64,000 nt of DNA from Spirochaetae bacterium HGW-Spirochaetae-3 (GTDB lineage: Bacteria > Spirochaetota > Spirochaetia > Treponematales > UBA12059). The stretch lies in NCBI GenBank assembly GCA_002839315.1, contig PGXV01000004.1:224787-288786 (forward strand), read 5' to 3'. Under the pieces are notes generated by a model. That model made no database searches and had not been told where the DNA came from. It was given only the letters and a program-made list of their open reading frames with translations. A program made the position numbers and the translations under genes. Positions within the stretch are counted from its first letter, which is position 1, and every line of letters starts with the position of its first letter. Below, piece by piece: positions 1 through 64,000 of the stretch.

Positions 1-243
1 TCGGCTTAGTTGCTGATAGGCTATACCCAGGTAGAGGAACACCTTCTCGTCGGCGCCTGACTCCTTCGCGGCCATCTCCAATACCGGGGCGGCCTCCTGC
101 GGCTTGTTCTCCATGAAAAGCTTGATTCCGCGTTCTGAAAAGTCCGATCCGAACGCGGGCGAGGACGCCGCGAACGCGGAAATAAGGCAAAGCAGCGACA
201 TGAGCCGGCTTAAGGCCAGGTTCGACGTAGGTCCGGAACGCAT
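1..243 (-). CDS. Secreted TPR-like protein, partial (C-terminus beyond window)
   Basis: The gene runs off the left edge; the first 81 codons are visible. The protein opens with a basic stretch, a hydrophobic core around residues 11-24 and an Ala-rich cleavage-like region, which looks like a signal peptide. The following residues (ERGIKLFMENKPQEAAP, later VFLYLGIAYQQL) have the helical spacing of a tetratricopeptide repeat. A strong AAGGAGGT lies directly before two consecutive ATG codons (246 and 243); the second has the more usual spacing. It diverges from the TPR gene at 419. The role is unknown; envelope TPR proteins usually scaffold other proteins. Confidence 0.6.
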   Translation of the reverse strand, partial: MRSGPTSNLALSRLMSLLCLISAFAASSPAFGSDFSERGIKLFMENKPQEAAPVLEMAAKESGADEKVFLYLGIAYQQLSR

Positions 244-418
244 CATACCTCCTTACGAACGGATATCGCCGTGCGATGCGACCGTTTCTCGCCTGGACGG
301 GCGAAACGACTCTGGAAATTACCGCCGATCTCGTATACCATAGACTAGGATACCACGAGAGGCGGCTCGTTTAAAGCGCGTCCTCACCATTCCCGATACC
401 GAATAGCAAGGCGGGCCG

Positions 419-1789
419 ATGTCATTCGTCGTAATCCTTATAGTATTCTTCGGCGTCGCAGTAGGCATACTGAGCTATTTCCTTATACGGATGATAGTGA
501 TGCCTAAACGGCTTTCCGCGGTTTCCGACCTGATAAAGCAAGGCCGGAACCAAGCCGCCGGCAAGATCGTCAAGACGATGCTCGCGAAGGAACCAAGAAA
601 CGCCGTTGCCCATTACTACATGGGGAAGATATACCTCGCCGAGGGGAAATCAGAACTCGCGCTCATGGAATTCAAGACCGTCGGCGGTATAGGTCAGTTC
701 GATCAGGAAATCCCGGAGCCCGAATTCAGGCGCCTCATCGCCGATCTCTACGAGCGCTTCGGCCAGCTTGAAGAGGCCCTCAAGGAATATATACTCCTCG
801 TCAAGGGCGATCCCCGGAACGCGGATTACTATTATCAATGCGCCAGGATATTCGATACCCGCGGCAAGGCTGACGTCGCCGTGAAATACGCCAGGAAAGC
901 GGTGGAACTCGATCCCCGTCACGGGAAGGCCCATTATATACTCGGGGTCATACTATACAAGACCAAGCATCCCCTCGAGGCGAGGGCCGAATTCGAATTC
1001 GGCCTCAAGTTCGATCCTTCGAATTATGACGGCTACTACTACCTCGGCAAGCTCCTCAAGGAATCTAACGACTATACGGGCGCCCTGCTCGCCTTCGAAC
1101 GGGCGCAGAAAAGCCCGGCGCTCAAGATAAAGGCGCTCGTAGAGCGAGGCGGAACCTACATGAACCAAGGCTCGTACGAGAACGCCGCTATCGAGCTTGA
1201 ACGCGCAATAAAGCTGTCTAAGGATGAGGGTTCCTCGGAGATCCTGTACGGTAGGTACTTCCTGTCGCTCTGCTATGAAAAGCTCAAGAACATCGACCGC
1301 GCCATCGAGCAATGGGAGAAGATATACGCCAAGAAGCCGCAATTCAGGGACGTGGCCGAGAAGCTTACCCAATATCAGGAATATCGCACCGATGACCATA
1401 TAAAGGATTTCCTGACCTGCGGCCAGGAAGATTTCGTCGAGCTGTGCAAGCGCGTCGCGTCGGACGGCCTTAACCTCGCGGTACGGGACGTCATCCCTAC
1501 GCAGAACGGCGTCGATTTCATCACCGTAGAGAACGAGTCGGAAAAGTGGCTCGGCACGAAGAAGAAGCCGCAGTTGTTGCGTTTCCTCAGGGTATCCGAG
1601 CCCCTGGACGATTCAGCGGTCAGGTCGCTGCTCGACAACATGAAGAAGCTCGGCATCATCCGCGGGGTCATCGTCACGAGCTCAACGTTCAACCGGGCGG
1701 CGATGGAATTCGCGGAGAACCGGTCGGTCGAGCTGTTCCACAAGGAACAGCTACAGGAATTGCTGAAAAAGGCCGCCCAGCCGACCTAG
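419..1789 (+). CDS. Membrane-anchored TPR protein with degenerate Mrr-like C-terminal domain
   Basis: The protein has 456 residues. Residues 3-26 form one transmembrane segment, about 35-330 are tandem TPR repeats (for example AKEPRNAVAHYYMGKIYLAE), and about 345-452 form a separate C-terminal domain. That domain ends in GVIVTSSTFNRAAMEFA...VELFHKEQLQELL, which resembles the end of Mrr-type restriction-endonuclease-fold domains. The nuclease motif looks lost: Asp366 remains, but the place of the usual Gln-x-Lys reads about LRV near 390-392. A binding or structural role is therefore more likely than DNA cleavage. Treponemes have related TPR proteins, but I know of no assigned function. Confidence 0.75.
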   Translation: MSFVVILIVFFGVAVGILSYFLIRMIVMPKRLSAVSDLIKQGRNQAAGKIVKTMLAKEPRNAVAHYYMGKIYLAEGKSELALMEFKTVGGIGQFDQEIPEPEFRRLIADLYERFGQLEEALKEYILLVKGDPRNADYYYQCARIFDTRGKADVAVKYARKAVELDPRHGKAHYILGVILYKTKHPLEARAEFEFGLKFDPSNYDGYYYLGKLLKESNDYTGALLAFERAQKSPALKIKALVERGGTYMNQGSYENAAIELERAIKLSKDEGSSEILYGRYFLSLCYEKLKNIDRAIEQWEKIYAKKPQFRDVAEKLTQYQEYRTDDHIKDFLTCGQEDFVELCKRVASDGLNLAVRDVIPTQNGVDFITVENESEKWLGTKKKPQLLRFLRVSEPLDDSAVRSLLDNMKKLGIIRGVIVTSSTFNRAAMEFAENRSVELFHKEQLQELLKKAAQPT

Positions 1790-1888
1790 AATCCGTTTTT
1801 TTTCGGTAACCGCAGCGCACTCCGATTGTTATTTAAGTTGACATTCCTCGATCGTCGATCGAGCGGTGTTCCTCCTTTCCGTGGTGCG

Positions 1889-1922
1889 CCCCCGGGCCGA
1901 GGCTTCGACCCGGGGGTCTTTC
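1889..1922 (+). terminator. Stem-loop downstream of the TPR gene
   Basis: An 8-bp perfect stem (CCCCCGGG at 1889-1896 with CCCGGGGG at 1909-1916) extends by further pairs around one mismatch and is followed by TCTTT. This fits a modest intrinsic terminator about 100 bases after the TPR gene. The short, interrupted T-run leaves some doubt. Confidence 0.5.
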
Positions 1923-1926
1923 ATGA

Positions 1927-1956
1927 TTGACACTAGATCAAATTCTACGTTATTTT
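1927..1956 (+). promoter_or_regulatory. Candidate sigma-70 promoter for the small zinc-ribbon gene
   Basis: TTGACA at 1927-1932 is followed after 18 bases by TATTTT at 1951-1956. It would give a leader of about 110 bases for the gene at 2072. That leader is GC-rich and contains inverted repeats around 2006-2050. The match is by eye only. Confidence 0.4.
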
Positions 1957-2071
1957 CTCAACAGGCTTTGGCGCCATGAGTAGCGCCGTCCGTTATCCAC
2001 TATCGGGGCGCCTTACGGCGTTGCCGGATGGGCGGCCGCCTTCGGTCGGCTAGATCCCCAAGGAGTTCGTC

Positions 2072-2242
2072 ATGGGACAGGTTAGTAAGAACTCTCGTAC
2101 GTCGAGTACCACGCATCATTTCTATTGCCCCTGCGGCGGTGAAGTGAAAATGAAGACCCTCTTCGAAGAAGGTCGCGTAAAGAACGTCGCCGAATGCGAG
2201 AAATGCAAGCGCACCGAGCGAAGGCCGAGCGATTTCAGCTAG
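2072..2242 (+). CDS. Small zinc-ribbon-like protein (56 aa)
   Basis: This short gene starts at ATG 2072 after AAGGAG at 2060-2065 and ends at TAG 2240-2242. The 56-residue product has Cys19-x-Cys21-Gly-Gly and Cys42-x2-Cys45, the pairing expected of a small zinc ribbon. Lys and Arg residues lie around the second pair and near the end (KCKRTERRPSDFS). It probably binds zinc; nucleic-acid binding is possible but not shown. It is flanked by its own candidate promoter and a strong terminator, so it looks monocistronic. I do not recognise a named family. Confidence 0.7.
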   Translation: MGQVSKNSRTSSTTHHFYCPCGGEVKMKTLFEEGRVKNVAECEKCKRTERRPSDFS

Positions 2243-2267
2243 GATTCGCGTTGCGTGTGGAATAAGG

Positions 2268-2294
2268 GCCGTCCCGATCGGGGGCGGCTTTTTT
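2268..2294 (+). terminator. Intrinsic terminator between convergent genes
   Basis: GCCGTCCC pairs with GGGGCGGC (one G-U pair) around a short loop and is followed by six T residues at 2289-2294. It sits between the zinc-ribbon gene and the convergent plsC stop, and could also stop transcription from the opposite strand. Confidence 0.8.
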
Positions 2295-3100
2295 CATGTT
2301 CGTGCCGCCGCGGACAAATCGCCCGAGCGCCATGTTTCAAGCTGGCGCTCTATATCCGCGCGCGCGACTCCCAGGGCGTCCACGACGCCTTGCTTGTCGG
2401 CCCGAGCCTCTACTATCGACAAGACCTTTACACGGTACTCTACGGGGGCTTTCCCGGACAGTAGCGTCTTCAGCTTCGTGGCCTTCCAGCCGCCGTCGAT
2501 GGCGACTACCAGTAACGGCGCAGGAGCCGTGTCCATGATGCGCCTGAGCCCTGCCGAATGGAATCTGCCCATCTTTCCGTCCTTCGACCGCGTTCCCTCG
2601 GGAAAGATGGATGGCCAGAATCCGATGTCCTGGCATCGCCTCGCGAACGCTCCGAGGCCGCGCATGGAACGAGTCGGGTTGCTTCCGCGGTCGATGAGCG
2701 CGTGACCGCCTACCCTCAAGACGCTCGAAATAAGCGGGATACCGTTTCCGAGCTCTTTCTTGGCAACGAATAGCAATCGGCGGTCCGGCTCGAAGTAGTG
2801 CATGAGTATAGGGATGTCGAGGAGGCTCTGATGGTTGGATACGACGATGCATCGGTCGGGCATTACGAACGACGGGCGATCGTATAGCAGTCTAAGCCCG
2901 ATATACGCCTTAGCGCACGAGACGAAACGGTTCATGGCCCGCAAGGCTATATCCGCTACCCGTTGGCGCCGGATACCCGAGGGAAGGAAGCGGCACAGAT
3001 AGGCCGGCACCTCGTACGCCAAGGCTATGGCGAGCGAAGTCAGCGCAATTATCAGGGTTCCCATGCCGACGACTATAGCCTCTCGTCGATCCTCAGGCAA
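2294..3100 (-). CDS. plsC: 1-acyl-sn-glycerol-3-phosphate acyltransferase
   Basis: This enzyme acylates lysophosphatidic acid to phosphatidic acid in phospholipid synthesis at the inner membrane. A hydrophobic segment spans about residues 10-33. The acyltransferase motifs are clear: NHQSLLD (catalytic His90 and Asp95) and FPEGTRS at 166-172. The 268-residue length fits the family. The start is uncertain. The frame is open upstream to 3164 but contains no ATG, GTG or TTG beyond the TTG at 3100; an internal ATG at 3064 is the alternative. The rpsT promoter lies just upstream, divergent. Confidence 0.88.
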   Translation of the reverse strand: MPEDRREAIVVGMGTLIIALTSLAIALAYEVPAYLCRFLPSGIRRQRVADIALRAMNRFVSCAKAYIGLRLLYDRPSFVMPDRCIVVSNHQSLLDIPILMHYFEPDRRLLFVAKKELGNGIPLISSVLRVGGHALIDRGSNPTRSMRGLGAFARRCQDIGFWPSIFPEGTRSKDGKMGRFHSAGLRRIMDTAPAPLLVVAIDGGWKATKLKTLLSGKAPVEYRVKVLSIVEARADKQGVVDALGVARADIERQLETWRSGDLSAAART

Positions 3101-3131
3101 TACGGCCGCCCAAACATAGCGTTCTCCATCC

Positions 3132-3160
3132 TTGACATACTCGTGGCGTTCTGGTAATTT
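3132..3160 (+). promoter_or_regulatory. Sigma-70 promoter for rpsT
   Basis: TTGACA at 3132-3137, a 17-base spacer and TAATTT at 3155-3160 match the housekeeping consensus well. Transcription would start near 3167, about 57 bases before the rpsT start. The promoter overlaps the region where a longer plsC reading frame would lie. Confidence 0.7.
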
Positions 3161-3223
3161 CTTCTACCGACGTTAATTCCTGTCGAACAGACATTAGTTG
3201 CGACAATCCGAATGGAGGATAGC

Positions 3224-3493
3224 TTGGCTACCAAATTTTCATCCGCCGAGAAACGGCATAAGCAGGACGAGAAGCGACGCGTCCAGAACAAGAAAGTAAA
3301 GAGCAGCGTACGAACCGCCGCTAAGCGCGTTGTCGTCGCCGCCCACGCCAAGGACAAGGATCTCGCCGAATCTACGCTCAAGGACATGATCAAGCAGATC
3401 GACACGGCCGCTCGCAAGGGCATCATCAAGAAGAACGCTGCGGCTCGCAAGAAGTCGAGGATGCAGCGGCTCGTCAACGTCCTCGGCGCTTAA
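3224..3493 (+). CDS. rpsT: 30S ribosomal protein S20
   Basis: S20 binds 16S rRNA early in small-subunit assembly. The product is Lys/Arg-rich and helical, opening MATKFSSAEKRHKQDEKRR and ending KKSRMQRLVNVLGA, with family-typical length (89 residues). I place the start at TTG 3224 rather than ATG 3212: GGAGG at 3214-3218 overlaps the upstream ATG and is five bases from the TTG, and the shorter product begins where S20 proteins normally begin. A TTG start fits the known poor-start control of S20 synthesis in other bacteria (inference here). Confidence 0.92.
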   Translation: MATKFSSAEKRHKQDEKRRVQNKKVKSSVRTAAKRVVVAAHAKDKDLAESTLKDMIKQIDTAARKGIIKKNAAARKKSRMQRLVNVLGA

Positions 3494-3518
3494 GCTCATC
3501 CAATCCGGCGCCACTGAT

Positions 3519-3544
3519 CCGTTCAGGCCAAGCCTAAGGAACGG
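3519..3544 (+). other. RNA stem-loop between rpsT and hup
   Basis: CCGTTC-AGGC pairs with GCCT-GAACGG across a three-base loop with a small bulge. It lies in the 84-base gap after rpsT and lacks a T-run, so it may be an mRNA-stabilising or attenuating hairpin rather than a full terminator. Confidence 0.4.
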
Positions 3545-3577
3545 TCTATGGCGGATCGGTAGTCCAGGAGTTGCGGC

Positions 3578-3937
3578 ATGGCCAGAAAAGTCACGAAAGC
3601 CGAATTGATCGACGCTCTTCACGAACGATCAACGCTCGGCCGAAAAGACATACACGTACTCATCGACGGCTTGTTCGAAGAAATCAAGAAGGCCATTCTC
3701 GATGAGAAAGCAGTGGAACTGCGCGGCTTCGGAACCTTCGAGGTTCGTATCAGGAAAGGCCGTAAGCGCGCCCGCAACCCAAAGACGGGCGAACCGGTGT
3801 CCGTATCGGATCATGGCGTAGCCGTATTCCGCCCGGGCCGCGAACTCAAGCAGGAAGCCTGGAAAATCGGCGCCGAGGGTAAGTCCGGCGAAGACGCCGA
3901 CACAATCGCTGATGCGGTCGCCGCCGCGGACGAATAG
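3578..3937 (+). CDS. hup: HU/IHF-family nucleoid protein
   Basis: HU dimers bend and compact DNA. Residues 1-93 are the HU fold: helical dimerisation region with TKAELIDALHE, the VELRGFGTFEVRIRKGRKRARNPKTGEPV arm region, and the closing VAVFRPGRELKQ. About 26 extra C-terminal residues are acidic and Ala-rich, which is longer than classical HU. AGGAG precedes the ATG. It lies between rpsT and lnt, as in Treponema pallidum from memory. The lnt reading frame starts inside its 3' end. Confidence 0.93.
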   Translation: MARKVTKAELIDALHERSTLGRKDIHVLIDGLFEEIKKAILDEKAVELRGFGTFEVRIRKGRKRARNPKTGEPVSVSDHGVAVFRPGRELKQEAWKIGAEGKSGEDADTIADAVAAADE

Positions 3938-5528
3938 GCTTGACCGGCGCTTCGCCGGCGCCGCCCTCGTTGCTTCATCAACGGCATTATACCTAATCGC
4001 CTTCCTGGTTCCGGGAGGCGCTTTTCACCTCGCGGCTTTCCTGTCGCTGCTCCCGATGCTCGCCTTCTCGGATCGCCATGGTCCGATAGCCTCGGGAGCG
4101 GCCGGCGCCGTCATAGGCGCGGCCGTACTGGGGATAACGTGTAAATGGCTATCGGCCTATCACCCCGCGGCCGTGTTCGTCGCCGTCGCGATCGGCGTCG
4201 TATGGTTCGCCGTAGCCTTCGCGTCAATCTCGGCTGTTTTACGCACGAAAAGCCGCTTCGCGTTACCGGCGGCGGTTTTCATCTGGTCGGCGGCCGAACT
4301 AGGCAGATCGGTCGGATTCCTGGCCTTCCCGTACGCCTCACTGCCGTATTCGCTGGCCGACAGCTCGGCCGCCCTCCGGCTCGCGTCCCTTGGGGGCGTA
4401 CCGCTCGTCAGCCTCGCCATCGCCGGCGCCAACGCGTCGCTATACGCCGCGCTCCGCCGCATGCGAGGCTCGGTTCGGGGACGAGCCGCGGGGACAGCGC
4501 TCAGGGGACTGTTCGGCGCGGCATGCATCCTTATCGTCGCCGTCTCCGGCAAACCGAGCGCCTCAGGCTACGGGATGACCGCTTCGCAGACGCCGGGCGA
4601 CTCGCCCTCCCCAGGAGCGTTCCGGGTAGCATTGATACAGCCGAGCGTATACAAGCAGGCCGGTATTACCGATTACGCCGCCGCTTTCCAAAGACTATCT
4701 GCGCTGAGCGACGCGGCCCTCGAAAAGCGCCCCGACCTGGTCGTATGGCACGAAACCGCGATCGTCCCGCCCATCGAGTGGCACGTCAGGCATCGGCCCG
4801 AGCGGCCGACGTACGAGTTCATTTACGGAGTCGAGGCGTACCTGTCGAGCTTCCCCGTTCCCGTGCTCATCGGCAACGGATACGCCCTGCCCGATGACGT
4901 CCGTCGGACCATCGAGCACAACTCCGCGCTGCTCTTCTCGGATGGAGCCATAGCCGGACGCTACGACAAGGTCAAGCTCGTGCCGTTCTCGGAATACCTG
5001 CCCCCCAGGCTCAGGTTCCCGTCACTGAACCGATGGCTCGTCTCTCGATTCGGCGCCTTCTGGACGCCGGGTGATGGGCCGTCTCTCCTGAGGGCCGGTT
5101 CGGCGAACATCGCCGCGCCCATATGCTTCGAGGATTCATTCGGACGGTACTTTTCCTCGTTCGACGCACCAGATTTCTTCGTGGTCCTGACGAACGACTC
5201 GTGGGCCCGTTCGGCGCTCATGCAGGAACAGCATCTAGCGATGTCGAAATTCAGGGCCGCCGAGACCGGATCCATCGTCCTCAGGGCCGCGGATACCGGC
5301 GCTACCGTTGCTATAGCGCCGAATGGAGCCGTCGCGGGAGCCCTTCCGCCCTTCATCCGCGGCTCGCTCTTCGTCGATCTTCCTCTCGGAAGCTCAAGGA
5401 TTACAGCATATGAGTACGCGGGAAAGTATTCTGATATCGCATTATTATGCATAGGATTAGTTTTTATCATCCTGAGCGCCGCCTTCCGTTCCGACACCTT
5501 CCGCATTGACAAGAACGACGGCGTATAG
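3912..5528 (+). CDS. lnt: Apolipoprotein N-acyltransferase
   Basis: Lnt adds the third acyl chain to the N-terminal cysteine of lipoproteins in the inner membrane. The 538-residue protein has about six hydrophobic segments in residues 15-210, then a nitrilase-fold domain. The catalytic triad is visible as Glu281 (VVWHETAI), Lys353 (GRYDKVKLVPFSEYLP) and Cys405 (APICFEDSF). A last hydrophobic segment lies near 510-528. The ATG at 3912 overlaps hup by 26 bases, suggesting translational coupling. No better start exists before the first membrane segment. Confidence 0.93.
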   Translation: MRSPPRTNRLDRRFAGAALVASSTALYLIAFLVPGGAFHLAAFLSLLPMLAFSDRHGPIASGAAGAVIGAAVLGITCKWLSAYHPAAVFVAVAIGVVWFAVAFASISAVLRTKSRFALPAAVFIWSAAELGRSVGFLAFPYASLPYSLADSSAALRLASLGGVPLVSLAIAGANASLYAALRRMRGSVRGRAAGTALRGLFGAACILIVAVSGKPSASGYGMTASQTPGDSPSPGAFRVALIQPSVYKQAGITDYAAAFQRLSALSDAALEKRPDLVVWHETAIVPPIEWHVRHRPERPTYEFIYGVEAYLSSFPVPVLIGNGYALPDDVRRTIEHNSALLFSDGAIAGRYDKVKLVPFSEYLPPRLRFPSLNRWLVSRFGAFWTPGDGPSLLRAGSANIAAPICFEDSFGRYFSSFDAPDFFVVLTNDSWARSALMQEQHLAMSKFRAAETGSIVLRAADTGATVAIAPNGAVAGALPPFIRGSLFVDLPLGSSRITAYEYAGKYSDIALLCIGLVFIILSAAFRSDTFRIDKNDGV

Positions 5529-5609
5529 GAAAATGATCTTCGTCCGGCGAATCGCCCGAAGACATGCTGTTCGTCATCCGTGCTCGGCAACCCACGATCG
5601 GAGACCATA

Positions 5610-6275
5610 GTGGCCACCAAAAAACGTATACTGGTAGTAGACGACGAACAAATCAATCTCGAATTCTTCGATGTCATGCTGTCCAATCTTGGATTCGAGG
5701 TTCATAAGGCGGAGAACGGCCAGGAAGCCCTCGAATCCATTAGGAAGATCCAACCCGACCTCGTTATCCTCGACAACATCATGCCGAAGCTTTCCGGCTG
5801 GGAAGTCACCAAGATAATAAAGTCTTCCCCCGAGTACGCCGAGTTCTCCGATACGCCCATAATCATTTTTTCGGCGCTCGACGACATTAAGGACAAGGTA
5901 GAGGGCCTGGAGCTGGGCGCCGACGACTACATCACCAAACCGTTCAACTTCGCGGAGGTTCTCGCGAGGATACACGCCGTTCTACGTTCCCACGATCTCT
6001 TGCGGCAGATAGAGAACCGCGAGAAACGCCTGGTAATCGGGGACAGGACCGTGGAAGAGTTATTCTCCTCAGCGGATGCCATGAAGAAGGCGCTAGAGGA
6101 TATAGCCGCGGCTGACGACATCGAAACCACGCGAAGGCTCGCCAAGAAGGCGGCCGACTCGCTGGAATCGCTCAAGGTCCGTATCGAATCGCTGAAGGCG
6201 GAGTCTGAGGGTCTACGGAAAGAATCTCTGGATATCGCCACCATGCGCCGGAAGACGCGGGCGGACATTCGTTAA
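5610..6275 (+). CDS. Receiver-only response regulator with C-terminal coiled coil
   Basis: Residues 4-125 form a CheY-like receiver with acidic pocket Asp11-Asp12, phospho-acceptor Asp55 (LVILDNIMP), Ser88 and Lys110 (YITKPF). Residues about 130-221 are heptad-like and charged, predicting a coiled coil, with no recognisable output domain. It probably acts through protein-protein contact. I chose GTG 5610, six bases after GGAG, over GTG 5580; the shorter protein begins MATKKRILVVDDE, just where a receiver should. No kinase is adjacent. It leads a group with a TPR module, a bactofilin and a CinA-like amidase. Confidence 0.85.
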   Translation: MATKKRILVVDDEQINLEFFDVMLSNLGFEVHKAENGQEALESIRKIQPDLVILDNIMPKLSGWEVTKIIKSSPEYAEFSDTPIIIFSALDDIKDKVEGLELGADDYITKPFNFAEVLARIHAVLRSHDLLRQIENREKRLVIGDRTVEELFSSADAMKKALEDIAAADDIETTRRLAKKAADSLESLKVRIESLKAESEGLRKESLDIATMRRKTRADIR

Positions 6276-6300
6276 GCGCGAGGCAACGGAAGGAGCCCCT

Positions 6301-6522
6301 ATGATCAGCGAGGAGAAGAGAAAAGTCCTGGAGCTGTTCGCCGAGGGTAGGAAACTCTATAAGCTGTTGCGCTTCTCGGACGCGTCCGATCGCTTCGCGG
6401 CGGCGTTGGCCATCGACCCGACGGACGGTCCGTGCAAAGTCTACCTGGATCGATGCGATCATTACGCTATCGATCCGCCGGACGAGGACTGGGACGGCGT
6501 GTTCGTTATGAATCATAAGTGA
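6301..6522 (+). CDS. Stand-alone TPR module with PPxEDWDGV motif (73 aa)
   Basis: This short protein is a pair of helices like one TPR (RFSDASDRFAAALAIDPTDGPCKVYLDRC) followed by IDPPDEDWDGVFVMNHK. That ending is typical of the C-terminus of many class III adenylate/guanylate cyclase proteins, where it follows TPR repeats. Here it stands alone without a cyclase domain. AAGGAG lies seven bases before the ATG. It sits 25 bases after the receiver gene and 13 before the bactofilin, so it is likely co-transcribed. It may be a small adaptor; function unknown. Confidence 0.7.
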   Translation: MISEEKRKVLELFAEGRKLYKLLRFSDASDRFAAALAIDPTDGPCKVYLDRCDHYAIDPPDEDWDGVFVMNHK

Positions 6523-6535
6523 GAAAAGGTACTAG

Positions 6536-6934
6536 ATGCCGAGCAAATCTGCTATCAAGAACGGGGCCGATATTACGACCGTGCTGGGAGCCACCACGAG
6601 CTTCTCCGGGACGCTTAAATTCGACTCGAGCCTCATGATCCGCGGCAACTTCGAGGGGGACATAGACGCCAAGGGCGCCTTGTATATCGACGAAGGGGCT
6701 ACTGTTAACGTCGGGCGCATCAGGGCCATGAGCATTGTCGTCGCCGGCTCCGTACGCGGAGACCTGGAAGCGCTGGACAAGGTCGAATTCCGCTCGAGCG
6801 CCCAGGTTCGGGGCAACGTGAAAACGGCAAAACTCAGGATAGCCGACGGAGTGCTATTCGAGGGGCGGTGCGAGATGGTCAAGGACGGCGATGCGTTCGA
6901 TCCATTCGCGGCCAGGGGGGAAAGCGCTTCGTGA
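6536..6934 (+). CDS. Bactofilin-family cytoskeletal protein
   Basis: Bactofilins polymerise without nucleotide into membrane-associated filaments that influence cell shape, peptidoglycan and appendage placement. The 132-residue protein has the family pattern: a short N-tail, FSGTLKFDSSLMIRGNFEGDIDAKGALYIDEGATVNV, then repeating beta-helix rungs with Gly at turn positions, and a short disordered C-tail. It follows the TPR-module gene by 13 bases, and its stop overlaps the GTG start of the next gene. In a spirochaete it could affect cell coiling or periplasmic-flagellum geometry (inference). Confidence 0.88.
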   Translation: MPSKSAIKNGADITTVLGATTSFSGTLKFDSSLMIRGNFEGDIDAKGALYIDEGATVNVGRIRAMSIVVAGSVRGDLEALDKVEFRSSAQVRGNVKTAKLRIADGVLFEGRCEMVKDGDAFDPFAARGESAS

Positions 6935-7443
6935 TCCGAAACGCGCGGCTCGACGCACTGGCGTCGGAACTCGCGTCGGCGTTAGGCGAGTCCGGATCGT
7001 CGTTGTCATGCGCCGAGTCCTGTACCGGCGGCCTCGCCGCCGCGGCTATAACGGATATACCCGGAGCGTCGGGTTTTTTCCTTGGCGGACTCGTCGCCTA
7101 CTCGAACGCCGCGAAGGAACGGTTGCTGGCAGTGCCCGCCGCGACCATAGACGCCCACGGCGCCGTATCCGCAGAGACCGCCATCGCGATGGCGGGAGGA
7201 GCCGCCTCGGCTTTCGGCTCGGATTACGCCTTTTCCATTACGGGCATCGCGGGTCCCGGCGGCGGCAGCTCGGATAAGCCAGTGGGCACCGTCTGGTTCG
7301 GTTTCCGCTCGCCCGGTTCGACCGTATCGGCATCGGCTTTTTTCACAGGCGACAGGCAGGCCGTACGGGACGCGGCAGCCGAATTCGCGTTGGATCGTAT
7401 GGCCGCGATCGTTCGCGCAGCGATCGCCGGATCGTCGATCTAA
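6931..7443 (+). CDS. pncC: CinA C-terminal-domain protein, likely nicotinamide-nucleotide amidase
   Basis: The 170-residue product is the CinA C-terminal domain alone. It shows SCAESCTGGLAAAAITDIPGAS near the start and SITGIAGPGGG...KPVGTVWFGF near residues 105-130. Such proteins deamidate nicotinamide mononucleotide in NAD recycling. The start is GTG 6931 in a GTGA overlap with the bactofilin stop, preceded by a G-rich ribosome site. Reading frames starting upstream would overlap bactofilin out of frame and are not supported. Its stop codon lies inside a strong inverted repeat. Confidence 0.85.
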   Translation: MIRNARLDALASELASALGESGSSLSCAESCTGGLAAAAITDIPGASGFFLGGLVAYSNAAKERLLAVPAATIDAHGAVSAETAIAMAGGAASAFGSDYAFSITGIAGPGGGSSDKPVGTVWFGFRSPGSTVSASAFFTGDRQAVRDAAAEFALDRMAAIVRAAIAGSSI

Positions 7444-7456
7444 GGATCGACGATCC
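7429..7456 (+). terminator. Perfect 12-bp inverted repeat over the pncC stop
   Basis: GGATCGTCGATC at 7429-7440 is exactly repeated in inverse at 7445-7456 with a four-base TAAG loop that carries the stop codon. There is no T-run, and the rho promoter begins four bases later. It may end or weaken upstream transcription or protect the 3' end. Confidence 0.5.
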
Positions 7457-7459
7457 AGC

Positions 7460-7489
7460 TTGACAATTCGCGCAAGGCGGGAGTATCGT
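7460..7489 (+). promoter_or_regulatory. Candidate sigma-70 promoter for rho
   Basis: TTGACA at 7460-7465 is followed after 18 bases by TATCGT at 7484-7489. It would give rho a leader of about 200 bases. A long leader fits the known autoregulation of rho in other bacteria. Confidence 0.5.
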
Positions 7490-7700
7490 TTCCGTAAGGA
7501 AAATTGACCGCGCGTTACAGCGCGCCGGCGATGCGACTATCGGTCGCCAGCCGCATATCTTCCGGCCGGAAACGGAAAAGCATATACAGTATCAAGGGAC
7601 GCTCGTAAGCAAGCCTCCCAATTTTTTCGACCGCGTTGGGGTTCGGCACATGCCGTAGACCTCATGACCGGTCGGCCCAAACCACGTATTGGAGAAACCT

Positions 7701-9413
7701 ATGGCAATATTACGCAAGAGCCAGGCGGACGACATGTCCGGCGAGCCCGACGGGAAACCCCAAGGGGAACTGGACCTCGAAGGCGCCTCGACGGGCGCCG
7801 AAAACAACGATTCGCTCGACAAGCCGGCGAAGGTCGCGCCTCGGAAGCGCGTCGTACGCAGGCCCGTAGCCCATCAGGACGAGGGAGCCGCGCCGGCCGT
7901 CGTCTCGCCCCAGGTTTCTACGCCTTCTTCGCCGCCCCCCGTAGCGTCGCAGAATCAGTATCCGCCGCAGAACGGCTCGCACGGAGGCTTCACCTCGGCC
8001 CCGCGGAGGGATCACGACGACGACTCCCGCTACGAGGGACGTTCTGGCGGCAGCGTCGTGCCGGGCTTCGTCCGAAAGCAGGAGAGCTTCGAGAAGTCCC
8101 GCGACGACTCGCCCAAGGCCGACCAAGGCGAGTCTCGATCCAAGCTATCGATAAACGAGCTTACCAGCATGGGCTTCAAGGAGCTCCGGGAGCTCGGAGG
8201 CGGTACGGGGCTCAACCACGAGGAGATGATAGTCCTCAAGAAGCAGGAACTCATCTTCCAGATCCTGAAGACCCACACCGAGCGCGGAGGCATCATCTAC
8301 GCCTACGGCTCGCTGGAGATACTTCCCGACGGTTACGGTTTCCTCCGTTCGCCGCAGAACAGCTACCTTCCCGGCTCGGACGATATCTACATCAGCCCGT
8401 CGCAGATCAGGCTCTTCAACCTGAAGACCGGCGATACCGTCTTCGGCCAGATCCGCAGCCCGAAGGAAGGAGAGCGTTTCTTCGCGATGCTCCGCGTCGA
8501 GCAGGTCAACTTCGACGAGCCGGCCGTCGCCCAGAATCGCATCCCCTTCGAGAACCTCACCCCGCTCTACCCTAACGAACGCTTCAACCTCGAGACGACG
8601 ACCACGGAGACGTCGACGCGGATCATCAACCTGTTCTGCCCCATCGGCAAGGGGCAGCGCGCGCTGATCGTATCGCCGCCGAAGACCGGAAAGACGATAC
8701 TGCTGCAGAAGATAGCCAACGCCATCACGGCCAACCATCCAGAGGTCTACCTGATCGTGCTCCTGATCGACGAGCGGCCCGAAGAGGTGACCGACATGGA
8801 GCGCACCGTCAAGGCCGAAGTCATCTCTTCGACCTTCGACGAGCAGGCCACGCGCCACGTGCAGGTTTCCGAGATGGTGCTGGACAAGGCCAAGCGCCTC
8901 GTCGAGCACGGCAAGGACGTCGTCATCCTCCTCGACTCTATCACCCGACTCGCGCGCGCGTATAACCAGACCGTACCGACGTCCGGCAAGATCCTGTCGG
9001 GCGGCGTCGACTCCAACGCGCTCCACAAGCCAAAGCGCTTCTTCGGCGCGGCCCGCAATATCGAAGGCGGCGGTAGCCTGACGATCATCGCCACGGCCCT
9101 CGTCGACACCGGCTCCAGGATGGACGAGGTCATCTTCGAGGAATTCAAGGGCACCGGCAACATGGAGATAAACCTGGACAGGCGCATGTCAGACCGCAGG
9201 CTTTTCCCGGCGATCAACGTCAAGAAATCGAGCACCCGCAAGGAAGAACTGCTCCTGGCTTCCGACGAGCTCCAGAAAATATGGATACTGCGAAAGGCCT
9301 TGAGCCCGATGGACGACCTCGAGGCGACCGAGCTGCTGATTGACAAGATGAGCAAAACCAAGAATAATGAGGCCTTCCTAAGATCCATGAATACGCCCAT
9401 GGGCGATTCCTGA
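7701..9413 (+). CDS. rho: Transcription termination factor Rho
   Basis: Rho is a hexameric RNA-dependent ATPase that ends transcription at C-rich sites. Residues 1-150 are a charged, low-complexity extension unlike the compact E. coli N-terminus. Then come the Rho N-domain ([17 protein letters not shown]), the cold-shock-like RNA-binding domain ([16 protein letters not shown]), the P-loop PPKTGKT at about 326-332, and Walker [17 protein letters not shown] chose ATG 7701, six bases after GGAG, over the TTG at 7689. Gene order rho then rpmE matches treponemes from memory. Confidence 0.97.
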
Positions 9414-9431
9414 GTCCGCTAGGCAAGAAAT

Positions 9432-9459
9432 TTGATAGCCGTCATACAGCCGGTATTCT
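9432..9459 (+). promoter_or_regulatory. Candidate promoter for rpmE
   Basis: TTGATA at 9432-9437, a 16-base spacer and TATTCT at 9454-9459 lie in the 78-base gap before rpmE. The match is moderate; co-transcription with rho is the alternative. Confidence 0.35.
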
Positions 9460-9491
9460 GGCATGCATGACCGGCGCGCGAGGAGATCACG

Positions 9492-9695
9492 ATGAAGAGC
9501 GGGATACATCCCAAGTACGAATTCACCACGATCACGTGCGCGTGCGGCAATGTCATTGAGACCCGTTCGACGGTAAAGAATATCCAGGTGGAAATTTGCT
9601 CCGCCTGTCACCCCTTCTTTACCGGAAAGCAGAAACTCGTCGACACCGCAGGACGCATCGATCGCTTCCGCAAGAAGTACGGCATCAAGGAGTAG
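9492..9695 (+). CDS. rpmE: 50S ribosomal protein L31 (zinc-binding type)
   Basis: L31 bridges the ribosomal subunits. The 67-residue protein shows the zinc-binding version, with CACG (Cys16, Cys18) and [24 protein letters not shown] (Cys pair about 36 and 39). That differs from the zinc-free L31B paralogue. GAGGAG precedes the ATG. It follows rho and is closed by a strong terminator. Confidence 0.95.
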
Positions 9696-9740
9696 CCTCC
9701 TGGCGCTCCCAGACGATGACCGCGGGCGTAAGAACCCGAC

Positions 9741-9778
9741 AAGAAAGCCGGCGATCCTTATGGAGCGCCGGCTTTTCT
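9741..9778. terminator. Bidirectional terminator between rpmE and rdgB
   Basis: AAGCCGGCG at 9745-9753 pairs exactly with CGCCGGCTT at 9766-9774. T-rich tracts flank it on both strands (TTTTCTT on +, CTTTCTT on -), so it can serve both convergent genes. Confidence 0.85.
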
Positions 9779-9790
9779 TATCATGCGGGG

Positions 9791-10390
9791 CTACGCCATG
9801 CCGGACAGGCTGTCAATGATGGCCGCCATGCGCGAGAGCGCCCTACCCCGATGCGATACGCGGTTCTTCTGCTCGGTGGACAGCTCGGCGACGCTGCATC
9901 CGAGCTCCGGAAGGTATACCAAGGGATCGTATCCGAAGCCGCCCGAGCCTCGGGGCGCCTCGAGAAGGAGCCCCTCGCAGGTTTCCTGTACCACGAATAT
10001 CCTGTCCGGAGACAGTACCAGGCTCATGCAGCAGACGAACCTGCACGCGCGGTCGGCGACGCCGCGCATCTCCTCGAGCAGTAGCGCGTTCCGTTCCGGC
10101 GCGGCGAGCGGCGTAGAGCCGTCCGTGGAGCCATAGCGCGCCGACAGCACGCCCGGACGCCCGCCGAGCGCGCCGACGCATAGCCCGGAGTCGTCGGCGA
10201 GCACGGGAACCCGCACGAGGCGCCACAAGGCCAGGGCCTTCCCTGTAGAGTTACCTATGAACGTATCGGCGTCCTCGGGAAAGTCGAATTCCATTCCCGC
10301 GTCCCCGGGTACGCGGAATTGAATGCCGGGCATCGCAGGCCGTATCTCGTCTAGCTTGTGGGCGTTATTCGTAGCGACGTATATGGTCAT
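9791..10390 (-). CDS. rdgB: dITP/XTP pyrophosphatase
   Basis: RdgB hydrolyses non-canonical purine triphosphates (dITP, XTP) and so cleans the nucleotide pool. The 199-residue protein carries the family marks in order: TNNAHKLDEI at 6-15, ADDSGLCV about 65, SARYG, GFGYDPLVYLPE about 150-161 and SHRGRAL about 180. GGAGG lies just before the ATG. It follows the sigma-like gene by 18 bases, so the two are probably one transcript, ending at the shared terminator. Confidence 0.95.
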   Translation of the reverse strand: MTIYVATNNAHKLDEIRPAMPGIQFRVPGDAGMEFDFPEDADTFIGNSTGKALALWRLVRVPVLADDSGLCVGALGGRPGVLSARYGSTDGSTPLAAPERNALLLEEMRGVADRACRFVCCMSLVLSPDRIFVVQETCEGLLLEAPRGSGGFGYDPLVYLPELGCSVAELSTEQKNRVSHRGRALSRMAAIIDSLSGMA

Positions 10391-10408
10391 CGTTCCTCCG
10401 ACGCTATT

Positions 10409-11284
10409 CTATCGAGCTAGCCTCTCTTCATAAAGATCGGAATACCTCCTCATGATACGCCCGACACCGCAATCCACCGTTCCCTTGGGGACGCCGAGCA
10501 GCTCCGATACCGCCTTATTCGATATCATACGGCTGGATCTGGATATATGGAGTATCGCCCTCGTGTACAGTCCCCGGTCGCGGTCTATGGCCTCCGAGAT
10601 ATAGCGCCGCGTATCCGTATCTACCTCGCGGGCGAGCCGCCTACTCGATGCTCCCATCCTGAGCCAAGCCGCATCACGGCCCCGCCGTCGCGAAGCGCTA
10701 CGCCTCCTGATCCCCAGCCCCGACGCCCGGGCGATCGTAAGCGTCGAAAGCAGATGATCCTCGTCGAGACCGACGGCGCCGGCGATCGCGGCCGCCTGAG
10801 TATCGTCGATGCTATTGGCGCATTTGACGCAGAGGAACAGCATCCGTCGCCTGAAAGCCGTGGCGATGACGCCGTGATCATCGCGGTTCGGAAAAGCGGC
10901 GGCCCGCGCGGGCCTTCGAAAGCCGCCTGAAGGGCCGCGCTGATCCGGGCATGAACGGAATTCCGACTTGGCGTCATCGTCCAGGAAGCCATCCTTGTCA
11001 TGGTTCCACGCCTTTTGCCTACGAATGGATAACGCCATATAGCGTATCGAGGAGATAAGGAACGCTTCGAAGCCGCAACCGATATCCTCGTACCTATCGA
11101 CCAGTCCGCTAATCCTCGTCCAATAGTGCTCGAAAACTTCGCCGACGTCATCTTCCGACCTGAATCCATATAGCCTGGGACGTTTATAGACATCCTTCGC
11201 GATTCGCTCGAGAATCAGGCCTCCTATCCCCGCCTCGCCATGTTTCTTTCGAGCGACCAATGAATTCAGGTCGTCGTTCGTCAT
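10409..11284 (-). CDS. Sigma-factor-like regulatory protein
   Basis: This 291-residue protein resembles an extended ECF-type sigma factor. Residues about 35-92 read like sigma region 2 (DDVGEVFEHYWTRISGLVDRYEDIGCGFEAFLISSIRYMALSIRR). Residues about 254-282 form a helix-turn-helix resembling region 4 (ISNKAVSELLGVPKGTVDCGVGRIMRRY). Between them lie about 160 residues with a Cys-x2-Cys (FLCVKCANSID) and Arg-rich stretches that I cannot assign. The start is ATG 11284, five bases after AAGGAGG; the upstream in-frame GTG would lie inside that ribosome site. Whether it binds RNA polymerase is not shown. A leader hairpin precedes it. Confidence 0.6.
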   Translation of the reverse strand: MTNDDLNSLVARKKHGEAGIGGLILERIAKDVYKRPRLYGFRSEDDVGEVFEHYWTRISGLVDRYEDIGCGFEAFLISSIRYMALSIRRQKAWNHDKDGFLDDDAKSEFRSCPDQRGPSGGFRRPARAAAFPNRDDHGVIATAFRRRMLFLCVKCANSIDDTQAAAIAGAVGLDEDHLLSTLTIARASGLGIRRRSASRRRGRDAAWLRMGASSRRLAREVDTDTRRYISEAIDRDRGLYTRAILHISRSSRMISNKAVSELLGVPKGTVDCGVGRIMRRYSDLYEERLAR

Positions 11285-11299
11285 TCGATCCTCCTTCAC

Positions 11300-11330
11300 G
11301 GCGGTCTCGCCTCAGGATGTCGGGACCGCC
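11300..11330 (-). promoter_or_regulatory. Leader stem-loop before the sigma-like gene
   Basis: GGCGGTC and GACCGCC (11300-11306 and 11324-11330) form a perfect 7-bp stem whose base lies a few bases before the AAGGAGG of the sigma-like gene. Its position could affect ribosome access; this is inference. Confidence 0.35.
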
Positions 11331-11467
11331 CGCTAGGCATTAGTGCATAAAGCGTACCGACTTCCAGCAAACGATCGCTACAGCATAGTACGAGGATCGA
11401 AACGGTATGATGGGGGAGCGATCATCTTATTGATCGCTATTCACTTATTCGCTAACGCCGGAGTTTT

Positions 11468-11510
11468 AAAAAAAAGAAAGCGCCCGGGGTTCGGAACCCG
11501 ACGCTTTCTT
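11468..11510 (-). terminator. Intrinsic terminator of the DHH phosphoesterase gene
   Basis: Read on the minus strand, a long stem (AAGAAAGCG with CGCTTTCTT outside, GGGTTC with GAACCC inside) is followed by a run of eight or more T residues. It lies about 45 bases past the gene's stop and is a textbook terminator. Confidence 0.88.
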
Positions 11511-11550
11511 CAACGTTACAACTCGTTACAACGCGTTACCGATCGTTACA
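11511..11550. repeat. Four 10-bp tandem repeats with core CGTTAC
   Basis: Four consecutive 10-base units (caacgttaca, actcgttaca, acgcgttacc, gatcgttaca) share the core CGTTAC at the same place in each. The spacing is about one helical turn. The repeat fills the space between the DHH gene's stop and its terminator. Confidence 0.7.
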
Positions 11551-11555
11551 TCAGG

Positions 11556-12587
11556 CTAGAACGTATTCGCTTTTTTCTCATTCGAGAATACCGGCTCGAA
11601 GGCGGCTATAACGCGATCGACTATATCGCCGGCTTGCCCTGCGATATGAAGACCGGAGGCCAGGCGATGCCCGCCGCCGCCGAAGGATGCCGCGATCGCC
11701 GCTACGTCGACCGTCGCCCTTGACCTGAAACCGACCGTACAGTCGGTGGGACTTTCCTGGCGTACGACGACGGCGACTTCCATGCCTGCGACGGTCATCA
11801 GGAGCTGGTACAGCATGTCCGAGTCCCTGCCGACCATGCCGTAGCGTTCCTGTGCCTCCAGCCCCATGCTGGTGATGATAAGCCTGCCGTCGAATCGGGT
11901 CTCGGCCGTGGACAGCATCTCTCCCATCAGCTTCCTCGACGCGAACGGCTTCCCGCCGTTCATCATGTCGAAGGCCCGCTTCGGAGACGCGCCTGCGTCG
12001 ACCAGGCGCCCGGCCGACGAGAATATGGATCCGGAGTTACTATCGAGATGCCTGAAGAAACCCGTGTCGGTACACAGGCCGAACATCAGCATCTCGGCCT
12101 CTTCCCTCGTCGGGCGATCGCCGGCAGCCTCGATGATGCCTTGGACAAGGCAGGTCACCGCCGGCGCATTGTGGTCGACGAGGCGCACGTCGCCTGAAGC
12201 CTCGCCCGAGGCGTGGTGATCGATGAACGCGACGGGGAGGCCGGAGGGAAGGCTGTCGGCGACCGAACCGATGCGCGACAGCGACGAGCAGTCCATGACG
12301 ACGACGGCGCATGATCCGGAGGCGACGATAGCCGGATCTATGCTATCGGCGAAGCGAGGCGCGTACTCGGCGATCTCGGTCCTCGCGAACGGCCCCGAGG
12401 ACAGGAGGACGGCCTTCTTGCCGCGACGCGACAGGAAGGACGCCAACGCGAGTTGGCTACCGACGCAATCGCCGTCCGGTTCCTTGTGGCCGACGATGAG
12501 GTACGAAGAATACCTCTCCAAAAACGATAGTATGCCTGATTCGGCGACGAAGACCGTCATATCCATATACATTCCAATCCTGAGCAT
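11556..12587 (-). CDS. DHH-family phosphoesterase (NrnA-like)
   Basis: The protein has a DHH domain then a DHHA1 domain. Metal-binding motifs are visible: GHKEPDGDCVGSQLA near residue 33, VMDCSS, FIDHHASGEA (the DHH motif), and the C-terminal GGGGHRLASG that binds substrate. NrnA-type enzymes degrade short oligoribonucleotides and dephosphorylate pAp; related proteins cleave cyclic dinucleotides, so the substrate is not settled. Length (343) fits. The start is ambiguous: ATG 12587, 12572, 12566 and 12560 are all in frame with no strong ribosome site before the first. Confidence 0.87.
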   Translation of the reverse strand: MLRIGMYMDMTVFVAESGILSFLERYSSYLIVGHKEPDGDCVGSQLALASFLSRRGKKAVLLSSGPFARTEIAEYAPRFADSIDPAIVASGSCAVVVMDCSSLSRIGSVADSLPSGLPVAFIDHHASGEASGDVRLVDHNAPAVTCLVQGIIEAAGDRPTREEAEMLMFGLCTDTGFFRHLDSNSGSIFSSAGRLVDAGASPKRAFDMMNGGKPFASRKLMGEMLSTAETRFDGRLIITSMGLEAQERYGMVGRDSDMLYQLLMTVAGMEVAVVVRQESPTDCTVGFRSRATVDVAAIAASFGGGGHRLASGLHIAGQAGDIVDRVIAAFEPVFSNEKKANTF

Positions 12588-12611
12588 AATTGCGCGACCG
12601 TGCGTGCGAGC

Positions 12612-12644
12612 GACCCCACGGGCCGTCGTAAGGCCCGCGGGGTC
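12612..12644 (-). other. 13-bp GC-rich RNA hairpin
   Basis: On the minus strand GACCCCGCGGGCC pairs with GGCCCGTGGGGTC (one G-U pair) around a seven-base loop. It lies between the small secreted-protein gene and the DHH gene. There is no following T-run, so it may be an imperfect terminator or a leader structure of the DHH gene. Confidence 0.5.
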
Positions 12645-12687
12645 CGCCTGAGTATAGCTGAAGGTCGAGCCGTCGGCTAGGAGTCCG

Positions 12688-13116
12688 CTAGAATTCCAAC
12701 TTAAGCGTATCGATCTTGAATTTATCTCCCGGATCGCCTTCGATCGTCCCCCAGGTCGAATCCCTCATATTGGAGAGGACGTACAGCTTTAGGTGACTGA
12801 AACTTCCATCGTCCTTGTAATAGACGACCATATAAGGATACTCGCGGCCCCAGCCGCGGAGCATCATCGCCTGTCCCCCGGAGACGAACCACGAAGACGG
12901 GATATAGGCCTCGGCGAAGGAGGCCTGGCCCTTTCGATAGACGACCTTGTACCCCTGCGAATGCGTATATACCCGGGCGACGTCAACGCGTACTGGATAT
13001 AAGGCCGATTGTCCGGATGGTACGGAATCGGAGCCCGCGGCGGTGCCCTGAGCGAAAACAGTTGAGACCGAAACGGCCATGATGACGGCGGCGATTGTTA
13101 CGAATACTCTTTTCAT
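12688..13116 (-). CDS. Small secreted protein of unknown function
   Basis: The 142-residue product starts with a clear signal peptide (MKRVFVTIAAVIMAVSVSTVFA, then QG). The mature part is rich in aromatic residues and alternating patterns (VDVARVYTHSQGYKVVYRKG, YIPSSWF, YPYMVVYYKDDGSFSHLKLYV), suggesting a small beta-rich periplasmic domain. I recall similar uncharacterised proteins in treponemes but no function. The start is ATG 13116, five bases after GGAGG. A strong promoter lies just upstream, so it is probably transcribed alone. Confidence 0.75.
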   Translation of the reverse strand: MKRVFVTIAAVIMAVSVSTVFAQGTAAGSDSVPSGQSALYPVRVDVARVYTHSQGYKVVYRKGQASFAEAYIPSSWFVSGGQAMMLRGWGREYPYMVVYYKDDGSFSHLKLYVLSNMRDSTWGTIEGDPGDKFKIDTLKLEF

Positions 13117-13145
13117 GCGTTCCTCCATGCCTGCATTCCATACCT

Positions 13146-13174
13146 ATTATAGGACGCGATGGGCGTATTCGCAA
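13146..13174 (-). promoter_or_regulatory. Sigma-70 promoter for the small secreted protein
   Basis: On the minus strand TTGCGA (13174-13169), a 17-base spacer and a perfect TATAAT (13151-13146) give a start near 13139, about 23 bases before the ATG. Confidence 0.7.
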
Positions 13175-13235
13175 TGAAACAATTCCCCTGATCGCGCTAC
13201 TTGAGTCGGAAGCGGGAGGGTGCGATAGTGGAGCC

Positions 13236-13895
13236 ATGGAAACGACGACGATTCCCAGCGCGCGTACCGTATTCGACGTGCTCGTACCTATCTGGCCGAA
13301 CGCCGGATCCGCGCTCGCATACCGTAACTGCTTCGAGCTTCTCGTATCGGTGATCCTGTCGGCTCAATGCACCGACGAGCAGGTTAACAAGGCGACGCCG
13401 GCCCTGTTCGCGGCGTACCCCGACGCCCGGTCGCTGGCAGGCGCCGGTCGGGCCGACGTCGAGGCCCTCGTACGGACCACGGGCTTCTATAGGGCGAAAG
13501 CCGCAAATATCATCGCCACCGCCAGGATGCTCGTGGACGAATACGACGGAAGCGTGCCGGATACGATCGAGGAACTGACACGGCTTCCAGGCGTCGGCAG
13601 GAAAACAGCCAATCTCATAGTCAGCGTCTGCTACGGCAAGCCCGGTATCGTCGTAGACACCCATGTCCTCCGGACGGCGCGTCGGCTGGGCCTGGCGCCG
13701 ACCGACGACCCGGCCAGAAGCGAGCGTATGCTTGGCGCCGCGTTACCGGAATCGATGTGGACCGCCTTCTCGTACGCGCTCAACCGCCACGGGAAGCACG
13801 TATGCAGGGCCAGGAAGCCGCTGTGCGCATTCTGCCAGGTGGCGAGCCTCTGTCCCTCCGCAGAGGATTTCCTGTCGGCTGCCTGCCTCAAGTAA
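13236..13895 (+). CDS. nth: Endonuclease III, base-excision repair glycosylase/AP lyase
   Basis: Nth removes oxidised pyrimidines and nicks abasic sites. The 219-residue protein has ILSAQCTDEQVN near residue 35, the helix-hairpin-helix with the catalytic Lys (LPGVGRKTANLI), the catalytic Asp in VVDTHV, and a C-terminal 4Fe-4S cluster with Cys-x6-Cys-x2-Cys-x5-Cys (CRARKPLCAFCQVASLC). The ATG at 13236 fits the family N-terminus; upstream in-frame starts would add an unrelated tail. It is followed 53 bases on by recQ on the same strand, forming a small repair pair. Confidence 0.95.
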   Translation: METTTIPSARTVFDVLVPIWPNAGSALAYRNCFELLVSVILSAQCTDEQVNKATPALFAAYPDARSLAGAGRADVEALVRTTGFYRAKAANIIATARMLVDEYDGSVPDTIEELTRLPGVGRKTANLIVSVCYGKPGIVVDTHVLRTARRLGLAPTDDPARSERMLGAALPESMWTAFSYALNRHGKHVCRARKPLCAFCQVASLCPSAEDFLSAACLK

Positions 13896-13948
13896 GCAGA
13901 CTTTAAACGGGCCTCAAGCGCCCGTGCCCGGGTCGGCGTACCTTGGGC

Positions 13949-15631
13949 ATGGACGGACTCGATCCCGTAGGCGAATACGCCCGTGACGCCTTCGGTATTC
14001 CTTACCTGTACCCATACCAGAGGCTCGTCATCGCCAACGTCCTCGACGCGATCGAAGCCGACGCCGATAATGGTCCCGTAAACCAAGTCGTCATACTGCC
14101 GACCGGCGCGGGCAAGAGCCTGTGCTTCCAGTTGCCGGCGGCCTTGTGCCCGGGGCCGACCCTCGTCGTATACCCGTTGCTCGGCCTCATGGCAGACCAG
14201 GCCGCGAGGCTCGCGGCGGTCGGCGTGACGGCTACCGTCCTCAAGGGCGGCATGACTATTCCCGAACGCGAGTCGGCGTTCCGGGATATAGGCTCCGGAA
14301 AAGCCCGCGTTATCATCTCGAACCCCGAGACGGTAGGCGTACCGCGGGTACTTGAGCTCCTTAAGCATGCGTCGGTCTTTCATTTCGTCGTTGACGAGGC
14401 GCACTGCGTCGCCGAATGGGGCGACGGGTTCAGGCCGGCATACCTACGCCTCGGCGACGCGATACGATCCATCGCCCCGCGTATCGTGACCGCGTTCACG
14501 GCGACCGCTTCGCCGCCTATACTCGCCCGCGTCTCCGAGCTACTGTTTACGGACAGGCCGTACCTGCTCGTCTCCGGCGCGCCTGACAGGCCGAACATAC
14601 GATATGAGGTCAGGCCGGCGCTGTCGATGCGACGGGCCCTGCTAACAGCCGTTTCTGGCATGCCGCGGCCCGCGATCGTGTTCGCCCCTTCGCGACCGGG
14701 CGTGCAGATCCTCGCGGAGGATCTGCGGGCGTCGATTCCGGGAATAGACGCCCGCTTCTATCACGCGGGGCTGGAGAAGGCCGAGAAAACGACGATCGAG
14801 ACGTGGTTCATGTCGTCCAGGGACGGGGTATTATGTTCTACCTGCGCCTATGGCCTGGGGATGGATAAAGCGAATATCAGGACCGTTATCCATTTCGGAC
14901 CGCCTTCGTCTGTCGAAGCATACCTGCAGGAATCGGGCCGCGCCGGCAGGGACGGTAATCAGGCCTTCGCCGTGATGCTCCGCAAGGCGACGCCAGGAGA
15001 TTTCCGGGCAGGCTCCGTTACCGCCACGCCCGCTCAGTCGAGCGGCGTCGTCGCAAGCAGCGCCGACGCCCGAAAGGCGATAGCGCAATCCAGAGCCCGT
15101 ATCATGGAGGCCTACGCTACCGGTGATTACGGGTGCAGGAGAAGGTTCTTGCTTAAAGGCCTGGGATACGACGACGCCGACGCCGTATCCTGCTCGTCTT
15201 GCGACGACTGCGAAGGGTTCGCGATGCGCACCGCCCCCGGTTCCAGGGAAATCGCGTCGCTTGCCCGGATTCATGCCAGGCGCTTTACCGCGAGGGAAGC
15301 GGCGTCGTTCCTGATCTGCGAGCCGGGATCGCCGGCTCGACGCCATAGAGGAGCCCTCGTCGGCTGGAACCGGGATGAGGTAGAAGAAGGCATCGCTACG
15401 GCCGCTTCCATAGGGCTGATCAGGGTACGAACCCGCCAACCATGGAAAGGACGTATCGCGTCCGCGCGCATTACGAGGACGCGCGCCAGGACGCCGACTC
15501 AGTCCGGCAAGACGTCGTCGTCGTCGATTTCCTCCGTTGACGCCGCGGGAGCTTCCTTTGCCTTCTTCGGCAGCCTGAAGGAGCGTCTCTCGCGTCGCCG
15601 TTCATCGCCGCGCCAGGGATCCGCGACGTAG
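13949..15631 (+). CDS. recQ: RecQ-family DNA helicase, 3' end uncertain
   Basis: RecQ helicases unwind DNA during recombination and repair. Walker A LPTGAGKS lies near residue 50, DEAHC near 150, TAFTATAS near 180, and the second RecA domain ends GRAGRDGN. The zinc-binding segment has Cys at YGCRRRF and SCSSCDDC. A winged-helix-like part follows; no HRDC domain is seen. The last 40-50 residues are Arg/Ser-rich and antisense to a real convergent gene. A different frame in 15440-15540 gives a more ordinary ending at TGA 15538, so a frameshift or genuine overlap is possible. The start is ATG 13949 with a weak ribosome site. Confidence 0.85.
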   Translation: MDGLDPVGEYARDAFGIPYLYPYQRLVIANVLDAIEADADNGPVNQVVILPTGAGKSLCFQLPAALCPGPTLVVYPLLGLMADQAARLAAVGVTATVLKGGMTIPERESAFRDIGSGKARVIISNPETVGVPRVLELLKHASVFHFVVDEAHCVAEWGDGFRPAYLRLGDAIRSIAPRIVTAFTATASPPILARVSELLFTDRPYLLVSGAPDRPNIRYEVRPALSMRRALLTAVSGMPRPAIVFAPSRPGVQILAEDLRASIPGIDARFYHAGLEKAEKTTIETWFMSSRDGVLCSTCAYGLGMDKANIRTVIHFGPPSSVEAYLQESGRAGRDGNQAFAVMLRKATPGDFRAGSVTATPAQSSGVVASSADARKAIAQSRARIMEAYATGDYGCRRRFLLKGLGYDDADAVSCSSCDDCEGFAMRTAPGSREIASLARIHARRFTAREAASFLICEPGSPARRHRGALVGWNRDEVEEGIATAASIGLIRVRTRQPWKGRIASARITRTRARTPTQSGKTSSSSISSVDAAGASFAFFGSLKERLSRRRSSPRQGSAT

Positions 15632-15744
15632 CGGACGATAAGCCAGAGCGCTATGAACGCGCCGAGAGTCACGAGCGTCTCCCAGCGTGACATCACCTGA
15701 AAAGCCAGCTTGATCCTTCCGACGATAGAAAAGTCACCGCCCAT
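15499..15744 (-). CDS. Small single-pass membrane protein (81 aa)
   Basis: The protein has one hydrophobic segment at about residues 23-40 (TLVTLGAFIALWLIVRYV), then a basic stretch (GDERRRERRSFRLPKK) and an acidic tail ending DDDDVLPD. The order suggests a cytoplasmic charged tail. GGAG precedes the ATG, and the gene follows the PilZ gene by 12 bases, so they are likely one transcript. Its 3' half overlaps the end of recQ on the other strand. I do not recognise a family. Confidence 0.65.
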   Translation of the reverse strand: MGGDFSIVGRIKLAFQVMSRWETLVTLGAFIALWLIVRYVADPWRGDERRRERRSFRLPKKAKEAPAASTEEIDDDDVLPD

Positions 15745-15756
15745 CGTTTTCTCCGA

Positions 15757-16995
15757 TCAAAGCTCGAGGGTCGCCTCGTCGCAGGCGAACCTCGAGGAAT
15801 CGTCAGCGTACAGGGATTTGCGCAATTCGACTAACGCGTCCTGCTCGGCGTTAAGGAACGCCACGCCGTAGTACTCGTTGTCCCTATCGTCGAACTTGCG
15901 GGCGACGCGCCCTTTCATCGTGACCGAATCGGCTGCGTCGTCCCTGGATATGTTGATATCGAGCACCGAGCCGCTTTGAAGCTTCACCTTGAACGTCGAT
16001 TTTGGCATCGAGAGCAGGCACCCACCGGCGGACAGATCGACGACCTGCGGTTTATAGGGATCCGCGACGTAGTCGTCATCTAGCTTGAAGTAATTGTTGA
16101 CCTTCAGGCTATACGCGAGGATATGGGAAAATTCCCACGCGAAGTCCACGGTTCGATAATCCAGGCACGTCTTCCTCTCCTCGTCGTTCATCAGGTATAC
16201 GTAACCGACGACGTACTGATAGTAGAGGATCGGGCAATAGAGCTCCGAGACGATGCCCGCGGCAGTCTTCTCGGCCCTGCTTCGCTCGAGGGCCGATCCT
16301 TCCAGGAACACCGTCGGCCCCTCGAAGGCGTCGGCCATCGACTGTGTGATGATGCGCCCGTCGGGATACGGATCAGCAGCCGGTAGCGGGCTATTGGTAC
16401 TCGGTACCAGCAGGGTCCTGCCGATCTCCGATATCAGGCGTTCCTCGACGGACTCCGGCCTACGGTTCTTGTTGAACATTACGATGCCGCTCCGAGCGTA
16501 CATCGTCGACGCCTTCTCCTTGAAGCTCTCGAGGAGGCCGCTGATAGTGCCCGTATCGAAGCCGACGCTCAGGGCCGGCATCTCGAGCTCGGCGTACTCG
16601 CTAGACTCGGGGCAGTCGATGCGTATGCGCTCGTTCTGAAGAAAGAACTCGAGCCTCATATCCTTGGGCGGAGGCACCCTGACCGCCTTCCGCTGCGGCG
16701 CCTTTATCAGTTGCTCGGGTAATCCGATGACGAGTTCCCCACCGGATATCTTCTTTACCTTGCCGGGAAAAGTGACGCGCTGGCTCTGATACGAAAGGAA
16801 GACCGAAACGACGTCCCAGCTCTTGAACGCCTCGGCGCCCTGCGCGGTCGTGGTCAGAACCAGTGTTTCCTTGTCGAAGCACTTGAGCCTTCCATCCAGG
16901 CTCTTCCCGGAACCGAACACGACGACGCGGCTTCCGGTCTTCTGCACCTGGTTGAGGATGAACTCTTTCTCGATGAAGGTCACGAGTTTAGGCAT
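15757..16995 (-). CDS. PilZ-domain protein with a large insertion, likely cyclic-di-GMP receptor
   Basis: PilZ domains bind cyclic di-GMP through an RxxxR motif and a D/NxSxxG motif usually 20-30 residues apart. Here residues 20-100 look like a YcgR-type N-domain, RKAVR is at 102-106, and DLSAGG is at 320-325. About 210 residues lie between them; 150-300 look like a GAF-type alpha/beta domain (ELYCPILYYQYVVGYVYLMND). The C-terminal 320-405 resembles the PilZ barrel (MKGRVARKFDDRDNEYYGVAFLN). It may link cyclic di-GMP to motility or envelope functions. The mRNA may be leaderless. Confidence 0.7.
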   Translation of the reverse strand: MPKLVTFIEKEFILNQVQKTGSRVVVFGSGKSLDGRLKCFDKETLVLTTTAQGAEAFKSWDVVSVFLSYQSQRVTFPGKVKKISGGELVIGLPEQLIKAPQRKAVRVPPPKDMRLEFFLQNERIRIDCPESSEYAELEMPALSVGFDTGTISGLLESFKEKASTMYARSGIVMFNKNRRPESVEERLISEIGRTLLVPSTNSPLPAADPYPDGRIITQSMADAFEGPTVFLEGSALERSRAEKTAAGIVSELYCPILYYQYVVGYVYLMNDEERKTCLDYRTVDFAWEFSHILAYSLKVNNYFKLDDDYVADPYKPQVVDLSAGGCLLSMPKSTFKVKLQSGSVLDINISRDDAADSVTMKGRVARKFDDRDNEYYGVAFLNAEQDALVELRKSLYADDSSRFACDEATLEL

Positions 16996-17001
16996 TGCGT
17001 G

Positions 17002-17010
17002 ATTATATCA
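17002..17010 (-). promoter_or_regulatory. Extended -10 promoter directly before the PilZ gene
   Basis: On the minus strand TGATATAAT contains a perfect TATAAT (17007-17002) with a TGn extension. Only six bases separate it from the ATG at 16995, so transcription would begin at or next to the start codon. No ribosome site is visible. Confidence 0.55.
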
Positions 17011-17056
17011 GAATTGAGCGATTTCGTATATCAAACGTCCACTCGGCCTTTCCGTA

Positions 17057-17085
17057 TTGAAAAAACGTAGCACGGAGCATACTAT
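17057..17085 (+). promoter_or_regulatory. Sigma-70 promoter for the pgi-murG operon
   Basis: TTGAAA at 17057-17062, a 17-base spacer and TACTAT at 17080-17085 predict a start near 17092, about 58 bases before pgi. It diverges from the PilZ promoter about 50 bases away. Confidence 0.65.
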
Positions 17086-17149
17086 AAGCGTATCGAAACG
17101 AAACACTCAAGGTCGATCGCTACGGCGTTATCGGATGGAAGGATAGCCT

Positions 17150-18730
17150 ATGAAACACTGGAATCGAATTGACGAATCATCGTCGTGGCCGTCCATACTG
17201 GCACGGCGCGCTGAAGACCTCGCGGGCGTCCTGACTCCTGAGCGCATAGCGAGCAGGAGCATACCGGCCGGCGGGGGACTGTCGTACTCGTACGCCGCGA
17301 TGGACGCGGACGATACGACTATCGCCATGCTCGCGTCGGTCGCCAAGGAACTCGACCTGGTAGGGCAATACCAGGCCGTGGCCACCGGTCAAGCGATGAA
17401 CCCCGGCGAGAATCGCATGGTACTCCACCATATCGCCCGAGGGACACCATTCGGTCCGGTCGTCAAGGACGGTAGGGACTATCGCGCCTTCTACGAGGGC
17501 GAGCGTATGCGCGCCGCCGCGTTCGCCGACAGAGTGCGCTCGGGCACGGTCGTCGGCTCTACGGGCAAGCGTTTCGAGCGGGTCATACAGATAGGCATCG
17601 GCGGTTCCGACCTGGGGCCGAGAGCGCTGTATTTGGCGTTAGAGCAATGGGCGCGGGAGAGGGGCCGGCTTTCGCTCAGGGCGTCGTTCATAAGCAACGT
17701 CGACCCCGACGACGCCAACGGCGTGCTTTCAGGCCTGGACCCGGAGACGAGCCTCTTCATCCTGGTATCCAAGAGCGGCACCACGCAGGAGACGCTCGCC
17801 AACGAGGCTCTCGTCAAGGCGTGGTTATCGTCCAAGGCCGGGATAGACCCGTCGCGGCACCTCGTCGCGGTGACGAGCGAGTCGAGCCCGCTCGCGAGGA
17901 ACCCCGGGTATCTAGACTCGTTCTATATAGACGATTATATCGGGGGACGCTATAGCGCCACGAGCGCGGTGGGAGGCGTAATACTCTCCATAGCGCTGGG
18001 CCCCGATACCTTCGAGGCGGTACTACGCGGCGCAGCCGAGGCCGACGAGGCCGCGCTCGAGCCCGAGATGGGCAAGAACGCCGCGATGATGGACGCGATG
18101 CTCGGCGTCTTCGAGCGCGACGTACTCGGCAGGCCGAGCGTCGCCGTCCTGCCCTACTCCCAGGCCCTCTCTCGTTTTCCCGCCCACCTCCAGCAGCTGG
18201 ACATGGAATCGAACGGCAAGCGGGTAGATCGCTACGGGGAGCCGGCGCGGGTCCCGAGCGGCCCCGCCGTATTCGGCGAGCCGGGAACGAACGGCCAGCA
18301 CTCCTTCTACCAGCACCTGCATCAGGGTACCGACATCGTACCGTTGCAGTTCATAGCCTTCAGGAAGAACCAGACATCCTTCGACCCGGAATTCGAAGGA
18401 TCGACGGCCAGGAAGAAGCTAAACGCCAACCTCGCCGCGCAGATCGTCGCCTTCGCGGTCGGCAAGGACGACCAGAATCCAAACAAGCGCTTCCCCGGAG
18501 GCAGGCCTTCATCGTTGCTCATCGGCGACGAGCTCGATCCGAAGGCGCTCGGGGCCCTGCTCGCCCACTACGAGAACAAGGTCATGTTCCAGGGCTTCGC
18601 GTGGAACCTGAACTCGTTCGACCAGGAGGGCGTGCAGCTCGGTAAGAAGCTGACGAGCGCGGTACTCGCCTCGAACGGGCCCACGGACCCGGCGCTGGCA
18701 GCGTACGCCCGGCTCCTCGGCGCGCTATGA
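17150..18730 (+). CDS. pgi: Glucose-6-phosphate isomerase
   Basis: Pgi interconverts glucose-6-phosphate and fructose-6-phosphate in the cytoplasm. The 526-residue enzyme shows IGIGGSDLGPRALYLAL near residue 148, FILVSKSGTTQETLANEAL near 203, and VFGEPGTNGQHSFYQHLHQGTD near 373, with the catalytic Glu and His in these regions. GGAAGGA precedes the ATG by six bases. It is the first gene of the operon, and its TGA overlaps the murG ATG by four bases, which couples a sugar-phosphate enzyme to cell-wall synthesis. Confidence 0.97.
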   Translation: MKHWNRIDESSSWPSILARRAEDLAGVLTPERIASRSIPAGGGLSYSYAAMDADDTTIAMLASVAKELDLVGQYQAVATGQAMNPGENRMVLHHIARGTPFGPVVKDGRDYRAFYEGERMRAAAFADRVRSGTVVGSTGKRFERVIQIGIGGSDLGPRALYLALEQWARERGRLSLRASFISNVDPDDANGVLSGLDPETSLFILVSKSGTTQETLANEALVKAWLSSKAGIDPSRHLVAVTSESSPLARNPGYLDSFYIDDYIGGRYSATSAVGGVILSIALGPDTFEAVLRGAAEADEAALEPEMGKNAAMMDAMLGVFERDVLGRPSVAVLPYSQALSRFPAHLQQLDMESNGKRVDRYGEPARVPSGPAVFGEPGTNGQHSFYQHLHQGTDIVPLQFIAFRKNQTSFDPEFEGSTARKKLNANLAAQIVAFAVGKDDQNPNKRFPGGRPSSLLIGDELDPKALGALLAHYENKVMFQGFAWNLNSFDQEGVQLGKKLTSAVLASNGPTDPALAAYARLLGAL

Positions 18731-19830
18731 ACCGACCCTGTATCGCGTTCACCGGGGGCGGAACCGGGGGGCACGTCTACCCCGGCCTCGCCGTCATAGA
18801 GCGGCTCCGCGAGCGCTGGGACGGGCGTATCGTCTGGATCGGCTCGGGAAAGGAAGTCGAGCGATCCGCGGTCGAGGCCGCCGGCGTAGAGTTCTTCTCG
18901 ATACCGTCGGGCAAGCTGCGACGGTCGCTGTCAGCCCGAAACGTTCCCGACGCATTCAGGGTACTGGCCGGCTACTTCGCCGCAAGGGGGCTTCTAAGGA
19001 GGCTCAAGCCGGCTATCCTGTTCTCCAAGGGCGGCTACGTCAGCGTACCGCCGTGCATGGCGGCCTCGTCGCTGGGTATTCCCGTGTTCACCCACGAGTC
19101 GGACCTGTCGCCGGGCCTCGCGACGAGGCTTAACGCCAGGCGCGCCGACCGGATACTCCTCAGCTGGGAGAAGACGCTCGGTTTCCTGCCCGAGGCGCAG
19201 AGGCCGCGGGCGACCGTCACGGGCAATCCGGTCAGGGCCGCGATCGGCAACGGCGACGCCGACGCGGGGCGCGAATGGCTGGGCTTCGGCCCCGACCTGC
19301 CCGTCATACTGGTGCTTGGAGGCAGTCAAGGTGCCAGGCAGGTCAACGAACTCATCGCCGCGGCACTTCCGGCGCTCGCCGGCAAGGCTCGGGTCGCCCA
19401 CCAGACGGGACCGGGAAACGAGCCGTGCAGGCCAGACGACGACGGCTATAGGGGGTTCGAATACGTCAAGGAAGAGCTGCCCGACGTCTACGCGGCCGCC
19501 GACATCATCGTGGGGAGGGCCGGCGCCGGCACGCTATGGGAAGGCGCGGCGGCCTTCAAGCCCATGGTGTTCATCCCGCTCGCGGGTTCCGCGAGCAGAG
19601 GAGACCAGGTAGAGAACGCCGAGCTCCTCGCCGCGGCCGGCGCCGCCATCTGCCTGACGGGCGCCAGCGCCACGACCGAGGCGCTCGTCGCGGCGTTAGG
19701 ACCGCTCATGACTTCGCCCGACGCCAGGCGCGCAATGGCCGAGGCGGCGAGGCGGATGGCCAAGCCCGACGCCGCTCAGGCGATAGCGGATTTGATCCTT
19801 GCTCGTATTCGGAAGGGATGCACTCCATGA
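18727..19830 (+). CDS. murG: UDP-GlcNAc:lipid I N-acetylglucosaminyltransferase
   Basis: MurG makes lipid II, the last cytoplasmic step of peptidoglycan precursor synthesis, at the inner face of the membrane. The 367-residue protein has the N-terminal GGGTGGHVYPGLAV loop, LFSKGGYVSVP, VTGNPVR, ILVLGGSQGARQVN and the donor-binding GRAGAGTLWE region. The ATG overlaps the pgi stop (ATGA), and its own TGA overlaps the next ATG in the same way. In other bacteria murG usually lies in the dcw cluster; here it is separate from ftsA-ftsZ. Confidence 0.96.
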   Translation: MNRPCIAFTGGGTGGHVYPGLAVIERLRERWDGRIVWIGSGKEVERSAVEAAGVEFFSIPSGKLRRSLSARNVPDAFRVLAGYFAARGLLRRLKPAILFSKGGYVSVPPCMAASSLGIPVFTHESDLSPGLATRLNARRADRILLSWEKTLGFLPEAQRPRATVTGNPVRAAIGNGDADAGREWLGFGPDLPVILVLGGSQGARQVNELIAAALPALAGKARVAHQTGPGNEPCRPDDDGYRGFEYVKEELPDVYAAADIIVGRAGAGTLWEGAAAFKPMVFIPLAGSASRGDQVENAELLAAAGAAICLTGASATTEALVAALGPLMTSPDARRAMAEAARRMAKPDAAQAIADLILARIRKGCTP

Positions 19831-20300
19831 ACGCACTCGATTACGTACTCCTGGCGATCATCGCCATAGCCGCGCTCCGTTGCTGGTTCAGGGGCATCAT
19901 CGGCGAGGTCCTGTCGATGGCCGCCGTGATAGGCGGCCTGCTCGCCGGTATCCTTTTCTATCGACCCGTCGGCGCGTGGATATCGTCGCTGAGGCCGCTC
20001 GGGGGCTTCGAGATCGTCGTAGGCTTCGTCGCGGCCTTCGCGATCGTTTTCATCGTGGTCAAGATCGTGGAACGATCCCTTCGCGGAGTACTCGAAAACC
20101 TGAATCTGGACATACTAGACCGCGTCCTCGGTTTCGCGTTCGGCGCGGTCGAGGGCGTCGTGCTCTCCGCGATCATCGTGATGGTGCTACGCTACCAACC
20201 GATCGTCGACGTCGGGGCGCTGCTGGACGGGAGCTTCATCGCGAAGATACTCATCCCGATAGTCGCGGGACGTCTCCCGGCGACGGCGCCCGCGGTATAG
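19827..20300 (+). CDS. cvpA: CvpA-family membrane protein
   Basis: The 157-residue protein has four hydrophobic segments (about residues 4-22, 27-45, 62-84, 104-124), matching the CvpA/colicin V production family (LDYVLLAIIAIAALRCWFRGIIGEV, LDRVLGFAFGAVEGVVLSAI). These proteins affect envelope properties; the biochemical role is unclear. The start is ATG 19827, overlapping the murG stop, with GGAAGGG upstream. An ATG at 19818 in frame is the alternative. The holB-like gene follows after five bases. Confidence 0.88.
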   Translation: MNALDYVLLAIIAIAALRCWFRGIIGEVLSMAAVIGGLLAGILFYRPVGAWISSLRPLGGFEIVVGFVAAFAIVFIVVKIVERSLRGVLENLNLDILDRVLGFAFGAVEGVVLSAIIVMVLRYQPIVDVGALLDGSFIAKILIPIVAGRLPATAPAV

Positions 20301-20305
20301 GCGCC

Positions 20306-21619
20306 GTGTTCGAGAACATACTCGGCCAGCGAGAGGCCTGCGGACTTATACGCGCCGACATGGAACGGGCAGAGCTTCCCGGATCGCTATTGTTCGAGGG
20401 CCCGCCGCTATCGGCCAAGCTCAGCTCCGCGCTGGAGCTGGCTCGGGCCCTGTCGTGCGAGCGCGACGCGGCGTGGAACTGCCCCTGCCCCCAATGCGCC
20501 CGTCATAGGACGCTATCGCATCAGGACATCCTTCTCTTCGGCCCCAAGTCGTTCCGCGAGGAACTGGCGATAGGCGCGGACATGATGGCGCGCTGCCCCG
20601 GAACCGCCCCCCGGTACTTCTTCGTCAGGGCCGCGCGAAAGCTCGTCCGCCGCTTCGACCGCGAACTATACGAGGGAGAGGAAGGCCGACTCTCGAAGGC
20701 CATGCCGCTCGTGCGCTCCGTGCTCGAGTCCCTGGACGCCTGCTCTCCGGTAATCGCGCCGGCGGGCGCCTACGCCGGGCTCGACGACGCGGCGGCCGCG
20801 AAGGAAGCGTCGAAGATACTCACGACGTGTGCCAAGCTCGAGGATATGCTCCCCGCGTCGACCCCGGTGTTCCAGGTCCGCGCGATGGAATTCTGGGCCA
20901 GGCTCGCGCCGTACGGCAAGCGGAAGACTATCGTCGTCGAGCACGCCGACAGGATGCTCGACGCGTCGCGCAACGCCCTGCTTAAAATCCTGGAGGAGCC
21001 TCCCGAGCACGCGGTTTTCGTGCTGACGACGAGCCGCAGGCAGGCGATGATACCCACGATACTGTCGAGGGTACGGCGATACCGTTTCGGCCAGAGGACC
21101 GGCGACGAGGCCAGGCTCGTCCTGGAGCGTATATTCAAGGATATGGATACGGACGCCGCCGGCGTCTCCGAGTACGTAGCACGCTTCAGGGCCTCGTCAT
21201 CGGACATCGTCGGGGCCTTGGCCAAGGACTACGCCGCGGCTATCGCGTCCGCGGCGGAACGTCGCGCCGGAGGATTCTCCGACGCTCCGCTATCGGCCCT
21301 GGCCGCCTCGGGAGGCGGTGTACCGGCGGCGATCGCCGCCGCCGCTACCGCGACGGCCAACTTCGGTTCCGGCGACGACGCGTTCTCGTGGACCTTCCCG
21401 GCGTTCCTCGACGCGACGGGGGCGGTCTTCTCTTCCTTGCTCCGCGATTCCGGTTCCGGCATTGAAACGCAGAGGATAGCCGAGCGCTACTCGTCGCTCG
21501 CTCGTGACGCGATGGTTCGGTACTCGTCGTACAACCTCCAGCCCGCGGCGCTGTCCGAGCGCCTGGCCGACGCCTTCGCCGATCCGGACGGTGACGCGGC
21601 GGGAGCGCGGTCAAGATGA
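20306..21619 (+). CDS. holB: DNA polymerase III delta'-like subunit
   Basis: The 437-residue protein resembles the clamp-loader delta' subunit: FENILGQREACGLIRADME at the start, CPCPQCARH (a zinc-type cluster), then IVVEHADRMLDASRNALLKILEEPPEHAVFVLTTSRRQAMIPTILSRVRRYRF, the conserved region around the SRC-like motif. The P-loop is altered (FEGPPLSAKLSS), as expected for a delta' subunit that does not hydrolyse ATP. It starts at GTG 20306. Residues about 60-220 are longer than in E. coli HolB. It lies between cvpA and a kinase, overlapping the kinase start by four bases. Confidence 0.83.
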   Translation: MFENILGQREACGLIRADMERAELPGSLLFEGPPLSAKLSSALELARALSCERDAAWNCPCPQCARHRTLSHQDILLFGPKSFREELAIGADMMARCPGTAPRYFFVRAARKLVRRFDRELYEGEEGRLSKAMPLVRSVLESLDACSPVIAPAGAYAGLDDAAAAKEASKILTTCAKLEDMLPASTPVFQVRAMEFWARLAPYGKRKTIVVEHADRMLDASRNALLKILEEPPEHAVFVLTTSRRQAMIPTILSRVRRYRFGQRTGDEARLVLERIFKDMDTDAAGVSEYVARFRASSSDIVGALAKDYAAAIASAAERRAGGFSDAPLSALAASGGGVPAAIAAAATATANFGSGDDAFSWTFPAFLDATGAVFSSLLRDSGSGIETQRIAERYSSLARDAMVRYSSYNLQPAALSERLADAFADPDGDAAGARSR

Positions 21620-22821
21620 GGAAATTCCTGGAACGCGCGCTGGAAAAGGCCCCGAGGATGAACGAGGAGTCCATACGCGGCCTTCTCCACGTCCTCGCCG
21701 ACGAGAACGAGCGGCTGGACGCTGTACTCGACTCGATGATGGACGGTATCGTCGTCTGCGACGAGGATCATATTCCCATACTCGTCAACAAGGCTTCGGA
21801 GCGCCTGCTGCCCATGTCGCCCGTGGAACTATTCGACACGCCATTATGGGAAAGCATCCCGGACGACGAGCTTTCCGCTTTCTTCGACTCGGCCCTCAAC
21901 GGCGAGGAATCGATCATCGACCGGGAATTCGCTCTCGACACCAAATCGGGCACGCGCATCATCGCGGTCAGCGTGACGCCGCTCGTCAGGGACAAGCGCA
22001 TACGAGGCACGCTCATTCACGTCGAGGAGACCACCGACAAGCGGCGCAGGGAGGCGCGGCTCAGGCGGGCGGAGAACCTGGCGTCGCTGACGACGCTCGC
22101 GGCCGGCGTCGCGCACGAGATCAAGAATCCGCTCGGGTCGATCAGCATTCATGTCCAGCTTATGCGCAAGTCGCTTAAGGGCAAGGCCGACGCGGCCATT
22201 ACCCGTTACCTCGATATCGTCACCGAGGAGATAGACCGGCTCAACAAGATCGTCGTCGACTTCCTGTTCGCCGTCAGGCCGATGGACATATCGCCTATCA
22301 ACGACGACGTCAACGCGCTGATACGCGAGCTCGTCGAGTTCATGCGCGTCGAGATAGAGAACGACGGCATAGAGCTGTCCGCCGAATACGGTAGCGACAT
22401 CCCGCCCCTGCCGTTCGACCGGCGCTACCTCAAGCAGGCACTGCTCAACCTCGTCAAGAACGCCGAGGCGGCTATGCCGGACGGGGGGAGGCTCGGACTC
22501 TCCACGACGGCATCGGGGGACGAGCTACGGATCGAGGTACAGGATTCGGGCGTAGGCATACCCGAGGATAAGGTGGGCAAGATATTCGAGCCGTACTTCA
22601 CCACCAAGGAGAACGGCACGGGGCTCGGGCTTACGCTGACCTATAAGATCATCAAGGAGCACGGCGGAGACATCTCGGTCAAATCAAAGCAGGGCCAGGG
22701 ATCGACGTTCACGATAACGCTACCGATCCCGCAGAAGGACCGCCGCATGATAACCGGCGCCTGCCCGGACGGCGAAGACTGCGCGGCCGAGGAAGCCGGT
22801 CCAGGCGAGGAGAGCCGATGA
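21616..22821 (+). CDS. PAS-domain sensor histidine kinase (AtoS/NtrB type)
   Basis: The 401-residue kinase has no transmembrane segment and so senses a cytoplasmic cue. A PAS domain covers about residues 32-140. The dimerisation helix carries His167 in GVAHEIKNPLGSIS. The ATPase domain shows NLVKNAEAAMP (N box), DSGVGIPEDK, FEPYFTTKENGTGLGL and a last Gly-rich box. Its partner is the sigma-54-type regulator whose ATG overlaps the kinase stop. The C-terminal about 25 residues are acidic with two Cys. The pair follows murG-cvpA-holB, as I recall from Treponema pallidum. Confidence 0.94.
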   Translation: MRKFLERALEKAPRMNEESIRGLLHVLADENERLDAVLDSMMDGIVVCDEDHIPILVNKASERLLPMSPVELFDTPLWESIPDDELSAFFDSALNGEESIIDREFALDTKSGTRIIAVSVTPLVRDKRIRGTLIHVEETTDKRRREARLRRAENLASLTTLAAGVAHEIKNPLGSISIHVQLMRKSLKGKADAAITRYLDIVTEEIDRLNKIVVDFLFAVRPMDISPINDDVNALIRELVEFMRVEIENDGIELSAEYGSDIPPLPFDRRYLKQALLNLVKNAEAAMPDGGRLGLSTTASGDELRIEVQDSGVGIPEDKVGKIFEPYFTTKENGTGLGLTLTYKIIKEHGGDISVKSKQGQGSTFTITLPIPQKDRRMITGACPDGEDCAAEEAGPGEESR

Positions 22822-24173
22822 AATTCACGATACTCATCGTAGACGACGAGAAGAATATACGGGAAGGCCTCGGCGAGTACCTGCGACTGGACGGTTACGA
22901 CGTCGAGTTGGCCGCTGACGGCAAGGAAGGAGTCCAGGCAGCGGATCGCGGGGACGTCGACCTCGTCATCACGGACCTTCGCATGCCGGGACTTTCCGGC
23001 GGCGAGCTCTTGAGGCACGTCGCGTCGAGGTACCCGTCGGTTCCGGTCATCGTACTTACCGGGCACGGTACCGTCGAGGACGCGGTAGACGCGATGCGCA
23101 ACGGCGCGTACGACTTCATAACGAAGCCGGTCAACCTCGACCACCTGTCCATACTCGTCAAGCGCGCCCTCGAGCGGCGCGAGCTGGCGCGGCGCAACGA
23201 GGAGCTGCTCGAAGAGGTCGAGTCGCAGCGCCGCACGTCGACCATCGTCGGGAAGACGCCGGCCATCAGCCGCATATTCGATCTCGTCCGCCGCGTCGCG
23301 CCTACGAAGGCCAGCGTGCTCATCACCGGGGAGTCGGGCGTCGGCAAGGAGCTCGTCGCCGACGCGATACACAACCTGTCGCCTCGGGCGGACAAGCCGT
23401 TCATAAAGGTACACTGCGCGGCGCTCGCCGAGTCGCTCCTGGAGAGCGAGCTGTTCGGGCACGAGAAGGGTTCGTTCACGGGGGCGCAGGCGCGCAAGAA
23501 GGGCCGTTTCGAGCTGGCTAACGAAGGCACCCTGTTCCTCGACGAGATAGGCGAGATCAACCAGAACGTCCAGATCAAGATTCTTCGCGTGCTCCAGGAT
23601 AGGCGTTTCGAGCGCGTCGGCGGAGAGGACACGATAGAGACCGACGTTCGCGTCGTCGCGGCCACCAACAAGGACCTCAAGAAGGAGATCGCGGCCGGGA
23701 CGTTCCGCGAGGACCTCTACTACCGTCTCAACGTCGTCAACATACACGTGCCGCCGCTACGGGAGCGCAAGGACGACATTCCGTTGCTCGCGGGAGCCTT
23801 CCTTAAGGAATTCTCCGACGACAACGGCAAGGCCTTGGTCGGATTCGATCCCAAGGCGCGCGCGGCCCTGTACGCGTACGCATGGCCCGGCAACGTGCGG
23901 GAGCTACGGAACTGCATAGAGAGCGCCGTCGTCATGGCGTCTTCCGGGCTCGTGACGCTAGACGACCTGCCGCCCGGGATCAGCATGAGCGCGGCCGATA
24001 GCGATATGCGCGTTCCTCCGGGATCCAGCCTGGCGGACGCTGAACGCATATTGATTCGGGAGACCCTCGCAGCGCAGGCAGGCAATAAGAGCCGTACCGC
24101 CGAGATTCTCGGCATAGGCAGGAAGACGCTGTACCAGAAGATACAGGATTACGGACTGGAACCGACGGACTGA
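22818..24173 (+). CDS. NtrC-family sigma-54-dependent response regulator
   Basis: The 451-residue regulator has a receiver (Asp53 in LVITDLRMPG, Lys103), an AAA+ domain with Walker A GESGVGKE at 171-178, and Walker B LFLDEIGE at 239-246. A Fis-type helix-turn-helix lies near the end (NKSRTAEILGIGRKTLYQKIQDYGL). The sigma-54 contact loop reads GSFTGA at 218-223, where GAFTGA is usual; this variant is still expected to contact sigma-54. Its stop lies seven bases from the stop of the convergent J-domain gene. Confidence 0.95.
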   Translation: MKFTILIVDDEKNIREGLGEYLRLDGYDVELAADGKEGVQAADRGDVDLVITDLRMPGLSGGELLRHVASRYPSVPVIVLTGHGTVEDAVDAMRNGAYDFITKPVNLDHLSILVKRALERRELARRNEELLEEVESQRRTSTIVGKTPAISRIFDLVRRVAPTKASVLITGESGVGKELVADAIHNLSPRADKPFIKVHCAALAESLLESELFGHEKGSFTGAQARKKGRFELANEGTLFLDEIGEINQNVQIKILRVLQDRRFERVGGEDTIETDVRVVAATNKDLKKEIAAGTFREDLYYRLNVVNIHVPPLRERKDDIPLLAGAFLKEFSDDNGKALVGFDPKARAALYAYAWPGNVRELRNCIESAVVMASSGLVTLDDLPPGISMSAADSDMRVPPGSSLADAERILIRETLAAQAGNKSRTAEILGIGRKTLYQKIQDYGLEPTD

Positions 24174-24180
24174 CGCCCGC

Positions 24181-24804
24181 TCAGGAAACCTCTTCGTCGC
24201 GGGCGCATGCGAACCGACGCGATAACGTACGGGCCACGCGGCTGCGACGAGGATCCGGATCGTCCTTGGCGGTTTCGAGCGCGGCCGCGAATACCCCGTC
24301 GTTCGTAGCCATAGCGGCTTCCAATATCGCGTCGCGAAGCGCCGGCCCGGCCCTCTCGTAGGCGCCGGCTATCTCCCCCGCTCCCTGGGCGAGGCCGAGC
24401 ACCGCAGCGGCGCGTACGCACGAAGCCACGACCTCGGGCTCGGTATCGTACAGCCCCTTGCGCAGGAACACCCACGCGCTCCGCTTACCCGACAGGCCGA
24501 GTCGCGAGGCGGCGACCCGCCGCCGTTCAGGATCGGGATCGGTGGCGAGCAGGGTCCCCAGCGAGAAGAGGTCGACCGTCCCGGTTTCGACCGAGGATCG
24601 CGCGGCGGGTCTCGAACCATCCCGTTCCTTTATGGACAGCGTCTGGTAGGCCTTGGCCACCACGGCGAAACGCCGGGCCGTTCCCGGATTCCTCGACGCG
24701 TCGGGATGCAGCTTGAGGCTCAGGTTCCTGTACGCCCGCTTTATCTCCGCGGACGGCGCGCCTGGCTCGAGCCCGAGCGCGAGGTACATGGCCCGCTCGC
24801 TCAT
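24181..24804 (-). CDS. J-domain protein with HEAT-like C-terminal repeats
   Basis: Residues 1-65 form a J-domain (MSERAMYLALGLEPGAPSAE, then the HPD motif in LHPDASRNPG). Residues about 85-205 are short helical repeats of HEAT type (RRVAASRLGL...AWVFLRKGLYDTEPEVVASCVRAAAVLGL). It lacks the Gly/Phe and zinc regions of full DnaJ. Its ATG at 24804 overlaps the stop of the Hsp70-like gene by four bases, strongly implying that it is the partner co-chaperone. The HEAT part may select substrates. It is the last gene of the long minus-strand run. Confidence 0.85.
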   Translation of the reverse strand: MSERAMYLALGLEPGAPSAEIKRAYRNLSLKLHPDASRNPGTARRFAVVAKAYQTLSIKERDGSRPAARSSVETGTVDLFSLGTLLATDPDPERRRVAASRLGLSGKRSAWVFLRKGLYDTEPEVVASCVRAAAVLGLAQGAGEIAGAYERAGPALRDAILEAAMATNDGVFAAALETAKDDPDPRRSRVARTLSRRFACARDEEVS

Positions 24805-26477
24805 GCGGATCGATCCGCTAACGAGAGCGAGGCCGCGCGTCGCGCCGACAATTCGGATAGCAGGCCCTCGAGCAGGGTCGCCGTCCTCGCGGCCTTGTCG
24901 TCGTCGCCTGCGCAATTCGCCGCCGCGTCCAGGAGATCCTTGAGCTCGGAATCGAGCGAGGCGTCGACCGTCAGCCCGTCTGATTCACGCTTCGCTATCT
25001 GCGCAAGCGCCAGTACCCTATCCTGCGGAGAGCGCGAGTCGAGGCCGCCGTCGAACACCGCTATGGATTGCTCGGCGCCGGTATCCATATCGCGGGCCCG
25101 GACGATAAGCATATCGCCTTCGTCTATCGCGAATTCGACGGCTATCTGGGGTTCGCCCTTCGGCGCGTTCCGAATGCCGGGCAGCAGGAACCTGCCCACC
25201 GAGACGTTCTGTACTGCCGCGTTGTCTTCTCCCTGCAGCACGTGCAGTTCCACGGACCGCTGATAATCGTCCACCGTCGTAAAAACGCGCCGACCGACCG
25301 CCGGCAAGGCCTCGTTCTTCTTAATAAGGGGTATGAAGCGGCCGCCGTCTATCTCGAGGCCGAAGGTCCGGGAACAGACGTCGGTGAACGTTAGCCCCTG
25401 GAGCCGGCCTTCGATCCTCGCGGCCTCGACAGCCGCGCCTAGCGCCACTATCTCCTCGGGGTTGACGCGAGGATCGGATTCCCGGCCCATCGCGCCCGAG
25501 AGGCGGGCCCTGGCGAGCGGAATCCGGCTGGAGCCGCCGGATAGCACCAACGCGTCTATGTCAGACGCTTCCTTGCCGGCCGATCGCAGCACTCGCTCCA
25601 CGAGTCCGATGCTCCTGTCGATGAACGGCGCGGCTAGCCGATCGAATCGGGACCGGTCGAACTTGACGCTGGGGTGGACGATGCCGCCCGGACCGCGCAG
25701 GAAGGGTACGGCTATCGTAGCCTCGTCCCGCGAGGAAAGCTCTATCTTGGCTTTTTCGCACAGGTCGAAAAGCATACGCGACAAATACGGATCGGAGGCC
25801 GCGTCGATGCCGAATTCCTCGCCGAATCGCCCGACGGCGTCCCGGTACATCGCGGCATCTATGTCCATCCCTCCGAGCGCGTCGTCGCCCTCGCTCGACA
25901 GCACCGAGCACGACCCGCCCTTGGCGCGAAGAACGGTCGCGTCGAACGTACCGCCGCCGAAATCGTAGACGAGCACGAGTCGCTCCCGTTCGTCCTTGGA
26001 GGATAGCCAGGCTCTTGCCAGCGCCGCGGCGCTCGGCTCGTTCATGACGCGCGCCGCCTTGATGCCGGCCCTGGCGGCGGCGTCGCGAACGGCCCGGCGT
26101 TGCGGATCGCCGAAGCGCGCGGGGACGGTTATAACGGCGCTGTCGATATCGAAGCCCAGGAATTCCTCGGCGTCGCGCTTGACCTTGGCGATGATCGCCG
26201 CCGCGGCGTCTTCGGGCGACCTCCGCTCTCCCCCGAATTCGGCTGATTTCTCCTTGCCCAATAGCCGCTTGACGCCGAACAGGGCGGACCCGGGATCCGC
26301 CATCGCCTGGTTACGGGCAGACGAGCCTACGAGGATCTCTCCGGAGTCGGATACGGCGACGACTGACGGGGTAGCGCGCTCTCCCCTGTCATTGGGGACG
26401 ATGATGGGTACGTCGCCGTCCATCCACGCGCACAGTGTGTTCGTCGTTCCGAAATCGAGACCGATAACGCCTCGCAC
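24801..26477 (-). CDS. Hsp70-family protein (DnaK paralogue)
   Basis: The 558-residue protein has a full Hsp70 ATPase domain: GLDFGTTNTLCAWMDG at the start, VITVPARFGDPQRRAVRDAA, LVYDFGGGTFDATVL and LVLSGGSSRIPLAR. The substrate-binding beta part follows (VELHVLQGEDNAAVQN, GRFLLPGI), with a short helical lid, so it is shorter than standard DnaK. It starts at GTG 26477, seven bases after AAGGAG; upstream ATGs belong to frames inside the previous gene. Its position beside a J-HEAT protein and the flagellar genes suggests a dedicated chaperone system, not the housekeeping one (inference). Confidence 0.88.
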   Translation of the reverse strand: MRGVIGLDFGTTNTLCAWMDGDVPIIVPNDRGERATPSVVAVSDSGEILVGSSARNQAMADPGSALFGVKRLLGKEKSAEFGGERRSPEDAAAAIIAKVKRDAEEFLGFDIDSAVITVPARFGDPQRRAVRDAAARAGIKAARVMNEPSAAALARAWLSSKDERERLVLVYDFGGGTFDATVLRAKGGSCSVLSSEGDDALGGMDIDAAMYRDAVGRFGEEFGIDAASDPYLSRMLFDLCEKAKIELSSRDEATIAVPFLRGPGGIVHPSVKFDRSRFDRLAAPFIDRSIGLVERVLRSAGKEASDIDALVLSGGSSRIPLARARLSGAMGRESDPRVNPEEIVALGAAVEAARIEGRLQGLTFTDVCSRTFGLEIDGGRFIPLIKKNEALPAVGRRVFTTVDDYQRSVELHVLQGEDNAAVQNVSVGRFLLPGIRNAPKGEPQIAVEFAIDEGDMLIVRARDMDTGAEQSIAVFDGGLDSRSPQDRVLALAQIAKRESDGLTVDASLDSELKDLLDAAANCAGDDDKAARTATLLEGLLSELSARRAASLSLADRSA

Positions 26478-26478
26478 G

Positions 26479-27075
26479 CTAGATCTCCTTCGCTCGGCCG
26501 TTCCGATCCATGGAAAGAACGATGTCCACTTCTGCCATGGTCGCGCCGAGGCGGGCGGCGATGATATCGCTTGAGAATCCACGTCTCGACAGCGATAGTA
26601 CCTTATCGGCGAATGGCTCTTCTATGGCGAGCGGCTTCTCGGAGAATCGGATGAAGGGTACTGACGGCTCGGTCGCCGTGTTCGCCGCCAGCGGCTGGGA
26701 CGATCCTGGCTGGCCCGAGGATTCGGGTTGCCTGGAGGGTTCCGCGATCTGGGCGCGCTTATGCTCCGACAGGCGCCCGAGCCTGTCATAGACCATTTCC
26801 TCGGATTGGCGACGGGCCTTTTCCTGCCCTAGGAGAGAAATTCGCTTGTCTGCCTCGGCTACGAGATCCTTGAGCGTCGATAGCCTGTCCTCGAGCACGG
26901 TGACGTTCCTGTCGGCGCTCGAGTCCAATTCCACGATAAGTGCGCCTATCTCGCGCCTGATCTTGTCGATCTCGTCTTCCGAACCGAGGAAACGCCGAAC
27001 CTTCGCCCTGGTCCAAATCACGAGCGCCAACGATATGATTACCTGAGCGACTACCACTAGGAGTATGCTTGTCAT
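26479..27075 (-). CDS. Membrane-anchored coiled-coil protein with helix-turn-helix-like tail (DUF6115-like)
   Basis: Residues 3-18 are a membrane anchor (ILLVVVAQVIISLALV). Residues about 30-110 are charged and heptad-like, predicting a coiled coil. The C-terminal part (KVLSLSRRGFSSDIIAARLGATMAEVDIVLSMDR) resembles the small helix-turn-helix ending of DUF2802/DUF6115 proteins found in flagellar operons of several phyla. Function unknown. It lies one base before the Hsp70 stop-start junction and three after the next gene, so it is co-transcribed. Confidence 0.7.
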   Translation of the reverse strand: MTSILLVVVAQVIISLALVIWTRAKVRRFLGSEDEIDKIRREIGALIVELDSSADRNVTVLEDRLSTLKDLVAEADKRISLLGQEKARRQSEEMVYDRLGRLSEHKRAQIAEPSRQPESSGQPGSSQPLAANTATEPSVPFIRFSEKPLAIEEPFADKVLSLSRRGFSSDIIAARLGATMAEVDIVLSMDRNGRAKEI

Positions 27076-27078
27076 CGA

Positions 27079-27402
27079 TTATCCTGAAATATCAATATTC
27101 CCGCCCAAATCCGGATCGCTGATGGTCTCTACGTCTTTATCGACCGCTTTTTCGTCTTCGTGCTTCTTCTCGCCGCTCTGGCCGCCCGATCCCGACCCGC
27201 CCTCGTCATCGATCACCGGCGTCGTGGCTTGATCGTTCTTAGGTCGTTGAACCGCCTTGGCTGCCTCGTCTTCCATCCGTTTCACCATGGCTCCATGCAG
27301 ACTGGCGTGCAATAAGGCGCCGTCCTTCTCGGCCGCCTGCTGCTTACCGACCTGACTGAGTTGAACGAACAGCGTCTGGAGGTCGATCGGCTTAATGGGC
27401 AT
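27079..27402 (-). CDS. Small flagellar-operon protein of unknown function (107 aa)
   Basis: The N-terminal PIKPIDLQTLFVQLSQVGKQQA resembles short conserved proteins found near fliA/flagellar genes in spirochaetes and Firmicutes. The remainder is disordered: Gly/Ser and Asp/Glu/Lys rich, ending DPDLGGNIDISG. The ATG overlaps the end of the FapA-domain gene by 11 bases, so it is probably translated with it. I cannot assign a function. Confidence 0.65.
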   Translation of the reverse strand: MPIKPIDLQTLFVQLSQVGKQQAAEKDGALLHASLHGAMVKRMEDEAAKAVQRPKNDQATTPVIDDEGGSGSGGQSGEKKHEDEKAVDKDVETISDPDLGGNIDISG

Positions 27403-29371
27403 CGGGAGGCCCCTTCTTCAGTATTTCGTCGTCGAATTCCTCGTATCTGGTCGTCTTGACCATCATGTTCTCGAGATAGAAGGTCAAGCCCTTGTATTCG
27501 TTCTTGATCTTCTCGTGGATATCCCTGATGACGATCTCCGTACCGGGATAGATACGCCCCGAGACGCTGACCTTTCCGCGGACCTTCAGGTTGTTCAGAT
27601 AAACCAGGATCGAATCGTATTCGGTCTTCAAGGAGGAGACCTCTCCGGCAAGCTCGTCCCTCTTGTGGACGAGTTCGTCGAGGACCGCCTGCCTGTCGTC
27701 GGGCAGCGTCTTCCTCTGGCGCTTCGTCTCGTTGAGCGTATAGATATTCTTGTCGAGCTCGTCGATCTGCCTCTGGAGGGTCTTGAGCTTGACGTCCAGC
27801 TCGTCCATCTTCACCTTGCTCTTTGGGTCGCTACCCACCTCGAGTATGGTCTCGGCGCCGCCGGACGGCGAGCCGATGGATTTGGCGTTAATCTCCTCGC
27901 AGGCGCGGTACCTGCCGCCGATGATCGACGCGTGCTTCTGGCCGGAGCATACGATGCGGCGCTCCGCGGTGACATCGGAATTAATTATGCTCGTCGTCAC
28001 GATGACGTTCTCGCCGGCGTTCACTTGGGCGTTCTCTATGAATTTCGCCCATACGTTCTTGCCGGCGGTAACGGTTCCGGAGCCCTTGCCCGTTATACCC
28101 TGATGGACTATGACGTCGCCTTCCGCGCTTATCTCGGCCTTTCCGACGTTGCCGCGTACCTCGATGTTGCCGGTCGCCTTGACGGAGAAGCCGTCCTCGA
28201 CGTTGCCGATGACGACGATGGTGCCGAGGAAGAACTGATTCCCGGACTTGAGGTCGACGTCTCCGTTGATCGTGTATACGGTCTCCACGTTGATCTTGTT
28301 GTTGATATACGTAGCCTCGCCGTTGACGTCTGCGATTATCGTGAGGCCGTCCTCGCTGGTATGCACGTTCTTCCCGAGCGGCAGAGGCAGATCCTTGCCA
28401 TTCTTTGCCGGAAGGAGCTTCCCCGTGACCGTGCGCCCCGGAACGCCTTGCTGCGCCTGGACCTTACGCGCGAGGGCCTGCCCTTCCACGACGTTCTGTA
28501 CGAGGTGGAGCTCCTTGTAGTCGACCTTGCCGTTCTTCTCCTCGAGGTTCAGCTTGGTCCTGTCGGTCTCGAACATGAATTGAACGCGGGCGTCCTCGCC
28601 GTGGACCGCGCGCTGCCCCTGCGCGACGAGCATCGGCTCTTTATAGCGGGGCGCGTCCTCGAGGGCCTGGAGCGCTTCCTCGATTACGCCGAATACGACC
28701 TTGTTGTTGCGCAAGTACGCGAGTATCACGTCCTTGGACAAGTCGCATCCGCCCGGTTGCGGCGGCGTGATGACGACGCGCGCCTCCATTTCCTGGGAAC
28801 CGAGCTCGACGGTCAGGAGCGCGTCCGCCGCGGGATTCGGTATGAAGGAACCCACGACCGACCATTCGCCCAAGGCGGACTTTACGGCCTCTCGAACGAT
28901 CGTTTCGTCAAAATCGTGTATGGCCCTGGAATGGAGCTTCTCAATGGCCTGTTTCTCTGTCGCGCGCTTGCCGCGTCCCTGCGGCGGAATGACCTTAAGG
29001 AGGGCGCCGTCGGAGGCTAGCCGTATATATACCTGTCCGTCGACGTCCTGCTGTATCGGCTGTAGCTCTACGGCGATGTCGAGCCCTCCGTCGAAGGACT
29101 CGTCTATAGTCGCCTCTACCTTCTGCTTGACCGCGAGTTCGTAGGCGCTTATCTTCCATTTCTTGCTTCCGAAGCCGATGAAGCCCTGCGCGCCCTTCTC
29201 GATAACGTCGTATTCCAGGCGGATAACGGGACAGTCCAGCTGAACGGCCGCGTTCTTGAGCGCTTCCTCGACGGTGGAGCCCTCGGCGATCACGGAACGT
29301 TTCCCTCCGTCCTCGTCGAGGTAGCGGCGCATCAGCTCTCGTACGGCCTCGAAGCCTATGCGCGCTTCCAT
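27392..29371 (-). CDS. FapA-domain protein with Jag-like N-terminus
   Basis: Residues 1-75 resemble a Jag N-terminal domain (VIAEGSTVEEALKNAAVQL...GAQGFIGFGSKKWKISAYEL). Residues about 190-520 form the FapA (DUF342) region with beta-helix repeats (VVIGNVEDGFSVKATGNIEVRGNVGKAEISAEGDVIVHQGI). A coiled coil spans about 530-600, then a short beta part. FapA-domain proteins are polymer-like and common next to flagellar genes; the role is unsettled. It starts directly after the fliA stop. Confidence 0.85.
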   Translation of the reverse strand: MEARIGFEAVRELMRRYLDEDGGKRSVIAEGSTVEEALKNAAVQLDCPVIRLEYDVIEKGAQGFIGFGSKKWKISAYELAVKQKVEATIDESFDGGLDIAVELQPIQQDVDGQVYIRLASDGALLKVIPPQGRGKRATEKQAIEKLHSRAIHDFDETIVREAVKSALGEWSVVGSFIPNPAADALLTVELGSQEMEARVVITPPQPGGCDLSKDVILAYLRNNKVVFGVIEEALQALEDAPRYKEPMLVAQGQRAVHGEDARVQFMFETDRTKLNLEEKNGKVDYKELHLVQNVVEGQALARKVQAQQGVPGRTVTGKLLPAKNGKDLPLPLGKNVHTSEDGLTIIADVNGEATYINNKINVETVYTINGDVDLKSGNQFFLGTIVVIGNVEDGFSVKATGNIEVRGNVGKAEISAEGDVIVHQGITGKGSGTVTAGKNVWAKFIENAQVNAGENVIVTTSIINSDVTAERRIVCSGQKHASIIGGRYRACEEINAKSIGSPSGGAETILEVGSDPKSKVKMDELDVKLKTLQRQIDELDKNIYTLNETKRQRKTLPDDRQAVLDELVHKRDELAGEVSSLKTEYDSILVYLNNLKVRGKVSVSGRIYPGTEIVIRDIHEKIKNEYKGLTFYLENMMVKTTRYEEFDDEILKKGPPDAH

Positions 29372-30160
29372 TTATACGATGCCCTTACGATAATGGGTCA
29401 GCTTGGCCCGGAGCCGTAGTATCGCCTTGGTATGCAACTGGCTGATCCTCGATTCGGTCACCTCGAGGACCTTACCGATCTCCTTAAGCGTCAATTCCTC
29501 GTAGTAGTAGAGAACGAGGACCTTCTTCTCCTTGTCGGGCAGCTCCTGTATGGCCTCCACGACGACGCGTCGTATCTCGTCCCGCTCGATGATGGAATCG
29601 GGGCTCAGGCTCGTGGGGCTCTCTATGCTGTCGCCGATGGTCATATGCTCGGCCTCGTCCGCCGTATACCATATATCGTTGAGCGATAGCACCGACGTAC
29701 TCGATATCTTCAGCATCGTCTTGGAGAATTCTTCCTCCGATAGGCCGAGCGTCCCCGCTATCTCCTGGTCCGTCGCCGGACGTCCTAGCTTGGACTCGGT
29801 CTCGACTATGGCTTCCTCTATCTCCTTGGTCTTCTGCCTGACCGATCGGGGAACCCAGTCGATGCTACGAAGCTCGTCGAAGATGGCGCCGCGTATACGG
29901 GTGACCGCGTACGTCTTGAATTTGACGTTCTTGTCCGGATCGAACTTGTCGATCGCGTCTATCAAACCGAATACGCCGAAGCCAACGAGATCGTCGAACT
30001 CGACCGAGGCCGGCATATTGGCGGCGACCTTGCCCGCGACGTATTTTACCAACGGAGCGTATTGCTTAATGAAGGATTCGCGGATGAGTGGATCCTTGCG
30101 CTGCTTATACGCGGCCCAAAGCTCCTCTTCGCTGTGATGCTCCAGCAAGGAATGATTCAT
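29372..30160 (-). CDS. fliA: Flagellar sigma factor sigma-28 (FliA/WhiG)
   Basis: Sigma-28 directs RNA polymerase to late flagellar promoters. The 262-residue protein has region 2 ([56 protein letters not shown]), region 3 and region 4 ([45 protein letters not shown]). No anti-sigma gene (flgM) is seen in the window. It is preceded by an unknown membrane protein and FlhG, as in many flagellar clusters. A candidate sigma-28 promoter upstream of flgB means it may amplify its own expression if the transcript reaches this far. Confidence 0.95.
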
Positions 30161-30163
30161 TTT

Positions 30164-30889
30164 TTATTGCCCTTTCTGGTCTCTACGCAGTAAGGTCTGA
30201 ACGGCTTTGGCCAGAACCACCGGATCCCGCCCCGCGTCAGGCGAGCCGGCCGTAGGCATGGTGTCCGATACGCCCATTAACCTGGAGGAACTACCTCCGG
30301 CCCCGCCTCCGGGCGAATCCGAATAATCGCTATCGCCCGGCTGACCCTCGGCGAATGAATCGCTGAAGCCTTCCAGGTCAGGCAGGGTATCGAGCTCGTC
30401 CAACGACACGGAAGGCCTCGGAGCGACGGAACCCGCGCTCTCGGGAGACGTATCGCCGGGGTCGTTCGCGACCAGGGCGTCGGAGCGCAAGCTGGCTACC
30501 TCGCGCGCTAGCTCACCGGAATCGACGGAATCGGCGTAAGCGCTCGGTAAAGACTCAAGGTCGGCGTCGCGGGAGGAAGAAGCAGGTCGGGCCCCCTGGC
30601 CGGATTCGGGTCGAGCCTCGTCGCCGCCGGGCAACACGATATCCACGAGCGAACCGATAGCCGGATCGGCTCCTGTATCCTGCGGCCGCGCCGAGTCGTC
30701 GAATATCTCAGGTAGGAAACGCTTGAGGAGCAGTATCGCGCCGAACGTCAGGCCGGCGAAGCCTACGCCCGACAGCAAGGCGCGCAGAAATAACGCGCCG
30801 AAAGGGACGCGCGAAAAAACGGCGACTATTACTGATAAGGCGAACGCGCCGAGCCCTGCGAAGGCGGACGCGCGAATACTCGAGTCCAC
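30164..30889 (-). CDS. Two-TM protein with long disordered acidic tail
   Basis: Two hydrophobic segments (about residues 9-27 and 32-56) are followed by about 180 residues of low-complexity, acidic, Ser/Pro/Gly-rich sequence, closing with a short helix (DPVVLAKAVQTLLRRD). The start is GTG 30889, with GGGAGGG about ten bases upstream. It sits between flhG and fliA, as do uncharacterised membrane proteins in other spirochaete flagellar operons. The end helix could be a binding motif. Function unknown. Confidence 0.6.
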   Translation of the reverse strand: MDSSIRASAFAGLGAFALSVIVAVFSRVPFGALFLRALLSGVGFAGLTFGAILLLKRFLPEIFDDSARPQDTGADPAIGSLVDIVLPGGDEARPESGQGARPASSSRDADLESLPSAYADSVDSGELAREVASLRSDALVANDPGDTSPESAGSVAPRPSVSLDELDTLPDLEGFSDSFAEGQPGDSDYSDSPGGGAGGSSSRLMGVSDTMPTAGSPDAGRDPVVLAKAVQTLLRRDQKGQ

Positions 30890-30917
30890 CGCTTTAATAC
30901 CCTCCCATAGCCAGCAA

Positions 30918-30946
30918 GATTAAGGCATAAGCCCTTGTCTCGTCAA
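30918..30946 (-). promoter_or_regulatory. Weak candidate internal promoter before the fliA segment
   Basis: In the 87-base gap after flhG, TTGACG (30946-30941), a 17-base spacer and TTAATC (30923-30918) are placed to drive the membrane-protein gene and fliA. The -10 is poor. Confidence 0.3.
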
Positions 30947-30976
30947 GCTTTGCCTCTCGGCGAGGGAGTATTCGCG

Positions 30977-31843
30977 CTATTCCTTGGCGAATAGCTTCTT
31001 GATCAAGCGGCCGATGCCCCTCTCGTCGACGAATTCGGTCTTCTCGATCCTGCTCACCAGGTGCTGCACGGAGATCGACGCCTTCGCCTTGGGATCCTGG
31101 ACGATGAACGGTTTCTGTTTGAGGACCGATTGCTGCACGATCGGATCCTCGTAGATGCAACCGAGGTACTCAACCTTGAGGTTGAGGAACTGGCCGGAAA
31201 TATTGATTATTCGCTCGGCCACCTTGCGTCCCTCGGTTACGTTCTTTACGCGATTGACGACGAGCTTGAGGCCTATGTTAAGGTTCTCGACCTCGGTGGC
31301 GATGATCTTGATGATGCCGTACGCGTCGGTAATGGCGGTAGGCTCCGGCGTCGTGATAATGATGGCGTCATCGGCCGCCGCGATGAAGGAAAGCACGTTG
31401 TTCGATACGCCGGCGCTGGTATCGATGATGATGATGTCGACGTTCGTCAACGCATACAGCTCGGTGATGAAGTTCTGGCGCTCTTCCTCGTTCAGGTTGG
31501 CGATCTTGGAGAATCCGGACGCGCCGGCGAGTATCTGGATGCCGTATTCGGTATCCAGGATGATCTCCTTCATCGTCTTCTGCTTGCGGATGACGTGGTA
31601 CAGGTTGTACTTGGGTATCATGTTGAGCATTATGTTGACGTTAGCGAGCCCCAGGTCGGCGTCCATCACCATCACGCGCTTGCCGGTCCTGGCGTACGCG
31701 ATGGCGAGGTTGACCGACAGGTTGGTCTTGCCGACTCCGCCCTTGCCGCTCGCTACCGTTATGACGCGGGTCTTCTTGGCGGATTGCTGTGCCTGCGGCT
31801 TAGTGCTCATGAGTTCGCGGAGCTTCTGCGCCTGGTCTTCCAT
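30977..31843 (-). CDS. flhG: FlhG (YlxH) MinD-type ATPase
   Basis: FlhG limits flagellar number and placement together with FlhF. The 288-residue protein is a MinD/ParA ATPase with deviant Walker A SGKGGVGKT at 32-40, MDADLGLANV about 60-69, and IIIDTSAGVSN (Walker B-like region). The C-terminal basic helix (IGRLIKKLFAKE) resembles the membrane-binding helix of MinD. GGAGAG precedes the ATG, and a 20-bp palindrome lies just upstream. Confidence 0.94.
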   Translation of the reverse strand: MEDQAQKLRELMSTKPQAQQSAKKTRVITVASGKGGVGKTNLSVNLAIAYARTGKRVMVMDADLGLANVNIMLNMIPKYNLYHVIRKQKTMKEIILDTEYGIQILAGASGFSKIANLNEEERQNFITELYALTNVDIIIIDTSAGVSNNVLSFIAAADDAIIITTPEPTAITDAYGIIKIIATEVENLNIGLKLVVNRVKNVTEGRKVAERIINISGQFLNLKVEYLGCIYEDPIVQQSVLKQKPFIVQDPKAKASISVQHLVSRIEKTEFVDERGIGRLIKKLFAKE

Positions 31844-31858
31844 AGGGGTCTCTCCATC

Positions 31859-31878
31859 GGGAGCCGATATCGGCTCCC
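31859..31878. repeat. Perfect 20-bp palindrome between flhF and flhG
   Basis: GGGAGCCGAT followed by ATCGGCTCCC is an exact palindrome centred at 31868/31869. It starts 15 bases upstream of the flhG ATG. As RNA it makes an 8-bp stem with an ATAT loop; as DNA it has the shape of a dimer operator. No T-run follows. Confidence 0.85.
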
Positions 31879-31922
31879 CTAGGTTCTGGATGCGGCGTTA
31901 CGGGTCGTTCGATCAGCGCCGT

Positions 31923-33101
31923 TCAGCGCGGAATCAACCCGTATCTCTCTTCTAGTTTCGGTCGATTCGGCCTAAAACCTTCGAGATTCATGAGAAATCT
32001 CAATGGATGGGCCGGCGCGATATCCTGGGGCACCTTCTGCCCGTCGGTTACCCACGCGACGGCCTTGTCCGTCTCGGCTAGGACCGACAGCACGTTGCCG
32101 ACCCTTCCGGTCTCGTCCATCTTCGTGACGACGACGCCCCGATAGCGGAACGGTTCGAATTGCCTGAAGATATCGAACATGTCCTGGGTCTTCGTCGTCG
32201 CGGCGATCGCCAGGTAGACCTCCGCGGAGGGGCCGCAGGCGTCGAGGATCTGCTGCATCTCGGCCAGCTTCACCGCGTCTCTGGGGCTCTTGCCTATGGT
32301 ATCCACGAGAATAAGGTCGGTATCCCGATACATCGCTATCGTCTCTCGCAGATGCTGGGCCGTCTCTACGACCGAAACCGGTACCCGCATGATGCCGGCG
32401 TACTTCTCTATCTGCTCGACCGCGCCTATCCTGTAGCTGTCTATCGTTATCATTCGGACGGTACCGGCCGGCAACCCGCCTATGCCCAGGCTATGAAGAG
32501 CGGCGAGCTTGGCGATCGTCGTCGTTTTCCCGACGCCGGTAGGGCCTACGAGCACGAGCACGCGAGGTTTGACCGGTCTCGGGGGCGTAGGGATGCGGAC
32601 GGTGTCCCCTATCCACTCGAGGACGGCCTGCTCGACCGCCTCGTAGTCCTCGAGGGCGTCGAGGCTGAATTCGGCGTGAGCCCTGGCGAACAGCTCGGAA
32701 CGGTACCACGGGGAGAAATCGTTATCGCAAAGCAGAGCGTCTATGGCCGAGAGCGTCGGGTGCTCCGCCTCGACCGGCGCCGGTCGAGCGGCGGACTCCG
32801 CGATGGATACCTTCAGCGAGCGCACCTCGGAGAGCACCTCTTGGAGAGCGCGCTCCTGGCTCACGCGCTCGAGCAGCTTGCGCTTCTCGTCTTCGATATC
32901 CGCCTTCTTCTTCTCGCCTTCACGGACCGCGTCGTCCTTCAGATAAAAGGTTATCTCTACGCCTTCGCGGGCGAACATCCCGAGGAATCCGCCGGACCGG
33001 ACGGTCCGGTGGCTCAGGACCTGAGCGGCGTCGCCGTAGCGGGCCCTTACCTTCTCCAGGACTTCCCTGTGGCTCGATCCTTGTTCTACCAGGTACTGCA
33101 T
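31923..33101 (-). CDS. flhF: FlhF, SRP-type GTPase for flagellar placement
   Basis: FlhF marks the site of flagellar assembly; in spirochaetes this is subpolar. The 392-residue protein has a B-domain-like N-terminus, a helical N region (about 110-175), then the SRP GTPase with [15 protein letters not shown] at 186-200, TIDSYRIGAVEQ, LVDTIGKSPRD (usual form DTAGRS) and VVTKMDETGRVG. AAGGA precedes the ATG, five bases after the flhA stop. Confidence 0.95.
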   Translation of the reverse strand: MQYLVEQGSSHREVLEKVRARYGDAAQVLSHRTVRSGGFLGMFAREGVEITFYLKDDAVREGEKKKADIEDEKRKLLERVSQERALQEVLSEVRSLKVSIAESAARPAPVEAEHPTLSAIDALLCDNDFSPWYRSELFARAHAEFSLDALEDYEAVEQAVLEWIGDTVRIPTPPRPVKPRVLVLVGPTGVGKTTTIAKLAALHSLGIGGLPAGTVRMITIDSYRIGAVEQIEKYAGIMRVPVSVVETAQHLRETIAMYRDTDLILVDTIGKSPRDAVKLAEMQQILDACGPSAEVYLAIAATTKTQDMFDIFRQFEPFRYRGVVVTKMDETGRVGNVLSVLAETDKAVAWVTDGQKVPQDIAPAHPLRFLMNLEGFRPNRPKLEERYGLIPR

Positions 33102-33106
33102 CTTCT

Positions 33107-35200
33107 CTATCCTTCTAGCCGGATCTCGCCGATGGCCTCGACCTGGATATCGGCCACTATTTCCGGTACCGAGAGCACGACGAGGTCGGGAATCTCTCGC
33201 TCGGTGCTAGACTTGACGAGGGCGCGAGCGGCCTCCGAGCACAGGATCACCGGGAAATGCCCTTGTTTCTGCACCGCGGAGACGGCGAGCGTCAAGGCCT
33301 TGATCCATTGGCGCTGTACCGCGGGCTCGAGCGCGGACATGGCGCCCGCGGGCGTGTCTACCCTGGCGTCGATGATCCTCTGCTCCAGCGACGGCTCGAC
33401 GGTAAGCACGCGTATCGCCTTGTCCTGATCGGCGTACTGCAGGCATATCTGCCTACCGAGCGACTGCCGCGCCTTCTCGACGAGGAATCCTGGATCCTTC
33501 GTGATGCCGGCGTAGTCGGCGAGCGTCTCGAGTATCGCGACGAGATTGCGTATGGAAACCTGCTCGCGCAGCAACCCCTGGAGCACCTTCTGTATCTCGC
33601 CGAGCGAAAGATGCTTCTGCGCGTCCTCGACGACCGCGGGGTAATCCTTCTTGAGCACGTCGAGCATGCCCTGGATCTCCTGACGCCCCAGGATATCGGC
33701 CGCGAATCGCTTGATGATCTCCGTCAGGTGGGTCGCGACGATGCTCGGAGCGTCTACGACGGTGTAGCCGGCGCGCTCCGCCTTGTCGCGGACGTCCTCG
33801 GATATCCAGACGGCGGGCAAGCCGAAGGCCGGATCCTTGGCGCGCTCGCCCTGGACCTCCTCGGATACGCCGCCGGGATTGATGGCCATGTAGTAACCCA
33901 GGCGTATGATGCCGCGCCCTATCTCGACGCCGCGTATCTTGAAGCAGTACTCGGACGGCTCCAGCCGCATGTTATCGATGATGCGTATGCGCGGCACGAC
34001 GAGGCCCATGTCTATGGCGCTCTCCTTGCGGATGCGCGTCACGCGCTCGAGCAGCTCGGCCCCCTTGTCCTTGTCGACGAGGGGGATGAGGCCGTAGCCG
34101 AGCTCGAGGCTTATGGGATCGAGCGGCACGACGGGGGACAGCTCCTGTGAGGATTCGGTTTTCTTGGCGGAGCCCTCGGCGACCCGGAGCTTGGCCTTGT
34201 CCGACTCCAGCACCGCCTTCTTCGACAGGCTCCACGCCAGGTAGGCCATCGCCACGGCGAGAGGCAAGAGGACGTACCACGGGAATCCGGGGAGCATGGA
34301 CATCGTCCCCATGACGCCTGCGCCTATCCAGTAGATTCGGGCGTTCTGGGTGAACTGGGAGGCGACCTCGGACCCGAAGGTACCCTGGCTATTGGCCCTC
34401 GTGACGATGATGCCGGTGGATACCGATATGAGCAGCGACGGCAGCTGGGAAACGAGGCCGTCGCCGATGGTCAGCCCCGTGTACGTAGAGAGCGCCGCCT
34501 GGAACGATTCCTTATGCAGCACCATGCCGACGATGAAGCCGCCTATAAGGTTAATGACGCTGATGAAGATGCCGACCGTGACGTTTCCGGAGACGAACTT
34601 GCTCGCTCCGTCCATCTGGCCGTAGAAATCCACCTCGCGCTGGACGTCTTCCTTGCGGCGCTTCGCCTCTTCCTCGCCTATCGAACCGGAATTGTACTCC
34701 GATTCGATGGCCATCTGCTTCACCGGCATGCCGTCCAGGGTAAAGCGCGCCGCGACCTCGGCGATACGCGTAGCGCCCTTGGTGATGACGATGGCCTGCA
34801 CCGCTATGATTATTATGAATATGATGAATCCGACGACGAGACCCTCGGTCCCGCCGGAGCCGACGACGAAGGTGCTGAAGGCGCGGACGATGCGCCCGTC
34901 GAAACGGGTCCCCTTGGTAAGGATCAGCCTCGTCGACGATATGTTCAGCGCGAGGCCGAAGATGGTCGATACCAGCAGCATCGTCGGGAAAATGGAGAAA
35001 TCGACGGCCCGCCTTACCGACAGCACGAGTAGCAGTATCAGGATGGACAGCGCCAGGTTCATCGACATCAGTACGTCGAGCAGGAACGTCGGCAACGGGA
35101 TGATGATCATCATCACGACGGCGACGGCAGCTATCGCCACCGTATAGTCGGAGAGGTTTGTCGTGAACGTTTCCTTGAGTACTCGCCTGTTATCCGACAT
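33107..35200 (-). CDS. flhA: Flagellar export gate protein FlhA
   Basis: FlhA is the main membrane component of the flagellar type III export gate. The 697-residue protein has about eight transmembrane segments in residues 20-330 and a large cytoplasmic ring domain after 360. The FHIPEP-family signature region (TRLILTKGTRFDGRIVRAFSTFVVG...GATRIAEVAARFTLDGMPVKQMAIE) is clear. It follows flhB after 54 bases. Confidence 0.97.
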   Translation of the reverse strand: MSDNRRVLKETFTTNLSDYTVAIAAVAVVMMIIIPLPTFLLDVLMSMNLALSILILLLVLSVRRAVDFSIFPTMLLVSTIFGLALNISSTRLILTKGTRFDGRIVRAFSTFVVGSGGTEGLVVGFIIFIIIIAVQAIVITKGATRIAEVAARFTLDGMPVKQMAIESEYNSGSIGEEEAKRRKEDVQREVDFYGQMDGASKFVSGNVTVGIFISVINLIGGFIVGMVLHKESFQAALSTYTGLTIGDGLVSQLPSLLISVSTGIIVTRANSQGTFGSEVASQFTQNARIYWIGAGVMGTMSMLPGFPWYVLLPLAVAMAYLAWSLSKKAVLESDKAKLRVAEGSAKKTESSQELSPVVPLDPISLELGYGLIPLVDKDKGAELLERVTRIRKESAIDMGLVVPRIRIIDNMRLEPSEYCFKIRGVEIGRGIIRLGYYMAINPGGVSEEVQGERAKDPAFGLPAVWISEDVRDKAERAGYTVVDAPSIVATHLTEIIKRFAADILGRQEIQGMLDVLKKDYPAVVEDAQKHLSLGEIQKVLQGLLREQVSIRNLVAILETLADYAGITKDPGFLVEKARQSLGRQICLQYADQDKAIRVLTVEPSLEQRIIDARVDTPAGAMSALEPAVQRQWIKALTLAVSAVQKQGHFPVILCSEAARALVKSSTEREIPDLVVLSVPEIVADIQVEAIGEIRLEG

Positions 35201-35254
35201 GGTGCGCCTTCATGCTACCCTAAAATCGGCGGTTCAACAATGCGCCAAAACGAT

Positions 35255-36418
35255 TCATACGCCCATCGACGCGTATTTCGCCGCGACTCGCTTGTCGATT
35301 TTTGCCACGTGCGCCAGTATCCTGGAAATAGCCTCGTAATAGGCCTCCGGTACCGGGTCGCCGACGTCCGCGTCCGCGTACAACGCCCTCGCCAAGGGCC
35401 TGTTCTCCATGATCGGCACGCCCGCCTCCTTGGCCAGCGACCTGATGCGGAAGGCCATCTCGTCGGCGCCCTTGGCGGTGACCGTCGGTACGGCCATAGT
35501 CATAGGATCGAATTCGATGGCGATGGCGAAATGCGTCGGGTTCGTCACGATTACGTCCGCCTTGGGCACGTTGACGGCCATGTTCCTGGACATGATGTCG
35601 CGCATCCTGTCCTTGAGCCGTCCCTTTATCATAGGATCGCCCTCGAACATCTTGCGCTCTTCCTTGACCTCCTGCTTGGACATCTTCAGGCGCTTCTTGA
35701 ACTGATGCTTCTGGAAAATGTAATCCGGGACAGCGAGCGCCAGCATCAGGATAGCCGCCTCGATGATGATTCGTATAACGATGCCCGCGATGAACGACAC
35801 GGAATTCCAGACGGTCGACGTGTAGAGCCGCGTTAACTTAGGCATCTCGGCGCGTATATTGAGGTATGAGACGATCCCGATGACGCCGACCTTGAATAGC
35901 GACTTCGCCAGGTTGAACAGCGCCTCTCCCGAGAACAGCGTGCGCTTGAAATACTGTCCGAACTTGGGCGCGATTTTCTTGAAGTCCGGCTTGAGCGGCT
36001 TCGTCGTGAACATGAATCCCGTCTGCATCACGTTGCTGAATACGCCCGCGATCATCGAGACGACGGCGATGGGCAACACGATACGCGAAAAATTATAGTA
36101 GAAGGCGCGGACGACGGGGCCGGCATCGGTCGTCGGGTCGATCTCTATGGAGACGGTCAGGAACCATATGGTCATCTCCCGCAGCATCGAGAACATCCAC
36201 GGGCCGATTATGGCGAGGGTAATCGCCGACAGAAGCAGCCCGATAGCGGCGACCAGGTCGGGGCTCTTGGGGACCCGCCCCTCCTCGCGTTCCTTCTTGA
36301 GCCGGTACTCGGTCGGATCCTCCGTCTTGCCCTCGTCCTCGGGAGCGAACCACTGGAGGTGTATCCGAGAGATGTCCGATACCGCGGACGGATCGACGCG
36401 GAGAGTCGCCGCGATCAC
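35255..36418 (-). CDS. flhB: Flagellar export switch protein FlhB
   Basis: FlhB switches export from hook to filament substrates by cleaving itself. The 387-residue protein has GKTEDPTEYRLKKEREEG near the start, four transmembrane segments, and the autocleavage motif NPTH at 293-296 (VTNPTHFAIAIEFDP). It starts at GTG 36418 in a four-base overlap with the fliR stop. A much longer same-frame reading frame extends through fliR but is not coding. Confidence 0.95.
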   Translation of the reverse strand: MIAATLRVDPSAVSDISRIHLQWFAPEDEGKTEDPTEYRLKKEREEGRVPKSPDLVAAIGLLLSAITLAIIGPWMFSMLREMTIWFLTVSIEIDPTTDAGPVVRAFYYNFSRIVLPIAVVSMIAGVFSNVMQTGFMFTTKPLKPDFKKIAPKFGQYFKRTLFSGEALFNLAKSLFKVGVIGIVSYLNIRAEMPKLTRLYTSTVWNSVSFIAGIVIRIIIEAAILMLALAVPDYIFQKHQFKKRLKMSKQEVKEERKMFEGDPMIKGRLKDRMRDIMSRNMAVNVPKADVIVTNPTHFAIAIEFDPMTMAVPTVTAKGADEMAFRIRSLAKEAGVPIMENRPLARALYADADVGDPVPEAYYEAISRILAHVAKIDKRVAAKYASMGV

Positions 36419-37212
36419 GGTATCCCTCCCGCGCCTAAACCGCCCTGGAGTATGCTCGCGACGCTCTCGAAACCCGAATCGATGAGCGAAGAGAACGCCT
36501 CGATCATGTAAGGCATCGCGGATGCCATCACGAAGAACGCGACGAGTATGGATATAGGGAAACCCTCGGTCAGGAGGTTTATCTGCGGAGCGGCCTTGGA
36601 CAGGAGGCCCGTCGTCACCGACACGAGGAGGAGGGTCCCGAATATCGGGAACGCCAGGATGAGCGCGTTCTGGAACAGGGCGCCGAGCGACCCGGCGACG
36701 TACGCCATGAAATCGTCGCGTCGCGACAGCATATCGACGGCCCGTATGGCCTGGAAGCTTCCCCTGACGCCTATCAGGAAGAGACGCTGGAAGCCGCTCG
36801 TCGATACGAACACGAACATCGCTATCAGGTTGAGGAACTGCCCGACGACGGGTATCTCTATCTGTGCCAGGGGATCGTATGTCTCGGACGCGCCGAAGCC
36901 CATCTGCAACGAGAAGAACTGTCCGGCAGTGGTAAACGCATTGAACACCATGGTAAGGAAGAATCCTATGATGACGCCGATCATCGCCTCGCCCATCACG
37001 ATGCCGACGAATGCGCCGCCCGTAGTTGGCATTACGTACCCGGCGTCCTTGACCCACGGGAAGACGGCGGCCGCGGCGAACCCCGCCAGCCCGACCTTCG
37101 CCACTTGCGGTATCCCGTCGCCTGAAAGGAGCGGGGCCGTCTCCACCATCGCGAGCACGCGCACGGCGATGATGAAGAACAGGTCGGCGTTGGCTAGGAT
37201 CTCGCTCAGCAC
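36415..37212 (-). CDS. fliR: Flagellar export protein FliR
   Basis: FliR is a core subunit of the FliPQR export gate. The 265-residue protein is almost wholly hydrophobic, with about six membrane segments and the family pattern (RVLAMVETAPLLSGDGIPQVAKVGLAGFAA, GQFFSLQMGFG, DPLAQIEIPVVGQFLNLIA). It is coupled to flhB by the GTGA overlap and follows fliQ after 13 bases. Confidence 0.95.
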   Translation of the reverse strand: MLSEILANADLFFIIAVRVLAMVETAPLLSGDGIPQVAKVGLAGFAAAAVFPWVKDAGYVMPTTGGAFVGIVMGEAMIGVIIGFFLTMVFNAFTTAGQFFSLQMGFGASETYDPLAQIEIPVVGQFLNLIAMFVFVSTSGFQRLFLIGVRGSFQAIRAVDMLSRRDDFMAYVAGSLGALFQNALILAFPIFGTLLLVSVTTGLLSKAAPQINLLTEGFPISILVAFFVMASAMPYMIEAFSSLIDSGFESVASILQGGLGAGGIP

Positions 37213-37225
37213 GAGCGATCCCTCG

Positions 37226-37495
37226 TCATCCGACCATCTCCGGTATAAGCTCGAAGAGGCGCCGCGTATACTCGGACAGGTGCGTGAACATCCATCCGCC
37301 CAATAGCGCCAGAACGAGCATGATCGACGCGATCTTGGGAACGAAGGTGAGCGTCTGTTCCTGTATGCTCGTCGTAGCCTGAAAGATACTGACGATCAGG
37401 CCTACGACGAGCGCGGTCAACAGGATTGGGGCCGCCAGGATCACGATCTCGAGGACCGCGCCGGTCATCAAGCCGGAAGCCTGCGCCAGGTTCAT
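37226..37495 (-). CDS. fliQ: Flagellar export protein FliQ
   Basis: This 89-residue protein has two membrane helices, with the family core IVILAAPILLTALVVGLIVSIFQATTSIQEQTLTFVPKI. FliQ packs with FliP and FliR in the export gate. The start is ATG 37495, which overlaps the fliP stop by four bases; earlier in-frame starts would lie inside fliP. Confidence 0.95.
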   Translation of the reverse strand: MNLAQASGLMTGAVLEIVILAAPILLTALVVGLIVSIFQATTSIQEQTLTFVPKIASIMLVLALLGGWMFTHLSEYTRRLFELIPEMVG

Positions 37496-38376
37496 GACGC
37501 CGTCCTGAGGAACGACTCGACGAGTTGCCTGGCCATCAGGTTCCATCCGTCGACGAGCACGAACAATATCAGCTTGAACGGCGTCGATATCATGACCGGC
37601 GGGAGCATTATCATGCCCATGGACATGAGGGTAGAGGCGACGACCATGTCGATGATAATGAACGGTATATACAGCAGAATGCCTATCTTGAAGGCTATGG
37701 TCAGTTCGCTGAGTATGAACGACGGGACGAGGACGTACGTCGGCACGTCGGCTAGCGACTCGGGCTTAGGAAGGCCGCGCATGCTCATGAAGAGCCGTAT
37801 ATTCTCGGGATCGTTGCGCATCTGCGAATACATGAACAGCCGGAACGGCTTCTCTGCCGCCCGGTACGCCTCTTCAACGCCTATCTGGCCGTCCGCCAAC
37901 GGCTTGACGGACTGGGTATACACCTCGTCGAAGGTCGGCCACATGATGAATACGGTCAGGAAAAGCGCGATGCCCATCAGTACCTGGCCAGGCGGGACCT
38001 GTTGCAGGGCCAGGGCGCGCTTTACGAAATCGAGGACGATCGATACGCGAAGGAAGCTCGTAACGAGGATGATGAGGCTGGGCGCTAACGATAGGACCGT
38101 CAAGAGGAGCAGGAGCTGCAGGCTGAACGCTACTTCCTGCCCGGTCTCCGGGGACCGTACCGACAGGTCGACGAACGGCACGACAGGCAGGTTCGTCGGT
38201 ATAGCCGTCGTCGCGGCCGCGGCGCCCGCGGGGAAGGCGCCCTGACGGGGTTGGGCGCTCGGAACCGGAACGCTCCTCGCGGTATCCGCCGGAGCGGCGG
38301 GGAAAGCGGGGGATGTCTGAGCCCACGCTCCCGTCGTCGCCATCAATATTGCTAGTATGAACAGTACTCTACGCAC
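37492..38376 (-). CDS. fliP: Flagellar export protein FliP with long N-terminal extension
   Basis: The FliP core begins about residue 80 with the family pattern (LLLLLTVLSLAPSLIILVTSFLRVSIVLDFVKRALALQQVPPGQVL, later MLPPVMISTPFKLILFVLVDGW). A signal peptide (MRRVLFILAILMATTGAWA) and about 60 Ala/Pro-rich residues come first, longer than usual. I chose GTG 38376, four bases after GGAGGG; an upstream GTG at 38388 would lie over the ribosome site, and an ATG there is out of frame. Confidence 0.94.
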   Translation of the reverse strand: MRRVLFILAILMATTGAWAQTSPAFPAAPADTARSVPVPSAQPRQGAFPAGAAAATTAIPTNLPVVPFVDLSVRSPETGQEVAFSLQLLLLLTVLSLAPSLIILVTSFLRVSIVLDFVKRALALQQVPPGQVLMGIALFLTVFIMWPTFDEVYTQSVKPLADGQIGVEEAYRAAEKPFRLFMYSQMRNDPENIRLFMSMRGLPKPESLADVPTYVLVPSFILSELTIAFKIGILLYIPFIIIDMVVASTLMSMGMIMLPPVMISTPFKLILFVLVDGWNLMARQLVESFLRTAS

Positions 38377-38422
38377 GCATCCCTCCACGACAACGGCGGT
38401 GGTTCCCCGGGCGGCTATGGCC

Positions 38423-39019
38423 CTAGAATTTCTTGAGGCGATCCTTCTGGCGGCTGAAAAAATCCCCCGGGTCGGGAACTGCGGTCTTCTTGACGGCCTT
38501 GCGACCTAGTAATTCTATCAGCATCGACGCGAAATCCTTCCGGGGCGTCTGGGGCGCCTCGGCGGCGCGCAGGGCGAGCGCGTCTATCAGCTCTTTATCC
38601 TGGATCTCGGATATCAGCCCGACCGAGGTATCGGTCGATCCTATGAGCCACGCCTTATCGCCGAGCGAGACGACGTGCAGGCTACGGCCGGCGGCCAAGG
38701 TGGTCGCGGCCAAGACGCGGAGATACGAGTCGTCGGCGGATTTCGGCCTTGCGGATCGTTTCAGTAGCGCGTACATGCCGTAGATCGCGGCGATGACGAG
38801 GCCCAGCACGAGCATCATGCGCAGGAAATACGGACCGATCGAAGAGGTCGCGCCGACGGCTTCCGCCGGCGGGGCGTCGGCGATCGCTAGCGTCGTCTCA
38901 TCGACGGCGGCCGCGTCCCGGGGCGAGGCCGCCTCGGTGGCGGCGCCTTGGGCGTATGCGCCGATCGTCACGGTCGCGGATAGCATCGCGATGCACGCAA
39001 AACGGATAGCCTTGTCCAT
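38423..39019 (-). CDS. fliO: Flagellar biosynthesis protein FliO (FliZ of spirochaetes)
   Basis: FliO helps assemble FliP in the export gate. The 198-residue protein has a signal peptide-like N-terminus, an Ala/Glu-rich linker, a membrane helix (FLRMMLVLGLVIAAIYGMYALLKRS) and a cytoplasmic beta domain (LRVLAATTLAAGRSLHVVSLGDKAWLIGSTDTSVGLI) typical of FliO. The start is ATG 39019, three bases after GGAGGGG. A candidate internal promoter lies directly upstream. Confidence 0.9.
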   Translation of the reverse strand: MDKAIRFACIAMLSATVTIGAYAQGAATEAASPRDAAAVDETTLAIADAPPAEAVGATSSIGPYFLRMMLVLGLVIAAIYGMYALLKRSARPKSADDSYLRVLAATTLAAGRSLHVVSLGDKAWLIGSTDTSVGLISEIQDKELIDALALRAAEAPQTPRKDFASMLIELLGRKAVKKTAVPDPGDFFSRQKDRLKKF

Positions 39020-39035
39020 GTCCCCTCCGCGGGCC

Positions 39036-39064
39036 ATTGTACAGCGTAGCGGGGGGAAAGGCAA
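39036..39064 (-). promoter_or_regulatory. Candidate internal promoter before fliO
   Basis: In the 97-base gap after fliY, TTGCCT (39064-39059), a 17-base spacer and TACAAT (39041-39036) predict a start near 39029, about ten bases before the fliO ATG and just ahead of its ribosome site. It could boost export and placement genes independently. Confidence 0.45.
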
Positions 39065-39116
39065 CAAGTCTATGGATAATTAGGAAATAGGGAACCTCTC
39101 GGATCGAGTGGAACGC

Positions 39117-40274
39117 CTAGCTAAGGTCGGCCATCCGCTCCATCGGAGATACGATCTCGGTGACGCGTACGCCGAAATTCTCATCGATGACCACGACCTC
39201 GCCCTTGGCGATGAGCTTGTGGTTGACGAGTATGTCGACGGGTTCGCCGGCCAGCTTGTCGAGTTCTATTATCGTGCCTTCGCCTATACCCAGGATGTCC
39301 TTGATCAGTTTCTTCGTGCGGCCGAGCTCTACGGTGAGCTCCATGTATACGTCCATGATCAGGCCGATGTTGCCCGATTCCATGCCGGGATGGCCCAGGC
39401 CGAGGTTGGCGAACTGCACGGGTTGCACGTTGGGTTGGGCCATAACCGGAGATTGGTACATCTGCTGCTGGCCCATCATCTGCTGCTGGCCCATCATCTG
39501 CTGCTGGCCCATCATGGGCTGCTGATACATAGGCTGCTGATACCCCATCGCTCCTCCGCCCTGGGGCATCTGTCCCCCCGTCTGCATGGAGCCGCCGCCC
39601 ATCTGTTGCGGCGCGGGAGCCTGCATTCCCGAAGCGGCTACGATATCCTTGGCGAAAGCCTGAGAATAGATTTCCCACAGCTTGTACGGCGATCCGTCGA
39701 TCGTCATATCGTAGGCGACCCTGACGAAATCGCCAGCCGGGAAACGCGCGATAGCCTTGGGGCCGAACGCGCCATCGGCGACGTCTGACTGTATGGAACG
39801 ATTCCCCGATTTTTCGGTAAAAGCGTTGATAACGGATCCGGTAAGGCTGGATATGCACTCCGATACGACGGAGACGGCCATCTCGTCCAGGTCCGAGAGG
39901 GATTCATCCTGATTAGCCAGCGAGGCGATCTTCAGGGCGGCGTCCTTGGGTACCAGGAATAGATGATCGCCCGGGATGCCTCCTACCATATCGATCTTTA
40001 CGGCCAGCACCTCGTCGGGCAAGGAGGGGAGCATGCCGTCTCGGGTCGTGGAATCGGACTTGGGCGCCGAGAAGGTGGCGTCCTTACCGGTCATCATCGA
40101 TACGGTCTGGGCGTGCGTATCGCTGAGTTCCGCCAGTATGGAATTGAACGCCTTCAAATCCGCGGGCGCGAGCCCTGAAGCGGAGGCTTTCTGGGACGGA
40201 GAGCCGCCCGCGCTAGGATCGAGTCCCGCCAACAGGGAATCTATCTCGTCCTGGGAGAGAGCGCCGTCACTCAT
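39117..40274 (-). CDS. fliY: Flagellar switch protein FliY (FliN-type)
   Basis: FliY forms part of the C-ring. Residues 1-20 match the FliM-like CheY-binding peptide (GALSQDEIDSLLAGLD). About 30-220 resemble CheC/FliM middle domains. The C-terminal 300-380 is the FliN domain (LIMDVYMELTVELGRTKKLIKDILGIGEGTIIELDKLAGEPVDILVN). A Gln/Met/Pro-rich linker joins them and includes a tandem repeat. The start overlaps the fliM stop by eight bases. Confidence 0.93.
   Translation of the reverse strand: MSDGALSQDEIDSLLAGLDPSAGGSPSQKASASGLAPADLKAFNSILAELSDTHAQTVSMMTGKDATFSAPKSDSTTRDGMLPSLPDEVLAVKIDMVGGIPGDHLFLVPKDAALKIASLANQDESLSDLDEMAVSVVSECISSLTGSVINAFTEKSGNRSIQSDVADGAFGPKAIARFPAGDFVRVAYDMTIDGSPYKLWEIYSQAFAKDIVAASGMQAPAPQQMGGGSMQTGGQMPQGGGAMGYQQPMYQQPMMGQQQMMGQQQMMGQQQMYQSPVMAQPNVQPVQFANLGLGHPGMESGNIGLIMDVYMELTVELGRTKKLIKDILGIGEGTIIELDKLAGEPVDILVNHKLIAKGEVVVIDENFGVRVTEIVSPMERMADLS
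39462..39515 (-). repeat. Three perfect 18-bp tandem repeats inside fliY
   Basis: The unit ctgctgctggcccatcat occurs three times without a mismatch at 39462-39479, 39480-39497 and 39498-39515, followed by a decayed copy. In the protein this gives MMGQQQ repeats near residues 254-271, in the linker before the FliN domain. Unit length keeps the frame, so copy number can change without frameshift. Confidence 0.9.
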
Positions 40275-41301
40275 ACGTATCCTCACCTTCCGCGGCCAGT
40301 TCTTCGTATTCTTCCTGGCCGAGCTCCTCGAGCTTCTTGCTGATCTGTACTGCCATCTTCTTACCGATCACGCCAGGCCGGCACAGGAATTTCTTCTTGT
40401 TGCCGACGTTGAGTACCATGGGATCGTCTACCTTGACGTTATACAGCCTGATGATGTCTCCCAGGTTCAGGTTCAGGACGTCGCGAACCGTCACCTGTAT
40501 CCGGCCGATCTCGGCTATCACCGGCACGTCGATGGTGGACAGCTTTTCCTTGAGTATGTTCAGGTTCTCGGTCGTTGCGCCGCGGCGGACCGACGAGTAC
40601 CAGTACTGCGCCGATAGCTTCGAGATGATGGGCTCTATCGTCAGGTAGGGAATGCATAGGTTCATCATGCCCTCGACGTCGCCGATCTTCGTCTCCAGCG
40701 TCACGAGAACCACCATCTCGGTCGGCGGCACGATCTGGGCGAACTGCGGGTTCACTTCGATCTGGGACAGACGGGGACGGAGATCTATCACCTGGGTCCA
40801 GGCCTCGCGCAGGTTGCCGAGGATCTTGACGATGATGCCTTCCATGACGGAATGCTCGATATCCGTCAGTTCACGGGTGAGCTTGGATCCCTCGCCCGCG
40901 CCGCCGAACAGGCGGTCGATGATGGTGAAGGTCACCGCGGGATCGATTTCGAGGATAATCTGGCCCTTCAACGGGTCCATGCTGACGACCGCGAGGGTCG
41001 TGGTCGTCGGTATCGACCTTATGAATTCCTCGTAGGTAAGCTGATCCACGGAGGCGACGTGCACGTTGACGAGGATACGCAAGGACGCCGACAGGCTGGT
41101 CGTCGTAAGGCGCGCGAAGGTCTCGTGCATGTTCTGCACGGTACGCATCTGTTCCTTGGAGAATTTATCGGGGCGCCTGAAGTCGTATATCTTTATCTTA
41201 CGCGAATCGGTCGCCGACTGTACCGTCTCCAAGGACGTATCGCCGGCGTTGATGGCGGTGAGGAGCTGGTCTATCTCGTCCTGGGACAGGACTTCGGTCA
41301 T
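40267..41301 (-). CDS. fliM: Flagellar motor switch protein FliM
   Basis: FliM binds phosphorylated CheY and sets motor direction. The 344-residue protein begins with the CheY-binding peptide (EVLSQDEIDQLLTAIN), followed by the middle domain (RPDKFSKEQMRTVQNMHETFARL, DPLKGQIILEIDP, LFGGAGEG) and a C-terminal FliN-like domain. The start is ATG 41301; an upstream in-frame start lacks a ribosome site. Confidence 0.96.
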   Translation of the reverse strand: MTEVLSQDEIDQLLTAINAGDTSLETVQSATDSRKIKIYDFRRPDKFSKEQMRTVQNMHETFARLTTTSLSASLRILVNVHVASVDQLTYEEFIRSIPTTTTLAVVSMDPLKGQIILEIDPAVTFTIIDRLFGGAGEGSKLTRELTDIEHSVMEGIIVKILGNLREAWTQVIDLRPRLSQIEVNPQFAQIVPPTEMVVLVTLETKIGDVEGMMNLCIPYLTIEPIISKLSAQYWYSSVRRGATTENLNILKEKLSTIDVPVIAEIGRIQVTVRDVLNLNLGDIIRLYNVKVDDPMVLNVGNKKKFLCRPGVIGKKMAVQISKKLEELGQEEYEELAAEGEDTYE

Positions 41302-41370
41302 CTGTTCACTCCGCCTCACATAATTGCATAGAAAAACGCTTTTAGCAACGGCGCTATAGAATTCGCGACG

Positions 41371-41922
41371 CTACATCTGGTTCCGCGAGAACGTCTGGAA
41401 ATAGACGTCCTTTATCGCCGGCTTGGACAGCATGCGGTTGAGCATTTCCCGCAACTCCTCCTTGAGCTCGCGCTCGCGGTCCGGCATCAGGTACTCGATC
41501 TTCTTGGCGCTGAAGAAATTGCGCAACGCGTCCTGGATCTGGTACTTCCTCGCGGTGAGCTCGTTCTGGATCTCCTTGTCCGCGGCGTCGTAGGCCAGGT
41601 TGAGCTTTATCATCACCGACCACGGTTCCTTATCGATGGTGCTCGTGGTTATCTGGTCAATTGACGTGAAGGTAGCCCAGATAGGCGTGGCGCGCTGATA
41701 CTCCTCGGAGGTCGGTACCGTGGTCATCGGCTTGGCCTGCCTGTTCAGGAGGCTCACCGTAACGACGACGATGACGATGATGAAGATGACGGCTCCGAGC
41801 CCCATGGCGATCCATTTAAGGAGGCCGAGTATGGCCTTGCCGCCGCCCTTGCTCTTGGGCTTGTCGACGACGTCCGGAGTATCGCTGAAATCAGGCCCGC
41901 CCTTGTCGAAATCGTCGCTCAT
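41371..41922 (-). CDS. fliL: Flagellar stator-associated protein FliL
   Basis: FliL surrounds the stator and raises torque. The 183-residue protein has a short cytoplasmic tail, a membrane helix (about residues 35-58, WIAMGLGAVIFIIVIVVVTVSLL) and a periplasmic stomatin-like domain ending in the family pattern (LKEELREMLNRMLSKPAIKDVYFQTFSRNQM). GAGGAG precedes the ATG. A 69-base gap follows before fliM. Confidence 0.93.
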   Translation of the reverse strand: MSDDFDKGGPDFSDTPDVVDKPKSKGGGKAILGLLKWIAMGLGAVIFIIVIVVVTVSLLNRQAKPMTTVPTSEEYQRATPIWATFTSIDQITTSTIDKEPWSVMIKLNLAYDAADKEIQNELTARKYQIQDALRNFFSAKKIEYLMPDRERELKEELREMLNRMLSKPAIKDVYFQTFSRNQM

Positions 41923-41939
41923 TATGGTCTCCTCAGCCC

Positions 41940-42671
41940 TTACAGATGGCCTTCATCCAGAATTATAATGTCTACGCGCCGGTTATAGGCACGCCCCTCT
42001 TCAGTTGAATCGTCGGCTATCGGAACCGTCGCCGCCAGGCCCGAAACCTGGAACCGTTCCTCTGGAACGCCGAAATCGCTCAGGTAATGTAGCACGCCCA
42101 GGGCGCGAGCCGACGATAGTTCCCAGTTCGACTGCCACGGCCCCGCGGGATCGGTCGGAGAGGAGTCCGTATGACCCTCTATCCTGAACTTACGGCCGCG
42201 CAGCTCTTCCGATTTGAGCAGCTCCGATAGCCGGACGAGCATGGTCCTCGTCTCTTCTATATTTATGTCCGCGCTGGCGGGTCGGAAGAACGCGTCCGAG
42301 GCCAACGATATCACGATGCCGCGTTCGTCGGAGTTTATCCTGACCTTGTTCGACTTTATCTCCGGCTGGAACAGCGACACCGCCTTTTTCTTCGCGGTCG
42401 CGAGCATCTTGCCTTTTTCCATCGAGGGCAGGCTGTTGATGGAGTTGCCGAGCTCCGACATCCTGCCGACCGACAGGGTATTGCCGCCGGTGGACGAGCC
42501 CATGCCGATATTGTTGAGGCTCGATATCATCTGGTTGAGCTGGACGACGTCGACTTCCGTCGTGTCGAAGAGAGCGACGAAGAAGCACAGGAGCAGCGTC
42601 ACCATATCGCTGTAGGTGACGATCCATTCTCCGGTACCGCCTAGGCTCGTCTCTTTCTTCTTTCGCGCCAT
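41940..42671 (-). CDS. motB: Flagellar stator protein MotB
   Basis: MotB anchors the stator to peptidoglycan and carries the proton-binding residue. Asp22 (VTYSDMVTLLLCFFVALFD) is the conserved channel aspartate. The C-terminal half is an OmpA-type peptidoglycan-binding domain (FRIEGHTDSSPTD, SSARALGVLHYL, YNRRVDIIIL). It lies 12 bases after motA. Confidence 0.95.
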   Translation of the reverse strand: MARKKKETSLGGTGEWIVTYSDMVTLLLCFFVALFDTTEVDVVQLNQMISSLNNIGMGSSTGGNTLSVGRMSELGNSINSLPSMEKGKMLATAKKKAVSLFQPEIKSNKVRINSDERGIVISLASDAFFRPASADINIEETRTMLVRLSELLKSEELRGRKFRIEGHTDSSPTDPAGPWQSNWELSSARALGVLHYLSDFGVPEERFQVSGLAATVPIADDSTEEGRAYNRRVDIIILDEGHL

Positions 42672-42683
42672 TATGATCCCGCC

Positions 42684-43466
42684 TTACGACTGCGGATGCA
42701 GTTCTTCGAGTTTCTTCTGGCTATCCGGAGACAGGTACGAAGAAAGCTTCATCTGGAGGATGTGGGGATTGTCGCCCTGCTGTATCGACAGGACGCCCTC
42801 GATGATCATTTCCCTGACCTTCGTCTCGGCCGCGTCATGGCCGGCGAGCTTTCCCATCATCGGGGTAAACAGGAAGTTGGCCATCATGGCGCCGTAGTAG
42901 GTCGTAATGAGCGCCACGGCCATGTTCGGGCCGATACGGCTCTTGTCCTCGAGGTTCTTCATCATGGCTATGAGGCCCTGGACGGTCCCGAGCATGCCCA
43001 TACCCGGGGCGAGCTTGGCCCACTGGTCTATCATCTTGAGCCATCGGCCGTGCCGCTCGTTCATCTGGGAGAGCTCGGTCTCGAGTATATTCTTTATGAC
43101 CTCGGGATCGGTGGAGTCTACGACCATGCGGAGGCCGCGCTTCATGAACGCGCTATCGATGCCCTCTATCTCTTCCTCGAGGGACAGGATGCCTTCGCGG
43201 CGAGCGCGCTCGGACAGCGACAGCAGGGCTTCCGCTATCTTCATCTCGCCGAAATCGGGAATCCTGAACGCCATGCCGAAGATCTTGAAGATGCCCAAGA
43301 CTTCCTTGATGCTATAGTTGAGCATCAGCGCGAAGAAGGATCCGCCGATGGTCATCAGGGCGCTGGCGGGGTCGAGGTATGTAGTGACGACGCCGCCCGA
43401 GGCGTACATGGACGCGACTATGCAGAATAGTCCGGCGCTAAGGCCGATAATGCTAGCAAGATCCAT
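42684..43466 (-). CDS. motA: Flagellar stator protein MotA
   Basis: MotA forms the stator channel with MotB and drives rotation against FliG. The 260-residue protein has four membrane segments and a cytoplasmic loop with conserved Arg/Glu residues (SLSERARREGILSLEEEIE). Downstream conserved regions are APGMGMLGTVQGLIAMM and MAVALITTYYGAMMANFLFTPM. AGGAG precedes the ATG, three bases after flbD. Confidence 0.95.
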   Translation of the reverse strand: MDLASIIGLSAGLFCIVASMYASGGVVTTYLDPASALMTIGGSFFALMLNYSIKEVLGIFKIFGMAFRIPDFGEMKIAEALLSLSERARREGILSLEEEIEGIDSAFMKRGLRMVVDSTDPEVIKNILETELSQMNERHGRWLKMIDQWAKLAPGMGMLGTVQGLIAMMKNLEDKSRIGPNMAVALITTYYGAMMANFLFTPMMGKLAGHDAAETKVREMIIEGVLSIQQGDNPHILQMKLSSYLSPDSQKKLEELHPQS

Positions 43467-43469
43467 CCC

Positions 43470-43667
43470 CTACTCCTCGTTCTTGAACGCGCCGATGAGG
43501 CGGCGGTATTCTACGATCTTGTCTATCACGCCCTGTACGCCCTCGCGGACGGTGACGCGCTTGCCGGACAGCATCGCGATCGAAGTATCCGGCGTCCGCT
43601 CAATATACTCGATCTGATGCGGGTTTAGCCAGAATACGTCTCCGTTCAGCCTAGTAAGCTCGATCAT
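43470..43667 (-). CDS. flbD: Flagellar protein FlbD
   Basis: This 65-residue protein matches the small FlbD family of flagellar operons (MIELTRLNGDVFWLNPHQIEYIERTPDTSIAMLSGKRVTVREG). Its role is poorly known; family members bind next to the stator genes. The start is ATG 43667, five bases after GGAGG; the GTG two codons earlier would overlap the ribosome site. Confidence 0.85.
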   Translation of the reverse strand: MIELTRLNGDVFWLNPHQIEYIERTPDTSIAMLSGKRVTVREGVQGVIDKIVEYRRLIGAFKNEE

Positions 43668-43699
43668 CGTCACCTCCGCGCGTTACGGTCGTACCGGAA

Positions 43700-45091
43700 T
43701 TACCTCTTCAACGTCAGGAGCTCCTGAAGCATCTGGTCGGAGGTCTGTATCGTCTTGGAGTTAGCCTGGAAGCCGCGCTGCGTCACGATCATATCGGTGA
43801 ACTGCTCCGCCAGGTCTACGTTCGACATCTCGAGCGCGCCCGCTATCAGCTTGCCCTTGCCCGCTATGCCCGACGGCCCGATGTTCGCCATGCCCGAGTT
43901 GTTCGACGCGACGAAGTTCGTCTCGCCGGTCTTCTCGAGGCCGTTCGGGTTGGTGAAGGTCGCGAGCGCTATCTGGCCCAGGGTCCTCGTCGAACCGTTG
44001 GAATAGACGGCCGTGATCATTCCGGACTGGTCGATCTTGAAATTCTCGAGGTAACCCATGCCATAGCCGTCCTGCTCGAACACCTTGGTGCTCGAGGCCT
44101 CGGCGAACTGCGTGACGGTATTGCGAACGCTACCGGCGGTACCGAGGTTAAGGGAGAAGGTCTGCCTCGTCGGCGCCCCGCCCTCCCCGGCCGTGGCGTT
44201 CGCCACGTCGAAGGCGACGTTCATCGACAGGAGGCCTTCCTCGCCGGAGGGATTGCCCTGGCCGTCGGTTATCCGACGAAGCGTCCCGAGGTTATCGAAC
44301 TCCACGGTAAAGGTATTGCCCTGGAGCCCCTCGGGGTTGATGCCGACCGCGGGATTCGTCGGCGTCGCGGCCTCGGGATCGACGTTGACGGTCGCCTGCC
44401 ACTGGTTGGGCTGGCCGACGACGCGGGTAAACTCGACGCGCATGATATGCTGCTGGCCGAAGGAGTCGTAGACCTTCTCCTCGACGCGCCAGGTGCCCTG
44501 CCTGATCGTCTCGGCGGCCGCGCCCTCGGGTATCTCCGGCAGGCGCTTGTCGAGGTTGCAGGCGAGGAAGACCTGCTCGGTGGCGCGGGCGGGATCCTTG
44601 GATCCGACCGGTATGACGAGATCGTCGAGCGCTCCCGAGGTGTTGAGTATCTCGACGCCGTTGACGACCTGTGCGTTCCAGCCCTGGACGCGCAGACCGT
44701 TGCCGGGATTGACGAGGCGTCCCTCGGCGTCGAGGCCGAAGGCGCCGGCCCTGGTGAACAGGGTCTGGTCGCCCTTCGCGAGCACGAAGAAACCGTTGCC
44801 CTGGATAGCGAGGTCGGTCATGACGCCCGTCGTCTGCAACGAGCCCTGGGTATGGATCGTGTCGATAGACGCGATCGACATGCCGAGGCCGATTTCCTTG
44901 GGGTTGATACCGCCGACCTGGTCGGTAGGACGGGCGGCGCCGGACATCTGTTGGTACAGGAGGTCCTGGAAATTGGCGCGGCCCTTCTTGAAGCCGGTAG
45001 TGTTCACGTTGGCGATATTGTTGCCGAGCACGTCCATACGAATCTGATGGTTCTGGAGGCCGGCGACGCCTGAATACAATGAGCGCATCAT
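43700..45091 (-). CDS. flgE: Flagellar hook protein FlgE with lysinoalanine crosslink residues
   Basis: FlgE polymerises into the hook. The 463-residue protein has the rod/hook N-terminus ([38 protein letters not shown]) and C-terminus ([41 protein letters not shown]). Spirochaete hooks are joined by a self-catalysed lysinoalanine bond. Lys165, Cys178 and Asn179 are present in VGSKDP and FLACNLDK at the same numbers I recall from Treponema denticola. Confidence 0.96.
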
Positions 45092-45103
45092 ACTAGCGCC
45101 TCC

Positions 45104-45538
45104 TTACTCTTCGACTTTGCTGACCTGCTCGAGGTCATAGAACGAACCGTTCACCATAACGAGGGGGAATTCCCCGCGAACGACCTGCGACACCTTGCCG
45201 TATATCGCCTTCTCGCCGTCCAGCACCTCGACGGTCCGTCCGAGCAGGGACTGAGCCTCGCTGGAGTTGAGGACGCTGGACAGCTTGCCGAAACTCGACG
45301 CCATGTTGGTCATCTGCTCGAGCGACGAGAACTGCGCCATCTGCGCTATGAATTCCTTGTCCTGCATCGGGTTGGTAGGATCCTGGTGCTGGAGCTGCGT
45401 GATGAGTATCTTCAGGAAGTCGTCCTTGTCCAGGTCCGGCTTGAAGGCCTTGCCGCCTCCGAGTTCCTTGTTCAGCGTATCGACCTGGAGCCGCGTCCTC
45501 GCGGCGTCGGCCTGGCTCATCCTTAGGTCTATATCCAT
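45104..45538 (-). CDS. flgD: Hook-cap protein FlgD
   Basis: FlgD caps the growing hook so that FlgE can assemble. The 144-residue protein shows the family core (LDKDDFLKILITQLQHQDPTNPMQDKEFIAQMAQFSSLEQMTNM) and a short beta C-terminal part. It is shorter than E. coli FlgD and lacks most of the C-terminal domains. GGAG precedes the ATG. Confidence 0.93.
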   Translation of the reverse strand: MDIDLRMSQADAARTRLQVDTLNKELGGGKAFKPDLDKDDFLKILITQLQHQDPTNPMQDKEFIAQMAQFSSLEQMTNMASSFGKLSSVLNSSEAQSLLGRTVEVLDGEKAIYGKVSQVVRGEFPLVMVNGSFYDLEQVSKVEE

Positions 45539-45553
45539 GGATCGCTCCTTACC

Positions 45554-46780
45554 TTACACAATCACGTCTAGAAGGCCATCTCGGCCCGCCATCGCCAGCG
45601 GCGGCACGGCCGCGTCGAGCTCCTTGAGCGAACGGCTCCGATAGGGGCCGTCGCTTTCGGAGCCGTCCCCTCTATCCCCGCCCGTCCCCGAAGCCATACC
45701 GTTCCGTACCTCGACCTCGAGGGCGGTCGTCTCGAAGCCGCATTCGGCGAAGGCGTCTTTCAGCGCGTCTATAGACGAGCGGAACGCTTCTCCCGCGATA
45801 TCGGACTCCACGACGATCTTGCCGCTTATTTGCTTTTCGGCCATTTTCAGCTCTATCTTGACGCCTCCGAGCGATTCTGGCTCCAGGCGTAACCTGATGA
45901 TGCCGGAATTACCGTCTCGGAGGACGATCTGGGCCGAGCGTACGATATCCGCCGCCCCGTCTCGCAGGCGAGCCCCGAGCGAATCGGCGGAGGCCTGGGG
46001 CGTAGGCTCCGGGCTCGTGGCGACGGGAGAGCCTGCAGCCGAGCCTTCGTCGACCCTGGCCACGACGCGTCCGGCGAATGCCGAAGGATCGGCTTCCGCC
46101 TTGGTAGCGGATACGTTCCCCTTGGCGGTTTCGTCGCCGGTCTCGCCTTCGGGACGAGCCTTGGCGGAGCCGCGCTTGTCGGCGACGTCCCTGGCCGCCT
46201 TGAGCCGCATATCTACGACGGTCACCTTCGCGCCGCCCTCGCCTCGCTCTTCCCTCACCCCGAGACGCTCGATGCCAGATTCATTGTCGCCGTTCCCGGC
46301 TCGTCCGCCCGAGCCTGGATCGAGCCTTGACGACGCGGATTTGCCCGCCGCGGGGTTGAGCGCGGCCGCCACGAGCGAAGCGTCGAGCCCATCGGAGGCT
46401 TTTTCTGTTTTTCTAGGTCTTAGGTCCTTGCCCGTCTTCAGGGCCGAATCACGGGGCGACGCGTTCGATTTGATCGCTTGTCCATGGAAACCCGTTTCCC
46501 TAAGGCCCGAGTCGGCGGCCTTCGGGGAGGCTTTTCGATCGAGAACGGCGCGGATATCCCTCGCGATAGAAGCGCCCGAGGAAGGCTCTACGGGGACCTT
46601 TCCCCCGGAGACGGCCTTTCCATCGGTCGCGGGACGGGTCGTCGCCTTCCCCGAACGGAATCCGGCGAGTAGCTTGCTGAAAGGATTGTTCGTAGCGCCG
46701 GCCGCCTTCCCGGAGGGGGAAGCGCGGTTCTGGTTTCCGAGACCGCTCTCGGCGGCTACAATACGTGGTAGCGCCAGCAT
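45554..46780 (-). CDS. fliK: Hook-length control protein FliK
   Basis: FliK measures hook length and switches FlhB specificity. The first about 270 residues are disordered and rich in Ala, Gly, Lys and Asp. The C-terminal domain has the family core (GIIRLRLEPESLGGVKIELKMAEKQISGKIVVESDIAGEAFRSSIDALKDAF). The start is ATG 46780 after AAGGAG. A hairpin lies just upstream of the ribosome site. Confidence 0.88.
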   Translation of the reverse strand: MLALPRIVAAESGLGNQNRASPSGKAAGATNNPFSKLLAGFRSGKATTRPATDGKAVSGGKVPVEPSSGASIARDIRAVLDRKASPKAADSGLRETGFHGQAIKSNASPRDSALKTGKDLRPRKTEKASDGLDASLVAAALNPAAGKSASSRLDPGSGGRAGNGDNESGIERLGVREERGEGGAKVTVVDMRLKAARDVADKRGSAKARPEGETGDETAKGNVSATKAEADPSAFAGRVVARVDEGSAAGSPVATSPEPTPQASADSLGARLRDGAADIVRSAQIVLRDGNSGIIRLRLEPESLGGVKIELKMAEKQISGKIVVESDIAGEAFRSSIDALKDAFAECGFETTALEVEVRNGMASGTGGDRGDGSESDGPYRSRSLKELDAAVPPLAMAGRDGLLDVIV

Positions 46781-46799
46781 CTATGCAGGCTCCTTTCGC

Positions 46800-46816
46800 G
46801 TCCGGCCACGCCGGAC
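46800..46816 (-). other. 7-bp perfect stem-loop before fliK
   Basis: GTCCGGC and GCCGGAC form a perfect stem with a three-base loop in the 60-base gap before fliK, close to the AAGGAG. No T-run follows. It may affect message stability or translation. Confidence 0.45.
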
Positions 46817-46840
46817 GACTCGATGGAGCCGACTCGGGCG

Positions 46841-47473
46841 CTAGTCCAGGGACGCTGGTTTCGCGTTCATCTTTCGCTGTAGCGTAGCGGATCGATCCGC
46901 CGGCAACAGCGATAGCCAGTACGATACGACGGATGCCTCGCCCGTCTTGGCGGCGATCTCCTCGACCGCCCGCAATACGTCGATCACCGTCTGGTCATCC
47001 GAGGCTTCCAGTATCTTCACGGCGTCCGCGGGGGGCATGCCGGTCAGGTACCGAGCGTTCTGTTCGATGTTCGCTCTTCTATTCTCGTACCGTTCCGCCA
47101 TTTGCCTGAATGAATTCTCGCGTTCGTCGAGCGTCTTGGTCCTGTCGTCTATTTCCTGGGCCATCGCTTCGACCGCGGCCTGCCTCTCGGCGGTGGCCTT
47201 CTCGCGTTCCGCTAGTTCCTGGCGCATCGCGTCGACGGCGTCCAGCTGCTTGGAGAACCGCTCGTCATCGAGCAGGGTCGGCGTATCCGCCGCTAGCGCC
47301 TGGCCCGTGCGCGTACGTATCCCCGCTAGCCTCAAGGCCGGGGCGAAGAAGGACTTCGCGTCCACGATGCCCAGGTAGTCGAACCAGAAAAGCCCGCCTA
47401 TCGCGAGCGCGAGTATCATGATGAGCATGACGACGACTCTACCGAAAATACGCCGTTTACCGAACGATGCCAT
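46841..47473 (-). CDS. flbB: FlbB, spirochaete flagellar collar protein
   Basis: FlbB is a periplasmic-flagellum collar component known from Borrelia, needed for collar and stator assembly. The 210-residue protein has one membrane helix (about residues 9-30, RVVVMLIMILALAIGGLFWFDYL), a coiled coil (about 75-140), and a MotE-like end (GMPPADAVKILEASDDQTVIDVLRAVEEIAAKTGEASVVSYWLSLL). It lies between fliJ and fliK, its usual spirochaete position. Confidence 0.87.
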   Translation of the reverse strand: MASFGKRRIFGRVVVMLIMILALAIGGLFWFDYLGIVDAKSFFAPALRLAGIRTRTGQALAADTPTLLDDERFSKQLDAVDAMRQELAEREKATAERQAAVEAMAQEIDDRTKTLDERENSFRQMAERYENRRANIEQNARYLTGMPPADAVKILEASDDQTVIDVLRAVEEIAAKTGEASVVSYWLSLLPADRSATLQRKMNAKPASLD

Positions 47474-47492
47474 GGTACCCCTCTACGCGCGA

Positions 47493-47945
47493 TCAAACAT
47501 TAAGAATGCCGGAAACGGCGCGCACGTGCGCCCCGGCGGCCAGATCATCCATCGTCTTGGTCTCTTCGCGGGAGACGACTTTATAATACGCCTTCTCCTC
47601 GCGCTCGCGCAGCTTCGCCACGAGCTGTTTCGACCTGCTCGCCTCTACGTACGCAAGCCTCGCCGACTCGCGTTCAGCCTCGGCGTAGGCCAGCGCCTTC
47701 ATGAGGCGCTCCCGTTCCTGCGACAGCCTGACGGAGTACAGCTCGCAGGCGCGATGGTCTGCCGCTCCGCTGCCGGGCTTGAATCGCTCCCTGCTCGTCG
47801 ATATCGTCAGCCGCGCGTTTTCCTCCAGGGAAAGCCCGAGCCTCGAGCAGGCCGCCGACTTCTCTCCGAGGGCGGCCTTCGCGACCGTCTCGCCATATTC
47901 CCGTAAATCAAGGACGCGCTGAAGCCTGAACGAGAATCGCTTCAT
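47493..47945 (-). CDS. fliJ: Flagellar export chaperone FliJ
   Basis: FliJ links the FliI ATPase to the export gate. The 150-residue protein is predicted to be nearly all coiled coil (KRFSFRLQRVLDLREYGETVAKAALGE, AYAEAERESARLAYVEASRSKQLVAKLREREEKAYYKV). Sequence conservation is low, but length, position after fliI and helical pattern fit. The ATG overlaps the fliI stop by four bases. Confidence 0.85.
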   Translation of the reverse strand: MKRFSFRLQRVLDLREYGETVAKAALGEKSAACSRLGLSLEENARLTISTSRERFKPGSGAADHRACELYSVRLSQERERLMKALAYAEAERESARLAYVEASRSKQLVAKLREREEKAYYKVVSREETKTMDDLAAGAHVRAVSGILNV

Positions 47946-49351
47946 ACCGCGTCTCCCGTTGAGGCCGCGTCGGCGACCTCCCTCGGAGGCGCGGATCGGT
48001 GATCCGGCTCGGCGAACGCGCTCAGCTCGGACGCCGGGATCGACAACCCGGCGATCTCTCCGAGGCGCTTTATCGTATCCGATATAGGCGCCTTCTCGTC
48101 TACCGCCTGTATCAGGAAAGATTCGATCGCCTGCCGCTTGGCTATCGCCTCGTCTATGCCGGGATTCGTGCCCTTGACGTAGGCGCCGATGTTGATCATG
48201 TCCTCGGATTCCTCGTATGTCGCCATCAGCCTGCGCACGGCGCCCATGGCCTTCTGGGTAATAGGCCCGGTGACGGCCTGGGAAAGGCGCGATATCGACT
48301 TGAGAACGTCTACGGCCGGGTAATGGTAGCGCTCGGCCAACTTGCGCGTCAGTACGACGTGCCCGTCCAGGATACCGCGCACGGTATCGGCGATGGGCTC
48401 GTCCATGTCGTCGCCGTCGACGAGTATCGTATAGACTCCGGTTATGGTGCCCTTCTTCGACGTTCCGGAACGTTCGAGGAGCTTCGGCAGGGAATCGAAG
48501 ACGCTCGGCGTATAGCCCCTCGTCGTCGGAGGCTCGCCTATCGCCAGCCCTATCTCCCTCTGAGCGCGGGCGAACCGGGTCACCGAATCGAACAGGAGCA
48601 GCACGTCGAGGCCCTGGTCCCGGAAGTACTCGGCGACGGCGGTAGCGACGTACGCGCCTCGGAGCCTGGCGAGCGGCGGCGTATCGGATGTCGACACGAT
48701 AAGTACCGAGCGCGCGAGTCCTTCCTCTCCGAGGTCGTTCTCCATGAACTCCCGGACCTCGCGCCCGCGCTCCCCTATCAGGGCGATAACGTTGACGTCG
48801 GCGTTGGTATTGCGCGCCATCATGCCGAGCGTCGTGGACTTGCCGACGCCCGACCCCGCGAAGATGCCGATGCGCTGGCCTCGGCCAAGGGGCAGTAGCC
48901 CGTCTATGGACCTGACCCCGGAGCTTATACGCTTATTGATACGCTTGCGCGTCATAGCGTCCGGAGGCGTCGCGATGGCCGGATAGTAATCGGGTGACGC
49001 GATGTCGCCTTTGCCGTCGGCCGGCCGGCCCATCGAATCGAGCACGCGCCCGAGCAGTTTCTCCGAGACGGGCACGCGGAGCATCTCCCCGGTCGCTATG
49101 ACGGAACAACCTACCTCGATACCGTCGAGACCGGAATAGGCCATCAACTGCACGGTATCCCCGCGGAGGCCAGCGACCTCGGCCCAGGCGACGGTACCGA
49201 GCCTGGGTATAAGGATCTGGCACAACTCTCCGACGACGGCCTGCGGGCCGCGGCTCTCGACGAGCAATCCCTGGACCTTGACGACGCGCCCCGTGTACTT
49301 GATGGGGTCGGAACGCTCTACCGCGTCCAGGTACTTCCCGATAAGGTCCAC
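47942..49351 (-). CDS. fliI: Flagellum-specific ATPase FliI
   Basis: FliI is the export ATPase, related to F1-beta. The 469-residue protein has Walker A GSGVGKST at 166-173 and the family segments GERGREVREFMENDLGEEGLARSVLIVSTSD and LLFDSVTRFARAQREIGLAIGEPPTTRGY. It starts at GTG 49351, just after the fliH stop. The C-terminal tail is longer than usual and Ala/Asp-rich. Confidence 0.97.
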   Translation of the reverse strand: MDLIGKYLDAVERSDPIKYTGRVVKVQGLLVESRGPQAVVGELCQILIPRLGTVAWAEVAGLRGDTVQLMAYSGLDGIEVGCSVIATGEMLRVPVSEKLLGRVLDSMGRPADGKGDIASPDYYPAIATPPDAMTRKRINKRISSGVRSIDGLLPLGRGQRIGIFAGSGVGKSTTLGMMARNTNADVNVIALIGERGREVREFMENDLGEEGLARSVLIVSTSDTPPLARLRGAYVATAVAEYFRDQGLDVLLLFDSVTRFARAQREIGLAIGEPPTTRGYTPSVFDSLPKLLERSGTSKKGTITGVYTILVDGDDMDEPIADTVRGILDGHVVLTRKLAERYHYPAVDVLKSISRLSQAVTGPITQKAMGAVRRLMATYEESEDMINIGAYVKGTNPGIDEAIAKRQAIESFLIQAVDEKAPISDTIKRLGEIAGLSIPASELSAFAEPDHRSAPPREVADAASTGDAV

Positions 49352-49354
49352 GGC

Positions 49355-50272
49355 CTATTGCGCCTTTCCGCGCGACTTGATAGGGGAAATGTCGAGTATC
49401 TTCTCCTCCAGCTCGTGGAGCTGGCTCTGTATGCGCGCGTCTATCTCCCCGAAATCGGTCTCGATGATACAGCCGCCCCTGTCGACGCCCGAATCCTCGA
49501 CGATGGACAGCTTCTTGGCGTTCTCCGCCGCCTCGATGAAGTCCTTGGCGTGCTCCGTAGTCAGCTGAAGGTCGGCGAGGTTGACGCGCACGATGACGTC
49601 GCTCCTCGTCTTCAGCTTGCGCAAGGCCTGGGCGATATTGGAGAGTACGACGTTCTTCTGATTCTCGGAGATGGTCTTGACGACCTTCCTGGCGATAAGC
49701 AGCACCAGCTCGACCACCTGCGCCTCGGTCTGCTCGAGTATCTCGGCGCGCTTGTCCATCGCGCGGTCCAGGACCACGTGCATGCGGTCGATCAGTCGCT
49801 CGACCTCCAGCTTGCCTTCCTTGAACCCTTCTTCGCGTCCCTGGTCGAAACCTTCCTTGTGCGCGTCCTTGGTCACTTCGTCGACGCGTGCCTTGGCCTG
49901 CACCTCGAAGGCCTGTATCTTGGCTTCCGCCTCTCGGATCGCCTTCTCGGCCGCCGATTCCGCGTCATGCCGTATCTTGAGCGCCTGGTCGTTCTTGCGC
50001 TTGACTTCCTCGAAGGCCGCGGATTCCGCCTTCGCGACAATATCCTGGGCCTCGGCGCGGGCCGCGGCCATCATCGCGTCCTTCTCGCGCTCCCAGTTAT
50101 GCTTGAAAAGCTCCGCCTCGGCCCGAAGATCGTCGGCCGTCGGCCCTTCGTATTCCATGACGGGCGCGACGTCCTCCAGCTCTTCGATGGCCTGGTCGCC
50201 GCCCGGCGCGTGGAGCACGTACGCGCTCGTGAGGTGGACGGTTTCCTGGGGCCTGAATACGGTCTTGGCCAT
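49355..50272 (-). CDS. fliH: Flagellar export regulator FliH
   Basis: FliH holds FliI at the export apparatus and the C-ring. The 305-residue protein has a short N-terminal region, a long charged coiled coil (about 60-160, many Ala/Glu/Lys) and the conserved C-terminal domain (DEVTKDAHKEGFDQGREEGFKEGKLE, ARKVVKTISENQKNVVLSNIAQALRKL, VRVNLADLQL). It lies between fliG and fliI. Confidence 0.93.
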   Translation of the reverse strand: MAKTVFRPQETVHLTSAYVLHAPGGDQAIEELEDVAPVMEYEGPTADDLRAEAELFKHNWEREKDAMMAAARAEAQDIVAKAESAAFEEVKRKNDQALKIRHDAESAAEKAIREAEAKIQAFEVQAKARVDEVTKDAHKEGFDQGREEGFKEGKLEVERLIDRMHVVLDRAMDKRAEILEQTEAQVVELVLLIARKVVKTISENQKNVVLSNIAQALRKLKTRSDVIVRVNLADLQLTTEHAKDFIEAAENAKKLSIVEDSGVDRGGCIIETDFGEIDARIQSQLHELEEKILDISPIKSRGKAQ

Positions 50273-50285
50273 ACGCTACCTTTTC

Positions 50286-51365
50286 CTATTGGATCAACTG
50301 GTCGTCCTCGCCGCGGGCGATGATGATCTCGCCCGTGTCCTCGAGGTGACGGATAACCGCGACTATCTTCTGCTGGGCTTCCTCGACGTCCTTTATACGT
50401 ACCGGCCCCATGTATTCCATGTCTTCCTTGAGCGCCTGCGCGGCGCGCTTGGACACGTTCTGGAATACCTTCTCCTGGACCTCCGTATCGACGCCCTTGA
50501 GGGCTCGGGTGAGGTCCTGCGTGTCGACCTCGCGGATGACCTTCTGGATAGAACGGTTGTCCAGCATGACGATGTCCTCGAATACGAACATCTTCTTCTT
50601 GATCTCCTCGGCGAGCTCGGGATTCTCCTCCTCGAGCGCCTCCAGGATGCCTTTCTCCGTCGTACGATCGGCCAGGTTGAGTATCTCGACGATCGCGTCG
50701 ACTCCGCCCGCCGCCGTGTAGTCCTCGCTCGACAGCGTGGACAGCTTCTTCTCGAGCACGCGCTCCACCTCGCGCAGCACTTCCGGCGACGTGCGGTCCA
50801 TCGTCGCGATACGCTTGGCTACGTCCGATTGGTGCTCCTTGGGAAGCTTCGTCAGGATGTAACTGGCCTTATTGGGCTCCAGGTACGCGAGGATCAGCGC
50901 TATGGTCTGCGGATGCTCCGTCTGGATGAAGTTGAGGAGGTTGGCCGGGTCCGTGCGACGTATGAAGTCGAACGGCCTGACCTGGAGGGAACTGGTCAGG
51001 CGGTTGATGACGTCTATCGCCTTCTGGGATCCGAGCGCCTTCTCGAGGAGCTCGCGCGCGTAGTCGATGCCGCCCGAGCTTATGAACTCGCTCGCCATCA
51101 TCAGCTCCTGGAACTCCATCAGGATGGCGTCCTTGAGCTCGGGCTCCACGTTCTCGAGCCGCGCTATCTCGAAGGTCAGCGTCTCGATCTCGTCCTCGCG
51201 CAGGTGCTTGAATATCTCGGCCGATATCTCGCTCCCGAGGGTGATGAGGAAGATGGCGGCCTTCTGCCGGCCGTTCAGGTCCTTCGCGCTCTTCGGCTTC
51301 TTTCCCGGCGAGCCGGAAGGTCCGGCGCCGGACGACTTGCCCTTGGCGGGGGCGGCTTGAGGCAT
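50286..51365 (-). CDS. fliG: Flagellar motor switch protein FliG
   Basis: FliG contacts the stator and transmits torque. The 359-residue protein has the three ARM-type domains: LNGRQKAAIFLITLGSEISAEIFKHL at about 30, the EHPQTIALILAYLEPNKASYIL region, and the C-terminal FVFEDIVMLDNRSIQKVIREVDTQDLTRALKGVD with conserved charged residues. Spirochaetes carry two FliG proteins; only this operon copy is in the window. Confidence 0.97.
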   Translation of the reverse strand: MPQAAPAKGKSSGAGPSGSPGKKPKSAKDLNGRQKAAIFLITLGSEISAEIFKHLREDEIETLTFEIARLENVEPELKDAILMEFQELMMASEFISSGGIDYARELLEKALGSQKAIDVINRLTSSLQVRPFDFIRRTDPANLLNFIQTEHPQTIALILAYLEPNKASYILTKLPKEHQSDVAKRIATMDRTSPEVLREVERVLEKKLSTLSSEDYTAAGGVDAIVEILNLADRTTEKGILEALEEENPELAEEIKKKMFVFEDIVMLDNRSIQKVIREVDTQDLTRALKGVDTEVQEKVFQNVSKRAAQALKEDMEYMGPVRIKDVEEAQQKIVAVIRHLEDTGEIIIARGEDDQLIQ

Positions 51366-51368
51366 CTA

Positions 51369-53075
51369 TCACTCCTCCCTGAGCCAGGTCCGGATGAGCT
51401 GGGCCACGTCCTCGGGGTGTTCCTTGGCCATGTTGATGGCGTGCTCCTGAAGGTCCAGGCGCTTACGCTCCTCCACGGACATGGATACCTCGATGTTCTG
51501 CTCCTCCGCCTGCCGTATCGCGTTCTCCCTGAGCATCTGCTGCTCCAGGGCCCGCTTCTCCTCGGATATCCTGCGTCTCCGTTCCAGTTCCCTCGACGCG
51601 AGCCTGAACACGATGAACGCGACGAGCAGGAACGCGACGCCTATCAGCGAGTACAGGATCACCTTGTTCGTCTGCTGGCGCCGCAGGAAATCGGCGTCCT
51701 CGCTCTTGAACTGGACGCTCCGGTCGAACTGGATATTCCGCACGGTGACCGAGTCGCCGCGCATCCTGTCGTAGCCTATGGCGTCCCGCACGAGCGCCGC
51801 GGCGGCGTCGAGGTCGGCCTGGTCCACGGCTATATACTCGCGAACTATGCTGCCGTCCGGCCCTACGTCCAGCTCTCCCTTGTCAGTATACTTCCACTTC
51901 CAGACTCCGTCGATATTTACCGATACCGTAACGCGGTCTATCGTCGGCGAGCGCTCTTCCACGCTGGCGCGCTTGTTCAACGCCTCGTTCTGGATCTCGT
52001 GCGTCTGTACGGCCTTGCCGACCATGTTCTGCAGGTCCTTGTAGGCGGGGGCCGTCTGTCCCTCGACGCCAGCAGGCCCTTCGGGGTTGAAGCCGGTTCC
52101 CTGATACTCATAGCTCGTCTTCTCCGTGGACAGCGTGACCGACGGCTGGATAACCGAGTCGTCGTACGGCGTTATCGGGTTGTCTTCCTTGAGCACGAAC
52201 GGGAAATGCTCCTCGGTGGACACGCTCTTCTTGCTCATGTCCATGTCGATCTTGATGTTGAGGTCGCGGACCCGGTCGGAGGTATAGATCTGCTGTAGCG
52301 CCTTGAGCACGGCGGCCCGGTAGTAGGCCTCCTGCTTCTGAACCAGCTGCTGCTCCCGTTTCGTGCGCTCGATGCGGTCGAAGTCCTCGAGTCCCGCGAA
52401 GTCGTTCAGCTGGAGGCCGTTCTGGTCTGTGATGACGATATTGTCGTCGGTTAGCCCGGTGACGGCGAAGCGTATGATCTTCTGGACGCCCTCGAGCTTC
52501 TTCCTGTTGGTCGTGATGTCGGAGCCCGGCTTGGGATACAGTATTACGCTGGCGGTCACCTGCTTCTGGTCGGCCGCGAACAGCTTGTCCTCCGGCAACT
52601 CCAGTACGACGTTGGCCTTGTCGATATCCGCGAGCGACTCGATGTGCTTGGTCACTTCCTGGATGATCGCGTTGCGCAGGTTGATGTCGCGCTCGAAGTT
52701 GGTCACCGTGAACTGGTTTATGGCGAACACCGCCCAGGGGTCGGTACCCCTCGGTATCAGGTCCTCACGGAGCAGTATCGCGTTCGCGCGCGCCCTCGTC
52801 GGCTCGTCCTTCACGTAGAGTACGTTACCCTCGCCGAGGTCGAAGGGGATTCCTTCCTCGTCGAGCCTGCTCGTTATCAGGCGGAGCTCGTCGTCGGACT
52901 TGATGGGCGTGTTTATGAGACGCACCTGCGTAGGGGCGCCCGAGACGGAGACGAGAACGACGACGCCGGCGATGACGGCGACGACGACGCCGGCGAGGAT
53001 CAGCTTCTGGACGATGCCCCACGAACCCCACAGGGACTTGAGGCGATCCATCGTTTTCTTAAGCCATTCGTTCAT
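51369..53075 (-). CDS. fliF: Flagellar MS-ring protein FliF
   Basis: FliF builds the MS-ring around the export gate. The 568-residue protein has a first membrane helix (about residues 20-42), ring-building motifs (AVFAINQFTVTNFERDINLRNAIIQEVTKHIESLADIDKANVVLELPE), a second membrane helix (about 467-490) and a C-terminal FliG-binding tail (MAKEHPEDVAQLIRTWLREE). GGAGGGG precedes the ATG. Confidence 0.97.
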   Translation of the reverse strand: MNEWLKKTMDRLKSLWGSWGIVQKLILAGVVVAVIAGVVVLVSVSGAPTQVRLINTPIKSDDELRLITSRLDEEGIPFDLGEGNVLYVKDEPTRARANAILLREDLIPRGTDPWAVFAINQFTVTNFERDINLRNAIIQEVTKHIESLADIDKANVVLELPEDKLFAADQKQVTASVILYPKPGSDITTNRKKLEGVQKIIRFAVTGLTDDNIVITDQNGLQLNDFAGLEDFDRIERTKREQQLVQKQEAYYRAAVLKALQQIYTSDRVRDLNIKIDMDMSKKSVSTEEHFPFVLKEDNPITPYDDSVIQPSVTLSTEKTSYEYQGTGFNPEGPAGVEGQTAPAYKDLQNMVGKAVQTHEIQNEALNKRASVEERSPTIDRVTVSVNIDGVWKWKYTDKGELDVGPDGSIVREYIAVDQADLDAAAALVRDAIGYDRMRGDSVTVRNIQFDRSVQFKSEDADFLRRQQTNKVILYSLIGVAFLLVAFIVFRLASRELERRRRISEEKRALEQQMLRENAIRQAEEQNIEVSMSVEERKRLDLQEHAINMAKEHPEDVAQLIRTWLREE

Positions 53076-53125
53076 GTTCCCCCTCCCAGAAGAACGAACG
53101 ACGCTAGACCTTCAGGGCCGTAACG

Positions 53126-53521
53126 TCATCTCGTATTGATGATATCCTTCCATGCCCTGACCACGCGGTCGAGCACCGTACGGGTGATGTTCAAGGACAT
53201 ATTGGCCTTGGCCATCGCTATGGTCACGTCATGCGCGTCTACGGAATCGGGATCGATGAGCATCGCCTCCATGGCGTTGGAGCTGTCCGCCTGCGCCGCG
53301 TTGACTCCGTCCATCGCCTTGAGCATCGCGTCCGCGAAGCTGGCCCGCTTCTCCTGACCGAGCTCGGGCGTCCCGCCACCCGTCGCGAAATGCCTCGGAT
53401 CGAGGCGCGACAGCTTCAGCTTGTCGCCGCCCGTTGGCGTGGCGCCGGTCAGCGAGCCGCCGGCCACGGACTGAACGCCTATCTGGCTCGATACGCCCGG
53501 TATTCCGAATAGCGTCGACAT
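53126..53521 (-). CDS. fliE: Rod/MS-ring junction protein FliE
   Basis: FliE joins the rod to the MS-ring. The 131-residue protein has the conserved C-terminus (KRASFADAMLKAMDGVNAAQADSSNAMEAMLIDPDSVDAHDVTIAMAKANMSLNITRTVLDRVVRAWKDIINTR). The N-terminal 45 residues are extra and polar, so it is longer than usual for the family. It lies three bases after flgC. Confidence 0.95.
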   Translation of the reverse strand: MSTLFGIPGVSSQIGVQSVAGGSLTGATPTGGDKLKLSRLDPRHFATGGGTPELGQEKRASFADAMLKAMDGVNAAQADSSNAMEAMLIDPDSVDAHDVTIAMAKANMSLNITRTVLDRVVRAWKDIINTR

Positions 53522-53524
53522 CGC

Positions 53525-53983
53525 CTACCGTCCTATCTCGAGGGCCTTCATGAACATGGCCTTGGATCCGTTGGCTATGGCCGCGTTCGCCTCGTAGGCC
53601 CTCGACGCGGCAATCAGGTCTACCATCTCCGTCACGACGTTTACGTTCGGATACTCGACGTATCCGGCGCGGGGGCCGGTCTGGATGGCGTCCGGGTGCG
53701 TCGGATCGTAGACGAGCCTCGTCTCGGCGGCGTAGTCCTTCTGGACCTCGGATACCCTGACGCCGTCGCCGGCGCCTCCGTCCCACTGGTCGGGAAGGAA
53801 CGGCAGCCGGAAGTACGGCGTATCGGTCCTCGGCCGCAGCACGACTCGGCTACGCCGGAAGGGACCGCCCTCGGGGGTACGGGTCGTCGACTGGTTCGCG
53901 ATGTTGTCGGCGATTACGTCCTGGCGTAGCCGCTCCGCGGTCATTCCCGTAGCCGCTATATTTATGCTCGTGAACATTCCCAT
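53525..53983 (-). CDS. flgC: Proximal rod protein FlgC
   Basis: FlgC is one of the rod subunits. The 152-residue protein has the rod N-terminus (FTSINIAATGMTAERLRQDVIADNIANQSTTRTPEGGPFRR) and C-terminus (YPNVNVVTEMVDLIAASRAYEANAAIANGSKAMFMKALEI). GAGGT precedes the ATG, nine bases after flgB. Confidence 0.96.
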   Translation of the reverse strand: MGMFTSINIAATGMTAERLRQDVIADNIANQSTTRTPEGGPFRRSRVVLRPRTDTPYFRLPFLPDQWDGGAGDGVRVSEVQKDYAAETRLVYDPTHPDAIQTGPRAGYVEYPNVNVVTEMVDLIAASRAYEANAAIANGSKAMFMKALEIGR

Positions 53984-53992
53984 GGTTACCTC

Positions 53993-54412
53993 TTATTTCA
54001 GGACCTGGTTGACCTGGTTGAATTCGAAGGCGGTCGCCTGCGTCATGAGCGTGTATCGCAGCTGGTTCTGCATCGCGGCCATGAATTCCTGCTCGGCATC
54101 GACGTTGTTGCCGTTGTTCTTTGACGTCGACAGGTAGTCGAGCACCCGCCTCGGGGTCACGTCGCGCCAATCGCTGCGCTTCCACGACGCTATATGGCCC
54201 GTCTCGCTCGTAGCCAGCTGAAGGCGCGGCTCGCTCTTCTCGGAATCGATGGCCCGCTTCAGCGACGATTCGAAGTTGATCTCCGATCGCTTAAAATTCG
54301 GCACGTCGGCGTTGGCGACGTTATTGCCGATAACCTCGTAGCGCAGTACGGAAACGTCCATGCTGCGCTGCAAGAGGTCTATCGTCCTACCGAACGTCGT
54401 ATTCTCAAGCAT
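53993..54412 (-). CDS. flgB: Proximal rod protein FlgB
   Basis: FlgB is the first gene of the flagellar segment. The 139-residue protein has the family N-terminus (LQRSMDVSVLRYEVIGNNVANADVPNFKRSEINF) and C-terminus (NNVDAEQEFMAAMQNQLRYTLMTQATAFEFNQVNQVL). GGAGGTGG precedes the ATG by a few bases. A candidate sigma-28 promoter lies about 50 bases upstream. Confidence 0.96.
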   Translation of the reverse strand: MLENTTFGRTIDLLQRSMDVSVLRYEVIGNNVANADVPNFKRSEINFESSLKRAIDSEKSEPRLQLATSETGHIASWKRSDWRDVTPRRVLDYLSTSKNNGNNVDAEQEFMAAMQNQLRYTLMTQATAFEFNQVNQVLK

Positions 54413-54462
54413 CGGTCCACCTCCATGGGACAGCCGTAAACCGGCGCGCCCCTCACCTTCAC

Positions 54463-54489
54463 TTATCGGCCCGTTATCGCGGGCTTGTA
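54463..54489 (-). promoter_or_regulatory. Candidate sigma-28 promoter for the flgB operon
   Basis: On the minus strand TACA (54489-54486), a 15-base spacer and GCCGATAA (54470-54463) closely match the sigma-28 consensus TAAA-N15-GCCGATAA. A start near 54456 gives a leader of about 44 bases. A GC hairpin overlaps the spacer. Confidence 0.6.
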
Positions 54490-54501
54490 ACGCTAATTAA
54501 A

Positions 54502-54608
54502 CGAAGAGGATATGAGAATAAGCTTCAAACCAAGAGAATCGTAGTTCCGCATAGATTCCAACTTCCATATTTCCCTCATTCTCCCCTCTTGTTCCCTTAT
54601 CCTCTGCG
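54502..54608 (-). repeat. Imperfect 21-bp inverted repeat in the hslU-flgB gap
   Basis: The arms at 54502-54522 and 54588-54608 match at 17 of 21 positions (core AGAGGATA) and flank about 65 bases. The segment is relatively AT-rich and strongly purine/pyrimidine-biased. A 28-codon reading frame with a good ribosome site (ATG 54579 to TAG 54493, minus strand) starts inside it. The region separates hslU from the sigma-28-like promoter. Confidence 0.5.
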
Positions 54609-54623
54609 TTGTCCCCTTCGCGC

Positions 54624-56024
54624 CTATAATATGAACTTGGCCAGGTCTTCGGATTCGAACACGCCCTTGAAGCGACCGTCGACGAATTCGGGCGTGATCC
54701 CGACCTTCTGGCCGCTCATCTCAGGCGCGTCGAACGATACTTCCTCGAGCAGCCGTTCCATGATCGTATGCAATCGCCTCGCGCCGATGTTCTCGGTCTG
54801 GGAATTGGCCTTCTCGGCCACCGAAGCCAATCGCTCGACGGCGGCTGGCGAGAACGACAGCTCGACGCCCTCGGTGCTAAGGAGCTGGGTATACTGCGTC
54901 ACGAGGGCGTTCTCCGGCTCGGTCAGGATGCGGACGAAATCCGACGCCGACAGGGCCTCGAGTTCGACGCGGATCGGGAAGCGGCCCTGGAGCTCCGGGA
55001 TCAGGTCCGACGGCTTGGACACGTTGAAGGCGCCCGCGGCTATGAACAGCACGTGGGTCGTATCCACGACTCCGTACTTCGTCGTGACCTTCGAGCCCTC
55101 CACGATAGGCAGGATGTCCCGCTGGACTCCCTCGCGCGACACGTCCATGCCGCCGCCCGAGCGACCTTCGCGCGTGGCGATCTTGTCTATCTCGTCGATG
55201 AACACGATGCCCGACTGCTCGACGCGTTCCCTGGCCTCGGCGGACGCCCGGTCCTTATCGACGAGGCGGTCCGATTCTTCCTCGAGTATGATACGCCTCG
55301 CGTCCTTTATCGCTACGTTCCGCTTCTTCTTCTTTCCGCCGAAGATGTTAGCCAGGCCGGAGAAGGCCGATTCGAGGTCCTCCATCTGCTGCCCTGCCAG
55401 CATCTCTATCGACGGCGTCGCCTGGGCCGAGACCTGCACCTCTACTTCCTTGTCCTCGAGCGTGCCGTCGCGGAGCATCTTCCGGAATTTCTCCCTGGTA
55501 TCGTTACCCTTAGAGGGCGCGATCACCGGGCTTGCCCAGGTATCGGGGCGCGCGTCGGCGGTGCTCGCCTGCGCAGGCGCGTCGGGTTTCGGGCCGAGAC
55601 CGGGCAACAACAGGTCGAGAAGCCGCTCTTCGGTGCGCTTTTCAGCGTCGTCCTTGACTCTCGCGGCCATCTCTTCCATCACCATCCGGTACCCGGCGGC
55701 CATCAGGTCCCGTATCATCGATTCGACGTCGCGGCCGACGTAGCCCACTTCGGTGTACTTGGTCGCTTCCACCTTGACGAAGGGCGCATCGCACAGCCTG
55801 GCGAGCCGCCTCGCGATCTCGGTCTTGCCTACGCCCGTCGGGCCTATCATAAGGATATTCTTGGGAGCTATCTCCTCGCGGGCGGCTTCGGGCAGCAGCT
55901 TGCGGCGCAGCCTGTTACGCAGTGCTATAGCGACGGCTCGCTTGGCCTTGTTCTGGCCGATGATATAGCGGTCGAGCTCCTCGACCACGCGCCGGGGCGT
56001 GAATACCTGGAAATCTTCCTTCAC
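54624..56024 (-). CDS. hslU: HslU, ATPase of the HslUV protease
   Basis: HslU unfolds proteins and feeds them to HslV. The 466-residue protein has [29 protein letters not shown] at the start, Walker A GPTGVGKT at 61-68, an inserted I-domain (about 110-270), Walker [12 protein letters not shown] and the C-terminal segment ending KFIL that inserts into HslV. It starts at GTG 56024 in a GTGA overlap with hslV. It is the last gene before the flagellar block, as in Borrelia. Confidence 0.97.
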
Positions 56025-56557
56025 GGGAGCTCCTCCACGAGTATCCTGTCGTTGGTATAGATGCATATGCCGCCGGCTATGCCGAGGCTGCGCTTGGCTA
56101 TCTCGGCGGCTGACAGGTCGCTGGTATCGAGGTATGCGAGCGCGGCGGCGTAGGCGTAGTTGCCGCCCGAGCCTATCGCTATCGCGTCGCCGGCGGGCTC
56201 TATGACGTCGCCGGTACCGGACAGCAGCAGGGTCTTCTCCTTGTCGGCGACGAGCAGTAGAGCCTCGAGCTTGCGAAGCATCTTGTCGGTACGCCAATCC
56301 TTGGCCAGTTCTACAGCCGCTCGGGTCAGGTCGCCCTGGTATTCCTTTATCTTGACCTCGAAATGCTCGAGCAGCGTGAAGGCGTCGGCGGTGGCGCCGG
56401 CGAACCCCGTCAACACCTTGCCGTCGTAGATCGTACGCACCTTGCGCGCGTTGCTCTTCATGACCGTCTCGCCCATGGTCACCTGGCCGTCGCCGGCCAT
56501 CGCGACCTTGCCGTCGCGCCTCACCGCTATTATCGTCGTGCTCCGAATCTTCGTCAT
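56021..56557 (-). CDS. hslV: HslV, peptidase of the HslUV protease
   Basis: HslV is a bacterial proteasome-like peptidase. The 178-residue precursor has the catalytic Thr at residue 7 (MTKIRS then [23 protein letters not shown]), exposed after removal of six residues, plus the family segments [30 protein letters not shown] and [17 protein letters not shown]. Start and stop overlap the neighbours by four bases. Confidence 0.96.
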
Positions 56558-57480
56558 CTCGTCTTCCCTCCGGCGGCCGCATCGCTACCCGCGTGGGTCG
56601 CGTGCGGATGAGCCCCGTCGTACACCGAGCGTAGCCGCGCGATGTCGACGTGCGTATATATCTGAGTCGTAGAGATATTCTCATGCCCCAGCAGGGCCTG
56701 TACGATACGTATGTCGGCTCCTCGCCCCACGAGGTGGGTCGCGAAGCTATGCCTGAATCCATGCGGCGACAGGCGCTTTCCCTGGCCCGAGCGAACGGAG
56801 CGCCGTTCGACGATGTACGCGATGCCGCGCGCCGAGAGCGGACCGGACTTCGCGTTGAGGAACAGCGTGGACGCCGCGGACTCCGAGTCGAGCCTGGCCG
56901 ACCGATACGGCAACCAGGCGCGGATGGCGTCGACGGCCTTGCCCGACAGGAAGACGGTACGCTGCTTGGAGCCCTTGCCCGTGACGCGCGCGTGCCCCGC
57001 GGGAAGGTCGACGTCGGCCAGGGCTAGCCCAGCCAGCTCCGAGACGCGGCAGCCGGTGCTGTACAGCGTCTCGAAGATTGCCCGGTCGCGCGCTCCGGCG
57101 AACCCGTCGCCGGACGCGCTCTCTATCAGCTCGGCCATCTCGCCTTCGAACAGGAACGACGGCAGCGTCCTGGCCAGGGGCAGGGACTCGACGTCCTTTG
57201 CCGGATTCGCTGCTACCTTGCCGAATCGCACGAGATAGCGATAGAAGCCTTTGACCGCCGACAGGGCGCGGTTGATCGAGCTGGACTGGTACCCGTCGCG
57301 GACTAGTCCCGCGACGAAGGACCTGGCGTCGGCCGGGGTCGCCGTCTCCGGCGAGCATCCGCCGAGCCGGCACGACGCCTCGTAGAGCCGCAGGTCGTCC
57401 CTGTACGCCTCGACCGTCCGCAGTGAAAGCGAACGGATCGCGCTCAGGTAGGCCAGGTAGGCCTCAATCGACGTTGACAT
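56554..57480 (-). CDS. xerC: Tyrosine recombinase XerC-like
   Basis: Xer recombinases resolve chromosome dimers at dif. The 308-residue protein has an N-terminal SAM-like domain and a catalytic domain with Arg ([11 protein letters not shown]), His-x-x-Arg ([12 protein letters not shown]), Gly-His ([11 protein letters not shown]) and Tyr (IYTHVD). It overlaps topA by 17 bases. A second Xer gene lies four genes upstream in the same run, so the two may be partners. Which is XerC and which XerD is judged by position only. Confidence 0.87.
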
Positions 57481-59629
57481 GCTCTTCGTCCTGACTATGG
57501 AGATAGCCGCAGGCCGGGTTTATGCAGGCCTTGTACGAACCGCGCTTCTTGTCGAAGCGCTCCACGAGGAACCAGCCGCACTTGGGGCAATAACTATTCG
57601 TCGGCTTGTAGTACGTTATGAAGTCGCATTCAGGATAGTTGGAGCAACCGTAGAATTCCCGCCCGCGGCCCTTGGACTTACGCCTCGCCACGATCTCGCC
57701 GGAACAACCCGGACTGGGGCAGCGGGCGAGCGGAATGGATTTAGTGTTCTTGCAGTCGGGGAAGCCCGTGCACGCGAGGAAGAAGCCGAACCGCCCGAGC
57801 TTCTTGACCATCGGCTTCCCGCATTTCTCGCAGACCTTGTCGGTCGGTTCGTCGAGGCTGCCCTTGAACGACTGGAGCGTCTCCATGATGTCGTCGATGC
57901 GTTTCTTGAACGGCCCGTAGAAGCCGCTTATCGCCGCTACCCAGTCGCTCCTCGATTCCTCTACCGCGTCGAGCATGGATTCCATGTCGGCGGTAAAACC
58001 GGCGTTGACGACGTCAGGGAACGAATCGACGAGGATCTCGTTGATCTTGCGACCGAGCGTCGTCGGGACGAGCTGCTTATTCTCCCTCGTCACGTAATAG
58101 CGCTCGAGCAGCACCGAGATGATGGGCGCGTAGGTCGACGGCCGGCCGATGCCCTTCTCCTCGAGGATCTTGATGATGGACGCGTCGGTAAACCGGGCCG
58201 ATCCCTGGGTAAAATGCTGCTCCGGCCTATAATCCTCGAGCCTCAGTTCCTCGCCCAGGCGAACGTCCGGCAGGGTCGATTCCTTGTCTTCCTTGGATGC
58301 CAGCAGCTTTATGACCTTGTAGAATCCTTTTTCGACGAGGCGCGACGCGTTGACGCGGAAGGTCGCCGCGCCGGCGTTCACGTCCATCGCGGTAGACCTC
58401 TGCTTGGCGGGAGTCATCTGGCTAGCCACGAAACGCTCCCAGATGATTCCGTAGAGCTTCTGCTGGTCCTTGTTGAGATATTCCTTGATGGATTCGAGCG
58501 TGTACGCGACCATCGTGGGCCGTATCGCCTCGTGCGCGTCCTGCGCCTTCTTGTCGGTCGCGTAGACCGTCGGCTCCGGCGGCAGCTCGGCGGGAAAATG
58601 CTCGCCGAGCCAGGTCCTTACTTCCTTGAGCGCTACGTCCGAGACGCGTACCGAGTCGGTCCTCATGTAGGTTATGAGACCGATGCGCGTGGAGCCTATA
58701 TTGATGCCCTCGTACAGCTGCTGCGCTATCTGCATCGTCTTCTTGCTGGTGAAGCCGAGGCGATTGGCGGCGGTCTGCTGTAGCTTGGACGTCGTGAACG
58801 GCGGCTTGGGCCGAACGACGCGCTCGCTATCCTTTACGTCGCCGACCGTGCACGGCGCGCCGTCGATGGCGTCCGTCACCGTCTTGACCTCGGATTCGCT
58901 CTTCAGGTCGACCTTCTCTCCTTCGAAGGAGACGAGCTCGCCCAGGAACGAGTAGCGTCCCTTCTTGAAGTCCGCCTCGAGGGTCCAGTACTCTTCAGGG
59001 ATGAACGACTCGACCTCGGCCTCGCGCTCGCAGATGAGCCTGAGCGCCACCGACTGCACGCGCCCCGCGGACAGGCCGTTCTTGACCTTCTTCCACAGGA
59101 GGGGCGACAGGTTATATCCGACGAGGCGATCGAGGACGCGCCGCGCCTTCTGCGCGTTGACCTTGTCCTCGTCGATGGTCCGCGGCTCCTTGACAGCGTC
59201 GCGTATCGCCTGGGGCGTAATCTCGTTGAACACGATCCGCTTGATCTCCAGGCCTTCGTTCTTCTGCGCGAGGGCTCCGCGGATATGGAAGGAGATAGCT
59301 TCTCCCTCCCGGTCGTTATCAGAGGCGAGCAGCACGGTCTTGGACTTCTTGGCCGCCTTCTGAAGCTCCTTTAAAAGCTTGGCCTTGCCGCGTATCGTCA
59401 GGTACTCCGGCACGAAGCCGTTGTCGACGTCGACGCCGAGCCTCGACTTGGGAAGGTCTATCAGGTGTCCCATCGACGCCAGCACGATATACGAACCGCC
59501 CAGGTACTTCTCTATGGTTTTCGCCTTGGCCGGGGATTCAACGATTACCAGCGTCGGCTTCTCGGGGACCTTCTTTGGCTTAATGCTCTTCTTAACCGCG
59601 GCCGCCGGTTTTTCGCTCACCATACTCAT
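57464..59629 (-). CDS. topA: DNA topoisomerase I
   Basis: TopA relaxes negative supercoils. The 721-residue enzyme has the Toprim domain (LVIVESPAKAKTIEKYLG, LLASDNDREGEAISFHI), the active-site Tyr in GLITYMRTDSVRVS, and three C-terminal four-Cys zinc ribbons (CEKCGKPMVKKLGRFGFFLACTGFPDC, CPSPGCSGEI...CSNYPEC, CPKCGWFLVERFDKKRGSYKACINPAC). The start at ATG 59629 overlaps the dprA stop by four bases; ATG 59623 is possible. Confidence 0.97.
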   Translation of the reverse strand: MSMVSEKPAAAVKKSIKPKKVPEKPTLVIVESPAKAKTIEKYLGGSYIVLASMGHLIDLPKSRLGVDVDNGFVPEYLTIRGKAKLLKELQKAAKKSKTVLLASDNDREGEAISFHIRGALAQKNEGLEIKRIVFNEITPQAIRDAVKEPRTIDEDKVNAQKARRVLDRLVGYNLSPLLWKKVKNGLSAGRVQSVALRLICEREAEVESFIPEEYWTLEADFKKGRYSFLGELVSFEGEKVDLKSESEVKTVTDAIDGAPCTVGDVKDSERVVRPKPPFTTSKLQQTAANRLGFTSKKTMQIAQQLYEGINIGSTRIGLITYMRTDSVRVSDVALKEVRTWLGEHFPAELPPEPTVYATDKKAQDAHEAIRPTMVAYTLESIKEYLNKDQQKLYGIIWERFVASQMTPAKQRSTAMDVNAGAATFRVNASRLVEKGFYKVIKLLASKEDKESTLPDVRLGEELRLEDYRPEQHFTQGSARFTDASIIKILEEKGIGRPSTYAPIISVLLERYYVTRENKQLVPTTLGRKINEILVDSFPDVVNAGFTADMESMLDAVEESRSDWVAAISGFYGPFKKRIDDIMETLQSFKGSLDEPTDKVCEKCGKPMVKKLGRFGFFLACTGFPDCKNTKSIPLARCPSPGCSGEIVARRKSKGRGREFYGCSNYPECDFITYYKPTNSYCPKCGWFLVERFDKKRGSYKACINPACGYLHSQDEEHVNVD

Positions 59630-60636
59630 GTACTCCTACTCGCTTGCTCGGCGCTCGGTCCATGCCCGCAACGGCTCGCTCCCCTGCGGCTACGCGCTAG
59701 GCGCCGTCGGGATCGACGGTTGCGCGCGCCGCGGCGCAGAGTGAGCGTAGAGCGTCCGCGACCGTCGCGCCAATCCTCTATGATATCGCCGAAGCACGAG
59801 AGCGTCACCGCCCCGTCGGCCGCGAGCGAGTCCGAGCCCGCCGACCTTATTCCGCCCATGCACGAAGCCACGACGTATACGTCGCGGCCTTCTTCCAGCG
59901 CGAAGGCGGCGCTTATCAGCGCGCCCGATCCGCCCGGAGCCTCGACGACGACGGTCGAACGGCACAGACCGGCCAGTATCCTGTTACGCTCGGGGAAAGT
60001 CCAGCGCGACGGAAGGGTTCCCGGCGGATATTCCGAGGCGAAACCGCCTCCAGAAGCCACTATCCTCGAAGCCAGTTCCTTGTTCGACGCCGGGTAGACG
60101 GCGTCGATACCGCGTCCTAGCACGGCGAAGGTCGCGCCTCGGACGGCGAGAGCGCCTCGATGGGCGGCCGAATCGATGCCTCGCGCCAGGCCCGACACGA
60201 CCCATACGCCGGCCGCGCCGGCTTCCATGCCCAGCGCCGCAGCGGCGTCGAGGCCTCGTCCGGTCGGGAACCTGGTGCCGACTATAGCGACGGACGGTCG
60301 CCCCTGGTCGGGGAGACGGCCGCGCACGTACAGCATGAACGGCGGCCTCGCCGTCTCGCGCAGGATGGCCGGATATCCCGGATCATAATAAGAGAACGAC
60401 GATCCGCCGACTCCGTCCAGGTAGGAGGCGTCGCGCTCGGCCTCGGCAGCCCAGGAGAGAGGGTCCCACGCGGCGCCATGCAGCGATCTACCGACTATCC
60501 TCTCTACGTCCCCGAGGCGAAGCGACGCCAGCGGCGCCGTTCCGACGGCTCCGAGCAACCGGATACGCTCGCGGGCCGAGAGATACGGCATCCGCGCTAT
60601 CGCCATCGCCGCCCCGGAGGCCATGCTATTTACCAT
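59626..60636 (-). CDS. dprA: DNA processing protein DprA (Smf)
   Basis: DprA loads RecA on incoming single-stranded DNA during transformation. The 336-residue protein has a short N-terminal part and a Rossmann-like domain with VAIVGTRFPTGRGLDAA, VVSGLARGIDSAAHRGAL, VLGRGIDAVYPASNKEL and FPERNRILAGL. The C-terminal tail is Arg-rich and low-complexity in place of the usual winged-helix domain. The start overlaps the upstream lipoprotein gene; ATG 60624 is an alternative. Other com genes are not seen. Confidence 0.92.
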   Translation of the reverse strand: MVNSMASGAAMAIARMPYLSARERIRLLGAVGTAPLASLRLGDVERIVGRSLHGAAWDPLSWAAEAERDASYLDGVGGSSFSYYDPGYPAILRETARPPFMLYVRGRLPDQGRPSVAIVGTRFPTGRGLDAAAALGMEAGAAGVWVVSGLARGIDSAAHRGALAVRGATFAVLGRGIDAVYPASNKELASRIVASGGGFASEYPPGTLPSRWTFPERNRILAGLCRSTVVVEAPGGSGALISAAFALEEGRDVYVVASCMGGIRSAGSDSLAADGAVTLSCFGDIIEDWRDGRGRSTLTLRRGARNRRSRRRLARSRRGASRCGHGPSAEQASRST

Positions 60637-61360
60637 AGAGCTCGTCCAGTATGCGTTTCTTGTTGTCGGCGGCCTGCTGCTTCTTCTCGTCGACCTTCGT
60701 CGTCGCGAGGATCCTGTCGTACGCGTCGGCCGAGTCCTGAAGCCTTCCTGAGCCGTACAACGCCCGCGCGTAGATGAACAGCGCGTCGACGTTCCTGGGA
60801 TCGGTAGCGAGCAGCGCCTCTATCGGGCCGATGGCGGCCTCGTGATTATCCAGTTCGAAGGTATACAGAACAGCCAGCCCGTACAATGACCTGGAATTCC
60901 TGGGATCGATCTCTATCGACCGGCGGTACGACGCCTCGGCCGTCCTGAGCCACGCGGCCCTCTCTTCGGCACCGCCGCCCTTTTCGGCGGCCGCGGCCTT
61001 CGACAGGAACGCGGCGGAGAGCCCCGCGACGTAGAAGAGTCCGGACGAGTCGGGATAGTGGCGCAGCCCCTTGAGCGCTGCGTCGTGCGCGTCCCCGTAT
61101 AGCCCCTTGTCCAGATAGCGGACGGCCAGCAGGCGCCAGTAGACGCCGACCTTCTCCATGGCCTGGGCGGTCTTGTCGACCTCCCCGCCATATCGGGCGA
61201 TGCCATCCTTAAGCTCCTCCACCGTGGAGGGCGGGGCGTTCTTGGACGATCGGGCCTCGATATCGAACATGCGCTCGAGGAAATTCTTATCATCGCCGCC
61301 GCAGGACGACAGCGCGACGACACAGAAAACCGCTAGTATCGCGAGCGAGAATCGTTTCAT
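60626..61360 (-). CDS. TPR lipoprotein
   Basis: The 244-residue protein has a lipoprotein signal with lipobox LSSC (Cys20 of MKRFSLAILAVFCVVALSSC) and about four TPR-like repeats (YWRLLAVRYLDKGLYGDAHDAALKGLRHYPDSSGL, ASYRRSIEIDPRNSRSLYGLAVLYTF). It is probably attached to the periplasmic face of a membrane and scaffolds protein contacts. The start is ATG 61360 after GGGAGGG, overlapping the xerD stop by four bases. Its place between xerD and dprA has no obvious reason. Confidence 0.85.
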   Translation of the reverse strand: MKRFSLAILAVFCVVALSSCGGDDKNFLERMFDIEARSSKNAPPSTVEELKDGIARYGGEVDKTAQAMEKVGVYWRLLAVRYLDKGLYGDAHDAALKGLRHYPDSSGLFYVAGLSAAFLSKAAAAEKGGGAEERAAWLRTAEASYRRSIEIDPRNSRSLYGLAVLYTFELDNHEAAIGPIEALLATDPRNVDALFIYARALYGSGRLQDSADAYDRILATTKVDEKKQQAADNKKRILDELYGK

Positions 61361-62310
61361 GAGACTACCCTCCCCGTATCGGAGACGCCCTTGCAAGCCG
61401 CTGCGCTTGATTCCGCTTCGTTGGAGCGGGAGCGGGGGAAATACGCCTCGTGGGCCACGGCCAGCTCCTCCGCGTCGACGTGGGTATAGATCTGCGTCGT
61501 CGATATATCCGCGTGGCCGAGCAGTTCCTGCACCGTACGGAGATCGGCCCCGCCGGCGAGGAGGTGCGTGGCGAACGAATGCCTGAGCGAGTGCACCTTA
61601 CCGTCGACGCCGCTCGCTACCCTGAGCTCCGAGAAACGTTTCCAGACGCCTTTCCTCGAGATACCCTTGCCGGAGCGGTTGAGGAAAACACGGTCCGAGC
61701 GCCGGCCCTTCTCGAGCGCCGGGCGAGCCTCGGCGATATAGCGCTCCAGCCAAGAGCGGGCCTCGTCGCCGAAAGGCAGGAGACGCTCCTTGCGGCGCTT
61801 CCCGACCACCCTGACGAAGCGCTCCTTGAGGTACAGCGAGTCGAAGCACAACGACGATGCCTCGGATATGCGCAATCCGCACGAATAGATCAACTCGAAC
61901 AGGGCGCGATCGCGGAGCCCTCCCGGCGTGGACAGATCGATGGTCTCGAGCATCAGGTTGACGTCCTCGGCGCGGATTACGTCCGGCAGGGTCCGTTCCT
62001 GACGGGGGCTCTCGAGAAGCTCTGTCGGGTCGTCCGCGCGAAGGCCCTCGAGCCGCAGGTACTTGAACAGGCCCCTGATGCTCGACATGATCCGCGCCAT
62101 CGTCCTGGCGGAAAGCCCGGAAGCGCGCCTATAGGCGAGGAATTCGAGGATAGCGGACACGTCAGCCGACTCGAGCGTCTCGCCCCGCTCCGAAAGCCAT
62201 GCCGAGAGGCTCCTCGCCTCCCGGACATATGCCTCGAGCGTCAGGGGAGAGCGTCTCCTGGCGGCGAGAAGCCACGCGCCGTAGCGTTCTATCGAGTCCC
62301 GTTCGGCCAC
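61357..62310 (-). CDS. xerD: Tyrosine recombinase XerD-like
   Basis: The 317-residue protein has the N-terminal SAM-like domain (YGAWLLAARRRSPLTLEAYVREARSL) and the catalytic residues: Arg in SCGLRISEASSL, His-x-x-Arg in [15 protein letters not shown], Gly-His in LLGHADISTTQ and Tyr in IYTHVDAEEL. It starts at GTG 62310, four bases after the ftsZ stop, with a weak ribosome site. It likely works with the second Xer at 56554 at the dif site during division. Confidence 0.88.
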   Translation of the reverse strand: MAERDSIERYGAWLLAARRRSPLTLEAYVREARSLSAWLSERGETLESADVSAILEFLAYRRASGLSARTMARIMSSIRGLFKYLRLEGLRADDPTELLESPRQERTLPDVIRAEDVNLMLETIDLSTPGGLRDRALFELIYSCGLRISEASSLCFDSLYLKERFVRVVGKRRKERLLPFGDEARSWLERYIAEARPALEKGRRSDRVFLNRSGKGISRKGVWKRFSELRVASGVDGKVHSLRHSFATHLLAGGADLRTVQELLGHADISTTQIYTHVDAEELAVAHEAYFPRSRSNEAESSAAACKGVSDTGRVVS

Positions 62311-62314
62311 GGGC

Positions 62315-63547
62315 CTACGCCCCGTTTCGTTCCGCCGCGGGCCTGCGCTCGCGGAGTACCGTGGGAATGTCCAGCTCGTCGGCGTCGTTGCGCCCCATCA
62401 GGTAACCCTTGGTCTTGGGTTCGACGATGGTCCGCCACTCGTCCGCGGAAAGGAAATCGTCTATCTCGCGAGCGGTTTCCTTGCGGGCCGGCGCGCTCGG
62501 AGCCTTCGGCTTGATAGAGCGGTCGAAGCCCGTGGCGATGACGGTCACGCTCACCTCGTCCTGCGCGTCCGGATCGTTGACGATGCCGGCGATCACGAGC
62601 GCGTCCGGATCGGCGTTGCGCGTTATGATGCCGACGATCTCCTCGTACTCGTTGAGGGTGAAGCTCTCTCCGCCGGTCACGTTGATCAGAATATTCTTGG
62701 CGCCGTCGATGCGGGCGTCCTCGAGCAAGGGGTTCGATACGGCCTTCTCGGCGGCCTCTACGGCTCGATTGTCGCCGCGAGCGTTGCCTATGCCCATCAG
62801 CGCGTCGCCCTGTCCGCTCATCACCGTACTGACGTCGGCGAAGTCTATATTGATATCGCCCGCCACGGTTATCAGGTCGGATATGCCCTGAACGCCCTGT
62901 CGCAGCACGTCGTCCGCCAGCTTGAACGCCTCGCGGATGGGCGTGCGCTTCTCGACGACCTTGAGCAGGTGCTGGTTGGGGATGACTATCAGCGTATCAA
63001 CGGCCATCCGGAGTTTCTCAATGCCTTCCTCGGCGAGGCGCATCTTGACCTTTCCCTCGAAGTCGAAGGGTTTGGTGACGACCGCGACGGTCAGCGCTCC
63101 CAGCTCCCTGGCGACCTCGGCGATGACCGGGGCCGCACCGGTTCCGGTGCCGCCGCCCATCCCGGCGGTTATGAAGACCATGTCGGCGCCACGGAGGGCC
63201 TCGGCCAGCAGGGCCTTGTCCTCCATCGCGGCTTTCTCCCCGATCTCCGGCTTGCCGCCCGCGCCGAGGCCATGAGTGACCTTGGCTCCGAGCCCCAGCT
63301 TTATCTCCGCCTCGGAGCGTCCGAGCGCCTGCAGGTCGGTGTTGGCGACGATGAACTCGACGTTGCGAAGCCCCGCCTCGATCATCCTGTTGACGGCGTT
63401 GGATCCGCCGCCGCCCGCGCCGATTACCTTTATGACCGTCGAGTTGCTCTGGTACCCGTCTTCGACGACTTTCTCGGCTACAGCCGATTCCGTCCCGGCC
63501 TCGGCCCGACGGTACGCACCGATCTCGTCAACCACCCGTAGCGTCAT
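62315..63547 (-). CDS. ftsZ: Cell-division GTPase FtsZ
   Basis: FtsZ forms the division ring. The 410-residue protein has [17 protein letters not shown], the tubulin signature GGGTGTG at 131-137, [17 protein letters not shown] and the C-terminal peptide [12 protein letters not shown] that binds FtsA. An extra 35-residue N-terminal segment precedes the fold, and a short linker sits before the end peptide. A G-rich ribosome site precedes the ATG. Confidence 0.97.
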
Positions 63548-63632
63548 ATTCCCCCCCCGTACGTTCGTTTACCTAATTAGATCGCTATCCGAACCTCGGA
63601 ACGTGTCAGCGCTCCGTGGTCCGGGTCGGTTA

Positions 63633-64000
63633 CTAGAAAAATTCCTTAAGCCAGTCCCCGAGACGTCTCAGTGTCGAGTCGGACCTGGCCTTGGACTGCT
63701 TGACCTTGTCGTTCCCGCCCCTGGCGCCGGATACGCCCTGCCCTCCGCCTAAGGCCTTGCCGCGAGAGTCCGGTTCGGGAGCCCCGCCCGAGCGCTCGGC
63801 GCCGAGTAGCACGAGCCCGACGGCGGTGGAGTACGCCGGATTCCGGTACGCGTCGACCAGGCCGCCGAAAGAGGACGGCGCTCCGGTCCTGACCGGTACG
63901 CCGAACACCTCGTACGCGAGGTCCGCCGCTCCCGGCATCAGCGCTCCGCCGCCGGTCAACACGACGCCGCCCTTGACGCGATGCCAGAACCCTGGCTGCT
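63633..64000 (-). CDS. ftsA: Cell-division protein FtsA, partial (C-terminus)
   Basis: Only the last 122 codons are in the window. The visible part includes VVLTGGGALMPGAADLAYEVFGVPVRTG and NPAYSTAVGLVLLGAE, the final phosphate-binding region of the actin-like fold. A polar linker and an amphipathic end (LRRLGDWLKEFF) that would bind the membrane follow. The stop is TAG 63635-63633. It lies 85 bases upstream of ftsZ, the usual order. Confidence 0.93.
   Translation of the reverse strand, partial: QPGFWHRVKGGVVLTGGGALMPGAADLAYEVFGVPVRTGAPSSFGGLVDAYRNPAYSTAVGLVLLGAERSGGAPEPDSRGKALGGGQGVSGARGGNDKVKQSKARSDSTLRRLGDWLKEFF

Follow-up and report, generated by a model that had tools for sequence, protein, structure and literature searches.

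In the usual description of spirochaete flagella, sigma-28 (FliA) is reserved for the filament and other late genes, and two published accounts assign it to these genes (PMC12655853, PMC5243855). A window of 64,000 nucleotides from Spirochaetae bacterium HGW-Spirochaetae-3 contains a sigma-28-type element in front of flgB, the proximal rod gene, which heads a run of flagellar genes extending to fliA. This raises two questions: whether the element is a promoter that brings rod genes under FliA, and whether it closes a positive loop.

The run is formed, in this order, by flgB, flgC, fliE, fliF to fliJ, an unnamed gene, fliK, flgD, flgE, motA, motB, fliL, fliM, a fliN/fliY-type gene, fliO, fliP, flhB, flhA, flhF, an flhG-like gene, another unnamed gene and fliA. 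All of them are on one strand, with gaps mostly below 100 bp and the largest, between flgE and motA, of 233 bp; fliQ and fliR are expected within 36400-37500. The start of fliA lies about 24.25 kb downstream of flgB on the same strand, in agreement with the 25 kb originally given. The upstream neighbours on this strand are topA, xerC, hslV and hslU. The nearest named relatives are uncultured spirochaetes. The hslU stop codon is 211 bp from flgB in this genome, and the distance is at most 100 bp in many relatives. The order xerC-hslV-hslU upstream of the flgB operon is shared with Bacillus subtilis, where it continues with codY; in this genome, flgB follows hslU with no codY in between. The genes are as follows.

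29372..30160, minus strand: fliA, sigma-28 (TIGR02479, 291.6 bits, cut-off 189.6)
30977..31843, minus strand: flhG-like MinD-family ATPase (MinD models and place after flhF)
31923..42671, minus strand: motB, fliL, fliM, fliN/fliY-type gene, fliO, fliP, flhB, flhA, flhF (Pfam)
42684..46780, minus strand: fliK, flgD, flgE, motA (Pfam)
47493..53075, minus strand: fliF, fliG, fliH, fliI, fliJ (Pfam)
53126..53521, minus strand: fliE (TIGR00205)
53525..53983, minus strand: flgC (TIGR01395)
53993..54412, minus strand: flgB, proximal rod protein, first in the run (TIGR01396, 123.5 bits, cut-off 59)
54624..56000, minus strand: hslU, the gene preceding the candidate promoter (TIGR00390, open-frame residues 255-712)
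56021..56557, minus strand: hslV (TIGR03692)
56554..57480, minus strand: xerC-type tyrosine recombinase (best model TIGR02224, 316.6 bits against a cut-off of 335)

Read on the minus strand from 54489 to 54463, the element consists of TACA (54489-54486), 15 nucleotides and GCCGATAA (54470-54463), and 50 nucleotides separate its end from the flgB ATG at 54412. It shares 11 of 12 positions with TAAA-N15-GCCGATAA, and thus its description as one base off the sigma-28 consensus, 50 bases before flgB, holds. The -10 box, including the invariant CGA core, is exact in this genome. The -35 box retains three of the four bases of TAAA at a spacing within the range of 14-16 nucleotides, and may also be read as TTAC with a spacer of 16. 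Its register drifts between N14 and N16 even inside the genus, whose members combine a perfect -10 box with an imperfect -35 box; across the class the -35 box is TAAA-like and its register variable.

54463..54470, minus strand: -10 box of sigma-28 type, GCCGATAA (CCGA core nearly invariant class-wide)
54486..54489, minus strand: -35 box of sigma-28 type, TACA, spacer 15, the weak half of the candidate promoter
54427..54452, minus strand: genus-specific 5' leader stem-loop between the -10 box and the Shine-Dalgarno box (z -2.0)

No dinucleotide shuffle out of 200 of the 150 bp upstream of flgB in this genome reached the score of the element (p 0.005). In a test of 90 genomes, the 150 bp preceding flgB were scanned for TAAA-N14-16-GCCGATAA, and the top-scoring site was compared with shuffles. 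The mean best scores, out of 12, were 9.83 against 7.63 in the family of this genome (Fisher p 5e-13), 10.16 against 8.10 in family f3 (Fisher p 8.5e-16) and 10.00 against 8.07 in family f5 (Fisher p 4e-8), all these Fisher and combined p values being optimistic since the genomes are mutually related. Among 79 named loci, a set overlapping that of the 90 genomes, 56 have a score of at least 10 within 110 bp of flgB, compared with 1/79 on the other strand, 3/79 for the reversed pattern, 0/79 inside flgB and 0/76 inside hslU, and this bears out the conservation in relatives that was to be expected of a promoter. The element recurs ahead of orthologous flgB genes at 57-89% FlgB identity, and beyond the genus the surrounding intergenic DNA is, by eye, otherwise unalignable. 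CCGA is nearly invariant across families, and the other positions of the -10 box deviate in a manner typical of the family, with GCCGATG in half of f5 and GCCGAAAA in most of f3. Against reading the element as a promoter stand the imperfect -35 box in this genome, its drifting spacing, and families such as f14, f15 and f18, where the regions upstream of flgB score no better than shuffles in the 90-genome test.

At 12 of the 48 good loci, the -35 box of flgB opens with the TAA stop codon of hslU (L203, L209, L216-L219, L221, L222, L228, L230, L231, L247). A CTCCGTGTCTCCGTGCCTCCGTGG-type repeat has copies in the stretch from hslU to the flgB promoter in several relatives (L004, L006, L009, L011, L013, L014).

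The cognate sigma factor is encoded in the run itself, and of 80 genomes 76 encode a FliA that passes the family cut-off. Of the other four, one is a fragmented assembly and three are the genomes of f7, which are taken as Borreliaceae-like from their small size and the loss of FliA. The f7 genomes show no sigma-28 element ahead of flgB in the 90-genome test, no clear element before flgF (scores 9 and 8) and no FlgM; sites and sigma factor have been lost together. These losses agree with reports that Borrelia has neither sigma-28 nor sigma-28 promoters (PMC4032328) and that the flgB-headed superoperon of flagellar genes in B. burgdorferi has a sigma-70 promoter ahead of flgB (PMC11607428). A further small genome (G032, 1.1 Mb), from the family of the f3 Treponema-like genomes, encodes FliA but gave no FlgM match at E 0.001, and few members of its family have poorer elements before flgB and flgF.

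Candidate promoters of the same type precede other flagellar genes. In this genome, TAAA-N16-GCCGATAT lies upstream of flgM, TAAA-N15-GCCGATAG upstream of one flaB gene, and the same motif ahead of an flgN-like gene followed by flgK. The second rod operon, flgF-flgG, has TAAA-N16-GCCGATAC 23 nucleotides before flgF (G000:C14, L294:1501-1527, minus strand). A score of at least 10 occurs before flgM in 34 of 38 genomes (control 1/38) and, with f7 left out, before flgF in 19 of 28 (control 0/30). The genome-wide list of TAAA-N15-17-CCGATA is barely enriched, with 14 sites against 11 for the control, and therefore only gene-start sites recurring in genus members were taken as evidence. Since the flgF site, like the flgB site, is found class-wide, both rod operons carry putative sigma-28-type promoters across the class. 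The flgF-flgG operon had escaped the original prediction.

From these comparisons we consider it highly likely that the flgB element is a functional FliA promoter, feeding the run that contains fliA; in this genome FliA very probably transcribes both rod operons in addition to the late genes. We propose the following model, conditional at every step from use of the site by FliA to the gain and timing of the loop. Firstly, FliA cannot begin from zero, and hence a start-up source is needed: a low level of FliA would have to come from elsewhere, probably from hslVU read-through or from a promoter that escaped recognition, and would be held in check by FlgM. The gap from hslU to flgB showed neither a sigma-70 site nor, on this strand, a terminator; read-through is thus possible, and that it provides the initial transcription is our guess. 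Secondly, FliA, once freed, would activate the filament, hook-associated and flgM genes. Finally, it would also boost the two rod operons: RNA polymerase with FliA would start a few bases downstream of 54463 and transcribe flgB-flgC-fliE-fliF...flhF-flhG...fliA as well as flgF-flgG. The circuit would then have a positive arm, from FliA to flgB...fliA, and a negative arm, from FliA to flgM. All families are compatible with FliA acting as a booster of rod genes.

It is almost an even question whether the promoter, though real, boosts the operon only in a minor way, the main drive coming from a sigma-70 promoter or from xerC-hslVU read-through, so that its deletion would ordinarily matter little, as in swrA+ B. 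subtilis. The fla/che operon of that bacterium has a sigma-D promoter, PD3, before flgB, and sigD is its penultimate gene; feedback through PD3 has been demonstrated, with an effect visible in the absence of SwrA (PMC3874003). The likeness lies in a sigma-28-family promoter before flgB as first gene and a sigma gene near the far end of the operon, and PD3 behaves as a minor booster would. In paired genomes the flgB sites, with their family-specific deviations, match the consensus slightly less well than the flgM sites (means 10.05 and 10.61, paired Wilcoxon p 0.009), as expected for a booster. The gene upstream of flgB, hslU, has the same orientation, and no terminator was found on that strand in the gap. 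However, the sigma-A promoter PA of B. subtilis is both necessary and sufficient, whereas our consensus scan, which may be insensitive for this phylum, found no sigma-70-like site within 53500-55500. The hslU-flgB gap of many relatives is so short that the sigma-28 element is the only recognisable promoter in it, and the strong conservation of the -10 box suggests more than a marginal role. The geometry differs too: the PD3 deletion spans 184-302 nucleotides before flgB, while the site described here is 50 nucleotides away and in some relatives overlaps the hslU stop codon.

The original prediction of a positive loop, in which the site locks in flagellar expression through fliA in cis, is possible as the selected function, although we lean against it. 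The site does head a run encoding the sigma factor, which is presumably co-transcribed, being on one strand with small gaps only, and in 14 families flgB and fliA share a strand at a distance of 22.7-26.8 kb, the few exceptions being fragmented assemblies. In a T. denticola-like genome (G027), TAAA-N16-GCCGAAAA lies about 40 nucleotides ahead of the fliK/tap1 run; f3 and f5 gave a mixed outcome for such a second site, which was unseen in most of f5. However, fliA lies elsewhere in all the genomes tested of f3 (24) and f5 (12), several of them single-contig assemblies, and the flgB element is kept there; thus a loop in cis is not the sole selected function. The flgF-flgG operon, which does not contain fliA, has the same promoter type. 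What stands of the prediction is that a positive loop is plausible where fliA is linked, given use of the promoter and a single transcript.

It is improbable that the conserved GCCGATA is the site of another regulator or an RNA element rather than a sigma-28 -10 box. The degenerate -35 half would allow this, and within the genus the downstream leader is conserved as well, with AAGGTGAGGG and a stem-loop (z -2.1 to -3.8 in individual folds of the other genus members). However, the two-block motif with a spacer of 15-16 nucleotides also heads flgM, flaB, flgN and flgF and vanishes together with FliA in f7, and the leader stem-loop was not seen in most genomes of f3 and f5, where the -10 box remains. 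The stems differ in sequence from one genus member to another, and in a covariation check a sequence-based alignment gave no single consensus helix. As the stem-loop rests on single-genome folds, it was left out of the promoter evidence.

That the flgB element is a chance match has a negligible probability: the genome of 3.88 Mb contains two matches to TAMA-N14-16-GCCGATAA and likewise two to the reversed pattern, so this count alone is unremarkable, but position and conservation ahead of orthologous flgB genes in the 90 genomes and 79 loci make the element significant and rule out a chance origin.

The reading of the element as a FliA promoter places it in a known type of circuit, whose class-wide variant adds a second rod operon and has no recognisable companion promoter. 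A sigma-28 promoter ahead of early rod genes, which had been put forward as exceptional, is very probably real, while its singularity was overstated, given PD3 of B. subtilis. Some papers of the 1990s on treponemal fla operons reportedly describe sigma-28-like promoters there. A literature search reaching few subscription journals retrieved no spirochaete study that places flgB or flgF under FliA. The flaB2 gene of T. denticola has an experimentally mapped promoter of sigma-28 type, to which preliminary data tie FliA (PMC9481697). It resembles our sites in its consensus (TTAA / CCGATAA), in the presence of FliA and FlgM and in coming from a spirochaete; that report, in the portion available, concerns the flagellin gene and leaves the flgB and flgF operons unaddressed. 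In flgE and motB mutants of T. denticola, hook-operon proteins fall alongside flagellins (PMC6930189), which is compatible with checkpoint control of such genes. In Leptospira, the available portion of a start-site study lists only flaA1, flaB1, flaB4 and fliS as predicted sigma-28 flagellar targets, and maps the flgB start of L. interrogans 12-13 nucleotides before the gene without assigning a sigma factor (PMC5243855). Clostridioides difficile also has sigD inside a large operon with flgB first; unlike here, the flgB start is mapped to a SigA-type promoter 261 nucleotides upstream, SigD affects flgB only slightly, and the predicted SigD-type sites are internal, before motA and fliQ (PMC3865298).

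A broader generalisation, which we offer tentatively and consider rather unlikely, is that in Spirochaetia other than Borreliaceae FliA would be the common sigma factor of the rod, hook-associated, filament and flgM operons instead of one for late genes. A separation of early from late genes by sigma factor would then be largely absent, and rod synthesis would stand behind FliA/FlgM control, with basal FliA from hslVU read-through. If both rod operons are driven by FliA class-wide, the FlgM checkpoint would feed back on the flagellar base, and Borreliaceae, on losing FliA, would have needed a sigma-70 promoter in place of the earlier one before flgB, as reported there.

Near the flagellar run, positions 22818-24173 (plus strand) encode an NtrC-type response regulator with a sigma-54 activator domain, which could occupy a higher place in the flagellar hierarchy. 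At 372-399 of the window (plus strand), TAAA-N16-CCCGATAC lies about 20 nucleotides before the gene of a TPR protein (419-1789) with an Mrr_cat-like C-terminal match; it is possibly a further FliA target, possibly a chance match. Sigma-28-type sites also occur directly ahead of genes for exported proteins (L295:1501-1527 and L297:1501-1525, both on the minus strand), one followed by a weakly RlpA-like protein and the other a long repeat-rich protein, and these may be new FliA targets.
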